Positions 1 through 64,000 of a DNA stretch of 64,000 bases are shown here, piece by piece; positions within the stretch are counted from its first letter, which is position 1, and each line of letters opens with the position of its first letter. Position numbers and translations under genes: made by a program. The notes beneath the pieces were generated by a model that searched no databases, had not been told where the DNA came from, and worked only from the letters and a program-made list of their open reading frames with translations. The stretch comes from Agapetus fuscipes (lineage: Eukaryota; Arthropoda; Insecta; Trichoptera; Glossosomatidae): NCBI GenBank assembly GCA_951799405.1, contig OX637344.1, positions 6,634,001 to 6,698,000 of the forward strand. Reading direction: 5' to 3'.

Positions 1-53
1 ATGGAGACTTCGAGTTGTCTGAATCAGATCCGCTGTTAGGCTTTCCACCAAAG
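1..53 (+). other. possible partial exon at window edge
   Basis: The second frame is open from the window edge to position 53 and is followed directly by GTAAAC, a reasonable splice donor. The translated stretch is acidic and contains ESDPLL, which fits the [DE]xxxL[LI] sorting-signal pattern. It could be an exon of an upstream + strand gene, but only 17 codons are visible and no family is recognised. Chance is a serious alternative. Confidence 0.2.
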
Positions 54-768
54 GTAAACATTCTAGTGGGAAGCATTGCGTGTATCCCAACTCGTTAAGT
101 TGCATGCGAAGAGCAGAATACTTGGCTTCCATTTTAATTCACTATATTTCCAAATATCATTCCGTTTGTCAGAGATATTTCATGATTTGCTTAAATTTAT
201 GTTCACAGATCCGTGTTTAATATTGTGTTGTTTATCTTAGAAACAAAGTCAATTAGATTATTTAAACAAAATAGACATTTTGAAATTCAAAACATTTCAC
301 AAATAACGGAAACTATTTGATAACCAAACCAGCTGTCAAATAAATGATAGACAATAAAATTAAAAATCACGCAGGGATCGCTTTTTTGACAGTGTCTGTG
401 GACAGTGGACAGTGTCATCACAGAGAGTGTCATTGAGTGTCATTAAAAATTTTGCAGATGTGTGCGTGTAGAATCAGTCCATATTTATTTTTCAAGTATT
501 TTAAGACAACACGAAAGGTTGTAGCCATTGGTAGGTAGTAGCTGTTTTTTTTTTGACATAGTAGGTATAGGTACTTTATAGCGAAAGTGTACAAAAAAAT
601 AATGTGTTGGTATTTTGATTCTTGTGGCTAGATACAGTTATCAGCATATAGCCATAGACTAAAATAAAAAATAATAGAGCAAGGAAAAAATAATACATTG
701 AAATGTCAGTGTCATGAATTTTAACAAAAGTGGAAACTCCTGTAAACAAAAAGAAAAGTGCAATAAAT
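54..768. other. upstream region of RELCH, no gene seen
   Basis: This AT-rich stretch precedes the RELCH start codon. It contains short repeated words (gtgtcat, gacagtg) near 385-450 and homopolymer runs, but no recognisable coding exon or repeat family. The promoter and 5' UTR of RELCH probably lie here; no TATA box or initiator could be assigned with confidence. Confidence 0.4.
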
Positions 769-3700
769 ATGACTGATTATGGGGACGCAGCCTTGGATGA
801 GGCGAAGAGTTCTCTGCCTCGGATGACTTACAGCGATGTAGCAGCCAAACTGCTGCAAGACAACTTTCTTCTAACTGCTCTAGAGTTGCACACGGAGTTG
901 GTAGAATCCGGTAGGGAAGTTCCACAGCTGAAGGAGTTCTTCTCGAATCCCGGAAACTTTGAGCGTCCCTCCATTGATGTCTCCCTGCCCATAGGTACGC
1001 TGTGTTCATATTAAATTAAAACGTAAACAAAACATGAAAATAATTGCTGGCAAAACTCTGAAAGATAACGGGTTGAATTAGAAAATATTGCCATCCCTGG
1101 TGCGAAAACCCAGGGGGGGGGGGGGTGGGCCTCCTTGATCAACCGCGTTCAAAAACCGCTGCCTATTCAAGGACTTTCTTCTCCAGTCCCATACTCCTAC
1201 CAAATCTTAGTCCGTCTACTTAATTTGGGTCTTCCCACTGCCCTGCACCCTTTGGCTCTGTCACTACAACGATCTTTTCCAGGCTCCGATGTCATTCTCT
1301 TAACGAGGCCCCGCCAATGTAGTCTACTAGCTTTTATGTACTGTACCACATTGTGCTATGGTTGACTTGGAAATGAGGAGATTAAAAAACATGTGAACAT
1401 GCAGTAAATATGAATTTGAATGTTAATATATCTGTGCAACTTAAATTATAGATTATTATATATAGACCCCCAGATCATTAACACACAACACTACGCAGCT
1501 AATAGCCCTGCTACAAAGGATCAGGACATCAACTACCTCATCACAAACAATTCTGCAGCACTACAACAAGTGTCATAGACCTCTAGATTCTCTGAAATTT
1601 AGGATAGAATTCCTTAAAAAATATATGGCGTGTAGGGGTCATCGAGTCTGCTCAATATCAGTTGGTTTTAATTCACTGAACATCAAAAAAATATATCAAG
1701 TGAATGTATTTCTACAGCGCGATCACCCAGCCAGGCTACCCTGGATTCTCTAGATCTGGCAAGACTGTCAGAGGATGGGGAGAGAAGCAGCGATGTTGCC
1801 GTACTGGAATTTGAGCTGAGGAAAGCCCGAGAAACCATTAGCTCTCTGAGGGCCAACCTGACACAAGCCACCGGTAAACAACGCACAACATTTCATTTCT
1901 ATGTCATACTAGCTGCAGCCTGCCACGGCACAACCTGGTTAGTTGGAAAATGAAGGGCGCTTCTTTATCATTTCAGTATTATGAACAAACCATTATAAAT
2001 GTTTCAATATAAATTTTTAATGCATTTGTAAGCATGGATATATAGAACTGGATGGGCTAAAAAATCACTTCTTTGAGAATTAGAAATACGCTACCCCACT
2101 CATCACACAAAAATCCAAATTCAGTCTATCCGTAACCTTCCAACTGTCAACAGGTGTGTTACCTAATTGGGAAAAAATCTATGTAAATGTCAAACTGGGT
2201 ATTTTCTAAACGGGCCAACAAAATAGAGTAAATGTGTTGTAGAACATGGAATAATATTTCACTTTAATCACTATTCTATATGATTACGTTGATAAAATTT
2301 ATTTTTCGTTTGTCGAAATATTTTGTTTGCGAAAGTGACAGCCTAGAGACACATTGCTTACATAGAAAATGAGAAAAGCATTTCATATGTTGTGAGCGAG
2401 ACAGCATTATAAACAGTGTATGGTGTCAAAGACGGTGCATCATGTTGATTGGTACTAAATCACATGTACGACCCCTCCATTTAATACTTCCTCCATGTTT
2501 GTAAGCATGAACTTACATGTGTCCGTTAATATGAATTTGAAATGTTAATATATCTTTGCAACTTAAATGATATTCTTATAGATTATTATGTAAATGGTTT
2601 ATAAAAAACATAAAATGGTTTAGGCCAGCAGAAATCAGGGACATCAACAGGATATTATGCCAAGTTTCAGGATAACTGCTGTTACATGAGCTGCACTGGC
2701 TTTGCGTCACACAGCGCATTGAGTACAATTTGTGCTCAATGACTCATAACTAGGGACTGGAAAATTTCGCGATCGCGATAAAACGAATTTATTCGCGAAT
2801 TTTGATGTTTTTACGCGAATAACGCGAAATTTGAGGTTTTACGCAAATATCGCGAATTTTCGTACTTTTGGTAGAAATAGTGCGAAAAAGTTGTTATGTG
2901 TCGCTTCTGCAACGCAACTTTTTTGTGGGAAAGAAAAGATTCCTGTAAAACCCTTTGCAAGGTGCAAAGCACAGAAAAAATGGTCGTTATAGCCGAGGGG
3001 CAAGTGTTCAACGTTGAAACACGCTAAAACGCTAGACGCGGGGTTCGATCCCCGCCTGGGTCATTTGACCATAAATTTGACCCTGGTTCAACAAATGTAA
3101 TTGGGTAATTATAAATTAATAATTAATTAAAATGAACAATACTCGTAAGGAATTTTTCATTAATGATATTAATACCTGTTTCTGGCCAGGCAGAGTAGGT
3201 TGGTGAATTGCATTCCTATTCACAAATCTATTTTATTAAAAAAATAAATGATAAGCAGAACTGTCCTGGACATCTAAACAGACTTGAATCGTGACATCAA
3301 TGAAATAGGAAATACATCAAGGAGTGAAGCTGCTGCTGGATTAGCCAAGAGCACAACTTGAGGCTTTCATAAAAGCCAACATCCCTCGAAAAAATTAGAT
3401 AACCCTCATCTAGAGAGACTAAATTTAATATTTTCAAAGGATATTGCAGGGTATTCGGAGTGTCATTCAAATATTAATACTTCTTTCAATCAATGGTTTT
3501 AACTGTGTAAGTTGTAACTCGTATTGATTCAGATGTTGTGTATTCATTGTTTTTGAAGGTACATATTTTTTTTTATTTTTTTAAATTTTTTTAGGAAGTT
3601 GTTATTTATATTGTTGTTTATATTATAAATTGTAAATATTAGTAAAATCTATAGTTTTGCAATTACATAAACCTTTATTTCGATCAAATCAACCCTAAAA

Positions 3701-6700
3701 ATTACACCGAATCTCCCCGTTTATCATAAAAAATAACGCGAATTTCCCTGTTTTTCATCAAAAATAACGCGAATTTCCCAAAAAAATAACGCGAATTTCC
3801 CAAAAAATAACACCACTTTTTTCCAGTCCCTACTCATAACACACTCTATGAGAGGACACAAGACAGGCAAGGATGCAGATCATTGACTCTGCGCTCTGTG
3901 GAAAGTGGAGCTAAAGCATCGGCCAATAAGCCTTTGCGCAAGCTTGTGACAGTATTTATATAGTGAGCGTGCTTTTGCAGGGACGACTCCAAAAGCATGG
4001 AACTGATTGCCACCTGTGGTTTAAAAGATTACCAACAGCAGTCACTTCAAGAGACGTCTCAAGACCGATCTGTTCACCGAATCTTTTGGGGGCGCTTGGA
4101 GTGACAATATCACAGAACAGCGCCTGATGCCGCCGATGACATTCATAGATAGCAACTGCATTGAGTGCAAATCTGCTCTTGACATCAATGCATGTCACAC
4201 CCGGTAGAGCACCCTCTCCGGGAAACAATGCCAATGTAATTTTTTTAACAGCGGAATGATTAGTGAATTTGGATATCCCGGATATGAGCCTTGCTGCCGA
4301 ATTCAACACAGTTTGAAAGCAATTGAACTGCTTCTTCGGCCTGCCACTATAAAGCGCATGTGACAGTAGACACTTTCTAATTGCCTTTATATGGCATAGT
4401 GAAAAAAAAGAGGAAGCTATTGTGGCATCTATTTGCCTTTCCTGGACTGGATCAGCTTACCTCCTATGGAGAGTGTCCATTGACCAATAGATGGTCGCAC
4501 CTCATATTAATGTACGAGTATATCTATTTATGCAATTGTTATGATATCTTGCAGAGCTGGACACTAGTTCTGCGGACATTGGTTACGAGAGGCTGATCCA
4601 CGAGGACATCATCAAGCCCCACGAGAAGAGAGCCCTCAACTTCCTCATCAATGAATACCTCATGCAGCAGGACTACAAGCTCACCTCCATCACGTTCTCC
4701 GATGAAATCCCCGAACAGGTATTACTGCAGTCACCTGTTCTTGCTCATCTGACAGATAATTTGAAACCGGCAGCTTTGGTGTCTGGAGTAAAACAAATGA
4801 GGTAAGAAAATAAGTTTACCAATTTTACATTGTGAATCATGTGCCTAGGGAGTATGTATAACATTATTTAGGGATGAGGCTGGAATAGAATAAAAAGTAT
4901 GTAAGATATATTTTTTGTTAGATTTAGGTAACCTGTACAATAAAGAAAAGTGAGTTACTATAGGGCATATTATCAAATTTTAAATAACTATTTATGGCAT
5001 TTATTAAATTTTTGTGCATAATTTAAAGTGGTAAGAGTATATTCATTTGTTGTAGAGGAGCTGTTTCCGTCTGTCTAAGAAAGAGAGCTTTCTCCCAGAA
5101 GGTTGTCAAATTTGGAAGACTTCACGAGATACATAGAGAAGAGCAAACAACTAATTTTAACAATTTTTGCATCATATGAGTCACGTTTCAGGATTTTTGA
5201 AGATTAAGAAGTTATAGGATATGTGTTTGTCAATGTGGGAGACAAAACATCTGAGAGGATAAGAGAAGAGTAAAAACTATGATAGGAGAGTGTGCGTTTG
5301 CAGTTGCTGGTCATCTGGCCTGGAACCACCTGGCTCATCATGTAAGACATATAGAGGACATTGGGAAGTTCCAAAATGCACTGAAGATGAGCAAATTTCT
5401 CGCATCATTTGCACAAGTGCCTTTGGAGTAACTACATCAGTAACAGGGCGCTCTAAAGAAGTCATCAACTTATCATTATCGTGAAGAGTGTTTATACCAT
5501 GTAAGCTGTGTTTCAGGATTTTGAAGACTGGGATGATGTTGGGCTGAACATTCCACGTCCGGCAGGACTTGTAGCTCTGTACCGCGGAGACTCTGCTGCT
5601 GTCAGCAAGGATGTCTGCCACTCGGAGACACAAACTGAGGAATCTGTCCGACACATTGACAACACGGAGAGCATGATGGACATTGATGAGAAACAGGACC
5701 TGGATAAACATGAAGACTGGGAGAGCTTGGTGAGCTTTGATTACTTTACCCCGAGGATACAACATTATGTAAATGTGAAATATACTTCCCTCAATTATGT
5801 AAATCAAAAATGTATGGAAGATACAACACCACTGCTAGTGAGTGATTTACTTTTCATACATTATTTCTCTATGATCGTGGGGAGCTTATGTTATCACCCC
5901 CATACACTAGACGTCTGATTCAGCATCGGACTGTCTATATTCTATAATCTAAGCTGCAAAGATATGTAAACATTTAAGGCTCATATTAAATGCATGCCCA
6001 CAGACAAGCACATTCTGCATGTGTACATACAAATACAAAAAAGTATATAAATATACTGTGCCGTGTTGAAAAGGCATTACTCACTTTTTAAAGGAGTTAA
6101 CAAAAAAATATGCTTTAATTTTTCCAGCACGACGAGATAACTCTTTTAAAGAAACAGATTCTTGCACTGGAAACTGACAAGCTCAATTACCAAAAGCTGT
6201 ACGATGCTGCGTTGGCCAGTCTCAACTCCCTCTCCAGTCCCACATCAGATATGCCCAGCTCGGAGACCACCCTGTACGCCTTGCAGCCCGTACCCCCGGG
6301 GGCTGGGGAAGGGGGAGGGGGCGGGGGGGACCTCCAGCCACTGCCAAGCACGGCGACGCAAAACTATTACGGGAGCAGCGCGTCAACGCACAGCCTCACG
6401 CCCGACCAGTTTGAGATGATTGACAGCGACAAAAATGGTAGCAAGTGAGTGTTTTAATTATATTAGAAAGAATTCTTTCCTTGATCTTCTCCTTCCGCCC
6501 TTACTTTTGACATTCCTTTTGTCATTCATTCCAGTTCCTTTCCATTCCATTTGTCAGTCTTTCATCGTTTGCACTTTCTCTCTCATATTCCCGATTATGC
6601 TGCACTCTTTCATAACCCAGTCCTCACCAACCTATCATTCAGAGAGATTTTCCTTCTTCATGATCCAAGGGTGTCAGAAATGATTTCCCGTTTTGGTGTT

Positions 6701-9700
6701 AATTTTACACTCACAAGAGAATTTCGGCTTGGTTTATATACCTAAATATTATTTATAATTTGTATTCGTTCACTTATAGGTTGGTATGAGACTGACCACC
6801 TATACTGTAAAAAATGGTTCACTTTGCCAATGTCATCCCTGTTTCAGATAAGGTCGGCAAAAGGTGATGAAACTGTTATGATATCTCTGTTTCACATATT
6901 CTAGTTCACAGAAGGACGGCTCAAACACCAGCTGGTTTGAGCCGCCTCTAACTGCAGAAGAGCAGACTGCTGTGTCCCCCGAGATGAAGCAGGAGAGATC
7001 AGAGCGCAAGGAGAGCATCACCACCATCGAGGACAGCATCAGCCTCACCGAGAACCCGGAGACAGACTGGGGCCGGGGGCAGTTCATGGAGAACGCCAAA
7101 CCCTCGTCCAGAGATGGCAGCATTGCCGGTGGAGGGAAGAACGAAGCTTGGATCAACAGGTAACTGTACAAGTCGACCAGAAAAAAAACTGCCTGTTAGT
7201 CAAGTAACTAGATTGGATAATATTGTTTATTTATGTTTCAGTTCCCTGCCGAGTGAATATAAATCAGCATTGTTAAAGTGTTGCAACATTCCACAGACGA
7301 AAACTAACGAGCTGTTGAACGACATGGCTGGAAACAGTCAGGCCATTACCCTTCAGCGTCTCGTTTATGTGGTATCGGCAACATTACCAAAGGTAACAAT
7401 AATATTATTAAGTATACTAAAATATAAAGGAGAGGGATGCGGCTCAGCTTCTGCAGGTTGCAAATTGGAGAACAGCATGGGAGGACAATCAGAGGACAGG
7501 CGGCGGAGTTGGAGACAGAAGTCGAAGGAGGTCAAGGCTCAAGTTGGGCTGAAGCACCATTGAAGAAACCCAGCGTGTGACTTCTTGCTACATTGTCCTC
7601 AAAGTTGGTGCATTGGGCATGTGGAACATATTACCGCGTGTTGTTGGCATTTCTTGGACCGGTCCGTAGTCCAGTGGCAACACTTCGGACTTGTAAATGG
7701 AAGATTGTGGATTCGAATCCCGGCGGAGCACAAAAAATATACCATTTATATTTTCAATTTTGCTCTTCGCTGGGTTGAAAAATTCATAAACCTTTACCAA
7801 AGACCGGTCATCAAAAGGTACATCCAGCCTTACAGCTACTGGGTCTTGCTTGAGAATTGGCGCTTTCTACAGCGACAACCAAGCTCGCAGAGGGCTCTTG
7901 AGGTGTGATACACACAAAAACAGTGCTCACCAAATAAATCAGTCTAATTTTTTTTTTTTTTTAATGTGTGACGTTTGCCCACAGAGAAAAAAGTTGTAAA
8001 TTGAAATTTGCGCCAAGTGCATTGTTGCAAAATGTGCCCATATTTTTGTAGATTGTCCCGAATGTTTTGCTGGTGAAGCGCGATGAAGTGATTGGTCTGC
8101 TTGTCTGCACGATATTCCTGCATCCTGAGCAGTCGCAGCGGGACAAGCTGCTGCAGATCCTGCTCAACCTCAGGAAGAAGATGGAGAAGGAAGACCGCGC
8201 TCTCATCATATCTGGTAAATATTCACTTCAATAAACTCACCGCAAAACTGACAAAAAACAACCTTCATATTGAAAAGAAGTTTTAGGCTTAGACAGCTAG
8301 CTGTTGTCATTCACAGTTTCATCAACATCATCATCACTTCACCATCACGCTGAAGAAGCCCACCGTAAACATGGGTCAAATGTCCGGAAGCTCCAGCTCC
8401 TATAGACCACGGCAACAGATCTCAGAAAGCAATTCTCCAGTATCAACATTCATATTTTTCATGTCTATCAACATGCGCAAATTAAAAGTTTACAAAAATA
8501 AAGAAAAATGCCACCCTTTTTTCATCTCCTCGACTTTCATAATGCGACGCGACTAAGCTACACATATAGTATAACTTCTTGCCGCGTTTTCCCCGAAAAG
8601 ATTGCATGTGGCGAGTGGAACCTATTTATTTTTTACAGGTAAGTTGGTCGGCCTTACACCAACCACTTCAGTTGCAGTAGGGGTTTCCCAGCTCCCGAAG
8701 GGGCTGGTGCTCATTTTTTGTGAAGACTGAGTAAACCTTGCCGGAATTTTATTTTGGGTTTGAAATAAATACCGAAACTCATTTCTGACACCCTCAGTGA
8801 AATTCAAACCTGAGCTCTCGGCATGAAATGCAAGCACTCTACCAACTGAGCACTCTACCACACGGTCGAGCTGTTAGGAAAATATTATTTTGTTATTGGT
8901 TTTTAAGGACATGTGACGATTTCCCTCCAGAAATAGAACATCACGTTCCGAGTAATGTTGCAAGTCCATTGTACCATGCTGATGCTAGGAGTATGCTTCC
9001 AGGCTTGGTCCTGCTGCTGCAGTGGAACATGGAGACCAACTCGGGGCTGGACAGCGACCTGCTGGGCATGTGCTGGGAGATGCTCAACAGCAAGTCTGCA
9101 GAGAAGAGGCTACTGGGGGCAGAGGCCTCCATCGCGCTGGCTCCTTACATCTCAGTAAGTTGGCACAAGGATAATTTATTTAATGTTACATGTGGTAAAG
9201 GAGAGCCGTTTTTGTGTGGCCACACTCATTTTGTGTGTGCCACACCTCAAGGGCCCTTCTGCTCATAAATGAGATATTTTATAACGGGTGCGTTTTCAGT
9301 GTTCCCTTAAAAATGCCAACAAGTTCCGAATTCCTCACTCCGGTTGGCAGTCTTTCTCACTCCATTGTTCCCCAAAATTGTGCTTATTTGACGGCGAGAC
9401 TGCATCAACCTGACAGCACCACTCCCCGTTGATCTTAATGTTCGCTCTCTCACACTCACCTCAACGGGGGAAAACATGTCTGCCAGATATGACAAATACC
9501 ATACCATTTAGGGCTTTAAATACCATCAAACCCACACGGTAGATAACACTCAGAAAAACAAAGTCAATCTAGTTCTTTGAACAACGGAGTGATATGAGAG
9601 AATTTGGACATCCCGAAAATCAGTCAAGCCGCTGCATTTAGAACAGACTGAAATCGGTTCAGTTGCATTTTTGACTAGGCGCATATATATAGTGTAGAAC

Positions 9701-12700
9701 AATCAATTTGGGATATCGTAATGTTTTATAATTGGCGTAAAGGACTCTAGTGAAGTTTGTTCACCAAGAAAAAAATACATTTTCAAATTTGTGTCCAGTT
9801 TGAGTCCATATTCCACCATTTTATTCAAGCCGACTAAATTTACATTAGGAGGAAGTGTGAAAGGAAAAAAAGGTAAAGGACGACCGAGAAAAGTATCGAG
9901 TGATCAGATTGAGGAGATTGTGAAAGAATGAGATATTCAAAGTGAGTGTAAAAGAAGAAAATGTATGAAAAAGGTGATGTGAAAAATGAATTGAAAGAGG
10001 TATGTAAGGATAGTAAGAAATGGAGGCAGCTCTGCAGAGGCTCTAGCCACACCTAGTGGTATGGCAACAGAGTTACAGTTACAGTTTACAATTTACAATT
10101 TCAATCTCTTCTTTCAGTTGGAGCTGGTGAGTTCCCTGTTGCTCAGCATGGTGGTGTCCATGTGTGAGTCTGCAGACAGCGCGGTGAGAGCCCAGGGTCT
10201 CCTGGGGATGCTGCTCATCTGCCCCGTCACCTGCAGCACCAAGCACACGCAGCTGCAGGGCCTCCTCACAGAGATGGCGCAGGACAGGGATGCGGATATA
10301 GCTAAGCTGTCCGTTACAGCACTGGCGCCTGTCCTGGCCAGAAATGCATTGATCAGTGGTAAGAGAAATTATTCATTTATAATCTAAATAAAATAATTTC
10401 ATCAAGTTGAAATGTGTAGATTTATATGGAGTTTTTTTTTTAATGAGCTCAGAATATTTGAAATTTGGAAAATATTTGTAAAATGGCATCCTCTTCCCCT
10501 TCCATCGTCCTTTCTATCCTATTTTCCCAAATCGTTTCTGATAAAAACCTCTGCATTCTTATTTTTTTTCTTTTGTTCTTTTCGTTTGCTGTTACATTTG
10601 CTGTAGACATGCTTTTATTGTAATTATTTTTATTTAAGAAAACTATGATTGGCCTTATATGTATTTATTATAAATCTTTACTTGTTTTATGTGTATGTGC
10701 TGTTGTTTTCTGGAATAAATAAAAAAAAAAAAAAATCATATGGCCAGGCTAAAGGCATTACTACATTTATCTATAATAATAATCTATCTATAATATAAGT
10801 TACATAGATATATTACATTTAAGATTCATATTAAATGCGATCCCACAAGCAGACATGTATAAGTCCGCGCTTACAACATAAAACCCAATCTCAAGTGAGA
10901 ATAAGCCCTGTAACTCTTGACGACTTTCCCTGAAACAGGGTTGACAATGGCAAAGTGAACCATTTTTTTACAGTATGGGTGGTCAGCCTCATACAGAGAG
11001 TCATAATTTTAATAAAATATGTAGGTAGTTTGAACGAACAGGAAAGTGTACCATACTGCATTTAGCCAGGTGTATGGGCTGACAGTGCTTTCAACTAGAA
11101 AAATCCCGATTATCGGGAATTAATTTTTTATTTACTATAGGTGACGTTCCTTGACTTATAGGTTGGTATGTGGCTGACCGTCCATCCTGTAAAAAAATGT
11201 TTCAAATAAATTGTATTATTTTTATAAGATTGGATGACCAGACATTTTTCATCAATTTTCTCTATTGTTTCAGGTTACTTTCACTCTGAAATGTGCTGCC
11301 ATCTACTAAACAAATTAAAAACTTTACTCAATACCGAGAACAAAATAGAATCTAGTGTCGCCATGCTGGGAGTGCTAAATTCTGTGATTACAACGGTGCT
11401 CGTTTACGTCGTCAACACGCCCGCTATCAAAGAAAAGGCCTCCGTTAACGAGATGTCCTACAACGAGATAGCAGACAAACAGTTAAACGAGTACTTTGTA
11501 AAGAGCTGCTTCACGAATCCTAAATTTTTAATGGAGGACTCTTCCTATAATCCTTTTCAACTCATCAACATATTTTATGATATTATGGATACAAATTCTG
11601 ATCTTTCGTGGCCTGAAAAAGATTGGTTTATTACTAAATTGTAAGTAAACACAAGTACTTTTTTATATTTTATCATTTTCAATTACTAAAGCACTGTTGT
11701 ATACCTGTAAATGGATATTAAGGACTTAAGATGACAGTGAAATGGGGCACTTTTACACCTTAAGGACCTTCAAACTGCTGTAATAATCAATGTTTATTAC
11801 TTTAAATTTTTTCAACAAAATACTTCTTAAAAACGCAACTCGCAACTAAGCTACACATACAGTGTAAGTTCTTGCCTGCGTTATCCCTGAAGAGGTCGCA
11901 TGTGGCGATTCGGGACCTTTTTATTTTTACAGGAAAGGAAGGTGGCCTCACACCAACCACTTCAGTTGAAGTAGAGGTTTCTCAGCTGTCGAAGGGGTTG
12001 GTTCTCATTTATTGTGTAAACCTTGCCAGTATCAAAAGTGACATTGTACAATATGGTGGCGTTGCTCCGATTTCCGTCACATTCATTTTAATCCATGTTG
12101 GTCTGTAACTGTATATATGGAAATTAATTATATCAATGGACTTGGCACAAAATTTTACTTTAGTTTTCTTCTCAGCAGGCAAACACCACAGGTCTATGTG
12201 ACTAGTTTCTTTAGCAAACAAAAAAAACAGTATTTTGCCTTGACTTTCTAACCCAACTTAACCTAAAATATATTATAATACTCAAAAGGTTTTTGTTTTT
12301 CTTTTCAGTATTTTGTTTCTAGTTGAATTATTGGTTGTTACTAATATAAATAGTATGGAAGAGAGTGTGACCAACGCCTTCATAGTCCTGTTTGAGTCCA
12401 TATGTGTGATATTCGGTGCTAATTTCACCAAGAGCTGTGTGAAGCCGCTCCTGGAGAAGGAAATCCAGAAGCTGGAGCAGAGGATGGCCAAACTGGAATC
12501 TCAGAACAGTGCCAGCGCTGTGATAGTTAGTGTGTATCTGGCGGCCATCCTGCCAAATCTGGACAATGAGGAGCCAACTATCAATGCTGTGATTAAAAGG
12601 TAAGAAAATCATACAACTTCATGTATGTGTTTAAATTTCTTTGATTTTAGAGACGTTTCCCTTTGTCATTTTTCATATTACTCTATAGAAATGAAATGAA

Positions 12701-15700
12701 AATGGTTTATTGATTAACCTCCCGATTGCCGAAACGCGGATTCGCGCTCATAGTAGTATTGCAATTTTTTTTGTTGCTTTTCTTTAGTTTTTACGCAGTA
12801 ATGAAATCGAAAATCGTATAAAATACTGCTATTGGGTAAAACTACTCTCCAAGTAACTCAAAGCACTAATTTTCGTAAGTGAATATGAAAAAAAAAAAAT
12901 TGTAGTTGACTTTGTAAACTGACGAGTTAAAAGACAAAATTTTCAAGTTAAAAGTGATGACATCAAGTTTCATCAAGATCATCTTTATCATTTCACTTTC
13001 ACACTAAAGAAACCCATCGCAGACATGGGTGAGACGTCCGGAAGCTCCAGCTCCCACAGACCATGGCAACAGATCCCGGCAAACATCTCTCCAGCATATG
13101 ACAACATTATAAATGTGAGATTCCCTGCACCTGCGCCCTTATAATTAACCTTACTCCCGTAATAGCTCCGCCCCGAAGAACATCATTGAATGCGCTCAAG
13201 AAAGTAAAACTCAAGTGAAGGAAAGGACAATGTTTTTTTTTTTTAATTTTCATTCTATTCATTGATTATTTTATGCTGCAGGTGGTCCATCTGCAGTGGA
13301 ATGTGTGGAGTGCCATCTTCTGTGCTCGGTGTACCAATAGTTTGTTTCTCACACAAGAGAAAACACCTGTTGGACATCGCCCTTGGAGCGCTGTGGGAGA
13401 GTAAGTCTATTTAAATATCTGAAGCACTTTGGAATTCACCCGTTACTTTCTCTCTCCAATGTCGCCACAGCTCAAATCAAGCCTTGCCGCTCAAATACTG
13501 AGTCTCCAACTCCTACTGTCCCCTGCAGCTTTTATTCGCATGAAGAAGCTGGGTGGCATCTCTCACTCAATCCTCCCGCTTTTTTCTTTATAATGCACTT
13601 TTTTATGTAGGAACTATTATTTTCTCAAAAAATGGATTATGTTCACAGAATATGTACAAGGAATTAGGAATGTTTTCATCCACTTCCCCTTTCCTATAAT
13701 CCAATCTTATCGTAGTCTGGTTGATAGCTTAGTTGATAGAATACTTGCGTTCCGTATCAGAGGGCTAGGGTTCGATCCCCGTCACTTCACAGGTACTTCC
13801 CGCACTTCTCCGAACATCGTCGCACCAACGCAACTGTGGGCGCCCAACTCCACGCTTTGCCGTCCTTGGGCACCAGCACAGCAGTCGCCTTGTCCACTTT
13901 TCATCTGGATCGCGAGCGACATGTCCCGCTCATCGCCACTTGAGGGTTGCGGCCATCTTGATGACATCGGAAACCTTTGTCCTGACTCTTATGTCCTCAT
14001 TTCTGAGTCTGTCCCGCAAACTGACACCCAACATGGCTCTCTCCATTGCTCTCTGTGTGACTCTTAGCTTGTGGGCACTTTTTTGTGACATTGTGACTGT
14101 CTCAATACCATAAGTGAACACTGGCAGGACACAGACATTGAATACTTTCCTTTTTAAGTTGATGGGTATTTTCGGATTTTTCAAAATGTGACCAAGATTT
14201 TTTAATGCTGTCCAGCTTAGTCCGACTCTTCTATTCAGGTCTGCTGTCTGGTTATCTCGCCCAAGCTGTATTTTGTGACCCAAATAAATGTACTCATTGA
14301 CAGATTCAATGCTGGCATTGTCCAGTACAATTTGTGCTGGTTGTGACGTCATCAACTTGGTTTTAGTGAGGTTCATTTTTAGGCCAACTTTTTTAGATGC
14401 TTCGTTCAACTCCTTTAGCATTTCCGTCAGTTGTGTAGGGTCGTTACTGATGACAATAATATCGTCTGCGAAACGTAGGTGATTAAGGTGAGTGCCATCT
14501 ATGATTATGCCTTTGGAGTCCCATGGTAGATGTTTTAAGGCATATTCCAACGCCAAAGTAAATAGTTTTGGAGAAATTGGATCTCCTTGTCTCACGCTAC
14601 GCTTTACTGGTATCAGGTTAGTCTTCCAATCGTCATTCAGAGTCACATGCAATGATAAAATAGAAAATAAAAATACAGGCAAGGCTTAGTCAGCCTTCAC
14701 AAGAAATGAGAAACTCCACTTGAAGAGAAGTGGTTGGCGTAAGAGCGGGCCCCTTGCTTGAATGAATGAAACTGTTATCTGTAAACTATGAAAGCCCAAA
14801 CCTTCCTTGTAATGAATGTCTGTTCTACAGGTGTGGTTCATACGAGTGAGCAGGTGCGCTCCTTTGTGGCCGGCCTGTTTAGCTACCTGATACAGCACGC
14901 TTCTCTCACGGACGCCATCTTGAATGCCCGCGTCATCCCAGCAGTGGTGACATTAGTCAGTGACTCAACTGTGTAAGAAAATACTTAAACATTGTAAAAT
15001 CATTTGTGATGTGTCTTGGATGGTGCTCCCTCTTGTGTCAGATCACTTGGACGATCCAGGATACGAGGGGCAGACAATGTCGAAGCCAACGCAGAAGTCC
15101 TAGGAGTAAGGGGGCCATGGAGAGAAGCAGCACAAGACAGAGTCCTAGAGGATTGTGGTGCAATTGAACCAGAGAAAGTAAAAATAAAGTATAATAATTA
15201 AAATTTATCTAAGTATAATCAGTTAATATAAAAGTTGTAAATATATATTGACATTTAAGGCTACAAAGAAACAAAACTCCCATGAACATAAACCTTGCAA
15301 CTCCTGCCCCCCTTGTCATGGGCAAAAGTGTTCTTATCTAAGTAGGGCGCCTGCATTGGATTGGTCTCATAATTAATTAGAATGTACAACGCCAACCCAA
15401 TTAAGACTATCACGACAAGGCTGAAGGAGACCAGCAAGGACAAAAATGTGATGGTTGGTCGGTGTCAACGCAGATGCAGCGAAGGTGAACATAGGTGGCT
15501 GCATAGGAGAGGTGATGGGCATGCAAGAGTAGAGGAGAATCCTGTATTCAGTGAAGGCCCACCCAGAGCCTGAAGTCTTCATGGGCGTCGTTAGATCTTA
15601 CCTCATGTAATAGAAGATAGACATAAAACATGAAGGTGTGAACAGCTGCTCACTGTACCATGCAAAATGTACATATCAGCTGTTTATTGTATGTTTTATA

Positions 15701-18456
15701 ACATTCTATCTTCAAATAGATGTAAAATCTACTGACGCTTGTTGAGACAGGCCCAGGGCTGTGATGATGATCTTTGCAACTTAGATTATAGAGATAGATG
15801 ATATTTGATTGCAGGTTAGTGAAGTGCAGTGCCATGGTGGCGCTGGGGGCTTCCGTGTCCCGCAATGACCTTCCCGCCTCCGCCCGCGACAAGTGCTGGC
15901 TCACCCTGGAAGGGCTGGCGAGGGAGGAGAGGGCAGGAGAGGGGCAGGGAGAGGGAGGTGGACTGGGGCACAGGGGCGCCGCCTGCCTGGCGCACACACT
16001 CGCCTTGCTAATGCAGCACGGGGCGCAGCATAACAAAGGTTTAAAATGCATACAAGTGTTATGTCAGCTTATTTTTATTTATTGAAATTTGTGAAGATGA
16101 ATGAAATGAAGAACTTTCAAACAAAATGGTTGTTTACGTAATTATAATTAACTCTCTCTTAACCTAAAACAAATCTCTGCTAAAAAAAGTTCATTATCAA
16201 TCGTTGTGCAGAAAGGGGGCCTCCTGAAGCCTTGACTACGTCGTCAGCGAAACTCTCAAAGATTTGTGAAGGAGAATACAATTCGCCAACCTATTTTGCC
16301 TGGCCAGGAACAGGTATTAATATCATCACTTTATAATTCATTAATTTATATTTTAATGAATTATTAATTATGCAATGATATCTGTTGAACCAGGCTAAAA
16401 GTTATGGTCAAGAGGCCAGGCAGGAATCAAACCAAGGTTTTTCTTTTTATAATATGCTAGGCAAGATTAGCATCCCCTCGGCCGTAACACTGGCATTATT
16501 GATGGATGGTGCATACAGAATTCATTCTCTACTCTCATTGCATCAGTCACTATTTTCATTTTCTAGTTCTCCCCAATCTGACGATGCTCTGTTACTCTCC
16601 CATATTCTCGTCCACGAATGTGTCGGCCATCAATGAACTCCTGAAGGAATTACTCCCGGCTCTGCAGCTGGGAACTCAGGGAGACTGCTCGGAGCATTTC
16701 ATTCAAAATGTGCTGCTCCCCGCTTTGAGGTAAGCTCTTCACAATTTGCCATACTTTCTCTCTCTTCAATTGTACTTTTGTCCAGATAGAGCCTTTGTGT
16801 ACTTAGTCCTTGGTCCGGTGATAGCCAGTTGGTAGAATGCTTCCATTCCATGCTGAGAGTTACGGCCATCACACACTAAATGCACTCTGCCATCATTCTG
16901 GCACTTTTGTCTGTGTTTTTTTCTATCCGGCGCCGGATCTGATTTTAGTAGTACATGGAGACGTATGAAAGCTTGCACACAGTCCTGTGATCCTGTAATC
17001 CATAGACAATCCGGGCAGAATGGGAACCCTAGGGTTTTATTCCCACCAAGGGTGTCAGATACGATTTCTTGTTACGATCATTATTTCAAACTCAAAATAA
17101 AATACCAACAAGATTTAATCAGCCTTCAAAAGAAACAAGGACCAGTCCCGCAGGAGCTGGGTAACCTTCACTTCAATTTAAGTGGTTGGCGCAAAGCTGG
17201 CCCCCTTACATGTAATAATTAATAGATTCCACATAGCACATGCGACTCCTTCGAGAGAGAGAATGTGGTAAGAAGTTGCCTTATATCTGTAGATTAGTTG
17301 TGTTGCATGTTCAGTAGCATATGAGGAGTTGCTTTAGGAAACTGACTTCAGGAGCTTAGAAACTAGGAGCAACGGGACCCTTATATGCTCTGTCATAAGG
17401 TCATCAACGGGTTAAAAAGACAGTCCCACCCTGTTGGAAGGTTTCAGGTTGAGTGTTAAACTCATTAACAAATCAAAGATTGACATATTTCAATATAATT
17501 TAGACACCTTTAAATCCATGGTGATAGAGTTCCTCCCAGCTTGTTGATGGCTGAGAGGGGGGCACTGTAATTGGGGTAACCTATTGTGCACCATGAAAAA
17601 GAGATATATATATATATAAAGGGATCTTATTTGATTTGGTTGGTGATTATTTAATTTTTTTTCTCAAAATCAAACTTCCTCGTGTTGCTCTGAAACCAAA
17701 GTTTTTATTTGTTTAAAATACCACTTTACATAAAATAAACTAAAAACAAATAAGCTCTTACAAATCAATTATAAACAAAATTACCTGAAACCAAAGAAAC
17801 TACAATTAAGTTAATTTTGTTACTATTTTATAAATAAATGAAATTAAAAATTTAACTCTGATAACAATTTTAACACTCCAAAAACAAAACATCATGGCCG
17901 TCCTTCAACATGGCCGACGTCCACCCAATCACACGAGAATACAGCTTGCTCCAATCAACGCCCTGCGCGACAAATTAAAAAATGTATCATAATATTCATA
18001 ATATCTTTACATATATATATAAATATGTTGCATACTCCTATCCTTAGTAGCGGCCTTCCGATTTGCCACCAGGAGAAGCTATGTTGTATCTCTTCTCATT
18101 TCAGCCTTTTCATCAAAACCTTAAAAAACCCAGCTAAGTGAGATCACACTTCTTCCCCAGTTCTTTTTTGTCGAGTCTATTAACATATATTGTTTCCTAG
18201 GAATCTGGAGCATTTGGATAGTCTGGTCAAATCAGAATACAAGTCGGCCATCGAAGCGTTGATACACAAAGTCACGACCAGCTCATCCAACAAAGAGAAC
18301 CACGGAGTTTCTAGCGCATCGAGCACCACCTCCTCTCCCATGTCCTCCCTGCCAGGCCTGCTCACGAGCCCCGAGTCTGTGGGCAGGAGAGTCACACAGA
18401 TGTTCCACTCAAAGCCAGCCATGAACCTCCAAAATATATTCAAGAAGAAGACGTAA
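769..18456 (+). CDS. RELCH: RELCH homologue (LisH, coiled-coil and HEAT-repeat protein, KIAA1468 family)
   Basis: Seventeen coding exons: 769-994, 1718-1873, 4555-4718, 5517-5729, 6128-6444, 6905-7159, 7242-7392, 8052-8214, 9003-9154, 10118-10358, 11274-11640, 12309-12599, 13282-13400, 14831-14972, 15815-16038, 16567-16729 and 18201-18456. All phases join without a stop, giving 1199 residues, close to the roughly 1200 of the vertebrate protein. A LisH motif lies at about residues 18-50 (TYSDVAAKLLQDN) and a second at about 150-180 (RALNFLVNEYL). Coiled coils lie at about 103-127 (VLEFELRKARE) and 254-288. The conserved WDDVGLNIP segment follows, then HEAT-like helices from about residue 440, including IVPNVLLVKRDE and VVHTSEQVR. 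In vertebrates the family binds Rab11 and OSBP on recycling endosomes and promotes cholesterol transfer to the trans-Golgi; that role is known for the family and inferred here. The GTG at 730 in the same frame was rejected in favour of the ATG at 769. Exon 9 has a competing in-frame acceptor at 8931. The exon 15 donor (GTTTAA) is weak. The stop codon overlaps a donor-like GTAAGT. Confidence 0.95.
1385..1580 (+). repeat. fragments of dispersed repeats in RELCH intron 1
   Basis: Positions 1385-1465 resemble the 3' tail of family A (ATCTGTGCAACTTAAATTATAGATT). Positions 1475-1580 resemble a second dispersed repeat seen again near 26862, 51369 and, inverted, 21970. Both are short and decayed. A run of G residues lies at about 1111-1124. 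Confidence 0.45.
2497..2595 (+). repeat. family A retrotransposon tail fragment
   Basis: The stretch carries the family A 3' end order: tttgtaagc, aacttacatgtgtc, atatgaatttgaaatg, atatctttgcaactt, then an ATAGATTATT tail. Only the last ~95 bases of the family are present. Confidence 0.55.
2751..3832. mobile_element. hAT-like non-autonomous DNA element with perfect 8-bp target duplication
   Basis: The left end TAGGGACTGGAAAA is mirrored by TTTTCCAGTCCCTA at the right end. Flanking both ends is the perfect 8-bp direct repeat CTCATAAC (2743-2750 and 3833-3840), the target duplication size of hAT transposons. The subterminal regions hold many copies of the word ACGCGAA or its partners (CGCGAATTTCCC). 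No transposase remains. A SINE sits inside it at about 2984-3245. Confidence 0.85.
2984..3245 (+). mobile_element. tRNA-headed SINE (SINE3), nested inside the hAT-like element
   Basis: The head contains a tRNA-like box B (GGTTCGATCCC, about 3040-3050) preceded by GCCGAGGGGCAAG. The tail reads CCTGTTTCTGGCCAGGCAGA and TTGGTGAATTGCATTCC, then CACAAATCTAT. The same head and tail, inverted, recur at 16258-16492. Tails alone recur near 38160 and, inverted, near 57405. Three independent recurrences support a dispersed family. Confidence 0.7.
4207..4385 (-). pseudogene. decayed L2/CR1-like reverse transcriptase fragment
   Basis: The minus strand encodes a stretch resembling [20 protein letters not shown] of the better copy at 47820-48887: QFNCFQTVLNSAARLISGIS, then a short hydrophobic run. 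The frame is lost soon after. It abuts the + strand relic ending near 4206, so two unrelated fragments meet here. Confidence 0.55.
5933..6045 (-). repeat. family A tail fragment, inverted
   Basis: On the + strand the order is TATAATCTAAGCTGCAAAGA, CATTTAAGGCTCATATTAAA, TGCATGCCCACAGACAAGC, the reverse complement of the family A tail. About 110 bases remain, in RELCH intron 4. Confidence 0.6.
6668..6866 (+). repeat. SINE1 body fragment next to a family A fragment
   Basis: Positions 6668-6735 match the SINE1 body (GGGTGTCAGAAATGATTTCCC). Positions 6771-6866 match the start of the family A 3' conserved block (ACTTATAGGTTGGTATGAGA, then AATGGTTCACTTTGCCAATG) and stop abruptly before RELCH exon 6. 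Confidence 0.6.
7645..7970 (+). mobile_element. tRNA-headed SINE (SINE2)
   Basis: The element begins with a tRNA-like head: box A-like TAGTCCAGTGG and box B GATTCGAATCC, then CCGGCGGAGCAC. The body is GCTCTTCGCTGGGTTGAAAA, AGACCGGTCATC, GCTACTGGGTCTTGCTTGAG and GAGGGCTCTTGAGGTGTGAT, and the tail ends in a T run. Inverted copies lie at 60087-60377 and 60378-60532, and a body fragment lies near 22045-22130. It is in RELCH intron 7. Confidence 0.75.
8303..8448 (+). repeat. CTGAAGA/GAAAC fold-back repeat, decayed copy
   Basis: The copy shows the order CACAGTTTCATCA, CTGAAGA, GCCCA, CATGGGT, CAAATGTCCGGAAGCTCCAG and TAGACCACGGCAACAGATCT. The box that reads GAAAC elsewhere is CAAAT here, so a hammerhead-like core would be broken. 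Better copies are at 23106-23305 and 56325-56515. Confidence 0.65.
8553..8862 (-). mobile_element. tRNA-headed SINE (SINE1), near full length, inverted
   Basis: Read on the minus strand it starts with a tRNA-like head (CTCAGTTGGTAGAGTGCTTG; box B-like region GGTTTGAATTT, two bases off consensus). The body follows (GGTGTCAGAAATGAG, AAACCTTGCCGG inverted, CGGGAGCTGGGAAA) and it ends at AACTTCTTGCCGCG seen on the + strand. It lies in RELCH intron 8, about 70 bases before a competing splice acceptor for exon 9. Confidence 0.75.
9213..9725 (-). pseudogene. L2/CR1-like reverse transcriptase C-terminus, decayed copy
   Basis: The minus strand is a degenerate copy of the C-terminal third and 3' UTR of the element at 47757-48890. 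Shared words on the + strand include CACACTCACCTCAACGGGGG, AAACATGTCTGCCAGATATG and GAATTTGGACATCCCGAA. Frameshifts and stops interrupt every frame. It is in RELCH intron 9. Confidence 0.7.
9840..10085 (+). pseudogene. non-LTR C-terminal fragment, ACAGTT-tailed family (family B)
   Basis: The + strand reads KGKGRPRKV, then an in-frame stop (TGA), [11 protein letters not shown] and [10 protein letters not shown], matching the end of the better copy at 46690-47199. The fragment ends with CCACACCTAGTGGTATGGCA and the family tail ACAGTTACAGTT. It lies directly before RELCH exon 10. Confidence 0.65.
10782..10999 (-). repeat. family A 3' end, inverted
   Basis: On the + strand: AATCTATCTATAATATAAGT, ACATTTAAGATTCATATTAA, CCCACAAGCAGACATG, CCCTGAAACAGGG, GTGAACCATTTTTTTACAGT and GGGTGGTCAGCCTCATAC. 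This is the whole conserved 3' block, in RELCH intron 10. A further 55-base direct-orientation start of the block lies at 11150-11205. Confidence 0.7.
11836..12030 (-). mobile_element. SINE1, 3' half, inverted
   Basis: The + strand reads CAACTAAGCTACACATACAG, CTTGCCTGCGTTATCCCTGA, GTCGCATGTGGCGA, AACCACTTCAGTTGAAGTAG and AAACCTTGCCAGT, the inverted SINE1 3' half. The tRNA head is missing. Confidence 0.65.
12961..13105 (+). repeat. CTGAAGA/GAAAC fold-back repeat, copy with altered stem
   Basis: The boxes read CTAAAGA and GAGAC, both one base off. The stem between them is ACCCAT/ATGGGT instead of GCCCAT/ATGGGC in the 23-kb copy, so both strands changed together. It is followed by GTCCGGAAGCTCCAGCTCCC and AGACCATGGCAACAGATCCC. 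It lies in RELCH intron 12. Confidence 0.65.
13715..13790 (+). repeat. tRNA-like SINE head fused to an antisense RTE fragment
   Basis: The sequence GATAGCTTAGTTGATAGAAT gives a box A-like motif and AGGGTTCGATCCCCG gives box B, spaced as in a tRNA. No SINE1 body follows. Instead the sequence runs straight into the antisense 3' coding end of the RTE-like fragment at 13755-14682. Confidence 0.5.
13755..14682 (-). pseudogene. RTE/BovB-like reverse transcriptase, 5'-truncated and interrupted
   Basis: The minus strand encodes the palm and thumb of a non-LTR reverse transcriptase. VRQGDPISPKLF lies near the start, then the catalytic LRFADDIIVIS, GLKMNLTKTKLM, YIYLGHKIQ and a C-terminal RDRLRNEDIRVRTKV. 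The VRQGD.ISPKLF form is typical of the RTE/BovB clade. An in-frame TGA at about 13930 replaces a Trp codon of the usual KWRWAGHVAR segment, after which the same frame continues through GRPQLRWCDDV to about 13755. The endonuclease and fingers are absent. It is inserted antisense in RELCH intron 13. Confidence 0.8.
14660..14770 (+). repeat. SINE1 body fragment
   Basis: Shared words are AGGCTTAGTCAGCCTTCACA, AGAAATGAGAAACTCC and AAGTGGTTGGCGTAAG. It abuts the 5' end of the antisense RTE fragment and precedes RELCH exon 14. Confidence 0.55.
15030..15345. repeat. retrotransposon C-terminal scrap (+) and family A fragment (-)
   Basis: Positions 15040-15175 (+) encode GADNVEANAEVLGVRGPWRE and AQDRVLEDCG. 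A minus-strand relative lies at 20110-20245 (EVLGVRGPWRKAVQDRV). Positions 15230-15345 are a rearranged inverted piece of family A (CATTTAAGGCT, CATGAACATAAACCTTGCAA). Both are in RELCH intron 14. Confidence 0.5.
16258..16492 (-). mobile_element. SINE3, inverted copy
   Basis: On the + strand the tail appears first (AGATTTGTGAAGGAGAATAC, CGCCAACCTATTTTGCCTGG, GAACAGGTATTAATATCATC) and the tRNA-like head last (GGCCAGGCAGGAATCAAACC, CCCTCGGCCGTAAC). It matches the element nested at 2984-3245 and ends just before RELCH exon 16. Confidence 0.65.
16807..17297 (+). mobile_element. SINE1 copy split by about 150 bases
   Basis: The tRNA-like head is at about 16814-16862 (GATAGCCAGTTGGTAGAATG, CTTCCATTCCATGC). 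The SINE1 body resumes at about 17047 (AAGGGTGTCAGATACG, AAGTGGTTGGCGCAAAG, AGAAGTTGCC) and ends near 17297. The intervening stretch is not otherwise recognised. It is in RELCH intron 16. Confidence 0.6.
17590..18200. other. rest of RELCH intron 16, no gene seen
   Basis: AT-rich sequence with a short (TA)n run at about 17607-17618 and (ATAT)n near 18010. No repeat family or coding segment was identified. Confidence 0.4.
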
Positions 18457-19590
18457 GTACCAGGAAAACACTACACGGAGGACAATGGATATAAACATTA
18501 TGAGTCAAAATTTGAGAAAGGTATTCCGACCCCTTCCATACATTTTTCTATTAATGTGATCGAAGAGATTTTACGTAATGTTGTGTACTCGAGGTAATGT
18601 TTTTGCAGATACCGTACTTCAGATAGAAGTGATCCATTCATTTCTCAAAAGCAAAGACCACATTTGCTTTCACAGAGTGGTAAATTGATGATAAAAAGTC
18701 TACTTTTAAACGCTTTGTTAGATCTATAAAGATATATTTTATGAAGATATGATATTTGAAGCAATCAATATTTTATTATGACTCATTTTCAAACGGAAAC
18801 ATTTTCATTTCAGTTTGGAAATGCTAAAATTCTATTAGGGTATGCAATATTTATTGAACCTTGTTTTTAATTCTACTTACTTAATTTACTAACATTTCTT
18901 GTGTTATTAATATTGTAAATTTTATTAAAATAATGAAATCTGCACATTGAAGAATTCCTAAAATTGGATTCCAGATAATCAGGGATTACAGATTACAGCA
19001 TTGTAAAATATACTTACAGTGACATCCAATGACAAATGTGATAAATACACTACGTAGCGCTTCAGCATTGAATCCATCTTTATGATATTGTATTGAAGTA
19101 TAACTGTATGTTAAGTCTCTAATTTAATATTTCATTTTGCATGGATGGCACTGTCAGAAAATATTGATGATAAGATTCAGAATTTAGGATTCATTCGCCA
19201 AGTCACATTACATTTTTCTCCAATTTAAATGTGCGGACTCCATCATGAAATGTCTCAAAATGTCAAATTCTACTTTTTTTAACAAAAATTATAATATGAA
19301 GCATTATATGATGTGCCCTATAGCCCATTTAAAACAAAATGTAATTTTCCGAGTTAAAAAATTCAAATTTAATTATACCTATTTAATGAAAATTTGTTAT
19401 TTTTACAGTTTCAACAAGTTTTAATGTCTTAAACATAGTGCAAAATTTACATTTGTTTTCTTTGCACTCCATAGTACAAACTGATCAATATTAATTATAA
19501 ATAACATTAAAGCGGTACACAGATCATAATGAATGTGGTTGAAAATGGAACTTCTAGCGCCATCTTGACAGCTATTAACTGTGAAGTTAG
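18457..19590. other. RELCH 3' flank, AT-rich, no gene seen
   Basis: The stretch follows the RELCH stop codon and presumably contains its 3' UTR. Several AATAAA-like words occur downstream, so no single polyadenylation site could be chosen. No open frame of note and no recognised repeat. Confidence 0.4.
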
Positions 19591-19599
19591 GTATAGGAT

Positions 19600-19925
19600 A
19601 TACAGAGTGAATCTTGTAATGAATGTAAAAGAAGGAAATGTTGGATATGAATGAACTAAGAAAAGTATGTCAGGATAGTAATAAACGGATGAGACTCTGC
19701 AGAGGTTCTGACCACCCCTAGTGGAACGGCAATGCGGTAGCCGGTACAGTTACCTACAGTACAGTAGCTATGTGTTTTTGTTCTCGATTCTTATTTCTAT
19801 CTTATACTTGCACTTGTATCCAGCTGCCATTTAACTAGGGGTGGCTAGTACCTCTTCAGATGTGTCTCCACTTTGTACAATCCGTTCATACTTATTTCAT
19901 CTCCTTGACATTCATCAGCTAAAGT
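19600..19925. repeat. two family B fragments in opposite orientation
   Basis: Positions 19625-19770 (+) match the family B end: AGACTCTGCAGAGGTTCTGA, CCACCCCTAGTGGAACGGCA and CAGTTACCTACAGTACAGTA. Positions 19800-19925 match the same region inverted (ACTTGCACTTGTATCCAGCT, AACTAGGGGTGGCTAGTACC, CTCCTTGACATTCATCA). The two are nearly adjacent with their 3' tails facing each other. Confidence 0.55.
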
Positions 19926-20109
19926 TACAAAAAGTGGTGTCAGGGAGTTGTGTTATAAATTAATGTGTATTTCTTGCGCCCTTGCTCAAATGTCAGTCAC
20001 ATTCATTGTGATCCGTGCACCAATATATTTTATAGATATCACCTTGCGATACAATGATTATTTTATTTGTTAGGACTCTCAAAAACTACAGACAGTTTGA
20101 AGATGCATT

Positions 20110-20245
20110 GTTGAAGTACTTTTATTTATTTACTTAATTTCTCCGGCTCACAAGCCTTGAACCTTCAGGGCCTCCTGCACCACAATCCTCTAGGACTCTG
20201 TCTTGTACCGCTTTCCTCCATGGTCCCCTTACTCCTAGAACTTCG
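20110..20245 (-). pseudogene. retrotransposon C-terminal scrap
   Basis: The minus strand encodes EVLGVRGPWRKAVQDRVLED, the same protein end as the + strand scrap at 15040-15175. Only about 40 codons remain. Confidence 0.5.
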
Positions 20246-20384
20246 GCCGAAAAAAACATTGTTGTCGGAATTAGTTCAAATATATCATGGACGGTAATAA
20301 GAAAAATACTGAGGCAGACCGTTGACACAATATGAATTCACTCTACTTACCAAAATACAATCGAGTTGTACTTCTTTGCATCTA

Positions 20385-20632
20385 TCTATAATCTATAATC
20401 TAAGCTGCAAAGATATGTTAACATTTAAGGCGCATATTAAATGCATGCCCACAGACAGGCACATGTAGGTTCGCGCCTACACATTCTGCGTGTGTGCATA
20501 CAAATAAACAAAACCTCACATGAACATAAACCTTGCAACTCCTGCCGCCGTTCCCTGAACCGGGGTGGCATTGGCAAAAGTGAACCGATTTTTACAGCAC
20601 GGATGGTCAACCTCATACCAACCTGCATGTTT
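20385..20632 (-). repeat. family A 3' end, inverted
   Basis: On the + strand: ATCTATAATCTATAATCTAA, ATGCCCACAGACAGGCACAT, GAACATAAACCTTGCAACTC, TTCCCTGAACCGGGGTGGCA and ATGGTCAACCTCATACCAAC. Complete conserved block with the TATAATC-type tail. Confidence 0.75.
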
Positions 20633-20939
20633 GAAATTTTGTTATCTTGTTATTGGTTGCTAAGGACCATGCTCCCATACAAGAGTGATGTTTACTTCTT
20701 CATTCAAATGAGTGCTGAATCCATGGCATAACCTGTCATGCAAACTTACAAGTTGATTGCCTTATTGTTTGATATAAAGTCTGCAGTTTTTGGTGGCCCT
20801 TAGTGTTAGATACCCGTCCACATTTTAGTTATAAAACGTAGCTCTCTCCGTTATTTTATTAATTAATTATGTCCTCTGTTTTATTTCACTTTTAAATAAT
20901 ATTGTTACAATTTTAATTATAAAACTACCATTATTTGTA

Positions 20940-21190
20940 AGTCTATCTAATCTAATAATCTAAGTTGCAAAGATATAATGACATTTAAGGTTCATATTTA
21001 GTGCACAGCAGACAGGCGTAAGTTTGCTCTTACGCATGCTGTGTACTTACAGAATTATACCTGAATCTCAAATGAACATAAACCCTGCAACTCTAGCTGA
21101 ATTTCACTGCAATGGGGTGACATTAGCAAAAGTTACTAATATTTTACAGAATGGGTGGTCAGCCTGATACCAATCTTTAAGTTGAGAAAA
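20940..21190 (-). repeat. family A 3' end, inverted, older copy
   Basis: AATAATCTAAGTTGCAAAGA, CATTTAAGGTTCATATTTAG, ATGAACATAAACCCTGCAAC, GGGTGACATTAGCAAAAGTT and GGGTGGTCAGCCTGATACCA follow the family order with more mismatches than other copies. Confidence 0.7.
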
Positions 21191-21199
21191 AAATCAGGA

Positions 21200-22386
21200 T
21201 CATGTATGATTTTTTTTCTGAACCTCTGTTTGAGTTTTTTTTTCAGGACACTTAATTTTCACACTTTATTTGAATAAATGGCTGACAATGTGTATTTAAA
21301 ATAAAACCTGTTGACATGAATAATATTTTGTAATTTATATTTTATCAATTTGGATGTAAAACATTCCTATATTTATTTTCCATTTCATAATGTTAACATT
21401 TGTTGTGAATTATTTTAGATACCAATATTTTTTATGATGATAATAAATAATCTTATCTTATTTTGTAAAAATATAGTTGTGAATTTCTTCCAAAAGACAT
21501 TTTGTGTGCATGCATTGAGATTTTTTACAATTATTTTATGTTGGTTATTGAGTATTATTTTTTATTGATTAACACAATTAAAAAACAAATAAAACTTGAA
21601 TTAAAAAAAGTTACAATACCATTTTTATTTTCTTTTACATATTATCTTTAAATTATTGCTGCATGTGTAATTAAAAAAAAATATATACCATCAAAAAATT
21701 TCATGGAACATTCAGCTGTGCTACTCCATTGTATTTTTTTTCTTTACTTATTAATAATACAAAAAATTATACAAGAGGTAAAACACCAAGTGAAACTAAG
21801 AGGGAAATCCACAAAAAATTGAAAAATGAATAATAACAAATAATATATAGGGAGGTATATCAAGGAAGAGTTAGGTTGTGTAAGGGGGAATGAACTTCAA
21901 CTGAACATGGTGAAAATCCAAATTCACATTGCCGTATTGTAAAATGTCATTTTTGATAGTTCAATTTTTTTTTTAAGAAATATGTGGGAGACTCCCTAGA
22001 TATCAAAGACTCTAGGGGTCTATGACACTTGTTGCAGTGCTGCAGAGGTGTAGTTTACGAGCTTGGTCATCGCTACAAAGTGCCGATACTCAAGCAAGAC
22101 CCAGTTGCTGTGAGGCTGGATGGACCTTAAAGGTGAATTGCTAAAATTTTAAAAGTATTTTGTTGAAGAAAAACAAAATGAAACCCATTGATTTTATGAG
22201 TTTGAAGACCCTGAATTTATAACAGCGCCCTGCTTTAGCTGTCATCTAAATTCAGTTTAAGCCGTGTACATCTGTGCATAATATTGTTTTGGAATTATGA
22301 CCCTCTGTACAGTCTTAAGTCCAGCCAGGTGGCATCAAATATATTCCCCAGATTTCAAATATTCCACAAGTTGTTGTTTAAATAGA
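21200..22386. other. intergenic stretch between RELCH and the oxidase gene
   Basis: Very AT-rich. It contains a fragment of a dispersed repeat at 21890-21965 (ATGGTGAAAATCCAAATTCA) and inverted fragments of the 26862/51369-type repeat and SINE2 body at 21970-22135 (AGGGGTCTATGACACTTGTT, CTCAAGCAAGACCCAGTTGC). A further stretch at 22140-22280 recurs near 54500 and 57830. No gene is visible. Confidence 0.45.
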
Positions 22387-25300
22387 TTACAACTTGCTGC
22401 TTGTGGTCAGCATGTCCCTGACAATGCTGACGGCATGTTTAGCTGTGCCGGGGGCGCAGGTGACGCCGTAGCCTCCGTGGCCGTAGCAGTGCACCATCTT
22501 GGTCCTCTTGTAGGGGAACTGCACCAGCTCGCCCTCCACACGCACGGGGGAGCGGTGGGGGCGCAAACCAACAGCATGGCGAATCACTTCTGCTGTGCGG
22601 AGGGCTAAAAGTGATGAAATAATATAAAATATGAACTTCATTTATTTAAAATTAAAACAGATTAGATGAGGTTCCCACATTCAAAATATTTCTCGGCTAT
22701 GTGACGTGAGAGACCAGCGCCTCTGCCCGTCAGATTTTAAACTAACCCAGAGGACATAATGATTCCCGGTTATCTAAATGTTAAGACCATCAAAGTTATA
22801 AGGATTTTTATGGTTTGTGTATTAACACTGTGAAAATTGATGTTTTTTGATTGTTATTTAATTAAACACTTTTTAAATTTTAAAACACTGTTTTATTTCC
22901 ACAAATAAGTATATAATATATTTAAAAATTATTAACTTTTAAATATTTTAAATAGTACCTACTAACGTTTTCGACCAATATAGTCATCTTCAGGTCAATA
23001 TATTTGTGGAAATAAAACAGTGTTTTAAAATTTAAAAAGTGTTGTTTAATTAAATAACAATCAAAAAAAAAAGTTATAAGTGTTCGTGGATTGACGTTGT
23101 GAAGATTATGCTGGAGAGATGTTTTCCAGGATCTGTTGCCGTGGTCTATGGAAGCTGGGAGCTTCACAGTTTTCATCAAGATCATCTTCATCATCACACT
23201 TCACGCTGAAGAAGCCCATCGTAGACATGGGCGAAACGTTCGGAAGCTCCAGCTCCCATAGACCACAGCAACAGATCCCAGAAAACATCTCTCCATCATC
23301 ATCAGCCGTCCGTGTAAGCCTAAAACTCTTATTGTGAAGATTATTTGGTATTTATTTCATGGCTGGTGGCTGCCACTTAAAGAGCTGTTTTCCAGGATCT
23401 GCTGCATGGAGCCGGAGCTCCTAAATTATTTCTATTCTGTATTATTTTGCAAATTAGAAATTTGGTTTACTTTGATATTATACATTGTAGATTAAATTGA
23501 ATTGAATGAAGTAAATTTTATGTTACTATAATTTGTAAGTGGTACATTGGTTATGTGGAAAAAAACAATATTATGGATGAATGTGACATTTTGATTTTTT
23601 TGTAAACACGTGATACAATTGTGTTTGATTGTGATAAGATACGAAGATAAATGTGATAAGATACAGGTATAATATGGTTACCAGGTATCAGCTCGGCACA
23701 TCTGTCCATGATTCCGGCTGCGTCATATTTGCAGACATCTAGGTTGAAGCTGTCGTACTGTCGTGTACCTCCAAGGGTCACTCCTTCAAATCCTGGCAGA
23801 ATGTACGCATCATAGTCCCCGTAAAATGCCATCTTTAACCAAGGCGCCTTTACCTGATGGAAAAAAATACAACATATTTTTTAAAGCTGTTTAACCGCCC
23901 TACGTATACTAACCTGTTTAATATGTACATCCGCATTGTTTTCTCCTGGACGCAACTAGCCCAAACCGTGTTCTGTATGTTCTGGTACAGAAAAAATACA
24001 CAAAGCGGTAAGCAAATGCAAAGATCACTGCATTGATTTGATAACCAGCCTTGAGAACGCTTTCTACTTGTGAAAGCAAAACATTGGCAGATAGAAAAGC
24101 TGGGAAAATAACATGGTCTAACCAAAAAAAAAAAAAATGCATTTCAGATAGGTCTGAATCGAATCCATTGTGTACTTAGTTAATTACAGTTCAATTATTT
24201 GTATATTTTAAGGTTTCGCCACTGCTCTATATTTGTATACATTTTTGTATGTTAAAAAGTGTTCTCTGAAACATTGAAAAGATAATTGTTGTTCTCTTTA
24301 GCTTGCCTTGATAATTTGTCCTCTCATCGGTACAAGCTTGACATCATTGCAGAGCTCTCTAGCTCCCAGACCTGTACAGTTCACGATGACATCATAGTCC
24401 TTGGTAATGTCAGAGAAGCTTTCTATCTGCTGCTTCCTCACAACACCACCATTGTTAAAAAACCTGAAAATAAAAACCATTACTCTCCAATAACGCTGAA
24501 GAAGCCCGAGCCGGATACAGGCGAAACTTACGAAGATCCAGCTACAATGGACCACAGCAACAGATACCAGAAACAACCAGCATATAGTGACATCACTAAA
24601 AGTGCTTTTTTAACGGTTTTAGAAATCAGCCTTGTGCCAACTTATATTTCAAGGAACTGATTATATATTTATGATGATGATGATTTTTATAGCGCCGTTT
24701 CGTGACTACTGTCACTGCAAGGGCGCTTTCAGGCTTGACGCAGCGGTGAAAAATTTACTCACATAATCAGGCTCAGGATTCTTGGTTTCATTACTTGTGA
24801 CACAATGTTAGGCTCTTGACATACAGACCTACGGATGCATTATCGGTCACCCTCAGGTACAGGTCCGAGAATTCGACAAAGCATTTTGTTCTCAAAGACC
24901 TGGATAGATTTATCTTGCTTGTGAGTCAGACTCCAACCCCCAAATTACATCCATACAACACAACTGACCAAATAATGGATATATTGTATATATATTGAAT
25001 TTCATAAGACCGGCTTTGAACACAATAGACCTAAGGTCTTCAACCCGCGGCCCTCGGGCCGCATGTGGCCCGCCAGCTAATTTCTTGCGGCCCGCGGCCA
25101 CGAGAGGCTAAAAAAATAAAATATCGCGCCCAGTGATATGCGATATATACGGATACGAGTACTTTTTTTTCGGAGTTCTCGGTGTTTTTTGTGTCATTTT
25201 GATTATTTTCATGGCACTACTCACAGGGGGGACCACAGGAAGGTTCGGCACATTCCCCCCCAGTAGATTTACTCAAAAAAGAGTTTCAATCGAGGTTTTC

Positions 25301-28300
25301 TGACTTCAGAGATAGTGAAAAATACATCAGTCTCTTTGTCCGACCATTCGGTGTATCCGTTGAAGACATGCCGGAAAATTTTCAGATGGAGGTTATAGAT
25401 GTGCAGTGTAATTCGGAATTGAAAGACAAGTTCGACGTGGGTGTTTTTGATTTCTATGCAAAATATGTCGATCACAACTCGTTTCCTGAAATCCGAAAAA
25501 ATGTCATGAAAATGATTTCATTGTTTGGGAGCACATATGTGTGTGAGCAGCTGTTTTCTCGTATGAAGTCTGTGAAATCGACAACAAGGTCGAGAATTAC
25601 AGATGCACATCTGGAAGGTAGTCTGCGGGTTGCAACCACAAAAATGAAAAAAAATATTGACAAACTTGTAAAAAATAAACAATGTCAAAAATCACATTAA
25701 TTGACTTTAATTAACCAATAAAGATTGACTTTAATTAACCAATAAAGATTATTGAAATTTGAAATTACGAGTATGTATGTCTTTTATTTTATTGATTAGG
25801 TGGTTAAGTGTCGTGAAAAGTTGTGGCCCTTCGGACGATGTGAAATCGATGTTTGGCCCTTGCACTAAAAAAGGTTGAAGACCCCTGCAATAGACAATAG
25901 TCTTTTGAGGCCAAAAAGCATTGATCCAAAGAAAAATTATTCTAAATCTAAATCTAAGCTGCAAGGATATGTATCATTTGAGATTCATATTAAATGCATT
26001 CCCACAAGCAGACACGCATAATTTCGCGCTCACACATCCCGCATGTGGACCTACAATATAAAAACCCAATTCTCAAATGGACATAAGCCCTGCAACTCTT
26101 GCCGACCTTCCCTGAAACAGGGGTGACATTGGCAAAGTGAACCATTTTTTACAGTATGGGTGGTCAGCCTCATTTATTTATTTATGTTACTTAATTGTAT
26201 ATGATGTATATTACATTCATCAATAGTCTTTTTAAGTTTTTGTTCTTTTTTTAACTTAATTTTTTTTTTGTTTTTGTGCACAACAGGTTACCCTAATTAC
26301 AGTGCACCCTCACAGCTATCAACATGCTGGGAGGATGTTATTTATTATTTGTATTCCTTGACTTATAGGTTGGTATGAGGCTAACCACCCGTACTGTAAA
26401 AAATGGTTCACTTTGCCAATGTCACCCCTGTATCAGGGAAGGTCGATAAAAGTTGTAGGGCTTATGTTCATTTGAGGTTTGGATTTTATTTGTAAGTACA
26501 CATTCAGCAGTTTTAAGCGCGAACTACACGTGCTTGTCTGTGGGCATGCATTTGAGAGCTTTATAAATGAATATATCCTTGCAATTTAGATTAAAGATTA
26601 TTATAGATTATAGAATAGTGGTGCAATAAAGACTTATTTACTTCTTCTTAGCCCAGGGCAGGTAGAGTCGGCTCTCGATAAGCATAGTGGTGAAGAAGGA
26701 GCCGTACTTCCAGTCATTGCCACACAACTTGAGCTCCTCTTCTGTAGCCGTGCGGTAGATGGGGACAATGTCTTCAATCAAATGATTCTACAACAGACAT
26801 AAACACAATTTAAGATGGATTCATGACCATATAAAACAAACTGCCCTGCAAAATCCAAGGCTAGTGGTGTAATGAAGCCACTTGTTCGCAGCACCTCACG
26901 ACAAGCAACAATTCAAGCAACACCTCTGCGGCACGTTTCCAGGGTGACATAGACCCCTAGACTTAAAATAATTGGGGAGCCTCCAACACAGGATTTGTTA
27001 AAAAAAAATGCTGTTTTCTCTCAATATAAAACATTGGTTGGCTCGATAAGTTGTGAATACGGGAATACCTATGTCTTTTTGCATTTGCATCAAGAATGAC
27101 CATTGTTTTTTAATAAGCGATGTCAGGGTCCGTCCTACATTCGGAATACAGATACAGACAGTTTAATGCCCTGGAAACAATATAAATTTTTAACACAATA
27201 AAGGCAACATTGTAAATGTGCAAAACTCTGCAGGTTCACCCTTATTCAAACTCTTCTCCCGTCATATCTCTGAACCCCAAGACTTTCTCCAGAACACACT
27301 GTATTGTAGTTTTTAATTTCTGTATTATTATGTTAAATTTTCTAGCTATTTTTTCTTAAACATTGTCAAAAGTGCTTTAGATAGTAAAAATTCAGTGAAG
27401 AAAAATCTGTACTTTTTATTTTATTTTATTAATTTGTTGATTCAACTACTTAGATTATCCATTATATAGTAATCATGTTCAGACAAGTATTATTGGTATT
27501 GTTTTACCCGCACAACGCTGGGATTTCTCTTGGAGAAGATGTACCCGGAGAGCAGAGTGACTCCTGCATTTGAGGCTTCGGAAGTCTTCAGTAAGTCACT
27601 CCAATGGGACCAGGAATCATTTACCCACAATCTGAAGAATTAGATTTAAATTGCAAAATTATACATGCATGTGGGTAGGTATTTATTTAACAATAATTAA
27701 TCTATTTATTTTAGAGAAATGGTAGATACAGTCACAATGCAATGTATTGCTGCAGAAAGAATGAATGCTAATCGAATATAATATAAAGTTATCCTCCCAC
27801 AACTTTTCCCAACTCTCTCAATCCCGCCCTTTAGTCAACTCACACTGGCACACTTGCAGAAATTTGTCACAAAGAAGATCATTTTGTTTATAAATTGTTA
27901 AGTTTATACTTAACCATAGTGTTCATCATACAATGTATTGAAAATAAGACATTAATGAGTGATTTACTTTCCATACACTTTTAGAAAAACGCTTCGGTTG
28001 AGTTTCAATGTAAGTAATTTAATTTTAAATTTAATCATTTTTTGAAAAGTTTTAGCGGAAACATTGTAGAACTCCATTTTAATTATTAAAAAATGATAAC
28101 AAACTTTGTTTAGTTCTACTTTATTTATTTTTATTTAGTTACAAACAAAAATAACGAGTTGTGACCGGTTTCGGCCTCTTGGCCATCCTCAGATTCTCAG
28201 ATGGCCATTTCAGTTTCTCTGAGGATGGCCAAGAGGCCGAAACCGGTCACAACTCGTTATTTTTGTTTGTAACTAAATAAAAATAAATAAAGTAGAACTA

Positions 28301-28842
28301 AACAAAGTTTGTTATCATTTTTTAATAATTAAATTTAATCTTTGAAAAAGTAAATTTTTTTTTTTTTATTTGTAGAAGTGACAAATAAAAATCAGATAAA
28401 AAATGTTTATTGTGAGCATAAAACATTACATAAACTCCCCTCGATCACGGAAATAGAATAAAAAATAATGAAAACTAAATCACTCACTAGGGATGCTGTT
28501 GTATCTTCCATACATACATATATTTATGCAATGGACTCACACAGCTGTATGATAACACAATTTTGTATGTCCCAATTCACGTGTGGACCTCATTGAGGGG
28601 AGTTTATGTAATACTTTCTACTCGGGGAATTTGTTACATTACTTGGTTGTTTTATCATCAGGGGCGCAGAAGCTGGTTCCTGGTCTGAACACGCCCGCAG
28701 CCACCGAACTTGTCGTTTCAGTTTCAAACTTGTCAGCTAAGACTGTCACCCTGGATCCTCGCAGCTCATCGTGCAGCAGCAGGGCCGTGGTGAGACCCAC
28801 CACACCTGCACCGACAATCCCAATCCTCGGACCATCCCCCAT
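22387..28842 (-). CDS. D-aspartate / D-amino-acid oxidase, peroxisomal flavoenzyme
   Basis: Six exons in gene order: 28842-28643, 27631-27508, 26787-26642, 24463-24307, 23853-23682 and 22604-22387, joining in phase to 338 residues, the usual size of the family. The enzyme oxidatively deaminates D-amino acids to 2-oxo acids, ammonia and hydrogen peroxide using FAD. An N-terminal dinucleotide-binding motif GIVGAGVVGL lies at residues 8-17. VNCTGLGAREL and VPMRGQIIK are family hallmarks. VTLGGTRQ and the C-terminal YGHGGYGVT signature follow, and GLRPHRSPVRVE carries the arginine expected to bind the substrate carboxylate. The last three residues are SKL, a canonical PTS1 peroxisomal signal. TLGGTRQ leans towards the D-aspartate oxidase branch, but DAO versus DDO cannot be settled from sequence alone. 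Intron 4 has a GC donor (AAG|GCAAGC). The introns carry many repeats, including three fold-back elements and a hAT copy. Confidence 0.93.
22843..23070. repeat. inverted-repeat element with hammerhead-like core (type C)
   Basis: Arms at 22843-22907 and 23001-23070 are reverse complements apart from a 3-base indel. The 93-base loop holds, on the minus strand, CTGAAGA (22993-22987), a short GAC/GTC stem and GAAAA (22972-22968). It lies in the last oxidase intron. Penelope-like elements carry comparable motifs; assignment to that group is inference. Confidence 0.7.
23106..23305 (+). repeat. fold-back repeat with hammerhead-like core (type A, best copy)
   Basis: An imperfect inverted repeat (GATCTGTTGCCGTGGTCTAT near 23130 against ATAGACCACAGCAACAGATC near 23270) brackets CTGAAGA (23206-23212), one extra A, a 6-bp stem GCCCAT/ATGGGC with a 7-base loop, and GAAAC (23233-23237). 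Related copies are at 8303, 12961, 24481 and 56325. A partial copy follows at 23370-23430 (TGTTTTCCAGGATCTGCTGC). Confidence 0.7.
24481..24585 (+). repeat. fold-back type A repeat, truncated copy
   Basis: CTGAAGA, GCCC...GGC and GAAAC are in the family order, followed by ATGGACCACAGCAACAGATA. The left arm is missing and the stem is reduced to about three pairs. The copy starts just upstream of oxidase exon 4 on the minus strand. Confidence 0.6.
25031..25887 (+). mobile_element. hAT transposon remnant with perfect 8-bp target duplication
   Basis: The ends are CTAAGGTCTTCAACC (left) and, inverted, CAGGGGTCTTCAACC (right). Both are flanked by CAATAGAC (25023-25030 and 25888-25895), an exact 8-bp duplication as made by hAT transposases. 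Inside is only the C-terminal part of a transposase, so it is an internally deleted copy. It lies in intron 3 of the oxidase gene, opposite to that gene's strand. Confidence 0.93.
25248..25700 (+). pseudogene. hAT transposase C-terminal (hATC dimerisation) fragment
   Basis: The frame is open from about 25248, with an ATG at 25368, to the stop at 25698-25700. It shows VEDMPENFQMEVIDVQC, FPEIRKNVMKMISLFGST and YVCEQLFSRMKSVKSTTRSR, the hATC dimerisation region of transposases of the GTF2IRD2/ZBED/Charlie-like kind. The catalytic RNase H-like core, the zinc finger and a plausible start are absent, so it cannot make an active transposase. Confidence 0.85.
25937..26176 (-). repeat. family A 3' end, inverted
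   Basis: On the + strand: AATCTAAATCTAAGCTGCAA, CATTCCCACAAGCAGACACG, ATAAGCCCTGCAACTCTTGC, CTTCCCTGAAACAGGGGTGA and CAGTATGGGTGGTCAGCCTC. This well-preserved copy lies 50 bases from the hAT remnant and forms an inverted pair with the copy at 26358-26612. Confidence 0.8.
26358..26612 (+). repeat. family A 3' end, direct
   Basis: CCTTGACTTATAGGTTGGTA, AAAAAATGGTTCACTTTGCC, TTATGTTCATTTGAGGTTTG, TGCTTGTCTGTGGGCATGCA and a TAGATTATAG tail at 26595-26612. It sits just downstream (on the + strand) of the inverted copy at 25937 and immediately before oxidase exon 3. Confidence 0.8.
26862..27012 (+). repeat. dispersed repeat, unclassified (copy 1)
   Basis: CAGCACCTCACGACAAGCAA, CACCTCTGCGGCACGTTTCC, AGGGTGACATAGACCCCTAG and AATTGGGGAGCCTCC recur with substitutions at 51369-51500, and inverted fragments lie near 21970. 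It ends in an A run, consistent with a retroposed sequence. Confidence 0.6.
28078..28333. repeat. perfect 115-bp inverted repeat with hammerhead-like cores (type B)
   Basis: Arms 28078-28192 and 28219-28333 appear to be exact reverse complements around a 26-base loop. At the loop edge the + strand reads CTGAGGA (28219-28225), T, a GGCC-AAGA-GGCC hairpin and GAAAC (28239-28243). By symmetry the minus strand carries the same motif in the other arm. It lies in oxidase intron 1. The exact match of the arms suggests a recent origin or ongoing gene conversion. Confidence 0.85.
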
Positions 28843-31800
28843 CTTTAATTCCTAATCAATATTTTTAACAAGCTTCCATAAAAAAATATATACTCGTATA
28901 ACTGTATCCAGCCGTCATTCTACCAGTACCCTGAATATACAAAATTGTGTAAAGTCACCCTGGTTGTGTAAAATGAAAACTCTATCGCTCTCTAGGAGTG
29001 CCTTTGTATATTTCATTTAAGTATTTTCAATTTATGCAATCCAGATGAGATTACAAAATATTGGACTAAGCTTTGGGTACAGGAGCTCATATTAATTTTA
29101 GGAAATATTTCAGGAAAAAGCAGCAGGAGTTACAAGATTTAATTGATAAATTTTAAAATATCTTTACAACTTATATTATAATATTGTATTGTTATAGTGG
29201 CCAGTACCTCCGCTTTGTTTTGTCCTTCTTTCTTCTCCTTTACATTCATCACGCCCTTCTATTTTTTCAATCATCTGATTCCAGTTGTTAACAATCTTAT
29301 TTATTTGATCAATTTGCTTTCTTTTCACATTTCCTCTGTACCTATGTACATACACTTTGTCAGCCATTCATCATACATTCTTTCTACAAGTCCAATCACA
29401 TTATTTTGCTCCTCCACTTTCAGCTTCCATTTATTTTTTACCCATTCACTTTTATTTTTACACTTTTCCTAAAGCTTTTTCTCCTCACTTCCCAAATGTT
29501 CAATTTCCACTGTTCTTACCTTGCTCACTTCACAGTCCAAGTTCATACAAAACTGACTAAAAAATCAAGAAACTACACAGTACTACTACTACACAGTATT
29601 TATAATTTAGAAAACAGGTTTGTCTGCATTGTATTTGTGTCCTGCTGTTTACAAATATATTACTGGCTAAAAACACAATGATATTTGACAGGAAATGTTG
29701 GCAACAGTACAATTGATTTTAATTTATTATGTAACTGAGAAAAGCAATTAATTCTGGGATGAGCTCACCTTTTAAATGGTCAAATTTTTGCTGCTTACTG
29801 TCCAAAATATTTTCCTCAAGTGAGAAGACTCTTTTTATCAAATGAGATAAAATGTCAAACTGCTCAGCTGATAAATATATTTATATGTATACCTACACAT
29901 ACCTCTTCTTATGTGGGCTTATTCAAGTAGTATGTACATATCCTGATGATACTCCTTTAAGATTATAATATATTTTTATGAGTCCTGACTTGGGATCACA
30001 AATAACAGAAAAAATGTAAGCAATTATTTATGATCACCAATACAATACACCACAATAATGTCTCTTCATACACAATCCAGAATAAATGTTATAATACCGG
30101 TGATACTTACTTTCTTGCCGACCCGAAGGTCCAAAAATAGTCTTGTTTTAGTATATTTTCAGATTTCAGGGTTTTTTTATTTATTTATTTGATGATTTTC
30201 TTTCATTTAATTTTCCAAGAATAAAATGTAACATTTAACTCAACCAGTTTCACCAAAATACTATGTGAACTAAAGCAGTACATCTAGTGAGTGTTTTGGT
30301 TTCCATACATTTTTGGTAAAATGATGCGTTTATACTTACAGTATGTAATAATAAAATAGTTTTTTGAAAAGTACTTGAAGTATAAAGCATTGAGTAAACT
30401 CACCTCCATCGTGTAAATTAAAAAAAATGCATGGAAACTAAGTCGCTTATTCCATACATTTTTTAATTCACACATTCGAGGTGAGATTAACGCATTGTTT
30501 TATACCCGGGGTACAGGAATCATTTTATAAGTGAATTGATTTGTGATTGGAATAAAAACCATGTGTATAATTACCATAATTTAATTTATTTGTTGTAAAC
30601 TCGCAATATTGGGTATAATTTATTATTTAAATACAAATTTGTCAAGTTGCTGTTGGTGAATCCTAAGTATATTATATAAGTTCACTGTGGGCGGCTCGTC
30701 TCACCTCGGGGAGGAAACAGCGGCCGCTCAGTGCTACATGTAATATCACTTCATGTACAAAAGGCAGTCTCAGAGAGAGGGTTACCACATAAATACTGAA
30801 ACACTGGATGTGGAACTAAATGCTTACGTTATACGGAACTTCCATTGAGTTATAATATTAAAGGAGACAAAACTGAACTATTCAAACATCCTATCAGTGT
30901 TATTCTTCCTTGTCACTTTCCCCGTCCGCTTATATAGCGACTATTTAGCCTGGGTGTAAGGCCGGACCAAATGAAATAGGAAGTTTCGATTCCGGTGAAA
31001 GGTCTAGGAATAGATAAGCTTACAATTATTATTGTATGGCTGAAATTACATCTGTTCAATGTTGTATGTTTTTGACAATTTTGCTTTAGAGATGTCACTA
31101 CCTAAAAAATATTTTAAAAAATAGGGAATTTCCATTACTAAATAAATGAATAAATGAACTATTAAGAAAATAAACAAGAAATATTATAAAAAATAAAACC
31201 GAATAATCAAATAAAAGATATGTAATGCGATTCATAATAAAAACAATTTTAAAAACAACTGATTAGCCAATTAATCCCTATATTTTTAGTGGATTGGGGA
31301 AAATAAAACCATGTGGGGAAATTTGCACTATAGATGGCCGCAGTTCAGAAGTTTTTCCATGTAAACAAATCAGATCTCGTGGAAGCGTCAGAAAGCGTGG
31401 GATCAATGGAAAACCAAAATGTCTAAGAATAACACTGTATGAGACTAACCTGTGAGCCGGACCTGTCAAACACCTCATAATACCTGATAATCATATGAAA
31501 TCCTATGTTTTCTTGCTTACTCTATATTGTGTTTCGACACCCAATATGCCATTGTGTTTTATAAATTATTTTTTCTTTAAAAACTGATAAATTCCCCAAT
31601 CAAAGCAATGGAAATGTGTTCGCACAATTTCTGCGCAGAGAAGACATTTTTGTGATGCTGACAATGCAGAAAAAACCCTACATCTGGTTACACTTGCCTG
31701 TTTAACTGCAGTCACACTCAGAGCATCTTTGTTCTCTTTCTACGGAAGATGTGTGTTGAGGTAGGTTGGAACGGATATAGTGACAACTTGCTTTAAAATA

Positions 31801-32235
31801 GCTTCAGTTATATTATAACTCAATGTGGAACTTCCCTTCAGGTGGTCAGTGGTAATGGACTCTTGCAAAACGCCAAACTGCCTGCCAGGTGTGTGTGTAT
31901 GTGTGTGTGTGTGTTGGTGTTGGTGCTACATATGCGGGACTGTCTGCTCGGGACATCAACTATATTGTCTATAATATCATCACACATCACATAGTGGTCT
32001 ACTCTATCTGTACAGGAGCAGGAAACATAAACATCCTCGTGTCCTAAACAACGTCCTATAAATAAAATCCATAATAGTTTATATACAAATAAGTACGTGA
32101 AATACAAACGCGCCCCGTCCCCAAACAAGGAAGAAGCGTCGCGTGACCACGGGCACCGCGAAGCCGGCTCCGAGATTCCATAAGCTAAATAAACTATGTT
32201 CACAATCTACATCCGTCGCCTTAGAGAGCTCACGA
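28843..32235. other. intergenic region between the oxidase and the SRPK gene
   Basis: AT-rich. Positions 29195-29545 hold a decayed minus-strand copy of the family B C-terminal coding region (on the + strand, TTCATCATACATTCTTTCTA and the CTCACTTCACAGTCCAAGTTC-like end). A GT-rich microsatellite lies at about 31887-31925. The stretch just before 32236 is expected to hold the SRPK 3' UTR. No other gene is visible. Confidence 0.45.
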
Positions 32236-34065
<1,830 letters not shown>

Positions 34066-34257
34066 TTAGATTAAAAATTATCACTCGGTCTAAGATAGCA
34101 AGGTATTTAAAATTTATCTTTTCATTTCAGTGCTTTTGTTTGAGTATGGCGGCCGGTCGTAGTGGAGACAAAAAGTGTTCCACGCCAATGCTGCCAACTT
34201 GCCGTAACAACTGACAGGCACACTGCTACAGACATATCAATGTTAACATTTCTTAAA
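34066..34257 (-). promoter_or_regulatory. likely 5' flank of SRPK
   Basis: The 190 bases upstream of the SRPK start lack repeats and include a short GC-richer patch (GGCGGCCGGTCG near 34149). The region is bounded by a family A fragment at 34258. A promoter here is inferred from position only; no TATA box is seen. Confidence 0.3.
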
Positions 34258-34440
34258 TCTAACCTAAGTTGAAAAAATCTATTAACATTTCAAATTCATT
34301 ATTAATCCCTGCACACAATCAAACACGTGAAAGTTCCCTCTTTCACATATTGCATGTGTACAAACCGAATACAAACCCAAATCTCAAATGATCAAAAATG
34401 CTGCAACTCTTCCTGGGTCAGTCTCATATAAACCATATAA
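34258..34440 (-). repeat. family A 3' end, inverted, decayed
   Basis: AACCTAAGTTGAAAAAATCT, CATATTGCATGTGTACAAAC, CCAAATCTCAAATGATCAAA and CTGCAACTCTTCC follow the family order; the last third is deleted. Confidence 0.6.
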
Positions 34441-35339
34441 ACCTATTATTCAAGAAATACATAATTTAAGTAGGTATTGTTTAAAAAATTAACGAACATG
34501 TCAATGGTGAAATTTATTTTTTTATTTTTGTTTTCTGATAGACAGTAGCATGGAGATGTTATTAGTCAATGGACAGTTGTATGAAAATGACGACTGTGTA
34601 GAAAACAAATGTGGATCTATCTATAAAGACATTCAGTGTTATTCATTAGATTCCGCCCATACCTGTTTAGTGCTATCACTCATGTACGTCATAAATATTT
34701 TTCATCGCTACTGGTTATGGCTAAAAAGTAAAGATTCCTGCTGGCCAAGCCCAGAACTCAAGTGGGAATTTGTTTTTAGTTATGGCAACAATATTTCATT
34801 TGGTTTAGGAATGTTGGTGTGCCTTGTGCACTAATATTCCCTCCGGATGTGAAAAATTAACCATCGGAAGTTGTAACAAATAAGAAATTTAAAATATCCC
34901 TGCAACTACACACACGACCAACATGGATTTACATTCATGAATGTAAATCGTAGGTACATTTTACATATGCACTTTAACACCCGCAAGCCATCACCATTTT
35001 AAAGACTTGTTATAATTTGTAAAAGGTTATCGCCCCATTTTTCCGATGAGCAGCACCTTTATTCGTTTATATATTTTAATTTCGATACCTTAAATGAAAA
35101 ACTGAATACGTAACGTGTTAAGCTAACGTGGGTTCATAAGAGAAATAAACCTTTTTCCTACTTTCTGCGAGAGAAAACACTAAAGAGTATGAAAGTCCAA
35201 TAGTTTCTCAATAGGTTAAAGCATTTGTGACTAGTTCACTTACTATGAGAAGTTGAACCCAATACAATCTTGTATCTACGATTTTTTAATTCAGCGAATC
35301 ATTACTTATTCAGTTTTTCCTTTAACGTGTCGATTTATT
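34441..35339. other. intergenic, no gene supported
   Basis: A 94-codon open frame at 34550-34834 has no recognisable motif and lies in repeat-poor AT-rich DNA. It is treated as chance. Nothing else is visible. Confidence 0.35.
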
Positions 35340-36191
35340 AAAAGTTAGTCATATAACTGCAGTATGGAATGGTCGGATGGGGCGGCACATTTAAAACAAC
35401 ACTCGAGCCTCTTAGGGTGGTGCAGAGAATGGTTATCAAAATAATGTTAAAGAAGCCTTTCGACTATTCCACATTGCAATTATATCATGACTTTCCGGTG
35501 CTAACAATTGACCAATTGTATAAGAGAGCGGCTCTCTACCAAGTTCATAAGGATTACTTTATCCACGGATATAATCCGGGGGATATTGTAATCCCAAGTG
35601 GTAGATCGCGTAGAGAGTCGCTTCTAATCAAAGTTCCTAGAAAGAATACAGCAACCGGCCAACATCACTACGATTATTTGGGTGTAAGGTGGTACAATGC
35701 ACTTTTTTCCAGGTATGAGCATGATAAGCACGCAGATCCTAGGGCCATTAAGTACATGATCAGCAAATATTTGAAAGAGGTGTAAATAGTTGAGTGTTTA
35801 TATTTGATTGGTTTTTTGTATATTATTCTTATCATTATTATTTTTGTTATTTTTTTCATATATCTACATGTGTGTATATATGTATAATTCCTATTTCTGT
35901 ATTTTCTATTTAAACATGTTACCTCTTTATGTTATTTTATTTTATTTTTTGTCTTTCTGTTTTTTGCTGAGTAAATGACTAAATGGTGTATATATTATTT
36001 TTGTTTTTTATGATTTTTATCTATTAAGTGATTAATTTTAAGTTAAGATAAGTTGGAATCCTCCCCAAAACACAAGCTATGCTTACTTTGGGGAGTATTT
36101 ATTGTAATTAGATTTTTAAAATTTATTTTTATTGTAATACTTTGTACATATTGATAAAAAACAATAAAGACCTTATGAATTATGAATTATG
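35340..36191 (+). mobile_element. non-LTR retrotransposon 3' fragment with TTATGAA tail
   Basis: An open frame at 35369-35785 encodes the end of a reverse transcriptase protein: LRVVQRMVIKIMLKKPFDYS, LYKRAALYQVHKDY and GVRWYNALFSRYE. The sequence after the stop is T-rich and then ends with AATAAAGACC and TTATGAA repeated about three times (36174-36190), the kind of short tandem tail that marks the 3' end of several non-LTR clades. It is heavily 5'-truncated but the remaining frame is intact, so the insertion is probably fairly young. It lies directly upstream of Cdt1. Confidence 0.75.
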
Positions 36192-36422
36192 AACTCCTTA
36201 CTTTCAGATATATTTATTTTTCCTTACTTTCAGGGATATTTCGTTGCTACTGCATTAAAAGCTTTCTGCGAGGGATTTTTTCGACACAAGTTCAACTTCA
36301 AGTGAAATTTGGAGGGAAATTCGCGCCAAGTTGTCAAACTCAGTTGACAACTGAAATTTGCGCGTCTCACACCGTTCTTTGTCAATTTTTATCTTTATTT
36401 ATCAATTAAACAGTGCCTGATA

Positions 36423-39400
36423 ATGTCGCAGCAATCCATCGATTGCTATTATGGCCACCGAAAACGCAAAGGAGCCGCTGACGAGACTGCAGCAGCCAAC
36501 AAAGTTATAATTTTGGATCGCGGGGATGGTCCTCAGGCGTGTGATGCTTTAGAAAGCGGCAACGTCACCCCAACTGGTTTCCCAACCACCAAAGGCGTTA
36601 AACTTCTCTCTAACAAGAAAGACATCCTGCATTCTGATACAAAAACATCAGAATTAAAATGCCCAAAGTCAAAAGCAGCTATTAAGCTTGAGTTTGATGA
36701 TGAAAATGGAAGCTCCTCCACGGAGTTTTCACAAATTGAATCTAAAAATCCTGATGGAAGTATCTCGAAAAAGTTCATTTCTTTTAAAAAAGCCGGTGCG
36801 CTTTCTCCGAAGAAGAAATCCAAAGTCGGAGGGAATGCTAACATCTTATCTTACATGATGAAGTTGAGTGAAGCGACTGGGCGTCAACCATCTGTAATTA
36901 CTCCTTCCCAAGATAATGTAAACATGTGTAAAGATGCGCCTAGTGTGGCAGACAGTGCCAGAAAGGAGCTGTCCTTGGGGAACATAAAGAAGTGCTTGAA
37001 CCGGAGTTCAAGGCTGAATGAGCTTCGAGCGTCCATATCTCGGCTGAACCAAGGCTTTGATAAGCTGAAGGAACTGAATGAGAAGACTCCCCAAGTATCC
37101 GCGTTGAAGGAATTTAAATCCATTGAGCTCATGGTGCCTGTCAGGTAATCAGCTTCTCTTATCTTATGTATTTTTGTTTGTATTGTTCAATTGTAATTAT
37201 TTACAAAGGGGCACTGCGTAAACATTTTAATTGTCAAATTTTGGTGTGTAATCCAGCTCATTCCCGCTGAATGCTACGCATGCATACAATCTATCTCTTA
37301 TCTAAGTCACTAAGATGGGTGAATACTTAAGATAATGCTTGCTCTTAACCAAACACCTGTGAGTTGGTGCTTACACATGCTGATTGTGTATTTAAAAATA
37401 TGAACCCAAATCTTGAATGAACATAAATCCTAATCTATAATCTAAGTTGCAAAGATATATTACATTTAAGATTCATATAAAATGCATTCCCACAAGTAGG
37501 CGTGTATAAGTTCGCACTTACACATGCCACATGTGGACTTGCAATGTAACAACTAAAGATGGACCGAATGTGGTTTGAACCAAATAGAAACTTCGGCCGA
37601 ACATTCGGTTAAAATAAAAAATTTGCCCAAACTTCGGTTCGGTAAAAATGGTGAAAAAGTTACACATTATAGTTACTGTTGTTTGTTAGAAGAATACAAG
37701 GTAGGTACCTTTATTTCATTTTTGTTTCAATCTGATATCTATGTAAGGGAGAAGAAGATTTAATTTTAATTGTCAGTTAATGTTCACTCGTTCCTACTAA
37801 AATAAATGATCATGAGTGAATATATAAAGGCCTCATTTTTATTTCACGGTTGTAAAAGATACTATGACATCCAATTATAACAGTTAAAATGGTGCAAGTA
37901 GGTATTTGGTTTAGTTTATCTTAAACCGAATGTTCGGCATTTGAACCGAATTGCGAAGTTCGGTTAAAGCTGCCAAAATTCGGTTAAACCCAATGTAAAA
38001 CGAAGGTCGGCCCATCCCTAGTAAAAAGCCAATTGCAAATGAACATAAGCCCTGCAACTTTTGCCGACCTTCCCTAAAATAGGGGTGGCATTGGTAAAGT
38101 GAACCACCTTACAGTATGGGGGTCAGCCACAAGTTAAAGAACTATAATATTTTATGATAATTCATAGGCACTAGGCAAAATCGGTTAGTGAATTGCATTC
38201 CTCTTCACAAATCTATTAAAAAATAGCTCTATATCCAAATGGCACCCAGTGTTTGCAGATGGTCATCCATTCAAGTTATATTTGTGTTATTCAACTGTGA
38301 TGATCTGACAAGAAAACCGTTTTCATCGTCGTTCCCTTTACCCCTAGTGTAAAACATTGTTAACTCACTTTGAAAAGTCATACGTAAATTGAAGAAAACT
38401 ATGAAAAAAAAATCAGCAAGCCGTCATATTTTCCACGCATTATCAGTTTACATGTTTACTCCCGGACTTGTCAGCTTTTTGTTTGACAGTTTTAACCTTT
38501 TCGATTCTGAATTTACTTGCTACATACGCACTGCCAGAACGGAATACTTTTTTGAGGTTATTTTTTTACACAGAAATTGATTTCCTACCTTAATTACTTG
38601 ATGAAACTTCAAAATTTATGAAAAAGTATATTCATTAGTTATGGCTCTGGATGAAATGAAAGAAGTATGCAAGGATCGAAAGAAATGGCGGTTGATCTGT
38701 AATGCTGGCGGTTAAAGCTGAGGCTTTTAAATTTAAAAAAATATGTTTTTTAATTTTTTACTGTTTAATTGTTAGAGTTTATTTGTTTTATATATTTGAT
38801 TGTATTAATTGCTTGTACTCCTTGACTGATAGGTTGGTATGCGGCTGACCACCCATACTGTAAAAAATGGTTCACTTTGCCAATGTCACCCCTGCTTCAG
38901 GGAAGGTCGGCAAGAGCTGCAGGGCTTATGTTCATTTGAGATTGGGTTTTTTATATTGTAGGTCCACATGCAGCATGTGTAAGCGCGAAATTATGCATGT
39001 CTGCTTGTGGGAATGCATTTAATATGAATCTCAAATGATACATATCTTTGCAGCTTAGATTTAGATTTTAGATCCAGGAACACAAATCACAAACTTTCAA
39101 CACATGTTTTCACTTGTTGTTTTATATAAAAACAAGTAAATCACAATAATATTATTTAAAAAATTATATTATACGCACATTCCATAACTAGATTTTATAT
39201 CCATTAGGTTTTAAACAATTTTTTTACTCAATTAAATACTCGTCACTAAAGAGAAATTAGTTATTTTACAAAAAAAGTAAACTGTTATATCTATCTCAAT
39301 AGATTATGCCTGGATTTTGTTTGTAAACATTGGTTAATAACCCGCGGGACGAGAGGTCGAGCTGTTCTGACGAAATATTTGAGAAAGAATATTTTCAAAA

Positions 39401-41401
39401 TATGTATGCGGCTGACCACCCATGCTGTAAAAATGGTTCACTTTGCCAATGTCACCCCTGTCTCAGGGAAGGACGGCAAGAGTTGCAGGGTGTATGTCCA
39501 TTTGAGATTTGGTTTTTATGTTGTAGGTTCACATGAGGCATGTGCAAGCGCGAACTTGTACGTGTCTGGTTGTGAGAATGCATGTAATGTGAATCTCCAA
39601 TGTAACATATCTTTGCAACTTAGATTAGATTAGATTAGTATAATATGAGATTTTATTAGTGTACCTATAATGTAAGCAACAAAAAAGTTTGAAATTTTTT
39701 AACACAGATGTCAGGGGAAGCTTTAAACTTCGATATATATATATATATTTGGATGACTTATTCTTCTTTTGGGCGCCGTTTAGTGGCTCCAGCCACCCCA
39801 AGGGCGCCCACCGCTCACTCTCTTCTTGTGAAGATGGTGGTCTTCAGCTCCTTCGATGACATGGATAGATGCCAGCCGCACTGTATGCAAGTTTAGTCAT
39901 GACATCTATGCATGCCAGCCGCAGCCAAAGAGTTAATAACGTATTCCTTGTTGTTTTAGCCCCTCCAAGCAGTCTCCCGCCAAGTTGGTTGCTCTCTCTT
40001 CTCCCGCCAAAGACATTCTCATGTCACCGAGGAAGGCTGGAGAGAGCCCAGTCAAGAGCCCCAAGAAGGTAACAACACTAACACCAAATTATTCCAATGT
40101 ATCTGATGTATCCCTTAACTTGTGATTTACTATTATTATTTACCTGCAATGTTTATGAGATGTGTAAATGGTGTTATCTACAGATTCCTGCCTACCAGCG
40201 CCATGCTTCCTTGGCTGAGCGTGTCCCGTCTTTGACAATACCCCACCACTACCGTTTCCTGGCAGAAGTCTTCAGGGACATGGAAACCGTCTGCTCCATG
40301 CTGTTCAACCGCAAAGAGACCATCACCTTCACCAAAGTCAGACCCGCCGTGCAAGAAATGCTGCGCCGCAATGTCACAGAGAAGCACCTTGGACAGATCA
40401 AGAACATAAGCCCTCTCATGTACACTTTCAGCCATCAGAAGATCAAAAACTTTGGAGCCACGGCCAAGAAAGATGAATACGAGTTAGTTATTACACCGAA
40501 CTTTGTAAATCAGAATGGTGTGCAGGTGCATCAGGATATAATGAATCCTACAGTGATTTTGGAACGCCGCGCAAAGTTCTTTAAATTGCTTGTAGAGAAA
40601 GTTAAAGATCACCACGCTGTCTTCCTGCATTCTCTGGATCCTCCCATGGATATTCAGAGAGATAAAATACAGAGATGGCATCCGGAATTTGATTTGGAGC
40701 ATATTCCGGAAGTCGAAGTTGCAGCTCTTCCTGAGTTGCCAAATGTGGAGAGATATTCAACAGCTCAAGATGTTTTGTCGCACGTTAGAGATAAGTTCAA
40801 CTGTAATACGAGGATGAACAAAGCTCTAGAAAAGTTAGCGGCCGCTAAAGCTCGAGGTTTGACTTCGGACGAACAAAAGGCGACTGGGCTAAACCAAGAT
40901 GGTTCAGATGTTAGTAATGCCAACGCTCAAACTTCTGAATCTTCCCAACAGACTGATGATGTTTCGGTATCTGCTTCCGGAGTGCCTTTGATAAATCCTG
41001 CGTTGAAAGGTGTTCCGAAAGCCCTTCTAGAGAAGATACGAGCCAGACAGGCTGCTAAAGCTCTTGAGTCAATGACGAGGTCTTCTGCGTACGATAAGGA
41101 CTTGCTCATTTACCAGAAACTTCCGGACTTGGCGCATCTGATTCGCAACTTGTTTGTGACGGAGAAGAAGAATGTTCTGCCTTTGGAGTTGGTTATTGCA
41201 AAGCTTGATAACAGCTTTAAGCTCAAGGTCAGCAGTAAGGAGATGACGAGTCTCATACATAACCTGAGCCAGCAAGTGCCAGGCTGGCTGACCTTCCATC
41301 AGTTCAGTAAGGTGGATCACTTGAAGATTGTCAAGGACATGGATATGAACAAAATTATAACTAAACTCAAAAACTTGATTGATAAACATTCAAAACAATG
41401 A
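36423..41401 (+). CDS. Cdt1: DNA replication licensing factor Cdt1 (double-parked homologue)
   Basis: Three coding exons, 36423-37144, 39960-40068 and 40184-41401, join in phase to 682 residues. Cdt1 loads the MCM2-7 helicase onto origin-bound ORC/Cdc6 in G1 and is held by geminin or destroyed in S phase. The extreme N-terminus QQSIDCYYGHRK (residues 3-14) fits a PCNA-interacting PIP box (QxxIxxYY) followed by a basic residue at +4, the layout of a CRL4-Cdt2 degron. The Thr-Asp pair usual inside that degron is replaced by Asp-Cys. A basic, Ser-Pro-rich linker follows (SPKKKSK, SSPAKD, SPRK, SPVKSPKK), candidate CDK sites. The central geminin-binding and MCM-binding fold starts at about residue 279 (PAYQRHASLAERVP, LAEVFRDMET, LFNRKETITFTKV). 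The C-terminal winged helix is at about 583-682 (LPDLAHLIRNLF). Intron 1 is 2.8 kb and full of repeats. Confidence 0.95.
37287..38133 (-). repeat. family A copies, one split by a hAT-like MITE
   Basis: A decayed inverted copy occupies about 37287-37430 (GAACCCAAATCTTGAATGAA). A better one starts at 37431 (AATCTATAATCTAAGTTGCA, CATTCCCACAAGTAGGCGTG), is interrupted at 37554-38020, and resumes with AATTGCAAATGAACATAAGC, CTGCAACTTTTGCCGACCTT and AGTATGGGGGTCAGCC to 38133. The MITE is therefore younger than this copy. Confidence 0.75.
37554..38020. mobile_element. hAT-like MITE inserted in a family A copy
   Basis: The ends are TAAAGATGGACCGA (left) and, inverted, TAGGGATGGGCCGA (right), with many CCGAA/TTCGG words inside. 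Flanks GTAACAAC (37546-37553) and GTAAAAAG (38021-38028) agree at six of eight bases, consistent with an aged 8-bp target duplication. The interrupted host repeat fixes the borders independently. No transposase is encoded. Confidence 0.75.
38160..38220 (+). repeat. SINE3 tail fragment
   Basis: GGTTAGTGAATTGCATTCCT and CTTCACAAATCTATTAAAAA match the end of the SINE3 copy nested at 2984-3245. No head is present. The following stretch to 38635 (Cdt1 intron 1) holds nothing recognised. Confidence 0.5.
38636..39073 (+). repeat. family A, 3' end with last coding codons
   Basis: The coding end reads [20 protein letters not shown], as in the better copy at 52580-53107. It is followed by the full conserved 3' block (TGACTGATAGGTTGGTATGC ... 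GCAGCTTAGATTTAGATTT). This shows that the 3' block belongs to the same element as the reverse transcriptase. It is in Cdt1 intron 1. Confidence 0.85.
39402..39640 (+). repeat. family A 3' end, direct
   Basis: GCGGCTGACCACCCATGCTG, ATGGTTCACTTTGCCAATGT, GGCAAGAGTTGCAGGGTGTA and an ACTTAGATTAGATTAGATTA tail. The copy begins abruptly inside the block. Cdt1 intron 1. Confidence 0.75.
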
Positions 41402-43699
41402 TTGTTGCAAATTGCACCGTTCTCAAGTAATGGCTTAATATATGGGTATCGCCGTCGAAATTTGTACCTTTTGTCTTGTGCGTGTGTCCCCTAATGATTT
41501 TCAGCTTTTTCATAAAAACTGGTGATCTCTTCTGAATTCTAAAATTATCAGAGTAAAGTTAATAAAAAGCGTATCGAAATACAAAAAAAAACTGCAAAAA
41601 GCATTAAGTGGCGATGTAATTAAAAAATAAAACAAAAACGCCTTTTTTCCATTCCCATACAAATTTTACATGTCCGCAACCCGGTTTTGACCCTTTGATG
41701 GCATGATACGATCAAAATAGTCAAACGTTTTTAAAGTTAAGTATTTTTTGCATATACCTTAGTAACGTATCTTTCATTTTCTGTACTAGCCACAATAATA
41801 TTTACTTATTTAAACACGAAATATTGATTGCTAAGGGTTGTCTCCATTTTTGGCTCCGAAATTTTTCTTTTAGTATGTTACCAATTCCATTGGAACAAAC
41901 AAAAATCTTGCAATCTTAAGTATTTGTTCACGTATGGTAACTCTTTGATGTAGTGTGGACAACACAAAAAAACTCATTCGATACCTTCATTTTCTTTTGA
42001 GGACGTTTACATCAGACTCGGGAATTTGTCGTGTGTGTTTTGAGTGGAAGTTAGCTTGGCATTATTAAGGTATGTATTCGAATATGTTGTCAGTTGTATA
42101 TTTTTTACTTAGATCCATTAATTCTTCTAATGATTGTATGTTTTTATCATTGCTGACAGTATTATTTTTCAAATGGCACAAGTTTAAGGTAATGTCGGGC
42201 GGTTTTTTATTTACAATCTTTACCGTATGTTACCAGTATTAAGGTGTATTCACGTAGGTTTAAAAAAATACACCTACTTACCGTTAATTTATGGTTGACT
42301 AACAAATAACATTTACGTACCTAATTGAAACATAAAACTATCTAATCAACCTTACTACATGCTATTAATATTTTAAATGCACCGTTTGATGTTTGTTATT
42401 CAAAATAGCAAAAAGGTTTATTCCGTGATCTGTGGGCTAAACGATTAAATGAAATTTGGACCACAGAGGTACCTAATTTTTATATCGGTGCTGGATACTG
42501 TGAAAAATGTACGCAAAAAAAAACATTGCCTATCTATCGAAATCTATGATAATCTATAATCTAAGTTACAAAAATATATTGCATTTAAGACTTTAAGTTC
42601 GTACTTAAACATGCTGCATGTGAACCTAAAATATAAAACCCAATCTCAAATGAACATAAACCCTGCAACTCTTGCCGACCTTACCTGACACAATGGTAAC
42701 ATTGGTAAAGTGAACCATTTTTTACAGTATGAGTGGTCAGCTTCATACTAACCTATAAGTCAAGGAAACTTATTGAAATACAATAAACGAACGATTTTAG
42801 GTAGTTATTAAATGTGCGTATTCATATTTTTATTAAACATTCATAAACAAACAAAATTCATATTTATAGACATTCAAAATGGTGCTCTTATATTTTTTAC
42901 TGAACAGTGTTTACGAACTGCTATAAAATCTTGTATTCGTCGTCGAAAAAAGAAATGAGATATCGAAATGTAAACAAACCTAATTTTTCGAACCTGTCCG
43001 TCATTTTGAATAGACCTTAATTTAACTCACGATGTTTTCGTTTTCTTGAATCTTGCCGGTCGACAGTTATGGTACAAATTTAAACGGCGTTACCCATATG
43101 CCAGAGTTTTGGGCAAAATATAAGTGATCTTACGTTTATTCTTGTAAATTTACTCATTTCTTAGACCAATCATGTAAAAATGAGTTTTTCTTAGAAAGGA
43201 TTTTTTTTTTTTTTTTTTTAAAAAAGTACTTTTAAATAACTTATTAATATTTTTGACACAGGTAAATTTAGTTTTACATTTCCTTTGTTTATTTTTTCAT
43301 TCATATTTTGCCCAACCCCAAAATCTATCATTACATCTTTATATTCCCTGTCAATGTACAACATTTTCAATTGATACCTATTATACGAGTATTGTTTGAG
43401 TGCCTTATTTAATATATTAGGTTGTTATCGATTTACTCAAAACCTAAGACTTGATATACATTAAAATTATATTACTAGTATTCTTGGAAGTGGAATGATT
43501 TTGTTTGTTTCTTTATTAAAATACAGCATTAAAAAATACAATATATTTTATTTAAAAAAAAAAGTTAAGTTAGTAATAAGTACACTTTTTGTTGACTTGT
43601 GTGAGAGGCAATGTGCAGGAATGGATGCTTAGATAAGAAAGGCACAACTCGGTGTTATTGGGAGTGTGTGGGAGCCTGGTGACATGATTAACTGGCACA
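41402..43699. other. intergenic between Cdt1 and the omega GST
   Basis: Follows the Cdt1 stop; AATAAA-like words near 41560-41630 could serve its 3' end. An inverted family A block occupies 42547-42775. A T run lies at about 43202-43219. No further gene is visible. Confidence 0.45.
42547..42775 (-). repeat. family A 3' end, inverted
   Basis: ATAATCTATAATCTAAGTTA, CAATCTCAAATGAACATAAA, CCTGCAACTCTTGCCGACCT, AGTGAACCATTTTTTACAGT and TAACCTATAAGTCAAGGAAA. About 40 bases of the middle are missing. Confidence 0.75.
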
Positions 43700-46600
43700 T
43701 CACGCTTGAGAAAGGAAATCATAATCTCCTGTTCCATTGAGTCTTCCTTGGAAGAATCTGTCATGCACGTCCATTTCCAGATAATGTGTCCTGACTACGG
43801 GATCTTCCTTCATCGCTTCAATCCAGCCACTCTGAAATAATCAATCATTTGAGCATCAATTATGATAATTAGGAAAGACTTGAAACCTTCAAACTGTTAT
43901 GTAGCAGAGATTATGGGAATCTAAAATTTCCCACAAAATTTAAATTTTGTAGTCTGCTCTACAAGGTAACTGAATTTTCCATTGTTGAAATATTTTATTC
44001 AGCTTTGAAATGTGCCTTTTTCATTGATTGTTGAAGCACACCCTTTAGATTCTTTCATCTTATTTGAAATGACATATAATTTATAAAACATCAGCGCTGA
44101 ATCTGTCTGTGTTGAAGTAACTGCAACAAACTTCTTACATTATAAAAAGAAACTAGCTTCAACATATTGTTATTAATATAAGTATTTCAACAGTAAGAAT
44201 AAATTCAGTTATTGAATAAAGCATTTTACAAAATAAAAAGTTAAAACAAATGCTTATTAATTTTCTTTGCCAAAAAGCATAATGCCAAATAAGATGATTG
44301 TTGTCAATCAAAAAGTAAAACAAAAGCCTCACCAGCTGTGGGAATCTGTCTTGGTTGATTTCACAGTCTTGCCTCCCGCTGTACTTGGGCACCAGACCAA
44401 ATCTCTCAAACCACGGCCATATCATGTAGTCCACCATTCCGGGAGTTGTTCCCGCCAGGAATTTGGTTCCCCGCTTTGTGATTTCCGATTCTACTTCCTG
44501 TAATCCGGCCATGTAGGATTTCAGTATCCCTTCCATGGGATCGTCGCTCTTGAAGATGACCTTGTAGTAGCTTGTTATTGCCTGTAAATCAATCAAGAAT
44601 TGACTAAGGTTAAATTTAAACTGGAGCTACTGTTGTTTGACAAATTCACAAATTGATTATACTTTTTGGATATTTGACAAACCGTTGTTGTAGGAGAACT
44701 TACATTCTCAACATTTCATTCACCTCGTAGCTAACATCTTCAAGAGGCACCCTTTCCGCAGTCCATCCATAATTACATTGCAGAAAGAGTTCCTCCTGAA
44801 GAATTCACTAGTTTTCTCATTGGAATGGTGAGTACAATTTATTGAAATTATTCTTTGAAAGACTACATGGTTTTTGCCAACTGTCAGGTATACTCGTATA
44901 ATTCAAGAAGATGGACACATTTGTTTTTCTTTTAGAATAAAATAAGTTGAAGTACAGTATGAAGTTGAAAGTCCAATATGTTAGAATGTTGTTTCATAAT
45001 CAACATTAAGAGTACCACAAGTTTAAAACATTGCATAAATACTCAACCGCTGTGTAAACAGCAAATGTATCAAAGATACAACAGCGCCTAGCGTGAGTAT
45101 TTTACTTTTTATACATAATTTCTGTTAAAGCAATGGTTTAGTTTGTATGCAATGTTTTATACTTGGAATAAAATATCAAAGGAAACATACCATAAGTCAT
45201 TTTTATTTCTCTACAAGGACGAGAGAAAGCTAGACATTTAAAAATGTGTAAGAAGGGTTAACTCATCTGGTAATGACTCAGCAACAAAGGTTAAGAAAAA
45301 CAAGAAGGGTAGCTGGTATTAATATGTTTTTATCTGAGTAGAATGTGTAGGTACTCAATAAAACCCTGTGGAATTGAGGATTTGCAGAACTGGTATTGAC
45401 AATTTCTAATATGCTAATGATGACTGGGTGGTTTCACATCAGACATACCTTGTTGAAATTTTCAACAATGATTTTATCCTGGGCCTTCCGCAGGGGATCT
45501 TTGGAGACCAGCGGAGGCTGCGGATACTTGTCTTCAATATATTCCGCTGTTATCAAACTCTCGTAGATGGTCACATCCTTCTCAACTTCCAACGCCGGCA
45601 CCTTGCCTAAAATCCATGAAAACCTTTCACAATTATCCCAATTGATTTTTCACTGAAAGGTGGAAAGGTAGCCGGAATTCAGTCTCTTAAAAGTAGCTCT
45701 CACTATCTGCAAAAACATATCTATGATCTAAAGAAGATGTTTCACAGATAGATCATGTGAATATAAAAATAATTTATTCATAAAAAATGATTTACTGAAG
45801 ATTTACAAAGCGTGCAGCTTTTTTTAACTCAAGTAAGAAAATAGTACATGTGCCTGAACTAGGACACTGCTTTCCTTTGTTTGTTCCATTTTGAGGCACA
45901 TCTATGAATGGAAGAGTATAAAATTTGATGTTAATAATTATATAAGAATAAACTAATTAATTTGACTATAGGTGGCATGCGTAGGTGCCATGAATAGACT
46001 TGAACTCTGTGCAACTGGCATCAGTACATATCCCCGAAGTTTGAAGGTAATTTTGCTACCTGATATTGCTCAAGGTAGAAAATCAATTACTCTTTACAAA
46101 AGAAAGTCAAAAGATATTCCGTACCATTATTAAGGATTACAGAACAGGTTGAGTATGAACAGATCAAGAGTTTTCTTTACCGAGTGGACTTTTGGAAGTC
46201 AGCCATTCAGGTTTAGTAGTGAGGTTGACATTGACGACTTCGTAATCAAGCTTCTTGGCGTTGAGGGCGAGAATGGTGCGCTGGGCGTAGGGACAGAACC
46301 TCATGCTGTAGACGCGCAGGGTGCCCGTGTAATCGGGGACCTTCGAGCCTGGAATATTATATTTTACACATTGAAATGAAATAAAACCCACCCTTGTTGC
46401 AGTGGACTCTCTTTAACATGTCGCTTGATTACCTGCCAACTTCTACAATCTACCATTTTTTTGAGATGAGAAAACCTATATTAAATTATTTTCTGTAATT
46501 TTCTAGCATTACATTTTTTCTGTTGGTTAATTCGATCATATAATATTTTTTATACATTACTGTAATTATTCATTTCATTTCCCTTGTTTCCTTGCATATT

Positions 46601-49600
46601 ATTACGCCCTCCAGTGCTTGTTTGACTTATCTACCATTTGATTCAAAGCTGACCTTTCAATAATTACTTCTGATGGACATAAGACAAACAAGCGATTGAC
46701 GATGGATCTGAGAATGGCGGTACACAATGGCATATTGTTACCGACTTTGATGTATGGAAGTGAAGCATGGACAGTGAACGATAGCGAAATGAGTAAAGTA
46801 TGTACGGTGGAAATGAAGCATTTGAGAAGCATGACAGGAAAAACTCTGAGGGATAGAGTTAGGAATGAATGGGTAAAAAAAGAATGTAATTTGAAAGAGG
46901 ATGTGAAAGTTAAGGTACAAAAGAATGTGATGAGATGGTTTGGGCATGTGGAAAGAATGAATGATGATAGACTGACAAAGCATGTATACAAAGAAAGTGT
47001 GAAAGGAAAAAGAGGGAAGGGACGACCGAGAAAAGTATGGAGTGATCAGATTGAGGAGATTGTGAAAGAATGGGATATACAAAGTGAGCGTAAAAGAAGA
47101 AAATGCATGAAAAAGGTGATGGATATGAATGAATTGAAAGAGATATGTAAGGATAGGAAAAAATGGAGGCAACTCTGCAGAGGCTCTGGCCACCCCTAGC
47201 GGAATGGCGACAGAGTTACAGTTACAGTACAGTACAGTTACAGTTACAGTTACAGTACAGTTTACAGTTTACAGCACTAAGGGGACAATTAGTCTATGCT
47301 CAATTAGGAGCAAATCCACCATTGGATAGTATTTTTCATTTGGCAGATTATCAAGAAAAAAGGTACTCCACGTAAGGATAAGATTATTTTATTGACTGAG
47401 TTTTTAGATAAACAAAAGTTACCATAGATTACAGAGGTAAATTTATTACATTGAGAATGCTTACCAAAAAATATATTTTTTATCAGTCCCACAATGAGTA
47501 GCCTTTTCTCTTGGTGCAATGATAACAAGCAATGACAGGCAAAACATTTTAACTGTTAAGTTTATATTTTTAGATTAGATATTACACAGCATTTTTATAT
47601 AAAATCAAGGATGTATATTTACTTGTTGTTAGTTATTACAATAAAGTATTTATTGAGGAAATTTTATTTTGAAATTTTCATAATTTAGGTACCTACTTTA
47701 TTTTTATCTTCATATATATATATATTATATATATATGAGGATAATTTATTTTTTATTTAATTAATACATGACAAAAGAGCGCCGTTTTTGTGTGTGTCAC
47801 ATCTCAAGGGCCCTCCTAATCATGAATGAGATATTTTATAAAGGTGCTGTTTGAGTGCTCCCTTAAAAATGCCAACAGATTCCGAAACCCTCACTCCGGG
47901 TGGCAGTCTGTTCCACTCCATTGGTCCCGCAAACCGGAAAGCGCGATCCCCAAAATTAGTGCATATTTGACGGCGAGGCTGCATCAACCTGACAGCTCGA
48001 CACCCTGCTGACCTAAGTGTCCGCCCCCTCACACTCACCTCAACGGGGGAAAACATGTCTGCCAGATATGATGGAGCCAAACCATTTAGAGCTTCAAATA
48101 CCATCAAACACACATGGTAGACCACCCTCTCAGGAAAACGAAGCCAATGTAGTTCTTTCAACAGCAGAGTGATGTGAGAGAATTTGGACATCCCGAAGAT
48201 CAGTCTTGCGGCCGCATTCAAAACAGACTGAAATCTGTTCAGTTGCTTCTTTGACTGGCCGATATAAAGTGTGGAACAATAATCAATTCGGGACATCACA
48301 AAAGCACTCACCAATGTTTTAACCACACCCGGCGGTAGACACCTCCTGACAGCCCTTATTTGGCGTAGGCCAAAAAATGAAGCGGCTATTGTTTTGTCAA
48401 CCTGCTCCTCCATTTTGAGATTCCGATCCAGCATAACTCCCAAAAGTCTCACAGAGTTAGAAGGCTGGATCAAACTTCCCCCAATGGAGAGAGGTGCCCC
48501 ATTATCCAGGAGGTGATCGCGCCTGGATGTGGCCGACCACATAAGTTCGGTCTTGTTGGCATTGAGGATAAGGCCGTTTTGCTTCATCCACCCACCCACC
48601 TCCATGATGCAAGCAGACATCCTGCCTTTAAGGTCTTCAGTCTCATTGGGCCGACACTGAGAGTAAATCTGCCAATCATCAGCGTAAGAATGAGCAGAAA
48701 GGCTGTACTTTTCGACTATACTCTCAATGTCGGCTGTGTAAAGTAAAAAAAGGACTGGACCCAGCACGGAACCCTGCGGAACCCCAGAGGTGAGTGAGTA
48801 GACAGGTGAGACATCATCACAAATACGTACCGCCTGCTTGCGACCTACCAGGTAGGAGTTCATCCACTCCAGGGCCCCATTTCTCAAATCATAAAATCAT
48901 TCATCATAAAATTATTTTTGTAAGTGGCATACTGCAGTATTGTGGTAAGCTGTATTGTAGTAAACAATCATTTTAGTGACTTTTAGTTTTTATTTATACC
49001 TATGTTTTAAAATCTTGAAAATACATGTAATTTTTTATTTATATTTTCTACAAAAAACAATCTAGATCATGAAAATTAATTACATCTAGGTCGCAAGAAC
49101 AGATTTATGTAGTGGTAGAGGAAGACCGAGAAAGGTGTGGATGGACCAAATTTCCGAAATAGCGAATGAATGGGATATCCAGAGTCATAATAAAAGGAGA
49201 GCTTGTATGATAAGGTTATGACTCTGGATGAAATGAAAGAAGTATGCAAGGACCGAAAAAAATGTCAGTTGATCTGTAATGCTGGCATTTAAGGCTGAGG
49301 CTTTAAATTTTTTTTTCACTTTTTTATATAAGGTGTTTTGTAGATTTTAATTTTTACTGTTTAATTGTTAAGTGTTTGTTTGTTTTATATACTTCAATGT
49401 AATTAATTGTTTGTATTCCTTGACTGATAGGTTGGTATGAGGCTGACCACTCATACTGTAAAAAATGGTTCACTTTGCCAATGTCACCCCTGTTTCAGGG
49501 AAGGTCGGCAAGAGGTGCAGGGCTTATGTTCATTTGAGATTGGGTTGGTATATTGTACATGCGGCATGTGTTAGAGTGAAATTATACATGTCTGCTTGTG

Positions 49601-50365
49601 GGAATGCGTTTAATATGAATCTTAAATGATATAGGTATATCTTTGCAGCTTAGATTTAGATTTTTTTAGGTAGGCACCGATGTATATTAATAAGGTCGAA
49701 ACATAAATTTTTGAATCTGAAACTTTTTCCTCAGCAAAAAAACATCAGTTCTGTATGGGACTGCCACCTTTAGCAACTGTTAACAAAATATTTGCATGCA
49801 TTTTCCCTATCGACCCGGCTGGGTGACGAAACAATTTTGTAGACGACAATTCACGCGCGGAAATGATTACTTTCTATGGAGGCATTAAAATTAAATTTAT
49901 GTAGGTAGGTCTTTATTGCGACATAGTAAAAATTTTGTGAAACTGTATTATAAAATATGTCTGGACCTTTACAAGGAAAGTTAATAATGGAAGACTAGAA
50001 TTATTAATAATATCACATTATTGAAGAATAATGACCTGAAATGGAATGTAAACAAACCGGAAAATTGATAGGTACGAAGTACCACAGAACAAATGGGTTG
50101 AAATTAATTATTAGACTAATGGGTTACAAAATTAAATTACCAATAAATAAATAATATAAAACAGGGTATTTGGTTTACCTTTGGTGTAATGCTGTGTGCC
50201 TATCATTGTCGGAATAATTTGTGGATTTGGTTGAACGCGAAGTGAAATGTTTCTGGCGAGAGAATATCTGCCGCCGACTGACAGCTGTGAAGCGCACAGA
50301 GTTGAAGTGGTACACCTTGAAAGAGGAGCTGAATTTATTGTTTTGTATACCCGCGCCAGCGCCAT
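43700..50365 (-). CDS. GSTO: omega-class glutathione S-transferase, with possible mitochondrial N-terminal extension
   Basis: Five exons in gene order: 50365-50179, 46348-46181, 45606-45449, 44581-44333 and 43831-43700; all phases agree. The thioredoxin-fold N-domain carries [15 protein letters not shown] with the omega-class catalytic cysteine (C28 from the inner start). [11 protein letters not shown] contains the cis-proline, and [13 protein letters not shown] contributes the glutathione glutamate-serine pair. The all-helical C-domain has [15 protein letters not shown]. Omega enzymes reduce dehydroascorbate and remove glutathione from thiols rather than conjugate xenobiotics. The usual cytosolic start would be the ATG at 50206, giving 244 residues. 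An upstream ATG at 50365 in the same frame adds 53 residues rich in Arg, Ser, Thr and Ala without acidic residues, beginning MALARVYKT, which resembles a mitochondrial presequence. Intron 1 (3.8 kb) contains three retrotransposon fragments. Resemblance is strongest to lepidopteran enzymes. Confidence 0.94.
46690..47270 (+). pseudogene. non-LTR C-terminal fragment, ACAGTT-tailed (family B, best copy)
   Basis: The + strand frame ending at 47199 encodes the thumb and C-terminal region of a non-LTR reverse transcriptase: [60 protein letters not shown] and [11 protein letters not shown]. The stop lies in CCACCCCTAGCGGAATGGCG, after which come about ten ACAGTT/ACAGT units. The palm with the catalytic aspartates is absent. 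It lies in GSTO intron 1. Confidence 0.8.
47757..48890 (-). mobile_element. L2/CR1-like retrotransposon, 5'-truncated
   Basis: The element runs from about 48890 down to a 3' end near 47757. It includes a 355-residue coding stretch and a short 3' UTR (on the + strand GAGCGCCGTTTTTGTGTGTG). It lies in GSTO intron 1 on the same strand as the gene. Decayed relatives lie at 9213-9725 and 4207-4385. Confidence 0.8.
47820..48887 (-). pseudogene. reverse transcriptase (L2/CR1-like), palm to C-terminus
   Basis: The uninterrupted frame encodes [20 protein letters not shown], the catalytic [47 protein letters not shown] and [29 protein letters not shown] and YADD are standard for L2/CR1/Jockey-type enzymes; W after YADD is less usual than T. 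The endonuclease and fingers are absent and no authentic start is present. The lack of stops in over 350 codons suggests a fairly recent insertion. Confidence 0.85.
49110..49670 (+). mobile_element. family A, 3' coding scrap plus full 3' end
   Basis: The coding scrap reads [24 protein letters not shown] and [11 protein letters not shown] with frameshifts. It is followed by the conserved block from 49420 (TGACTGATAGGTTGGTATGA) to the TTAGATTTAGATTTTTTT tail at 49668. GSTO intron 1. Confidence 0.8.
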
Positions 50366-50783
50366 AATCTTCAGATAAAAAATACAACTTGAAATTTTGA
50401 TGAACGAGAAATTTAATATTGTCAATGCATTGGAAATTTAATTTATTGCACAAGAATTTTGAAGGCGTTCAAAATGACTAGAAATTTGTTTTTGAAATTA
50501 GGGCTTTTCTTTTATTTTCACATTCGGAATATTTTTCTAACCAATGTTTCCAGAAAGAAAAAATCTATAATGGGGAAAAAATTAAAATGCTTGTTCTACT
50601 CTCCGTTAGATGGCAGTTATACAAATGTTTGTAGGTATTTTTTAAAGGTATAAAATTAGGAGTTACTTATCAATAAAATCTCAAAAGTCATCTTTGTGAC
50701 TTGGGTCTTAAGCAACTAATAACAAAATATTCAATAAAGTTTTAAACTTTCACTAAAACTTTCATGATTGGTATTATATAATA

Positions 50784-50885
50784 AATTGTTTTTCGGGTAA
50801 GACCATGGTCTACATGTAGCTTTTTTATTTTTAGGAGTATAAAAAAGCTGATGGTAGACCATGGTCTAACCCGTAAAACAATACA
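50784..50885. repeat. short fold-back (inverted repeat)
   Basis: The left arm GACCATGGTCTACATGTAGC with its TTTTTTAT extension is mirrored on the right by AAAAAAGCTGATGGTAGACC and ATGGTCTAACCCGTAAAAC. Arms are about 40 bases with a roughly 12-base loop and a few mismatches. GACCATGGTC is itself palindromic, so each arm can also pair with itself. Confidence 0.7.
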
Positions 50886-51368
50886 TTAAACAAATTTTTC
50901 ATTTGATTTTCCTTAGTCACTCGGCCGTGTGACGTCCCAATTTTGTTGTCTATGAAATTTGTGACGAGTCCATTCGAAATAAGATTTTTTTCTCAGCAAG
51001 CAAAACTTTCAGGTCTAAGTTACTCCCTAACTCGACACTCATTTGAACAAAAAATCTTATAAAATGTACCTACATATTTGTGACTACGGTCCTCAGCAAC
51101 CAATAACAATATATTGTTTTGCCTTAACCCTCAAAACTTGGCTTGTTCTAATGAGCTCCATTCATTAATCCCTCCCCCTCGCATTTCAGAAAGGGAAACT
51201 CGTGGTATGACTCTCATTCATCCCTTTGCAGTCAATCTAAAAACTATGGAACTTGGCATTTTCATGACTCATTCCTTTGCCAAACTGTCCGTTAATGGAA
51301 TGACCTACCAATACTTGTGTTCCCCTCCCAATTTAATCCGATTTTATTAAAAACAAACATCAATCACC

Positions 51369-51500
51369 ACTTCCTTGCAGCACCCCACGACAGAAGCAAC
51401 AATTTAAGAAGCACCTCTGCGACACCCTTCCAGGGCGACATAGACCCCCAAGACTTTAAAAAATTGGGGAGCCTCCCGCACAGGACTCCTTAAAAAAAAT
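51369..51500 (+). repeat. dispersed repeat, unclassified (copy 2)
   Basis: CAGCACCCCACGACAGAAGC, CACCTCTGCGACACCCTTCC, AGGGCGACATAGACCCCCAA and AATTGGGGAGCCTCCCGCAC match 26862-27012. It ends in an A run. Confidence 0.6.
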
Positions 51501-52183
51501 AGTCCAGACTTTAAATCTTAAGGAATCGAGAAGGAAACGGGAAGATGAGCTTAGATTAAAATAACAAAATACTAAAATTTATTTCAACAATATACTTATA
51601 TATTTTTTATTAAAAATGTGATAATTTTGCAGTTTTTAAAACAATTTACTAACTACTTACTTTTATAAATTTTAATTGAAAAATATTGTATCTGTCTAAC
51701 AAGTGAGTATTTTTAATGGTTGGTACATGTTTAATATTTGGCACGGTGAAAATGGTTTTGTGCAGAAAATCTATCGAAATATACATAAAATAGATGTTCG
51801 ATTGATTACTACAACAGGCCTTTTTTATGCAACCTATTCGGTGAAAATGGAGACATTTACAAATACTATTTTTATCAAAAGGAGTTAGGTATAAATGTGG
51901 GAAGACAAAAAGGTTTAAAGGACTTGTCACAATAATTTTCTGTGGAAGAAAAGTGAGAATATAGTATTATCCTACTGGTACCAAGATGAATACATGTTCA
52001 TTCAAACCTATTTATTTAGGTGAAGTGGTACAGCTATTTCTAGCAATACAAATTAATTTAGGTATTCAAGTTAATTACAAAACTTCACACACTTCTAGAC
52101 TTCTGATCCGGCACCTGACCGTTCCGTGTGAAAAGGGGCTTAGAAAGTTTCTTTGACATATTTGGGTAACTCATTGTCACACA

Positions 52184-53640
52184 TAATCTATAATCTATAA
52201 TTTAAGTTGCAAGGATATAGGTATTCATTCAAAGCTCTCAGATGTATGCCCACAAACAAACACGTGTAGTTCACGCTTACAAATGCTGATTGTGTACTTT
52301 AATTTGTTTAAGATTGTGTACAAATAAAATCCAAACCTCAAATGAACATAAGCCCTGCAACTCTTGCCGACATTCCCTGAAACAGGGGTGACATTGGCAA
52401 AGTGAACCATTTTTTACAGTATGGGTGGTCAGCCTCATACCAACCTATAAGTCAAGGAATACGAGTAATAAATAACATTTAAGTATAAAAAAAAACAACA
52501 ACAAAACCTTAAAAATAAATCTATACAAAAAAGTCAAAAAATTCTTATGCAAAAAATGTAGCAAACTAATAAACTAACATTACAAATCAGCATTGCAGAT
52601 TAGCCGCCACTTCTTCCTGTCCTTGCATACTTCTTTCATTTCATCCAGAGTCATAACCTTTTTCATACTAGCTCTTCTTTTATAATGACTCTGGATATCC
52701 CATTCACTCGCTATTTCGAAAATTTGGTCCATCCATACCTTTCTCGGTCTTCCTCTTCCACGACATCCATCAATTCTTGCAGCATACACTTTCTTCGTCA
52801 GTCTTTCCTCATTCACTCTCTCCAAATGTCCAAACCATCTAAGTATACTTCTTTTAATCTTTACTTTCACACTTTCTCTTACACCACATTCCTCTCTAAC
52901 AAAATCATTCCTCATCCTATCACTCCGTCTTTTTCCAATCATACTTCTTAAGTAGTCCATTTCCACTGTATGGACTTTACTAATCTCACTTTCACTCACC
53001 GCCCAGGCTTCACTTCCATACATCAGAGTGGGCAAGTATACCACCGTGCACCGCCAGTCGAACATTTTTTGAAAGATTCTGGTTCTTGGCGATGCTAGCG
53101 GTAGCACCCAGTATGCACCTGCCTTTCATTATTCTTCTTTCAAATTCACCGGTCATTCTTCCATCTTTTTCAAACTTACTTCCCAGGTATACAAACTCAT
53201 TTACGACATCAACATTCATTCCATTAATTTTAAATTCATAATTCATATTTTCATCATCTCTTTCAAAAATCAATACTTTCGTCTTACTTGCATTCAACTT
53301 CAAATGGTTACCTAACAAAGCTTCATTCAATCTAGAGAGCATTGTTTGCAATTCTACTGCTGAATCAGATACAAGAACTGCATCATCTGCATACAGTAGA
53401 ACACTCACTTTGCTCTCTCCTATCATCAATCCACAATCATTAAGTCTAGCATCTCTGACACACTTGTCCATGACTATGTTAAATAGCCATGGACTCATCA
53501 CACATCCTTGCCTCACACCCTTATAAACTTCAAACCACTCACTATACTCACCATCAATACGGACACATGCCTTACTATTTTCATAGTTTGCATGCACCGC
53601 ACCTAGGAGAGCCCCATTCACTCCGTATGCTTTCAAACCA
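52184..53640 (-). mobile_element. family A non-LTR retrotransposon, most complete copy
   Basis: Reading on the minus strand from 53640: reverse transcriptase palm, thumb and C-terminal coding, then the conserved 3' block (52460-52190) and a TATAATC-type tail at about 52184-52200. The coding part is split into two overlapping frames, so at least one frameshift is present. The 5' end is truncated at 53640, exactly where another family A tail (53641-53900) ends. This copy defines the family of some twenty 3' fragments in the window. Confidence 0.88.
52580..53636 (-). pseudogene. family A reverse transcriptase, frameshifted
   Basis: Frame one (53636-53010) encodes EVYKGVRQGCVMSPWLFNIV, the catalytic LLYADDAVLVSDS, LKLNASKTKVL and EFVYLGSKFEKDG. 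Frame two (53107-52580) continues with [59 protein letters not shown] and [18 protein letters not shown]. The frames overlap between about 53010 and 53107, where the shift lies. GVRQGCVMSPWLFNI places it among non-LTR enzymes; the clade is not resolved here. Confidence 0.88.
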
Positions 53641-53900
53641 TCCCATAATCTATAATCTATCTATAATCTAAGTTGCAAGGATATATTCATTCAAAGCTCT
53701 CAGATGTATGCCCACAAACAAACACGTGTAGTTCGAGCTTACAAATGCTGATTGTGTACTTACAAATAAAATCCAAACCTCAAATGAACATAAGCCCTGC
53801 AACTCTTGCCGACATTCCCTGAAACAGGGGTGACATTGGCAAAGTGAACCATTTTTTACAGTATGGGTGGTCAGCCTCATACCAACCTATAAGTCAAGGA
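53641..53900 (-). repeat. family A 3' end, inverted, abutting the longer copy
   Basis: ATAATCTATAATCTATCTAT, CAAAGCTCTCAGATGTATGC, CAAATGAACATAAGCCCTGC, CATTCCCTGAAACAGGGGTG and ACCTATAAGTCAAGGAATTC. It shares rare variants with 52184-52460 (CTCTCAGATGTATGCCC, GACATTCCCTG), so the two belong to one subfamily. Confidence 0.85.
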
Positions 53901-56324
53901 ATTCATACCTCATAACATACCTCATAATAAGGAAAATGCAATTTAATGATGAAATCCTAGAATTTTAAATATTTAAAAGTATAATATATCGTAATATATT
54001 TTATATTTGTGCAAGAAGTTGCATATTTGTTTACATTGGTAACTGACTAGTATACTATAACGTTTTGCATAAATCTATTTAAGCGTAAGAAAATTGCTTT
54101 TTTAATGAAGTAAGTACTAATCTAGAGATGCTGCAATAAATTGCCTATAAAAAGGTATTTATTAATCACTATCTTTGAACATTATGACTATGTTTAAAAT
54201 GATGTTGGAAGGCATAAGTATGTCTTACTCACATATCATGTAGAATTGCACCTTTTTTAAATATCTTTTTATGAAAATCACTAGTTTGTTAAGAAACTTT
54301 TCAGGAATGAGATAACTTTTTTTAAGTCAAAAACTTTTTATTGCATTAATGATAAAAACATGAAAGTTATAATCTAATAATGATCTTAATGAAGTAGGAA
54401 GATACTTAAGTCAATTGGATGTGTTTATAAAATATTTGAGTACAATATATCTTACAGAGTTGCTGAAAAACATTACATGAGTAAAGGTATAGACTATAGA
54501 CCTACATGGCATATACTGAACGTGGGTGACAGTTGATGGAGGGCGCTGTTGTGATGTTAAGGCCTAAAAACTGATAAAATCAATGGATTTTATTATGGTT
54601 TTCTTTACAAAAAATACTTCTATAACTTTAACAATACAGCTAACTTCACGTTGAAGTATCAAAAGTGATTTTTTACAGAATGGTGGCTGTAGTTCTGATT
54701 TTCACCACGTTCAGTATAATCCGTGCAGCAATATGGATACATTAGAAAGGATTATTTGCCATTTTGTGGAACTTTTAAACTTTCCTTTTACTTCTAATGT
54801 TTACTATTGATTAACATCAGGAGAATAAATTACATTTATTGTAACATTAACTAGGTATACAATATAATTTTCAAAATGGAGCTGGTATATTTATAAAGTT
54901 ATTGGAAATATTATTTTTCACAACCTGCGATACATTATTTCTATATTACAACTTATAATTACTATGTGGTCCTATATTCCTATTAATTAGAATTTCGATG
55001 AATACTTGGAAGTGAATTGTAAAGAAGTACCTATGTACTTAAAATACCTAAATACTAGTAATGGATTTTTGTGTAAAAATTGAAACTTTACCTACTTACT
55101 ATTAATTGAATAATACATTCATTACTTTTATTATGATCCCATTGCTTTCTAGTGTAGGCCATATTTTTAATAATTGTATACTTACTACATAGTTAATTTA
55201 TTAATTTTAAAGTACACAATGGGAGAAAAATGCTAAATTTAATTAATTTCTTAAAATAGTGAAAAATACTTCTCGAGAATGTAAGTAAGTACAAATGAAA
55301 TTATTTTTTATGACAAATGTGTTGAAATTTTTTAGAATGAGCTCGGCACAAATTACACAGACAAATGAGCGGTTTGGAACCAAAGATGACTAACCCTTAT
55401 TTCCATTGCTTTGAGTAAACGGACTTCAAAGTTTTGGCCCAAATAAATTTAAGCAATTTAAGTCAGATGTTAGCACTTGTAGTAGATATGAATCCTTGTG
55501 GTCACCTTTGGATCTGAAAAATATTGAAATAAAGGGGAAGGATACGTGACTAATCTTAAGTCAATGTGCCAAACTCATGTATCTTATTATTGTGGGTTAG
55601 TCATGTTTGGCTCTGACCCACTCAAATATTTTGTGATGTCACCTGAAGTTCTATTCTGCTAAATTCCTTACACTTTGGATATCCATACAAGTCGGAGCTT
55701 GCTAGCGTTTGCGCAAAAACTCCATAGATAAAAAATAACAGGACATCTTATTTTTGGACAGGAATCGCCAGCTCGTCGCCTTAAGGTCGTAAAGCTGGTT
55801 TTTGAAATTGTATAACTATGTTGTTTATCCCATATATTACATGTATAACTGTTTGTTTGTCTAATAAAAAAAAAAAAAAAAAGAATTTAGCAGAATAGTG
55901 CTTCCTGAACTGGTTCCCAAGGTAGCAATTACTAATATTTTGTTATTGTTTGCTAAGGTCACTTGTCACATAGATCTGTGACGTTACCCCGCCAAAAAAA
56001 AAGGGAAATTTCAAACTTTGTAGGTACCGAGTCCATACAGTCATAACGTTTTGACAGGTGGTAATTTTCTTACCACAATCGTTGTAGTTTCCACTTTTTG
56101 CACCATTTAGTTACACATCTTACCCGACAAGGCACTGGCCATTTATTTTTACACGGTACATTATTGCACCAAGTAAAGGCACACATCCAAGAGTGTAATA
56201 AGGTTCTACCAACTTTTTTGTACGTTAACACACACACATGCAACAACACCAATATATAAATATTTGTATGACAAACAATCTAATATTTGAATAGAAGTTA
56301 TAGTAAGGCTGTTGACACAGCAGA

Positions 56325-56515
56325 GTTACTTTTCAGGATCTGTTGGCATTGTCTATCGGAGTTAGATTCTAATTTTCATAAGAGTTTCACCAAAATCTCT
56401 TCACATTATCATCATGCTGAAGATGCCCAACACAGATATGGGTGAAACGTCCGGGAGCTACAGCTCAAATACAGAACAAAAACAGATCCCAGAAAACAAT
56501 TCTCCAGTGTCAATC
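56325..56515 (+). repeat. fold-back type A repeat with hammerhead-like core
   Basis: TTTCAGGATCTGTTGGCATT and, inverted, AACAGATCCCAGAAAAC bracket CTGAAGA, T, a GCCCA/TGGGT stem with one G-T pair, and GAAAC, then GTCCGGGAGCTACAGC. Both boxes are intact. Confidence 0.68.
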
Positions 56516-56884
56516 TAATAATAATAAGTAAGTTCTAGAAAATGGAAACTCTGTGAAAATGTCATCTTAAAACAGATGACTCATTACTTCATCCAGATAA
56601 TAATGATGCTATTTGTAATATTGCTGAAGTAGATCATTAAAAGTCAATTTGTCATTATCCATTTAGCACAAAACGAAAAGTGAATAAATAATTAGAAGAA
56701 ATGCTTTTTATGAATGAATAATAAGTGTGTGATTTTAAATTTACATCTTTACATTTTATATAATTGAACTTTTAGGTATTTTGGGGACTTCCACAGCATT
56801 CCACAGCTATTGAGAATAACAGAAATATTTTTTTGTTTGGGGTTTTCAACAATTTTTTTGTTTTGGATTTTTCAAACCTTTTAA

Positions 56885-57030
56885 ATCCAAAATAAAGTAT
56901 AGGCAAGCTGTATTTAGCCTTCATAAGAAATGAGAACCAGTCTGTTTGGGAAACTCCCACTTCAGCTGAAAGTTGGAAAGCAAGACTGTCACGTGCAGTA
57001 AGAAGTTGCTCTATATATGCAGCTTAACTA
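56885..57030 (+). repeat. SINE1 body fragment
   Basis: AATCCAAAATAAAGTATAGG, TTTAGCCTTCATAAGAAATG, AGAACCAGTCTGTTTGGGAA and AGTAAGAAGTTGCTCTATAT follow SINE1 order with many substitutions. The head is missing. Confidence 0.5.
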
Positions 57031-57527
57031 CGTAATATATGGCAACAACTATTTGCCTTTATTGCTCCACTGGTTACAGCTAACCACTATGAGAAACTGA
57101 ATTATTGCTTGACAGTTTACATTTACTTCTACATGTTTTGTTGTTGTTAAAAGAATAAATAATAGTTTGCACCATTTTTATGACTATAGGTATAGTCTTG
57201 GACAGCATAGATTTAGAAACAAAGGCTCGGATCATTGTTTCCAATGGACTCGGAATATTTGAAATTTGGGGAATATTTGTGATGTCACCCAGGCCGTCTA
57301 CAGACAGTACATAGTGCACCGTACTGCATTTTCTATGTAAGTACCGACATAATATTGTAATGAAATTATGACACTCTGCACTGTCTTTAGTCTGGCCAGG
57401 TGCTTTACCCACATTTTTTTAAATATATTTGTGAAGAGGAATGCAATTCACCAACGTACTTTGCCTGTCCATTTCAAATATTCTTAGTCCGTTGCTGGCT
57501 ATGTATGAGGACTTCCCTTTGTTAGCC

Positions 57528-60500
57528 TCAGTGCCTCCTCACCAGGGTGTTGTAGAGCGCCCTCTTGAGCTCTCTGCTCATGGGGGCGGCCAGGGGATCA
57601 GCACAGCGGCGCAGCAAGGCGGCAAGGGAGGGCGGGGCACGCCTGGAGGACAGCAGGCCCGGCAGCAAGACACGACCTCCGGCAGCCTGGCCCAGGAACA
57701 CACGGGAGCACACCACCTGCAGGAGGAGCAATAGGTTAAACAGGAGGGATTTCGGCCACTTGTACTTGCACTTGTATCCAATCCACTAGGAGTGGCTACT
57801 ACTTATCAACGTGGTTTATAATGAATGTGGTGAAAATCGGAACTAACATTGCCATTTTGTTTTTTTCATAGTTCAATGTGATCTTTGCTGAATTGCTAAC
57901 ATTTTAGAAGTATTTTGTTGAAAAAACAAATAATATCCATTGATTATACAGCGCCTTCCTTTACTTCTCATCTAAATTCAGTTTAAGCCGTGTACATCTG
58001 TACTTCTGCAGATGCACACTACAGATGTGTCTCTATTTTATTCTTTCCTTGCCACTTCATTCATCTCCTCGACATCCATCACTTCTTTTTCTCTTTGTAG
58101 GTATGCTCCAGTAGTGCCATAGGTTCACCATCTCTGGTTTAGGCATTAGAAAGAATGGACAATGGTCAATGAATGACTGATAAAAAGAGTGTGCAAAGGG
58201 AGTGTCAAAGGTTAGTAAGAAGATACAGGAAAGAATAGATTAATCAAATAAGCAAGATTGCAAAAGACTCAAACCTGCAGATTGAGAAAAAGAGAAGAGC
58301 ATGCCGTAGATTCCAAAATGATTTAGGATTTAAAAATAAAAATGGAACCCCACAAAGTATACAAGTGCCTTCCATCAAGCTATTTCATTGATTGCTATGT
58401 TCTTTCAGAATAATTCCACACCTGGAGACTATCGTTGGTGCCCTCCTCTGGTGGACAGTCCACCCCTCCTGTCCTCACAGCAGAAGGTCTCAGATGTTTC
58501 AGTCTCCCTCCCGATGCTCCAAAATGTGACAACTCTGTGTCACAGAGATGCAAATGTGCCTTATCAAACTTCTCTAGAAGTTCCAAAATGAGAACAGCCA
58601 GCCTAGCTCTCCTTTCCCATTCTTCAGAAGTGTCTTCTAAAGAAAACAAAGCAGAAGTTCCTCTTATGGGTTCTGCTTCTTCCACAGCATAAAGCAAACC
58701 ACATGTTCCAACCCTCTCCGGAAATAAACCTCTATTCTCAAATAAAACTGTTAATAAGTATTCGTAATCTTGTAGCAGCTTCCAGATGTTTTCCATTTCG
58801 ACGACTCGTTTAGAGTCGTCTTGTATTTTAATGAAGAATGTTTTTTCTCCTAGTGGGAGTTTGCTGAGTTGTTCTGCTTTTGCGTTGGTGATGGTGAGGT
58901 TAAGTTTTTGGAGAATGTGTTGTTTTATCATGGTTTTGAATCGCTCATCGGTTGGGTAGTGCTTGGTTTGCTGCTCGTCTGTCCAGTAGATTGGTGGTAG
59001 AGGGATGTTTGAGTTTGGAGATGGCGCTCGGAAGTCCAGGGTTCTGCCCATCCAGGATGCGGAGAAGGAGGCTGCTCTGCCTGCTGGGGCGCCTCCTTGG
59101 CAGCGCATGTTTTCTATAGCCTCCAGCACACACAGCGGCTCACAAAGAACACCGAGGGCTTCACCTGACATGTGCTCTATACACTAAAAAGAAAAGAAAA
59201 ACAAGATTTGAAATATTTTTTTCATGTAATGAAATCTCTGAGAACAAGCAAAATATGTATAGGTAATTACTTAACTTTTTATTTTCTGTACAAAACTATT
59301 AATTTTTGACCTTTTGTCTAAATTGAGAAGACATATTAACGTAAAAAACATAAAATAAATAATAAGTAAGCCTTTTACATTCAGTTTAAAGTCACTATAT
59401 TATTGCTGAAAAAAACTCTGATGTGGATGAAAGAAAAGCGATTAGGGCTCTTTCAAGGGCCACTAGTGATGCATGCGTCAAGTTATCACTCTATTAATGT
59501 GTCTGGACATCCTGATGTTGGTGCACAGGACTGCCTAGTGCAAGAGCAGAGCTGCAGTGAAAAGGGCCGACACCAGGGCCCTCATTAGGGCCACCAGTCA
59601 TATGTCTCAAGGTACCACTCTGTTGATGTGTATGGAGATCCTGGACTCCCCAATGCAGCAGCAGGGCTGCATTGAGGAGGACCGCCACTAGGGCTCTCAT
59701 TAGGGCCACCAGCCATATAATAATAATAATATTAGGACCGGTTGATTGACCGGTCGATAGCTCAGTTGGTAGAGTGCTTGCATTCCATGCCATGAGCTCG
59801 GGTTCGAATCCCACCGAGCGCGAGGGTGTCAGAAATGATTTCCCGTTTCGGTGTTTATTTCAAACCCCAAAATAATAATGCCGGCAAGGTTTACTCAGCC
59901 TTCACAAGAATTGAGTACCAGCTCTCTCGGGAGCTGGGAAAACACCACTTCAATTGAAGTGGTTGGCGTAAGGCCGGCCCCCTTACCTGTAAAAATAAGT
60001 AGGTTCAACTCGCCACATGCGACCCCTTCGGGGATAACGCGGCAAGAAGTTACGCTATATGTGTAGCTTAGTTGCGTTTTTTTTTAGGATGATTTATTTG
60101 GTGAGCGTTGTTTTTGTGTGTATCACACCTCAAGAGCCCTCTGCGAGCTTGGTCGTCGCTGTAGAAAGCGCCAATTCTCAAGCAAGACCCAGTTCTTGTA
60201 AGGTTGGATGGACCTTTCAGTGACCGGTCTTTGGTAAAGGTTTATGAATTTTTCAACTCAGCGAAGAGCACATTCGAAATATAAATGGTATATTTTTGTG
60301 CTCCGCCGGGATCCAAATCCACAACCTTCCATTTACGAGTCCGAAGTGTTGCCACTACGGACTACGGACCAGTCCAAGTAGGACCAGTAAAGGTATGTAT
60401 ATGAATTTTTCACCCAGCGAAGAGCATATTTGAAAATATAAATGGTATTTTTTTGTGCTCTGCCGGGATTCGAACCCACAACCTTCCATTTACGAGTCAG

Positions 60501-60843
60501 AAGTGTTAACCACTAGACTACGGACCGGTCAAGTTATATATGTGTTAAGTTACCACTCTGTTGATATGTCTGGAGATCCTGGACTCGTCAATGTAGGAGC
60601 AGGGCTGCATTGAGGAGGGCCCTCATTAGGGCCACCAGTCATATAAATGTGTTAAGTTACCACTCTGTTGATGTATCTGGAGATCCTGATGTTGGTGCAG
60701 AGGACTCCCCAGTGCAGGAGCAGGGCTGCAGTGAGGAGGGCGAGCACCAGGGTCCCTGCCAGCGCCACCAGCCTGCGCCCTAGGCGGCCTAGGCGCCCTG
60801 ATAGCGCCCCCACCCACAGGCACGCCAACTGGGGCGGCAGCAT
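57528..60843 (-). CDS. FAM69/DIPK1-like membrane-anchored divergent kinase
   Basis: Three exons in gene order: 60843-60661, 59183-58422 and 57716-57528, all phase 0, giving 377 residues (vertebrate members have about 430). FAM69/DIPK1 proteins are type II, cysteine-rich, kinase-fold proteins of the secretory pathway whose substrates are mostly unknown. Exon 1 encodes a single membrane anchor (LVALAGTLVLALLTAALLL, about residues 28-47). Exon 2 starts at C62 with a paired-cysteine segment (LCEPLCVLEAIENMRC) and has WKLLQDYEYLLTVLF, GTCGLLYAVEEAEP and LEKFDKAHLHLCDTELSHFG, resembling the DIPK1 core around its CDT motif. Exon 3 ends with LAALLRRCADP and MSRELKRALYNTLVRRH. Exon 1 is preceded by an acceptor (TTTCCAG at about 60857), so an upstream exon could supply more N-terminus. 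The identification rests on motif spacing and topology. The anchor exon has three decayed partial copies in intron 1. Confidence 0.6.
58150..58320 (+). repeat. family B coding scrap
   Basis: AATGAATGACTGATAAAAAG and AGTGTCAAAGGTTAGTAAGA resemble the [17 protein letters not shown] region of 46690-47199. An inverted piece of the same family end lies at about 57755-57815 (ACTTGCACTTGTATCCAATC, CACTAGGAGTGGCTACTACT). In intron 2 of the DIPK1-like gene. Confidence 0.45.
59455..59715 (-). repeat. two decayed partial copies of the DIPK1-like anchor exon
   Basis: Positions 59592-59715 and 59455-59590 (minus strand) each repeat the second half of exon 1: CTGGTGGCCCTAATGAG, GCAGCCCTGCT, GGAGTC, CATCAACAGAGTG, then a donor-like GGTACC or GATAAC. 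The copy nearer the real exon 2 keeps TGCACCAACATCAGGATG but has TAG where exon 1 has the anchor-end TGG. They lie in intron 1 in the same orientation as the exon. Confidence 0.75.
59745..60076 (+). mobile_element. SINE1, full-length reference copy
   Basis: The head is GACCGGTCGATAGCTCAGTT with box A TAGCTCAGTTGG and box B GGTTCGAATCC at the right spacing. The body has GGGTGTCAGAAATGATTTCC, CAAGGTTTACTCAGCCTTCA, CGGGAGCTGGGAAAA, AAGTGGTTGGCGTAAGGCCG and CGGCAAGAAGTTACGC, ending in a T run at about 60076. The other SINE1 copies were recognised against this one. Confidence 0.85.
60087..60532 (-). mobile_element. two SINE2 copies, head to tail, inverted
   Basis: A full copy spans 60087-60377 (on the + strand CACACCTCAAGAGCCCTCTG ... 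CATTTACGAGTCCGAAGTGT). A second, 3'-truncated one spans 60378-60532 with the best head: inverted box B GGTTCGAATCC and box A-like TAGTCTAGTGG, ending at GGACCGGTC. With SINE1 at 59745 they split the array of anchor-exon copies. Confidence 0.8.
60533..60645 (-). repeat. third decayed partial copy of the DIPK1-like anchor exon
   Basis: The minus strand repeats CTGGTGGCCCTAATGAGGGC, CTCCTCAATGCAGCCCTGCT, GATCTCCAGACATATCAACA, GAGTGGTAACTTAACAC. It lies directly downstream of exon 1 in gene sense and preserves the donor GTAACT, but lacks the TGCACCAACATC segment. Confidence 0.75.
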
Positions 60844-60904
60844 CACACCACACACCCTGGAAATACTTATATTAGTACAAAATTAGTACAAATATTAGGT
60901 AGTG

Positions 60905-61145
60905 ATGTGGCACTATTATACAACAAAAAAACGAATAAATTTTTCAACCTCTCAGAAAGGGGAAAGGCCTCAGATTTTGTGTGGCACTATTAAACAATAA
61001 CAAAAACGAATAAATTTTTCAACCTCTCAGAAATTTGATTGGCACTATTAAACACATTGGCAGATTTGATGTGGCACTATTAAACAACAAAAAAAACGAA
61101 TAAAATTTTCAACCTCTCAGAAAGGGGAAAGGCCTCAGATTTAGT
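60905..61145 (+). repeat. minisatellite-like tandem repeat
   Basis: Units of roughly 50-75 bases begin TGGCACTATTA at about 60909, 60981, 61032 and 61072 and contain AAAACGAATAAATTTTTCAA, CCTCTCAGAAAGGGGAAAGG and CCTCAGATTT. Units differ in length through internal deletions. Confidence 0.75.
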
Positions 61146-61249
61146 TCAAGTTTGTGGATTTAGGGATTCCGACCAAGAACGATGGTTAAACATTCAATGC
61201 GTAAAATATCCTAAAACCTGCTGACCATGGCACCTAATTTTTGTCCCTA

Positions 61250-62515
61250 ACTATCTATATCTATAAAGAAGGATGTATGTATGTATGTATGTATGTATGT
61301 ATGTATGTATGTATGTATGTATGTATGTATGTATGTCCCCTATAGACTCATAAACCGCTCATCCGATTTTGACGAAATTTTCAGGAAACATGTAACATAT
61401 TCTTAGAACGAATCCTGTGAAGTTTGATGGTGATCAAATAAACAGTGGTTCTCAATTCTCGATATTTCAGCAACGAGGTCGGTAAATTTCGAAACCACCC
61501 AATAGAAGACAACCATTATATTCAACTACAATACATAATCTTTGTTGCAAATATACATTTACATTAAAGATTCATATAAAATGCATGCTCACAAGTAGAC
61601 ACATGTAAGTTCACGCTTACAAATGCTGCATGTGTACCCACTCATAATTTAAAATCCAAATCTAAAATGAACAACCCAGTAACTTTTACTTTACGCCAAC
61701 TTGAAATGGATGTTATTCAGCTCCTGAGTGGATTGACACTCATTTCTTATGAAGGCTGAGTAAGACTTGCCGGTATTTTATTTTGGGTTTAAAATAAACA
61801 CTGAAACGGGAAATAATTTCTGACAACTTCGGTGGGATTCTAACTCGAGATCTCGGCATGGAATGCAATCTATCTATCTATATCTATAAAGAAGGATGTG
61901 TGTATGTATGTATGTATGTATGTATGTATGTATGTATGTATGTATGTATGTATGTATGTCCCCTATAGACTCATAAACCGCTCATCCGATTTTGACGAAA
62001 TTGTCAGGAAACATGTAACATATTTTTAGAATGAATCCTGTGAAGTTTGATGGTGATCAAATGAACAATGGTTCTCAATTCTCAATATTTCAGCAACGAG
62101 GTTGGTAAATTTTGAAACCACCCAATAGAAGAAGACCATTATATTCAACTACAATACATAATCTTAGTTGCAAATATACATTTACATTAAAGATTCATAT
62201 AAAATGCATGCTCACAAGTAGACACATGTAAGTTCACGCTTACAAATGCTGCATGTGTACCTACTCATAATTTAAAATCCAAATCTAAAATGAACAACCC
62301 AGTAACTTTTACTTTACGCCAACTTGAAATGGATGTTATTCAGCTCCTGAGTGGCTTGACACTCATTTCTTATGAAGGCTGAGTAAGCCTTGCCGGTATT
62401 TTATTTTGGGTTAGAAATAAACACTGAAACGAGAAATAATTTCTGACAACTTCAGTGGGATTCTAACTCGAGATCTCGGCATGGAATGCAGTTACTCTAC
62501 CAACTAAGCTATAGA
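61250..62515. repeat. 623-bp composite tandem duplication
   Basis: Two units share the order CTATAAAGAAGGATGT, a (TATG)n tract, CCCCTATAGACTCATAAACC, CGATTTTGACGAAATT, an inverted family A fragment (about 61528-61705 and 62150-62325) and an inverted SINE1 with its head at the end. AAAGAAGG recurs at 61265 and 61888, a 623-base period. Unit 1 stops inside the SINE1 head at CATGGAATGCAA; unit 2 continues through ACTCTACCAACTAAGC. Confidence 0.85.
61272..61335 (+). repeat. (TATG)n microsatellite
   Basis: About 15 uninterrupted TATG units. The partner tract in the second duplication unit lies at about 61902-61959. Confidence 0.9.
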
Positions 62516-62556
62516 CCGGACTTTTTACAAATATGGTGGATCGATATCGGTTTGGT

Positions 62557-63104
62557 TAGGGGTAAGCAACCTGCGGCTCACCAGCCACATGCGGCTCTTT
62601 GGGTGTGAAGTTACGGCTCTTTAGCTTCATACGCAAATATAAAAAAAACACAGAATTATACTTCTGATCGAAAAAAACTAAATCGTTCTGAATCGATTAA
62701 CGATCTCTCCGCTACTTGTACTCGCTTTTCACCCTCCCCCCGCCCCATCGACGCTATTTATTGTTGGCAAAAAAACATTTGTGGCTCTTTACAAATCCAA
62801 ATCCAAAATAAGATATGTATCATTTGAGATTCACATCAAATGCATTCCCATAAGCAGACACGCATAATTTCGCGCTCACACATACCGCATGTGGAACTAC
62901 AATATAAAAACCCAATCTTAAATGAACATAAGCCCTGCAACTCTTGCCGACCTTCCCTGAAACAGGGGCGACATTGGCAAAGTGAACCATTTTTTACAGT
63001 ATGGGTGGTCAGCCTCATACCAACCTATAAGTCAAGGAAAAGCTTTGAAATTTGTAAATTGTAATTTTTGGCTCTTCCGACTCAAAAGGTTGCCGACCCC
63101 TGGC
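62557..63104. mobile_element. hAT-like non-autonomous element carrying a family A insertion
   Basis: The left end TAGGGGTAAGCAACCTGCGG and the right end, inverted, CAGGGGTCGGCAACCTTTTG match as hAT-type terminal repeats. GGCTCTTT words cluster near both ends. No convincing 8-bp target duplication is seen. An inverted, well-preserved family A 3' end (62797-63040) lies inside, so that retrotransposition is younger. Confidence 0.65.
62797..63040 (-). repeat. family A 3' end nested in a hAT-like element
   Basis: AATCCAAATCCAAAATAAGA, CATTCCCATAAGCAGACACG, TAAATGAACATAAGCCCTGC, CTTCCCTGAAACAGGGGCGA and ACCAACCTATAAGTCAAGGA. It is nearly identical in order and sequence to the copy at 25937-26176. 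Confidence 0.8.
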
Positions 63105-63435
63105 CTAGACAAAAGTTCCAAATTAAAAAATGTTATTCAAGTATTCCAAGTTGAATTTTAGAAATGTAAGAAAGCTTTTATATCCCGCACTTATAAAAAA
63201 TACGATAAACGAAAGTTCGTAGGTCACAACTAGAAGACCATATTGAAATATATTATTATTATTAAAACCTTTTATTGAAACATACTTTTAATTAAAATAT
63301 ACATAATATAGTTGTTTTTTCAAAAACCGCATTTCTGTAAAATTATATACTCACCACAAATTTAAAGATCGTTTTTTTCTCGGCGGTTAAACGTCTTTCT
63401 TCTATGTGACAATGGTCCAAACGCAAAAACGCAAA

Positions 63436-63740
63436 CGCAACTAAGCTACACATATAGTGTAACTTCTTGCCGCGTTATCCCCGAAGGGGTCGCATGTGGC
63501 GAGTTGAACCTATTTATTTTTACAGGTAAGGGGGCCGGCCTTACGCCAACCACTTCAGTTGAAGTGGAGGTTTCCCAGCTCCCGAGAGTGCTGGTACTCA
63601 TTTCTTGTGAAGGCTGAGTAAACCTTGCCGGTATTTTACTTTGGGGTTTGAAATAAACACCGAAACGGGAAATCATTTCTGACACCCTCGGTGGGATTCG
63701 AACCCGAGCTTTCGGCATGGAATGCAAGCACTCTACCAAG
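63436..63740 (-). mobile_element. SINE1, near full length, inverted
   Basis: On the + strand: CAACTAAGCTACACATATAG, GCCGCGTTATCCCCGAAGGG, AACCACTTCAGTTGAAGTGG, CTCCCGAGAGTGCTGGTACT, GGGATTCGAACCCGAGC (inverted box B) and GCAAGCACTCTACCAA. The box A end is clipped at 63740. Confidence 0.8.
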
Positions 63741-64000
63741 ATAAACAAAATGTTTGCCTTTTACCTAACCCGGCCGTGCGACTTACAATTTTGTTGTCAA
63801 TAGAAAATGTTCCGTGTGCACTACCTAAAACTTTCACTTATTGAAATAATGGATAGAGCACATTTTAAATGTGGGGAAAAAATGAGAATTCACTTGGCCG
63901 GGATAAAGACAGGACAGGGAGTCAAAAATTCAACATAAATTAAACACTTTTATGGAGATAGTTGAAAAAACACTTAAGTGCATCATATTGTATGAAGCAT
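63741..64000. other. window end, nothing recognised
   Basis: No coding segment or known repeat was identified in the final 260 bases. Confidence 0.4.

What the first reader, a model, noticed from the sequence alone, without database searches (positions are those of the whole stretch)
28078..28333. Perfect 115-bp palindrome carrying hammerhead-like cores on both strands
Seen: the two arms mirror exactly around a 26-base loop. At the loop edge lies CTGAGGA, one T, a GGCC-AAGA-GGCC hairpin, then GAAAC (28219-28243); the other arm carries the same motif on the minus strand. CTGANGA, stem II and GAAAC in this order is the conserved part of hammerhead ribozymes, known from Penelope-like elements and retrozymes. 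Every instance in this window has one extra base after CTGANGA, so it may be a variant or a conserved but inactive hairpin. Exact arms imply a young or gene-converted structure, inside an oxidase intron.
Basis: partly seen in the sequence, partly recalled or inferred. Interest (0 to 1): 0.75.

Follow-up and report, generated by a model that had tools for sequence, protein, structure and literature searches.

The report
Head-to-head palindrome of hammerhead-bearing retroelement
In an insect gene's intron, two mirror-image copies of what looks like the tail of a mobile element sit head to head, each with the core of a self-cutting RNA; the odd extra base in that core also occurs in a working ribozyme of this kind, but here the mirror copies would pair with each other and probably keep it switched off.

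Summary
The palindrome is real: arms 28078-28193 and 28218-28333, 116/116 complementary, 24-nt loop. Each arm's inner edge reads CTGAGGA-T-GGCC-AAGA-GGCC-GAA-ACCGGT-C outward.
The extra T is no proof of inactivity. The Anolis Poseidon Penelope-like ribozyme (PMC11167929; active only with the element's protein) has the same extra U, then a palindromic ACGU and C. In a capped viral scan, 95 of 116 distinct sites with one extra A/T form a three-stem hammerhead. Rfam silence means little: at gathering it hit 0 of 16 canonical three-stem cores.
Best reading: a head-to-head, fold-back insertion of the last ~140 nt of a Penelope-type element. In this copy the arms pair (-185 kcal/mol, -133 with the core enforced) and stem I is poor, so self-cleavage in cis is unlikely. 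The window's own assembly could not be searched, so the element family and the Penelope link are inferred. New member of a known kind.

The parts
28078..28193 (-). left arm of the palindrome: inverted copy, read on the minus strand as core followed by tail
   Evidence: 116/116 complementary to 28218-28333
28218..28333 (+). right arm: core followed by A+T-rich tail, outer end ATTAAA
28194..28217 (.). 24-nt loop at the inverted junction; contains the 8-base palindrome ATGGCCAT (28201-28208); right half aligns to left half across it (94.2% over 138 columns)
28219..28248 (+). hammerhead-type core: CTGAGGA (C3-A9), extra T (position 10), stem II GGCC/GGCC with AAGA loop, GAA, palindromic ACCGGT (stem III), C (position 17, predicted cleavage after it)
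   Evidence: hammerhead numbering is recalled
28163..28192 (-). same core on the other strand
28078..28083 (+). possible target-site duplication TTTAAT, left copy (ambiguous: also part of the perfect arm)
   Evidence: sequence
28334..28339 (+). possible target-site duplication TTTAAT, right copy
   Evidence: sequence
22824..23084 (-). second inverted-repeat element with a core of the same type starting at 22993 (CTGAAGA-T-GACTATATTGGTC-GAA-AACGTT-A); arms nearly identical over about 60 bp apart from a 3-base gap
23104..23303 (+). third inverted-repeat element with core at 23206 (CTGAAGA-A-GCCCAT..ATGGGC-GAA-ACGT-T); repeat family D7, other copies near 8319, 12973, 56386
56417..56451 (+). core of another D7 copy, CTGAAGA-T-GCCCA..TGGGT-GAA-ACGT-C; reads MPNTDMGETSG beside the Anolis Poseidon ORF start MPAIDVGETSG
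28642..28851 (-). first coding exon (FAD-binding start) of the DAO-type oxidase gene in whose following intron the palindrome lies
   Evidence: Pfam DAO 7.5e-10

Best explanation
The palindrome is an insertion made by a reverse transcriptase of the Penelope type. An RNA carrying a minimal type I hammerhead core (with an extra U at position 10) followed by a ~110-nt A+T-rich tail was copied into an A+T-rich intron site. Either the 3' end of the first cDNA folded back on the ATGGCCAT junction and primed copying of itself, or both cut target strands primed copies from the same internal RNA site. Both routes give two identical copies, head to head, with ribozyme cores at the inner edges and tails outside. 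In its source element the core would be a small hammerhead that pairs its palindromic ACCGGU with a second copy and cleaves after C17. In this locus the copies pair with each other, so a transcript forms a long double-stranded hairpin and is probably not self-cleaving. Shown here: the repeat, the core anatomy, its orientation, and that an extra A/T at this place is compatible with three-stem hammerheads. Inferred: membership in Penelope-like elements, the mechanism of insertion, and activity or inactivity.
For: Core anatomy: in the stem-filtered window scan 5 of 8 hits have a self-complementary A..U stretch directly after GAA followed by a non-G base; they come from three elements without similarity to each other beyond the core; the other three hits, with long spacers, lack it. 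In 134 viral and prokaryotic sites with the same extra-base core only 5 have such a palindrome and 3 also a non-G base. Extra base: the printed Poseidon (PAc) RNA (PMC11167929, passage) reads cugaggA-U-Gcc...ggc-gaa-acgu-c; C3 and G8 mutants are reported dead, the double mutant partly restored, and the ribozyme needs added protein but not its endonuclease activity. A review (PMC3705267, passage) reports that in a chrysanthemum viroid ribozyme the extra A10 slows trans-cleavage moderately, A10 to U speeds it 3-4 fold, C or G are very detrimental. Viral sites: 99 of 122 extra-base sites form three stems against a flank-swapped control mean of 6.55 (maximum 12 in 20 runs); 95 of 116 after removing duplicates. 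Orientation and junction: head-to-head inverted copies with palindromes at the junction are described for Penelope elements (PMC3846280, passages); the PAc enzyme cuts and extends both strands with no difference in start site, prefers A+T-rich ATT sites and starts 111-118 nt into the ORF; here the arm ends 109 nt after A9, in TTTAAT. One copy of each of the three core-bearing elements lies in a short-range inverted repeat. The D7 copy at 56386 aligns to the PAc core with score 37, above all 300 shuffles (maximum 31).
Against: No Penelope reverse transcriptase or GIY-YIG gene was tied to the arm; of ten window ORFs scanned three are RVT_1, none GIY-YIG, and the arm's AUG frame stops after 15 codons (read). 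Against PAc the palindrome's arms score 27 and 25 (shuffle maxima 28 and 35), the 22969 element 27 (35), and three of four D7 copies 18, 21 and 28 (30, 26, 31): none above shuffles. No second core-bearing copy of this arm is in the window; self-BLAST gave only weak A+T-rich similarity of the tail, best at 17779-17842 (69%, E 4e-4, filter off), with no core upstream; the own genome could not be searched. Stem I is poor: by inspection 5 of 8 positions pair on the plus strand, not contiguous. The PAc ribozyme itself shows no cleavage without protein and is not needed for insertion in vitro. The target duplication is short and ambiguous; a longer imperfect flank similarity was matched by 0.5% of 2000 shuffles. 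The 8-base junction palindrome could be chance (about 7% for a 24-base loop, my estimate). PMC3846280 infers an antisense template for head-to-head copies, not the cDNA fold-back that I prefer. The extra-base statistics come from viral contigs, not insects.
Confidence: 0.6

Rival explanations
1. A palindromic MITE or foldback DNA element: 116-bp terminal inverted repeats with a tiny centre, moved by a transposase; the hammerhead-like core is an inherited or chance passenger.
For: Symmetric 256-bp unit, A+T-rich ends TTTAATTATTAAA, possible short flanking duplication TTTAAT; a hAT dimerisation piece just under the Pfam cut-off lies at 25203-25697.
Against: Three inverted repeats in the window that share only the ribozyme-type core; the orientation is that of head-to-head retroelement copies; two D7 copies look 5'-truncated (by eye).
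Confidence: 0.18
2. Replication-fork template switching turned an imperfect inverted repeat around the core into a perfect one (quasi-palindrome correction), with no retroelement event at this step.
For: Arms are perfect while the 24-nt centre is imperfectly palindromic; the neighbouring core-bearing inverted repeats have imperfect arms.
Against: Needs a pre-existing arm; in the neighbours the core lies outside the arms, here inside.
Confidence: 0.13
3. Assembly or library artefact (foldback chimera).
For: Perfect arms with a short loop are typical of foldback chimeras (recalled).
Against: The two flanks differ and DAO-type exons continue in order on both sides; a simple foldback read would mirror the flank too. 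Reads were not available.
Confidence: 0.05
4. A chance or non-ribozyme hairpin: GGCCGAAACCGGTC and CTGAGGATGG fold into other hairpins, and no ribozyme ancestry exists.
For: Free folding of loop plus right arm prefers other hairpins (-32.8 against -20.9 kcal/mol with the core enforced); no Rfam hammerhead hit.
Against: All core bases plus a palindromic stem III and a non-G base, three times independently in 64 kb; Rfam misses canonical three-stem cores too.
Confidence: 0.1

Closest known systems
Minimal type I hammerhead of Penelope-like elements, especially Poseidon of Anolis (PAc, PMC11167929, passages)
   Same: CUGAGGA then an extra U, stem II, GAA, palindromic stem III, C17; the extra U is part of an AUG; 109 nt here, 111-118 nt there, to the end of the copy or the reverse transcription start
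   Different: PAc has a 3-bp stem I next to the core (by inspection) and an ORF reading on; here the frame stops after 15 codons, stem I is poor, stem II differs, and no Penelope protein has been tied to it
Head-to-head inverted pLTRs of Penelope elements in Adineta vaga (PMC3846280, passages)
   Same: inverted copies head to head, palindrome at the junction, target duplications of 8-10 bp or none
   Different: there they accompany an ORF or captured DNA; here only 24 nt lie between perfect 116-bp arms
Non-LTR retrozymes of animals (PMC7229834, passages)
   Same: small, A+T-rich, type I hammerhead, self-paired RNA
   Different: retrozymes are tandem repeats, in invertebrates with a more stable helix III; here single cores in inverted repeats
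Chrysanthemum chlorotic mottle viroid plus-strand hammerhead (PMC3705267, passage)
   Same: one extra base between A9 and G10.1; ribozymes of both polarities
   Different: extra A not U; an infectious circular RNA

Membership tests
Hammerhead ribozyme, type I minimal | C3-A9 CUGANGA, stem II, G12 A13 A14 | tested here: met
   exact at 28219-28242 and mirror, with one extra T between A9 and stem II
Hammerhead ribozyme, type I minimal | A15.1-U16.1 and stem III, here palindromic and loop-less for dimer use, then H17 | tested here: met
   ACCGGT then C; pairing in a dimer is inferred
Hammerhead ribozyme, type I minimal | stem I joining the two ends | tested here: inconclusive
   constrained fold of 28194-28333 forms no stem I next to the core; 5 of 8 positions pair by inspection
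Hammerhead ribozyme, type I minimal | self-cleavage after H17 | not testable with these tools
   needs a transcription assay
Rfam hammerhead families | match at E up to 1 (window) or up to 10 (locus) | tested here: not met
   none; the test is insensitive: 0 of 28 three-stem cores reached gathering scores
Penelope-like element | RT plus GIY-YIG ORF linked to the repeat | not tested
   own assembly unreachable; ten selected window ORFs showed RVT_1 on three, no GIY-YIG
Penelope-like element | head-to-head inverted copies with junction palindrome | tested here: met
   against the description in PMC3846280; not unique to this family
Penelope-like element | end of copy at the internal RT start about 111-118 nt into the ORF | tested here: inconclusive
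   109 nt from A9 to arm end; one copy only
Animal retrozyme | tandem direct repeats carrying the ribozyme | tested here: not met
   self-BLAST of 28194-28333 finds no second direct copy with a core in the window
MITE / foldback DNA transposon | family of copies with constant termini and fixed duplications | not tested
   own genome could not be searched

The most novel reading that the evidence does not exclude
Hammerheads with exactly one extra U (or A) at position 10 are a broad natural subclass, shared by phages (where cleavage is almost always after C17) and by animal Penelope-type elements, and not reached by current covariance models at their standard thresholds. The window's insect elements belong to it, and its inverted copies seed long perfect RNA hairpins in gene introns.
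Probability: 0.4. Interest if true: 0.6.

Novelty: new member of a known kind. Interest (0 to 1): 0.42.

Why it matters
It shows that Rfam thresholds overlook such cores. It also gives a clean, probably young example of a head-to-head insertion of a ribozyme-bearing sequence, useful for deciding between fold-back priming and two-strand priming in Penelope-type retrotransposition.

Tried and rejected
Rfam as a judge: no hammerhead at E up to 1 in the window or up to 10 at the locus. Hits at the locus are all below their cut-offs, mostly microRNA precursor models, as expected of a long hairpin; also RAGATH-7 on the minus strand (25.3 bits, cut-off 111.8) and a few small-RNA models. Rejected as evidence after controls. 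The one Hammerhead_II match (L131, 456-522) is not at the tested core of that locus.

Relatives elsewhere: the exact motif is absent from genome contigs and close forms from viral contigs; blastn to phages gave 8 records with E 0.1 or worse on the A+T-rich tail. Of the 10 genome-contig hits of a looser pattern 1 forms three stems. An extra G at position 10 was not tested.

Literature: text searches for the motif letters (30 of 43 papers listed, 6 papers) were seen as listings; two passages were opened, a Daphnia Pokey primer and a flatworm small RNA (noted below). Searches for the extra base and for ribozymes in foldback elements listed no paper on a class with an extra U at position 10, as far as titles and the passages read show. 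Cervera 2014, Lunse 2017 and de la Pena and Flores 2001 are not held: known from citations and recall only.

D7 against PAc: the 'core masked' scores printed are an artefact (N matched N) and are not used.

Changed on checking: confidence of the best explanation 0.62 to 0.60, because the Poseidon ribozyme needs protein; MITE rival 0.17 to 0.18.
Full report
Observation. Arms 28078-28193 and 28218-28333 are exact reverse complements over 116 bases with 24 bases between them, slightly different from the 115 and 26 stated. The match stops abruptly outside. Among perfect arms with loops up to 60 bases the next longest is 14, and three shuffles gave 14, 10 and 12. The loop is itself imperfectly palindromic around ATGGCCAT (28201-28208); the right half aligns to the left half through it at 94.2% over 138 columns.

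Place. The palindrome lies in the intron after the first exon of a minus-strand gene with Pfam DAO matches on 28642-28851 (7.5e-10), 24301-24414 (0.0015, below cut-off) and 22390-22575 (7.2e-05, below cut-off); a further exon candidate 23704-23859 had no match. The window is from an insect: for its CDT1 gene the best hit is an unnamed protein at 62% identity, and the best named one is from Arctopsyche grandis (54%), followed by many lepidopterans, among the 120 of 251 hits listed. That Arctopsyche is a caddisfly is recalled.

Core anatomy. On each strand the arm's inner edge reads CTGAGGA, T, GGCC-AAGA-GGCC, GAA, ACCGGT, C. In hammerhead numbering (recalled) this is C3 to A9, one extra base at position 10, stem II, G12 to A14, a self-complementary stem III from A15.1 to U16.1, and C17. 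A scan of the window for CTGANGA, a stem of at least 4 pairs and GAA gave 8 hits. Five have an even palindrome starting with A right after GAA and then a non-G base: 28219 plus and 28192 minus (C), 56417 plus (C), 23206 plus (T) and 22993 minus (A). These are three elements without mutual similarity beyond the core in self-BLAST; 23206 and 56417 are copies of repeat family D7, whose two other copies have damaged cores. Three hits (45795, 58627, 19918) have long spacers and no palindrome. In 134 sites with the same extra-base core from viral and prokaryotic contigs 5 have such a palindrome and 3 also a non-G base after it; for canonical cores 6 and 3 of 136. The two scans are not identical: the viral pattern fixes GAAAC and three G-C pairs.

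Is the extra base allowed? An extra G was not tested. Requiring a stem I of at least 4 pairs, a stem III and a non-G cleavage base, 99 of 122 extra-base sites form three stems, against a mean of 6.55 and a maximum of 12 in 20 control runs with flanks from random places of the same locus; canonical 128 of 134, control mean 6.95. Without duplicates the figures are 95 of 116 and 127 of 133. The extra base is T in 103 of 116 and A in 13; 87 and 8 of these form three stems. C17 is used in 94 of 95 extra-base ribozymes; against canonical ones this differs within type III (71 of 72 against 23 of 32, Fisher p = 8e-5) and weakly within type I (23 of 23 against 80 of 95, p = 0.04). Relatedness of the viruses makes these p-values too small. 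Against a strict rule: 3 of 6 extra-C and 3 of 5 two-base sites also form three stems (two of the latter share the same flank), so these forms exist but are rare; and only three of the window's five cores have C17.

Published support. PMC11167929 (passages) prints an RNA template of the Penelope-like element Poseidon of Anolis: its ribozyme core has the same extra U, being the U of the start codon, then a stem II, GAA, ACGU and C. The paper reports that single C3 and G8 changes abolish its cleavage and the double change partly restores it; that there is no cleavage without added protein, while endonuclease mutants of the protein still allow it, hence a protein-assisted ribozyme; that cleavage is not needed for insertion in vitro; that the enzyme cuts and extends both target strands with no difference in start site, prefers A+T-rich ATT sites, and starts 111-118 nt into the ORF. 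PMC3705267 (passage) summarises viroid work in which an extra A10 slows and a U10 speeds trans-cleavage. PMC7761336 and PMC6155905 (passages) describe minimal type I hammerheads without helix III in Penelope-like elements, possibly working as dimers. PMC3846280 (passages) describes inverted pLTRs, mostly head to head, with palindromes at the junction, and reads these as self-priming on an antisense template.

Why Rfam was silent. At gathering thresholds Rfam hit none of 12 extra-base cores in 11 loci and none of 16 canonical cores in 12 loci; all 28 pass the three-stem test. Its one Hammerhead_II match, in L131, is elsewhere in that locus. L024 scored nothing even at E up to 1. The negative result in the window is therefore uninformative, and the blindness is not special to the extra base.

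Mechanism. Both arms run from the core outward to a shared outer end, so the copies are head to head. From A9 to the outer end is 109 nt, near the published internal start site. Two routes fit. In fold-back priming the 3' end of the cDNA anneals on the junction palindrome and copies itself; this predicts an imperfect centre and perfect arms, as seen. In two-strand priming both cut target strands copy the same RNA; then the loop is simply the longer copy's extra 5' part. I prefer the first slightly because of ATGGCCAT, which could still be chance. Either way the arms are identical at birth, so exactness suggests recency but not gene conversion. TTTAAT occurs at 28078-28083 and 28334-28339 and may be the target duplication, though the left copy is also inside the arm; a longer imperfect flank similarity was reached by 0.5% of 2000 shuffles.

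Activity here. The whole hairpin folds at -185.2 kcal/mol; with the plus-strand core enforced it is -133.3. For the right half alone the figures are -32.8 and -20.9, and no stem I forms beside the core. For the other elements enforcing the core costs less: 23175, -108.0 to -102.2, with a 2-bp stem I beside the core continued by the long arms; 56386, -55.8 to -46.4, and 22969, -93.8 to -90.6, both without stem I beside the core. So this copy is probably silent in cis; 23175 is the best candidate of the four, subject to assay.

Penelope link. The D7 copy at 56386 aligns with the Poseidon core above all 300 shuffles (37 against at most 31) and reads MPNTDMGETSG beside MPAIDVGETSG; much of that peptide is the ribozyme itself in translation. 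The other three D7 copies, the 22969 element and both arms of the palindrome are not above shuffles. Self-BLAST of the right half finds no second core-bearing copy in the window, only weak A+T-rich tail similarity, best at 17779-17842. No GIY-YIG domain was found in the ten ORFs scanned. The link is plausible for D7 and only by analogy for the palindrome.

Verdict. A real, striking structure with a largely known explanation: new member of a known kind, with a side result on extra-base hammerheads that deserves its own study.

Noticed in passing
L001-L120 (viral contigs): Three-stem hammerheads with one extra T or A at position 10 are common in viral contigs, mostly type III and cleaving after C17; 12 of 12 tested cores were missed by Rfam at gathering.
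   Followed up: partly
L121-L240 (viral contigs): Rfam at gathering also missed 16 of 16 tested canonical three-stem hammerhead cores.
   Followed up: partly
window 22824-23084: Another inverted-repeat element with a ribozyme-type core just inside one near-perfect arm.
   Followed up: partly
window 8319, 12973, 23175, 56386: D7 repeat family: core plus a reading frame like the Poseidon start; two copies have a 5' arm complementary to their own 3' part, two look 5'-truncated.
   Followed up: partly
window 50774-50893: 55-bp imperfect hairpin with GACCATGGTC, resembling a small MITE or miRNA-like hairpin.
   Followed up: no
L018:4894-4973 (minus): Twister-sister ribozyme about 600 bases from an extra-base hammerhead in a viral contig (75.6 bits).
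   Followed up: no
PMC7878377, table passage: A Fasciola small RNA, fhe-miR-11585, reads GACCGGTTTCG..., the complement of the core's CGAAACCGGTC; possibly an inverted ribozyme copy processed as a miRNA.
   Followed up: no
window 61247-62169: Two 300-bp blocks 96% identical, 623 bases apart, with an ATGT microsatellite.
   Followed up: no
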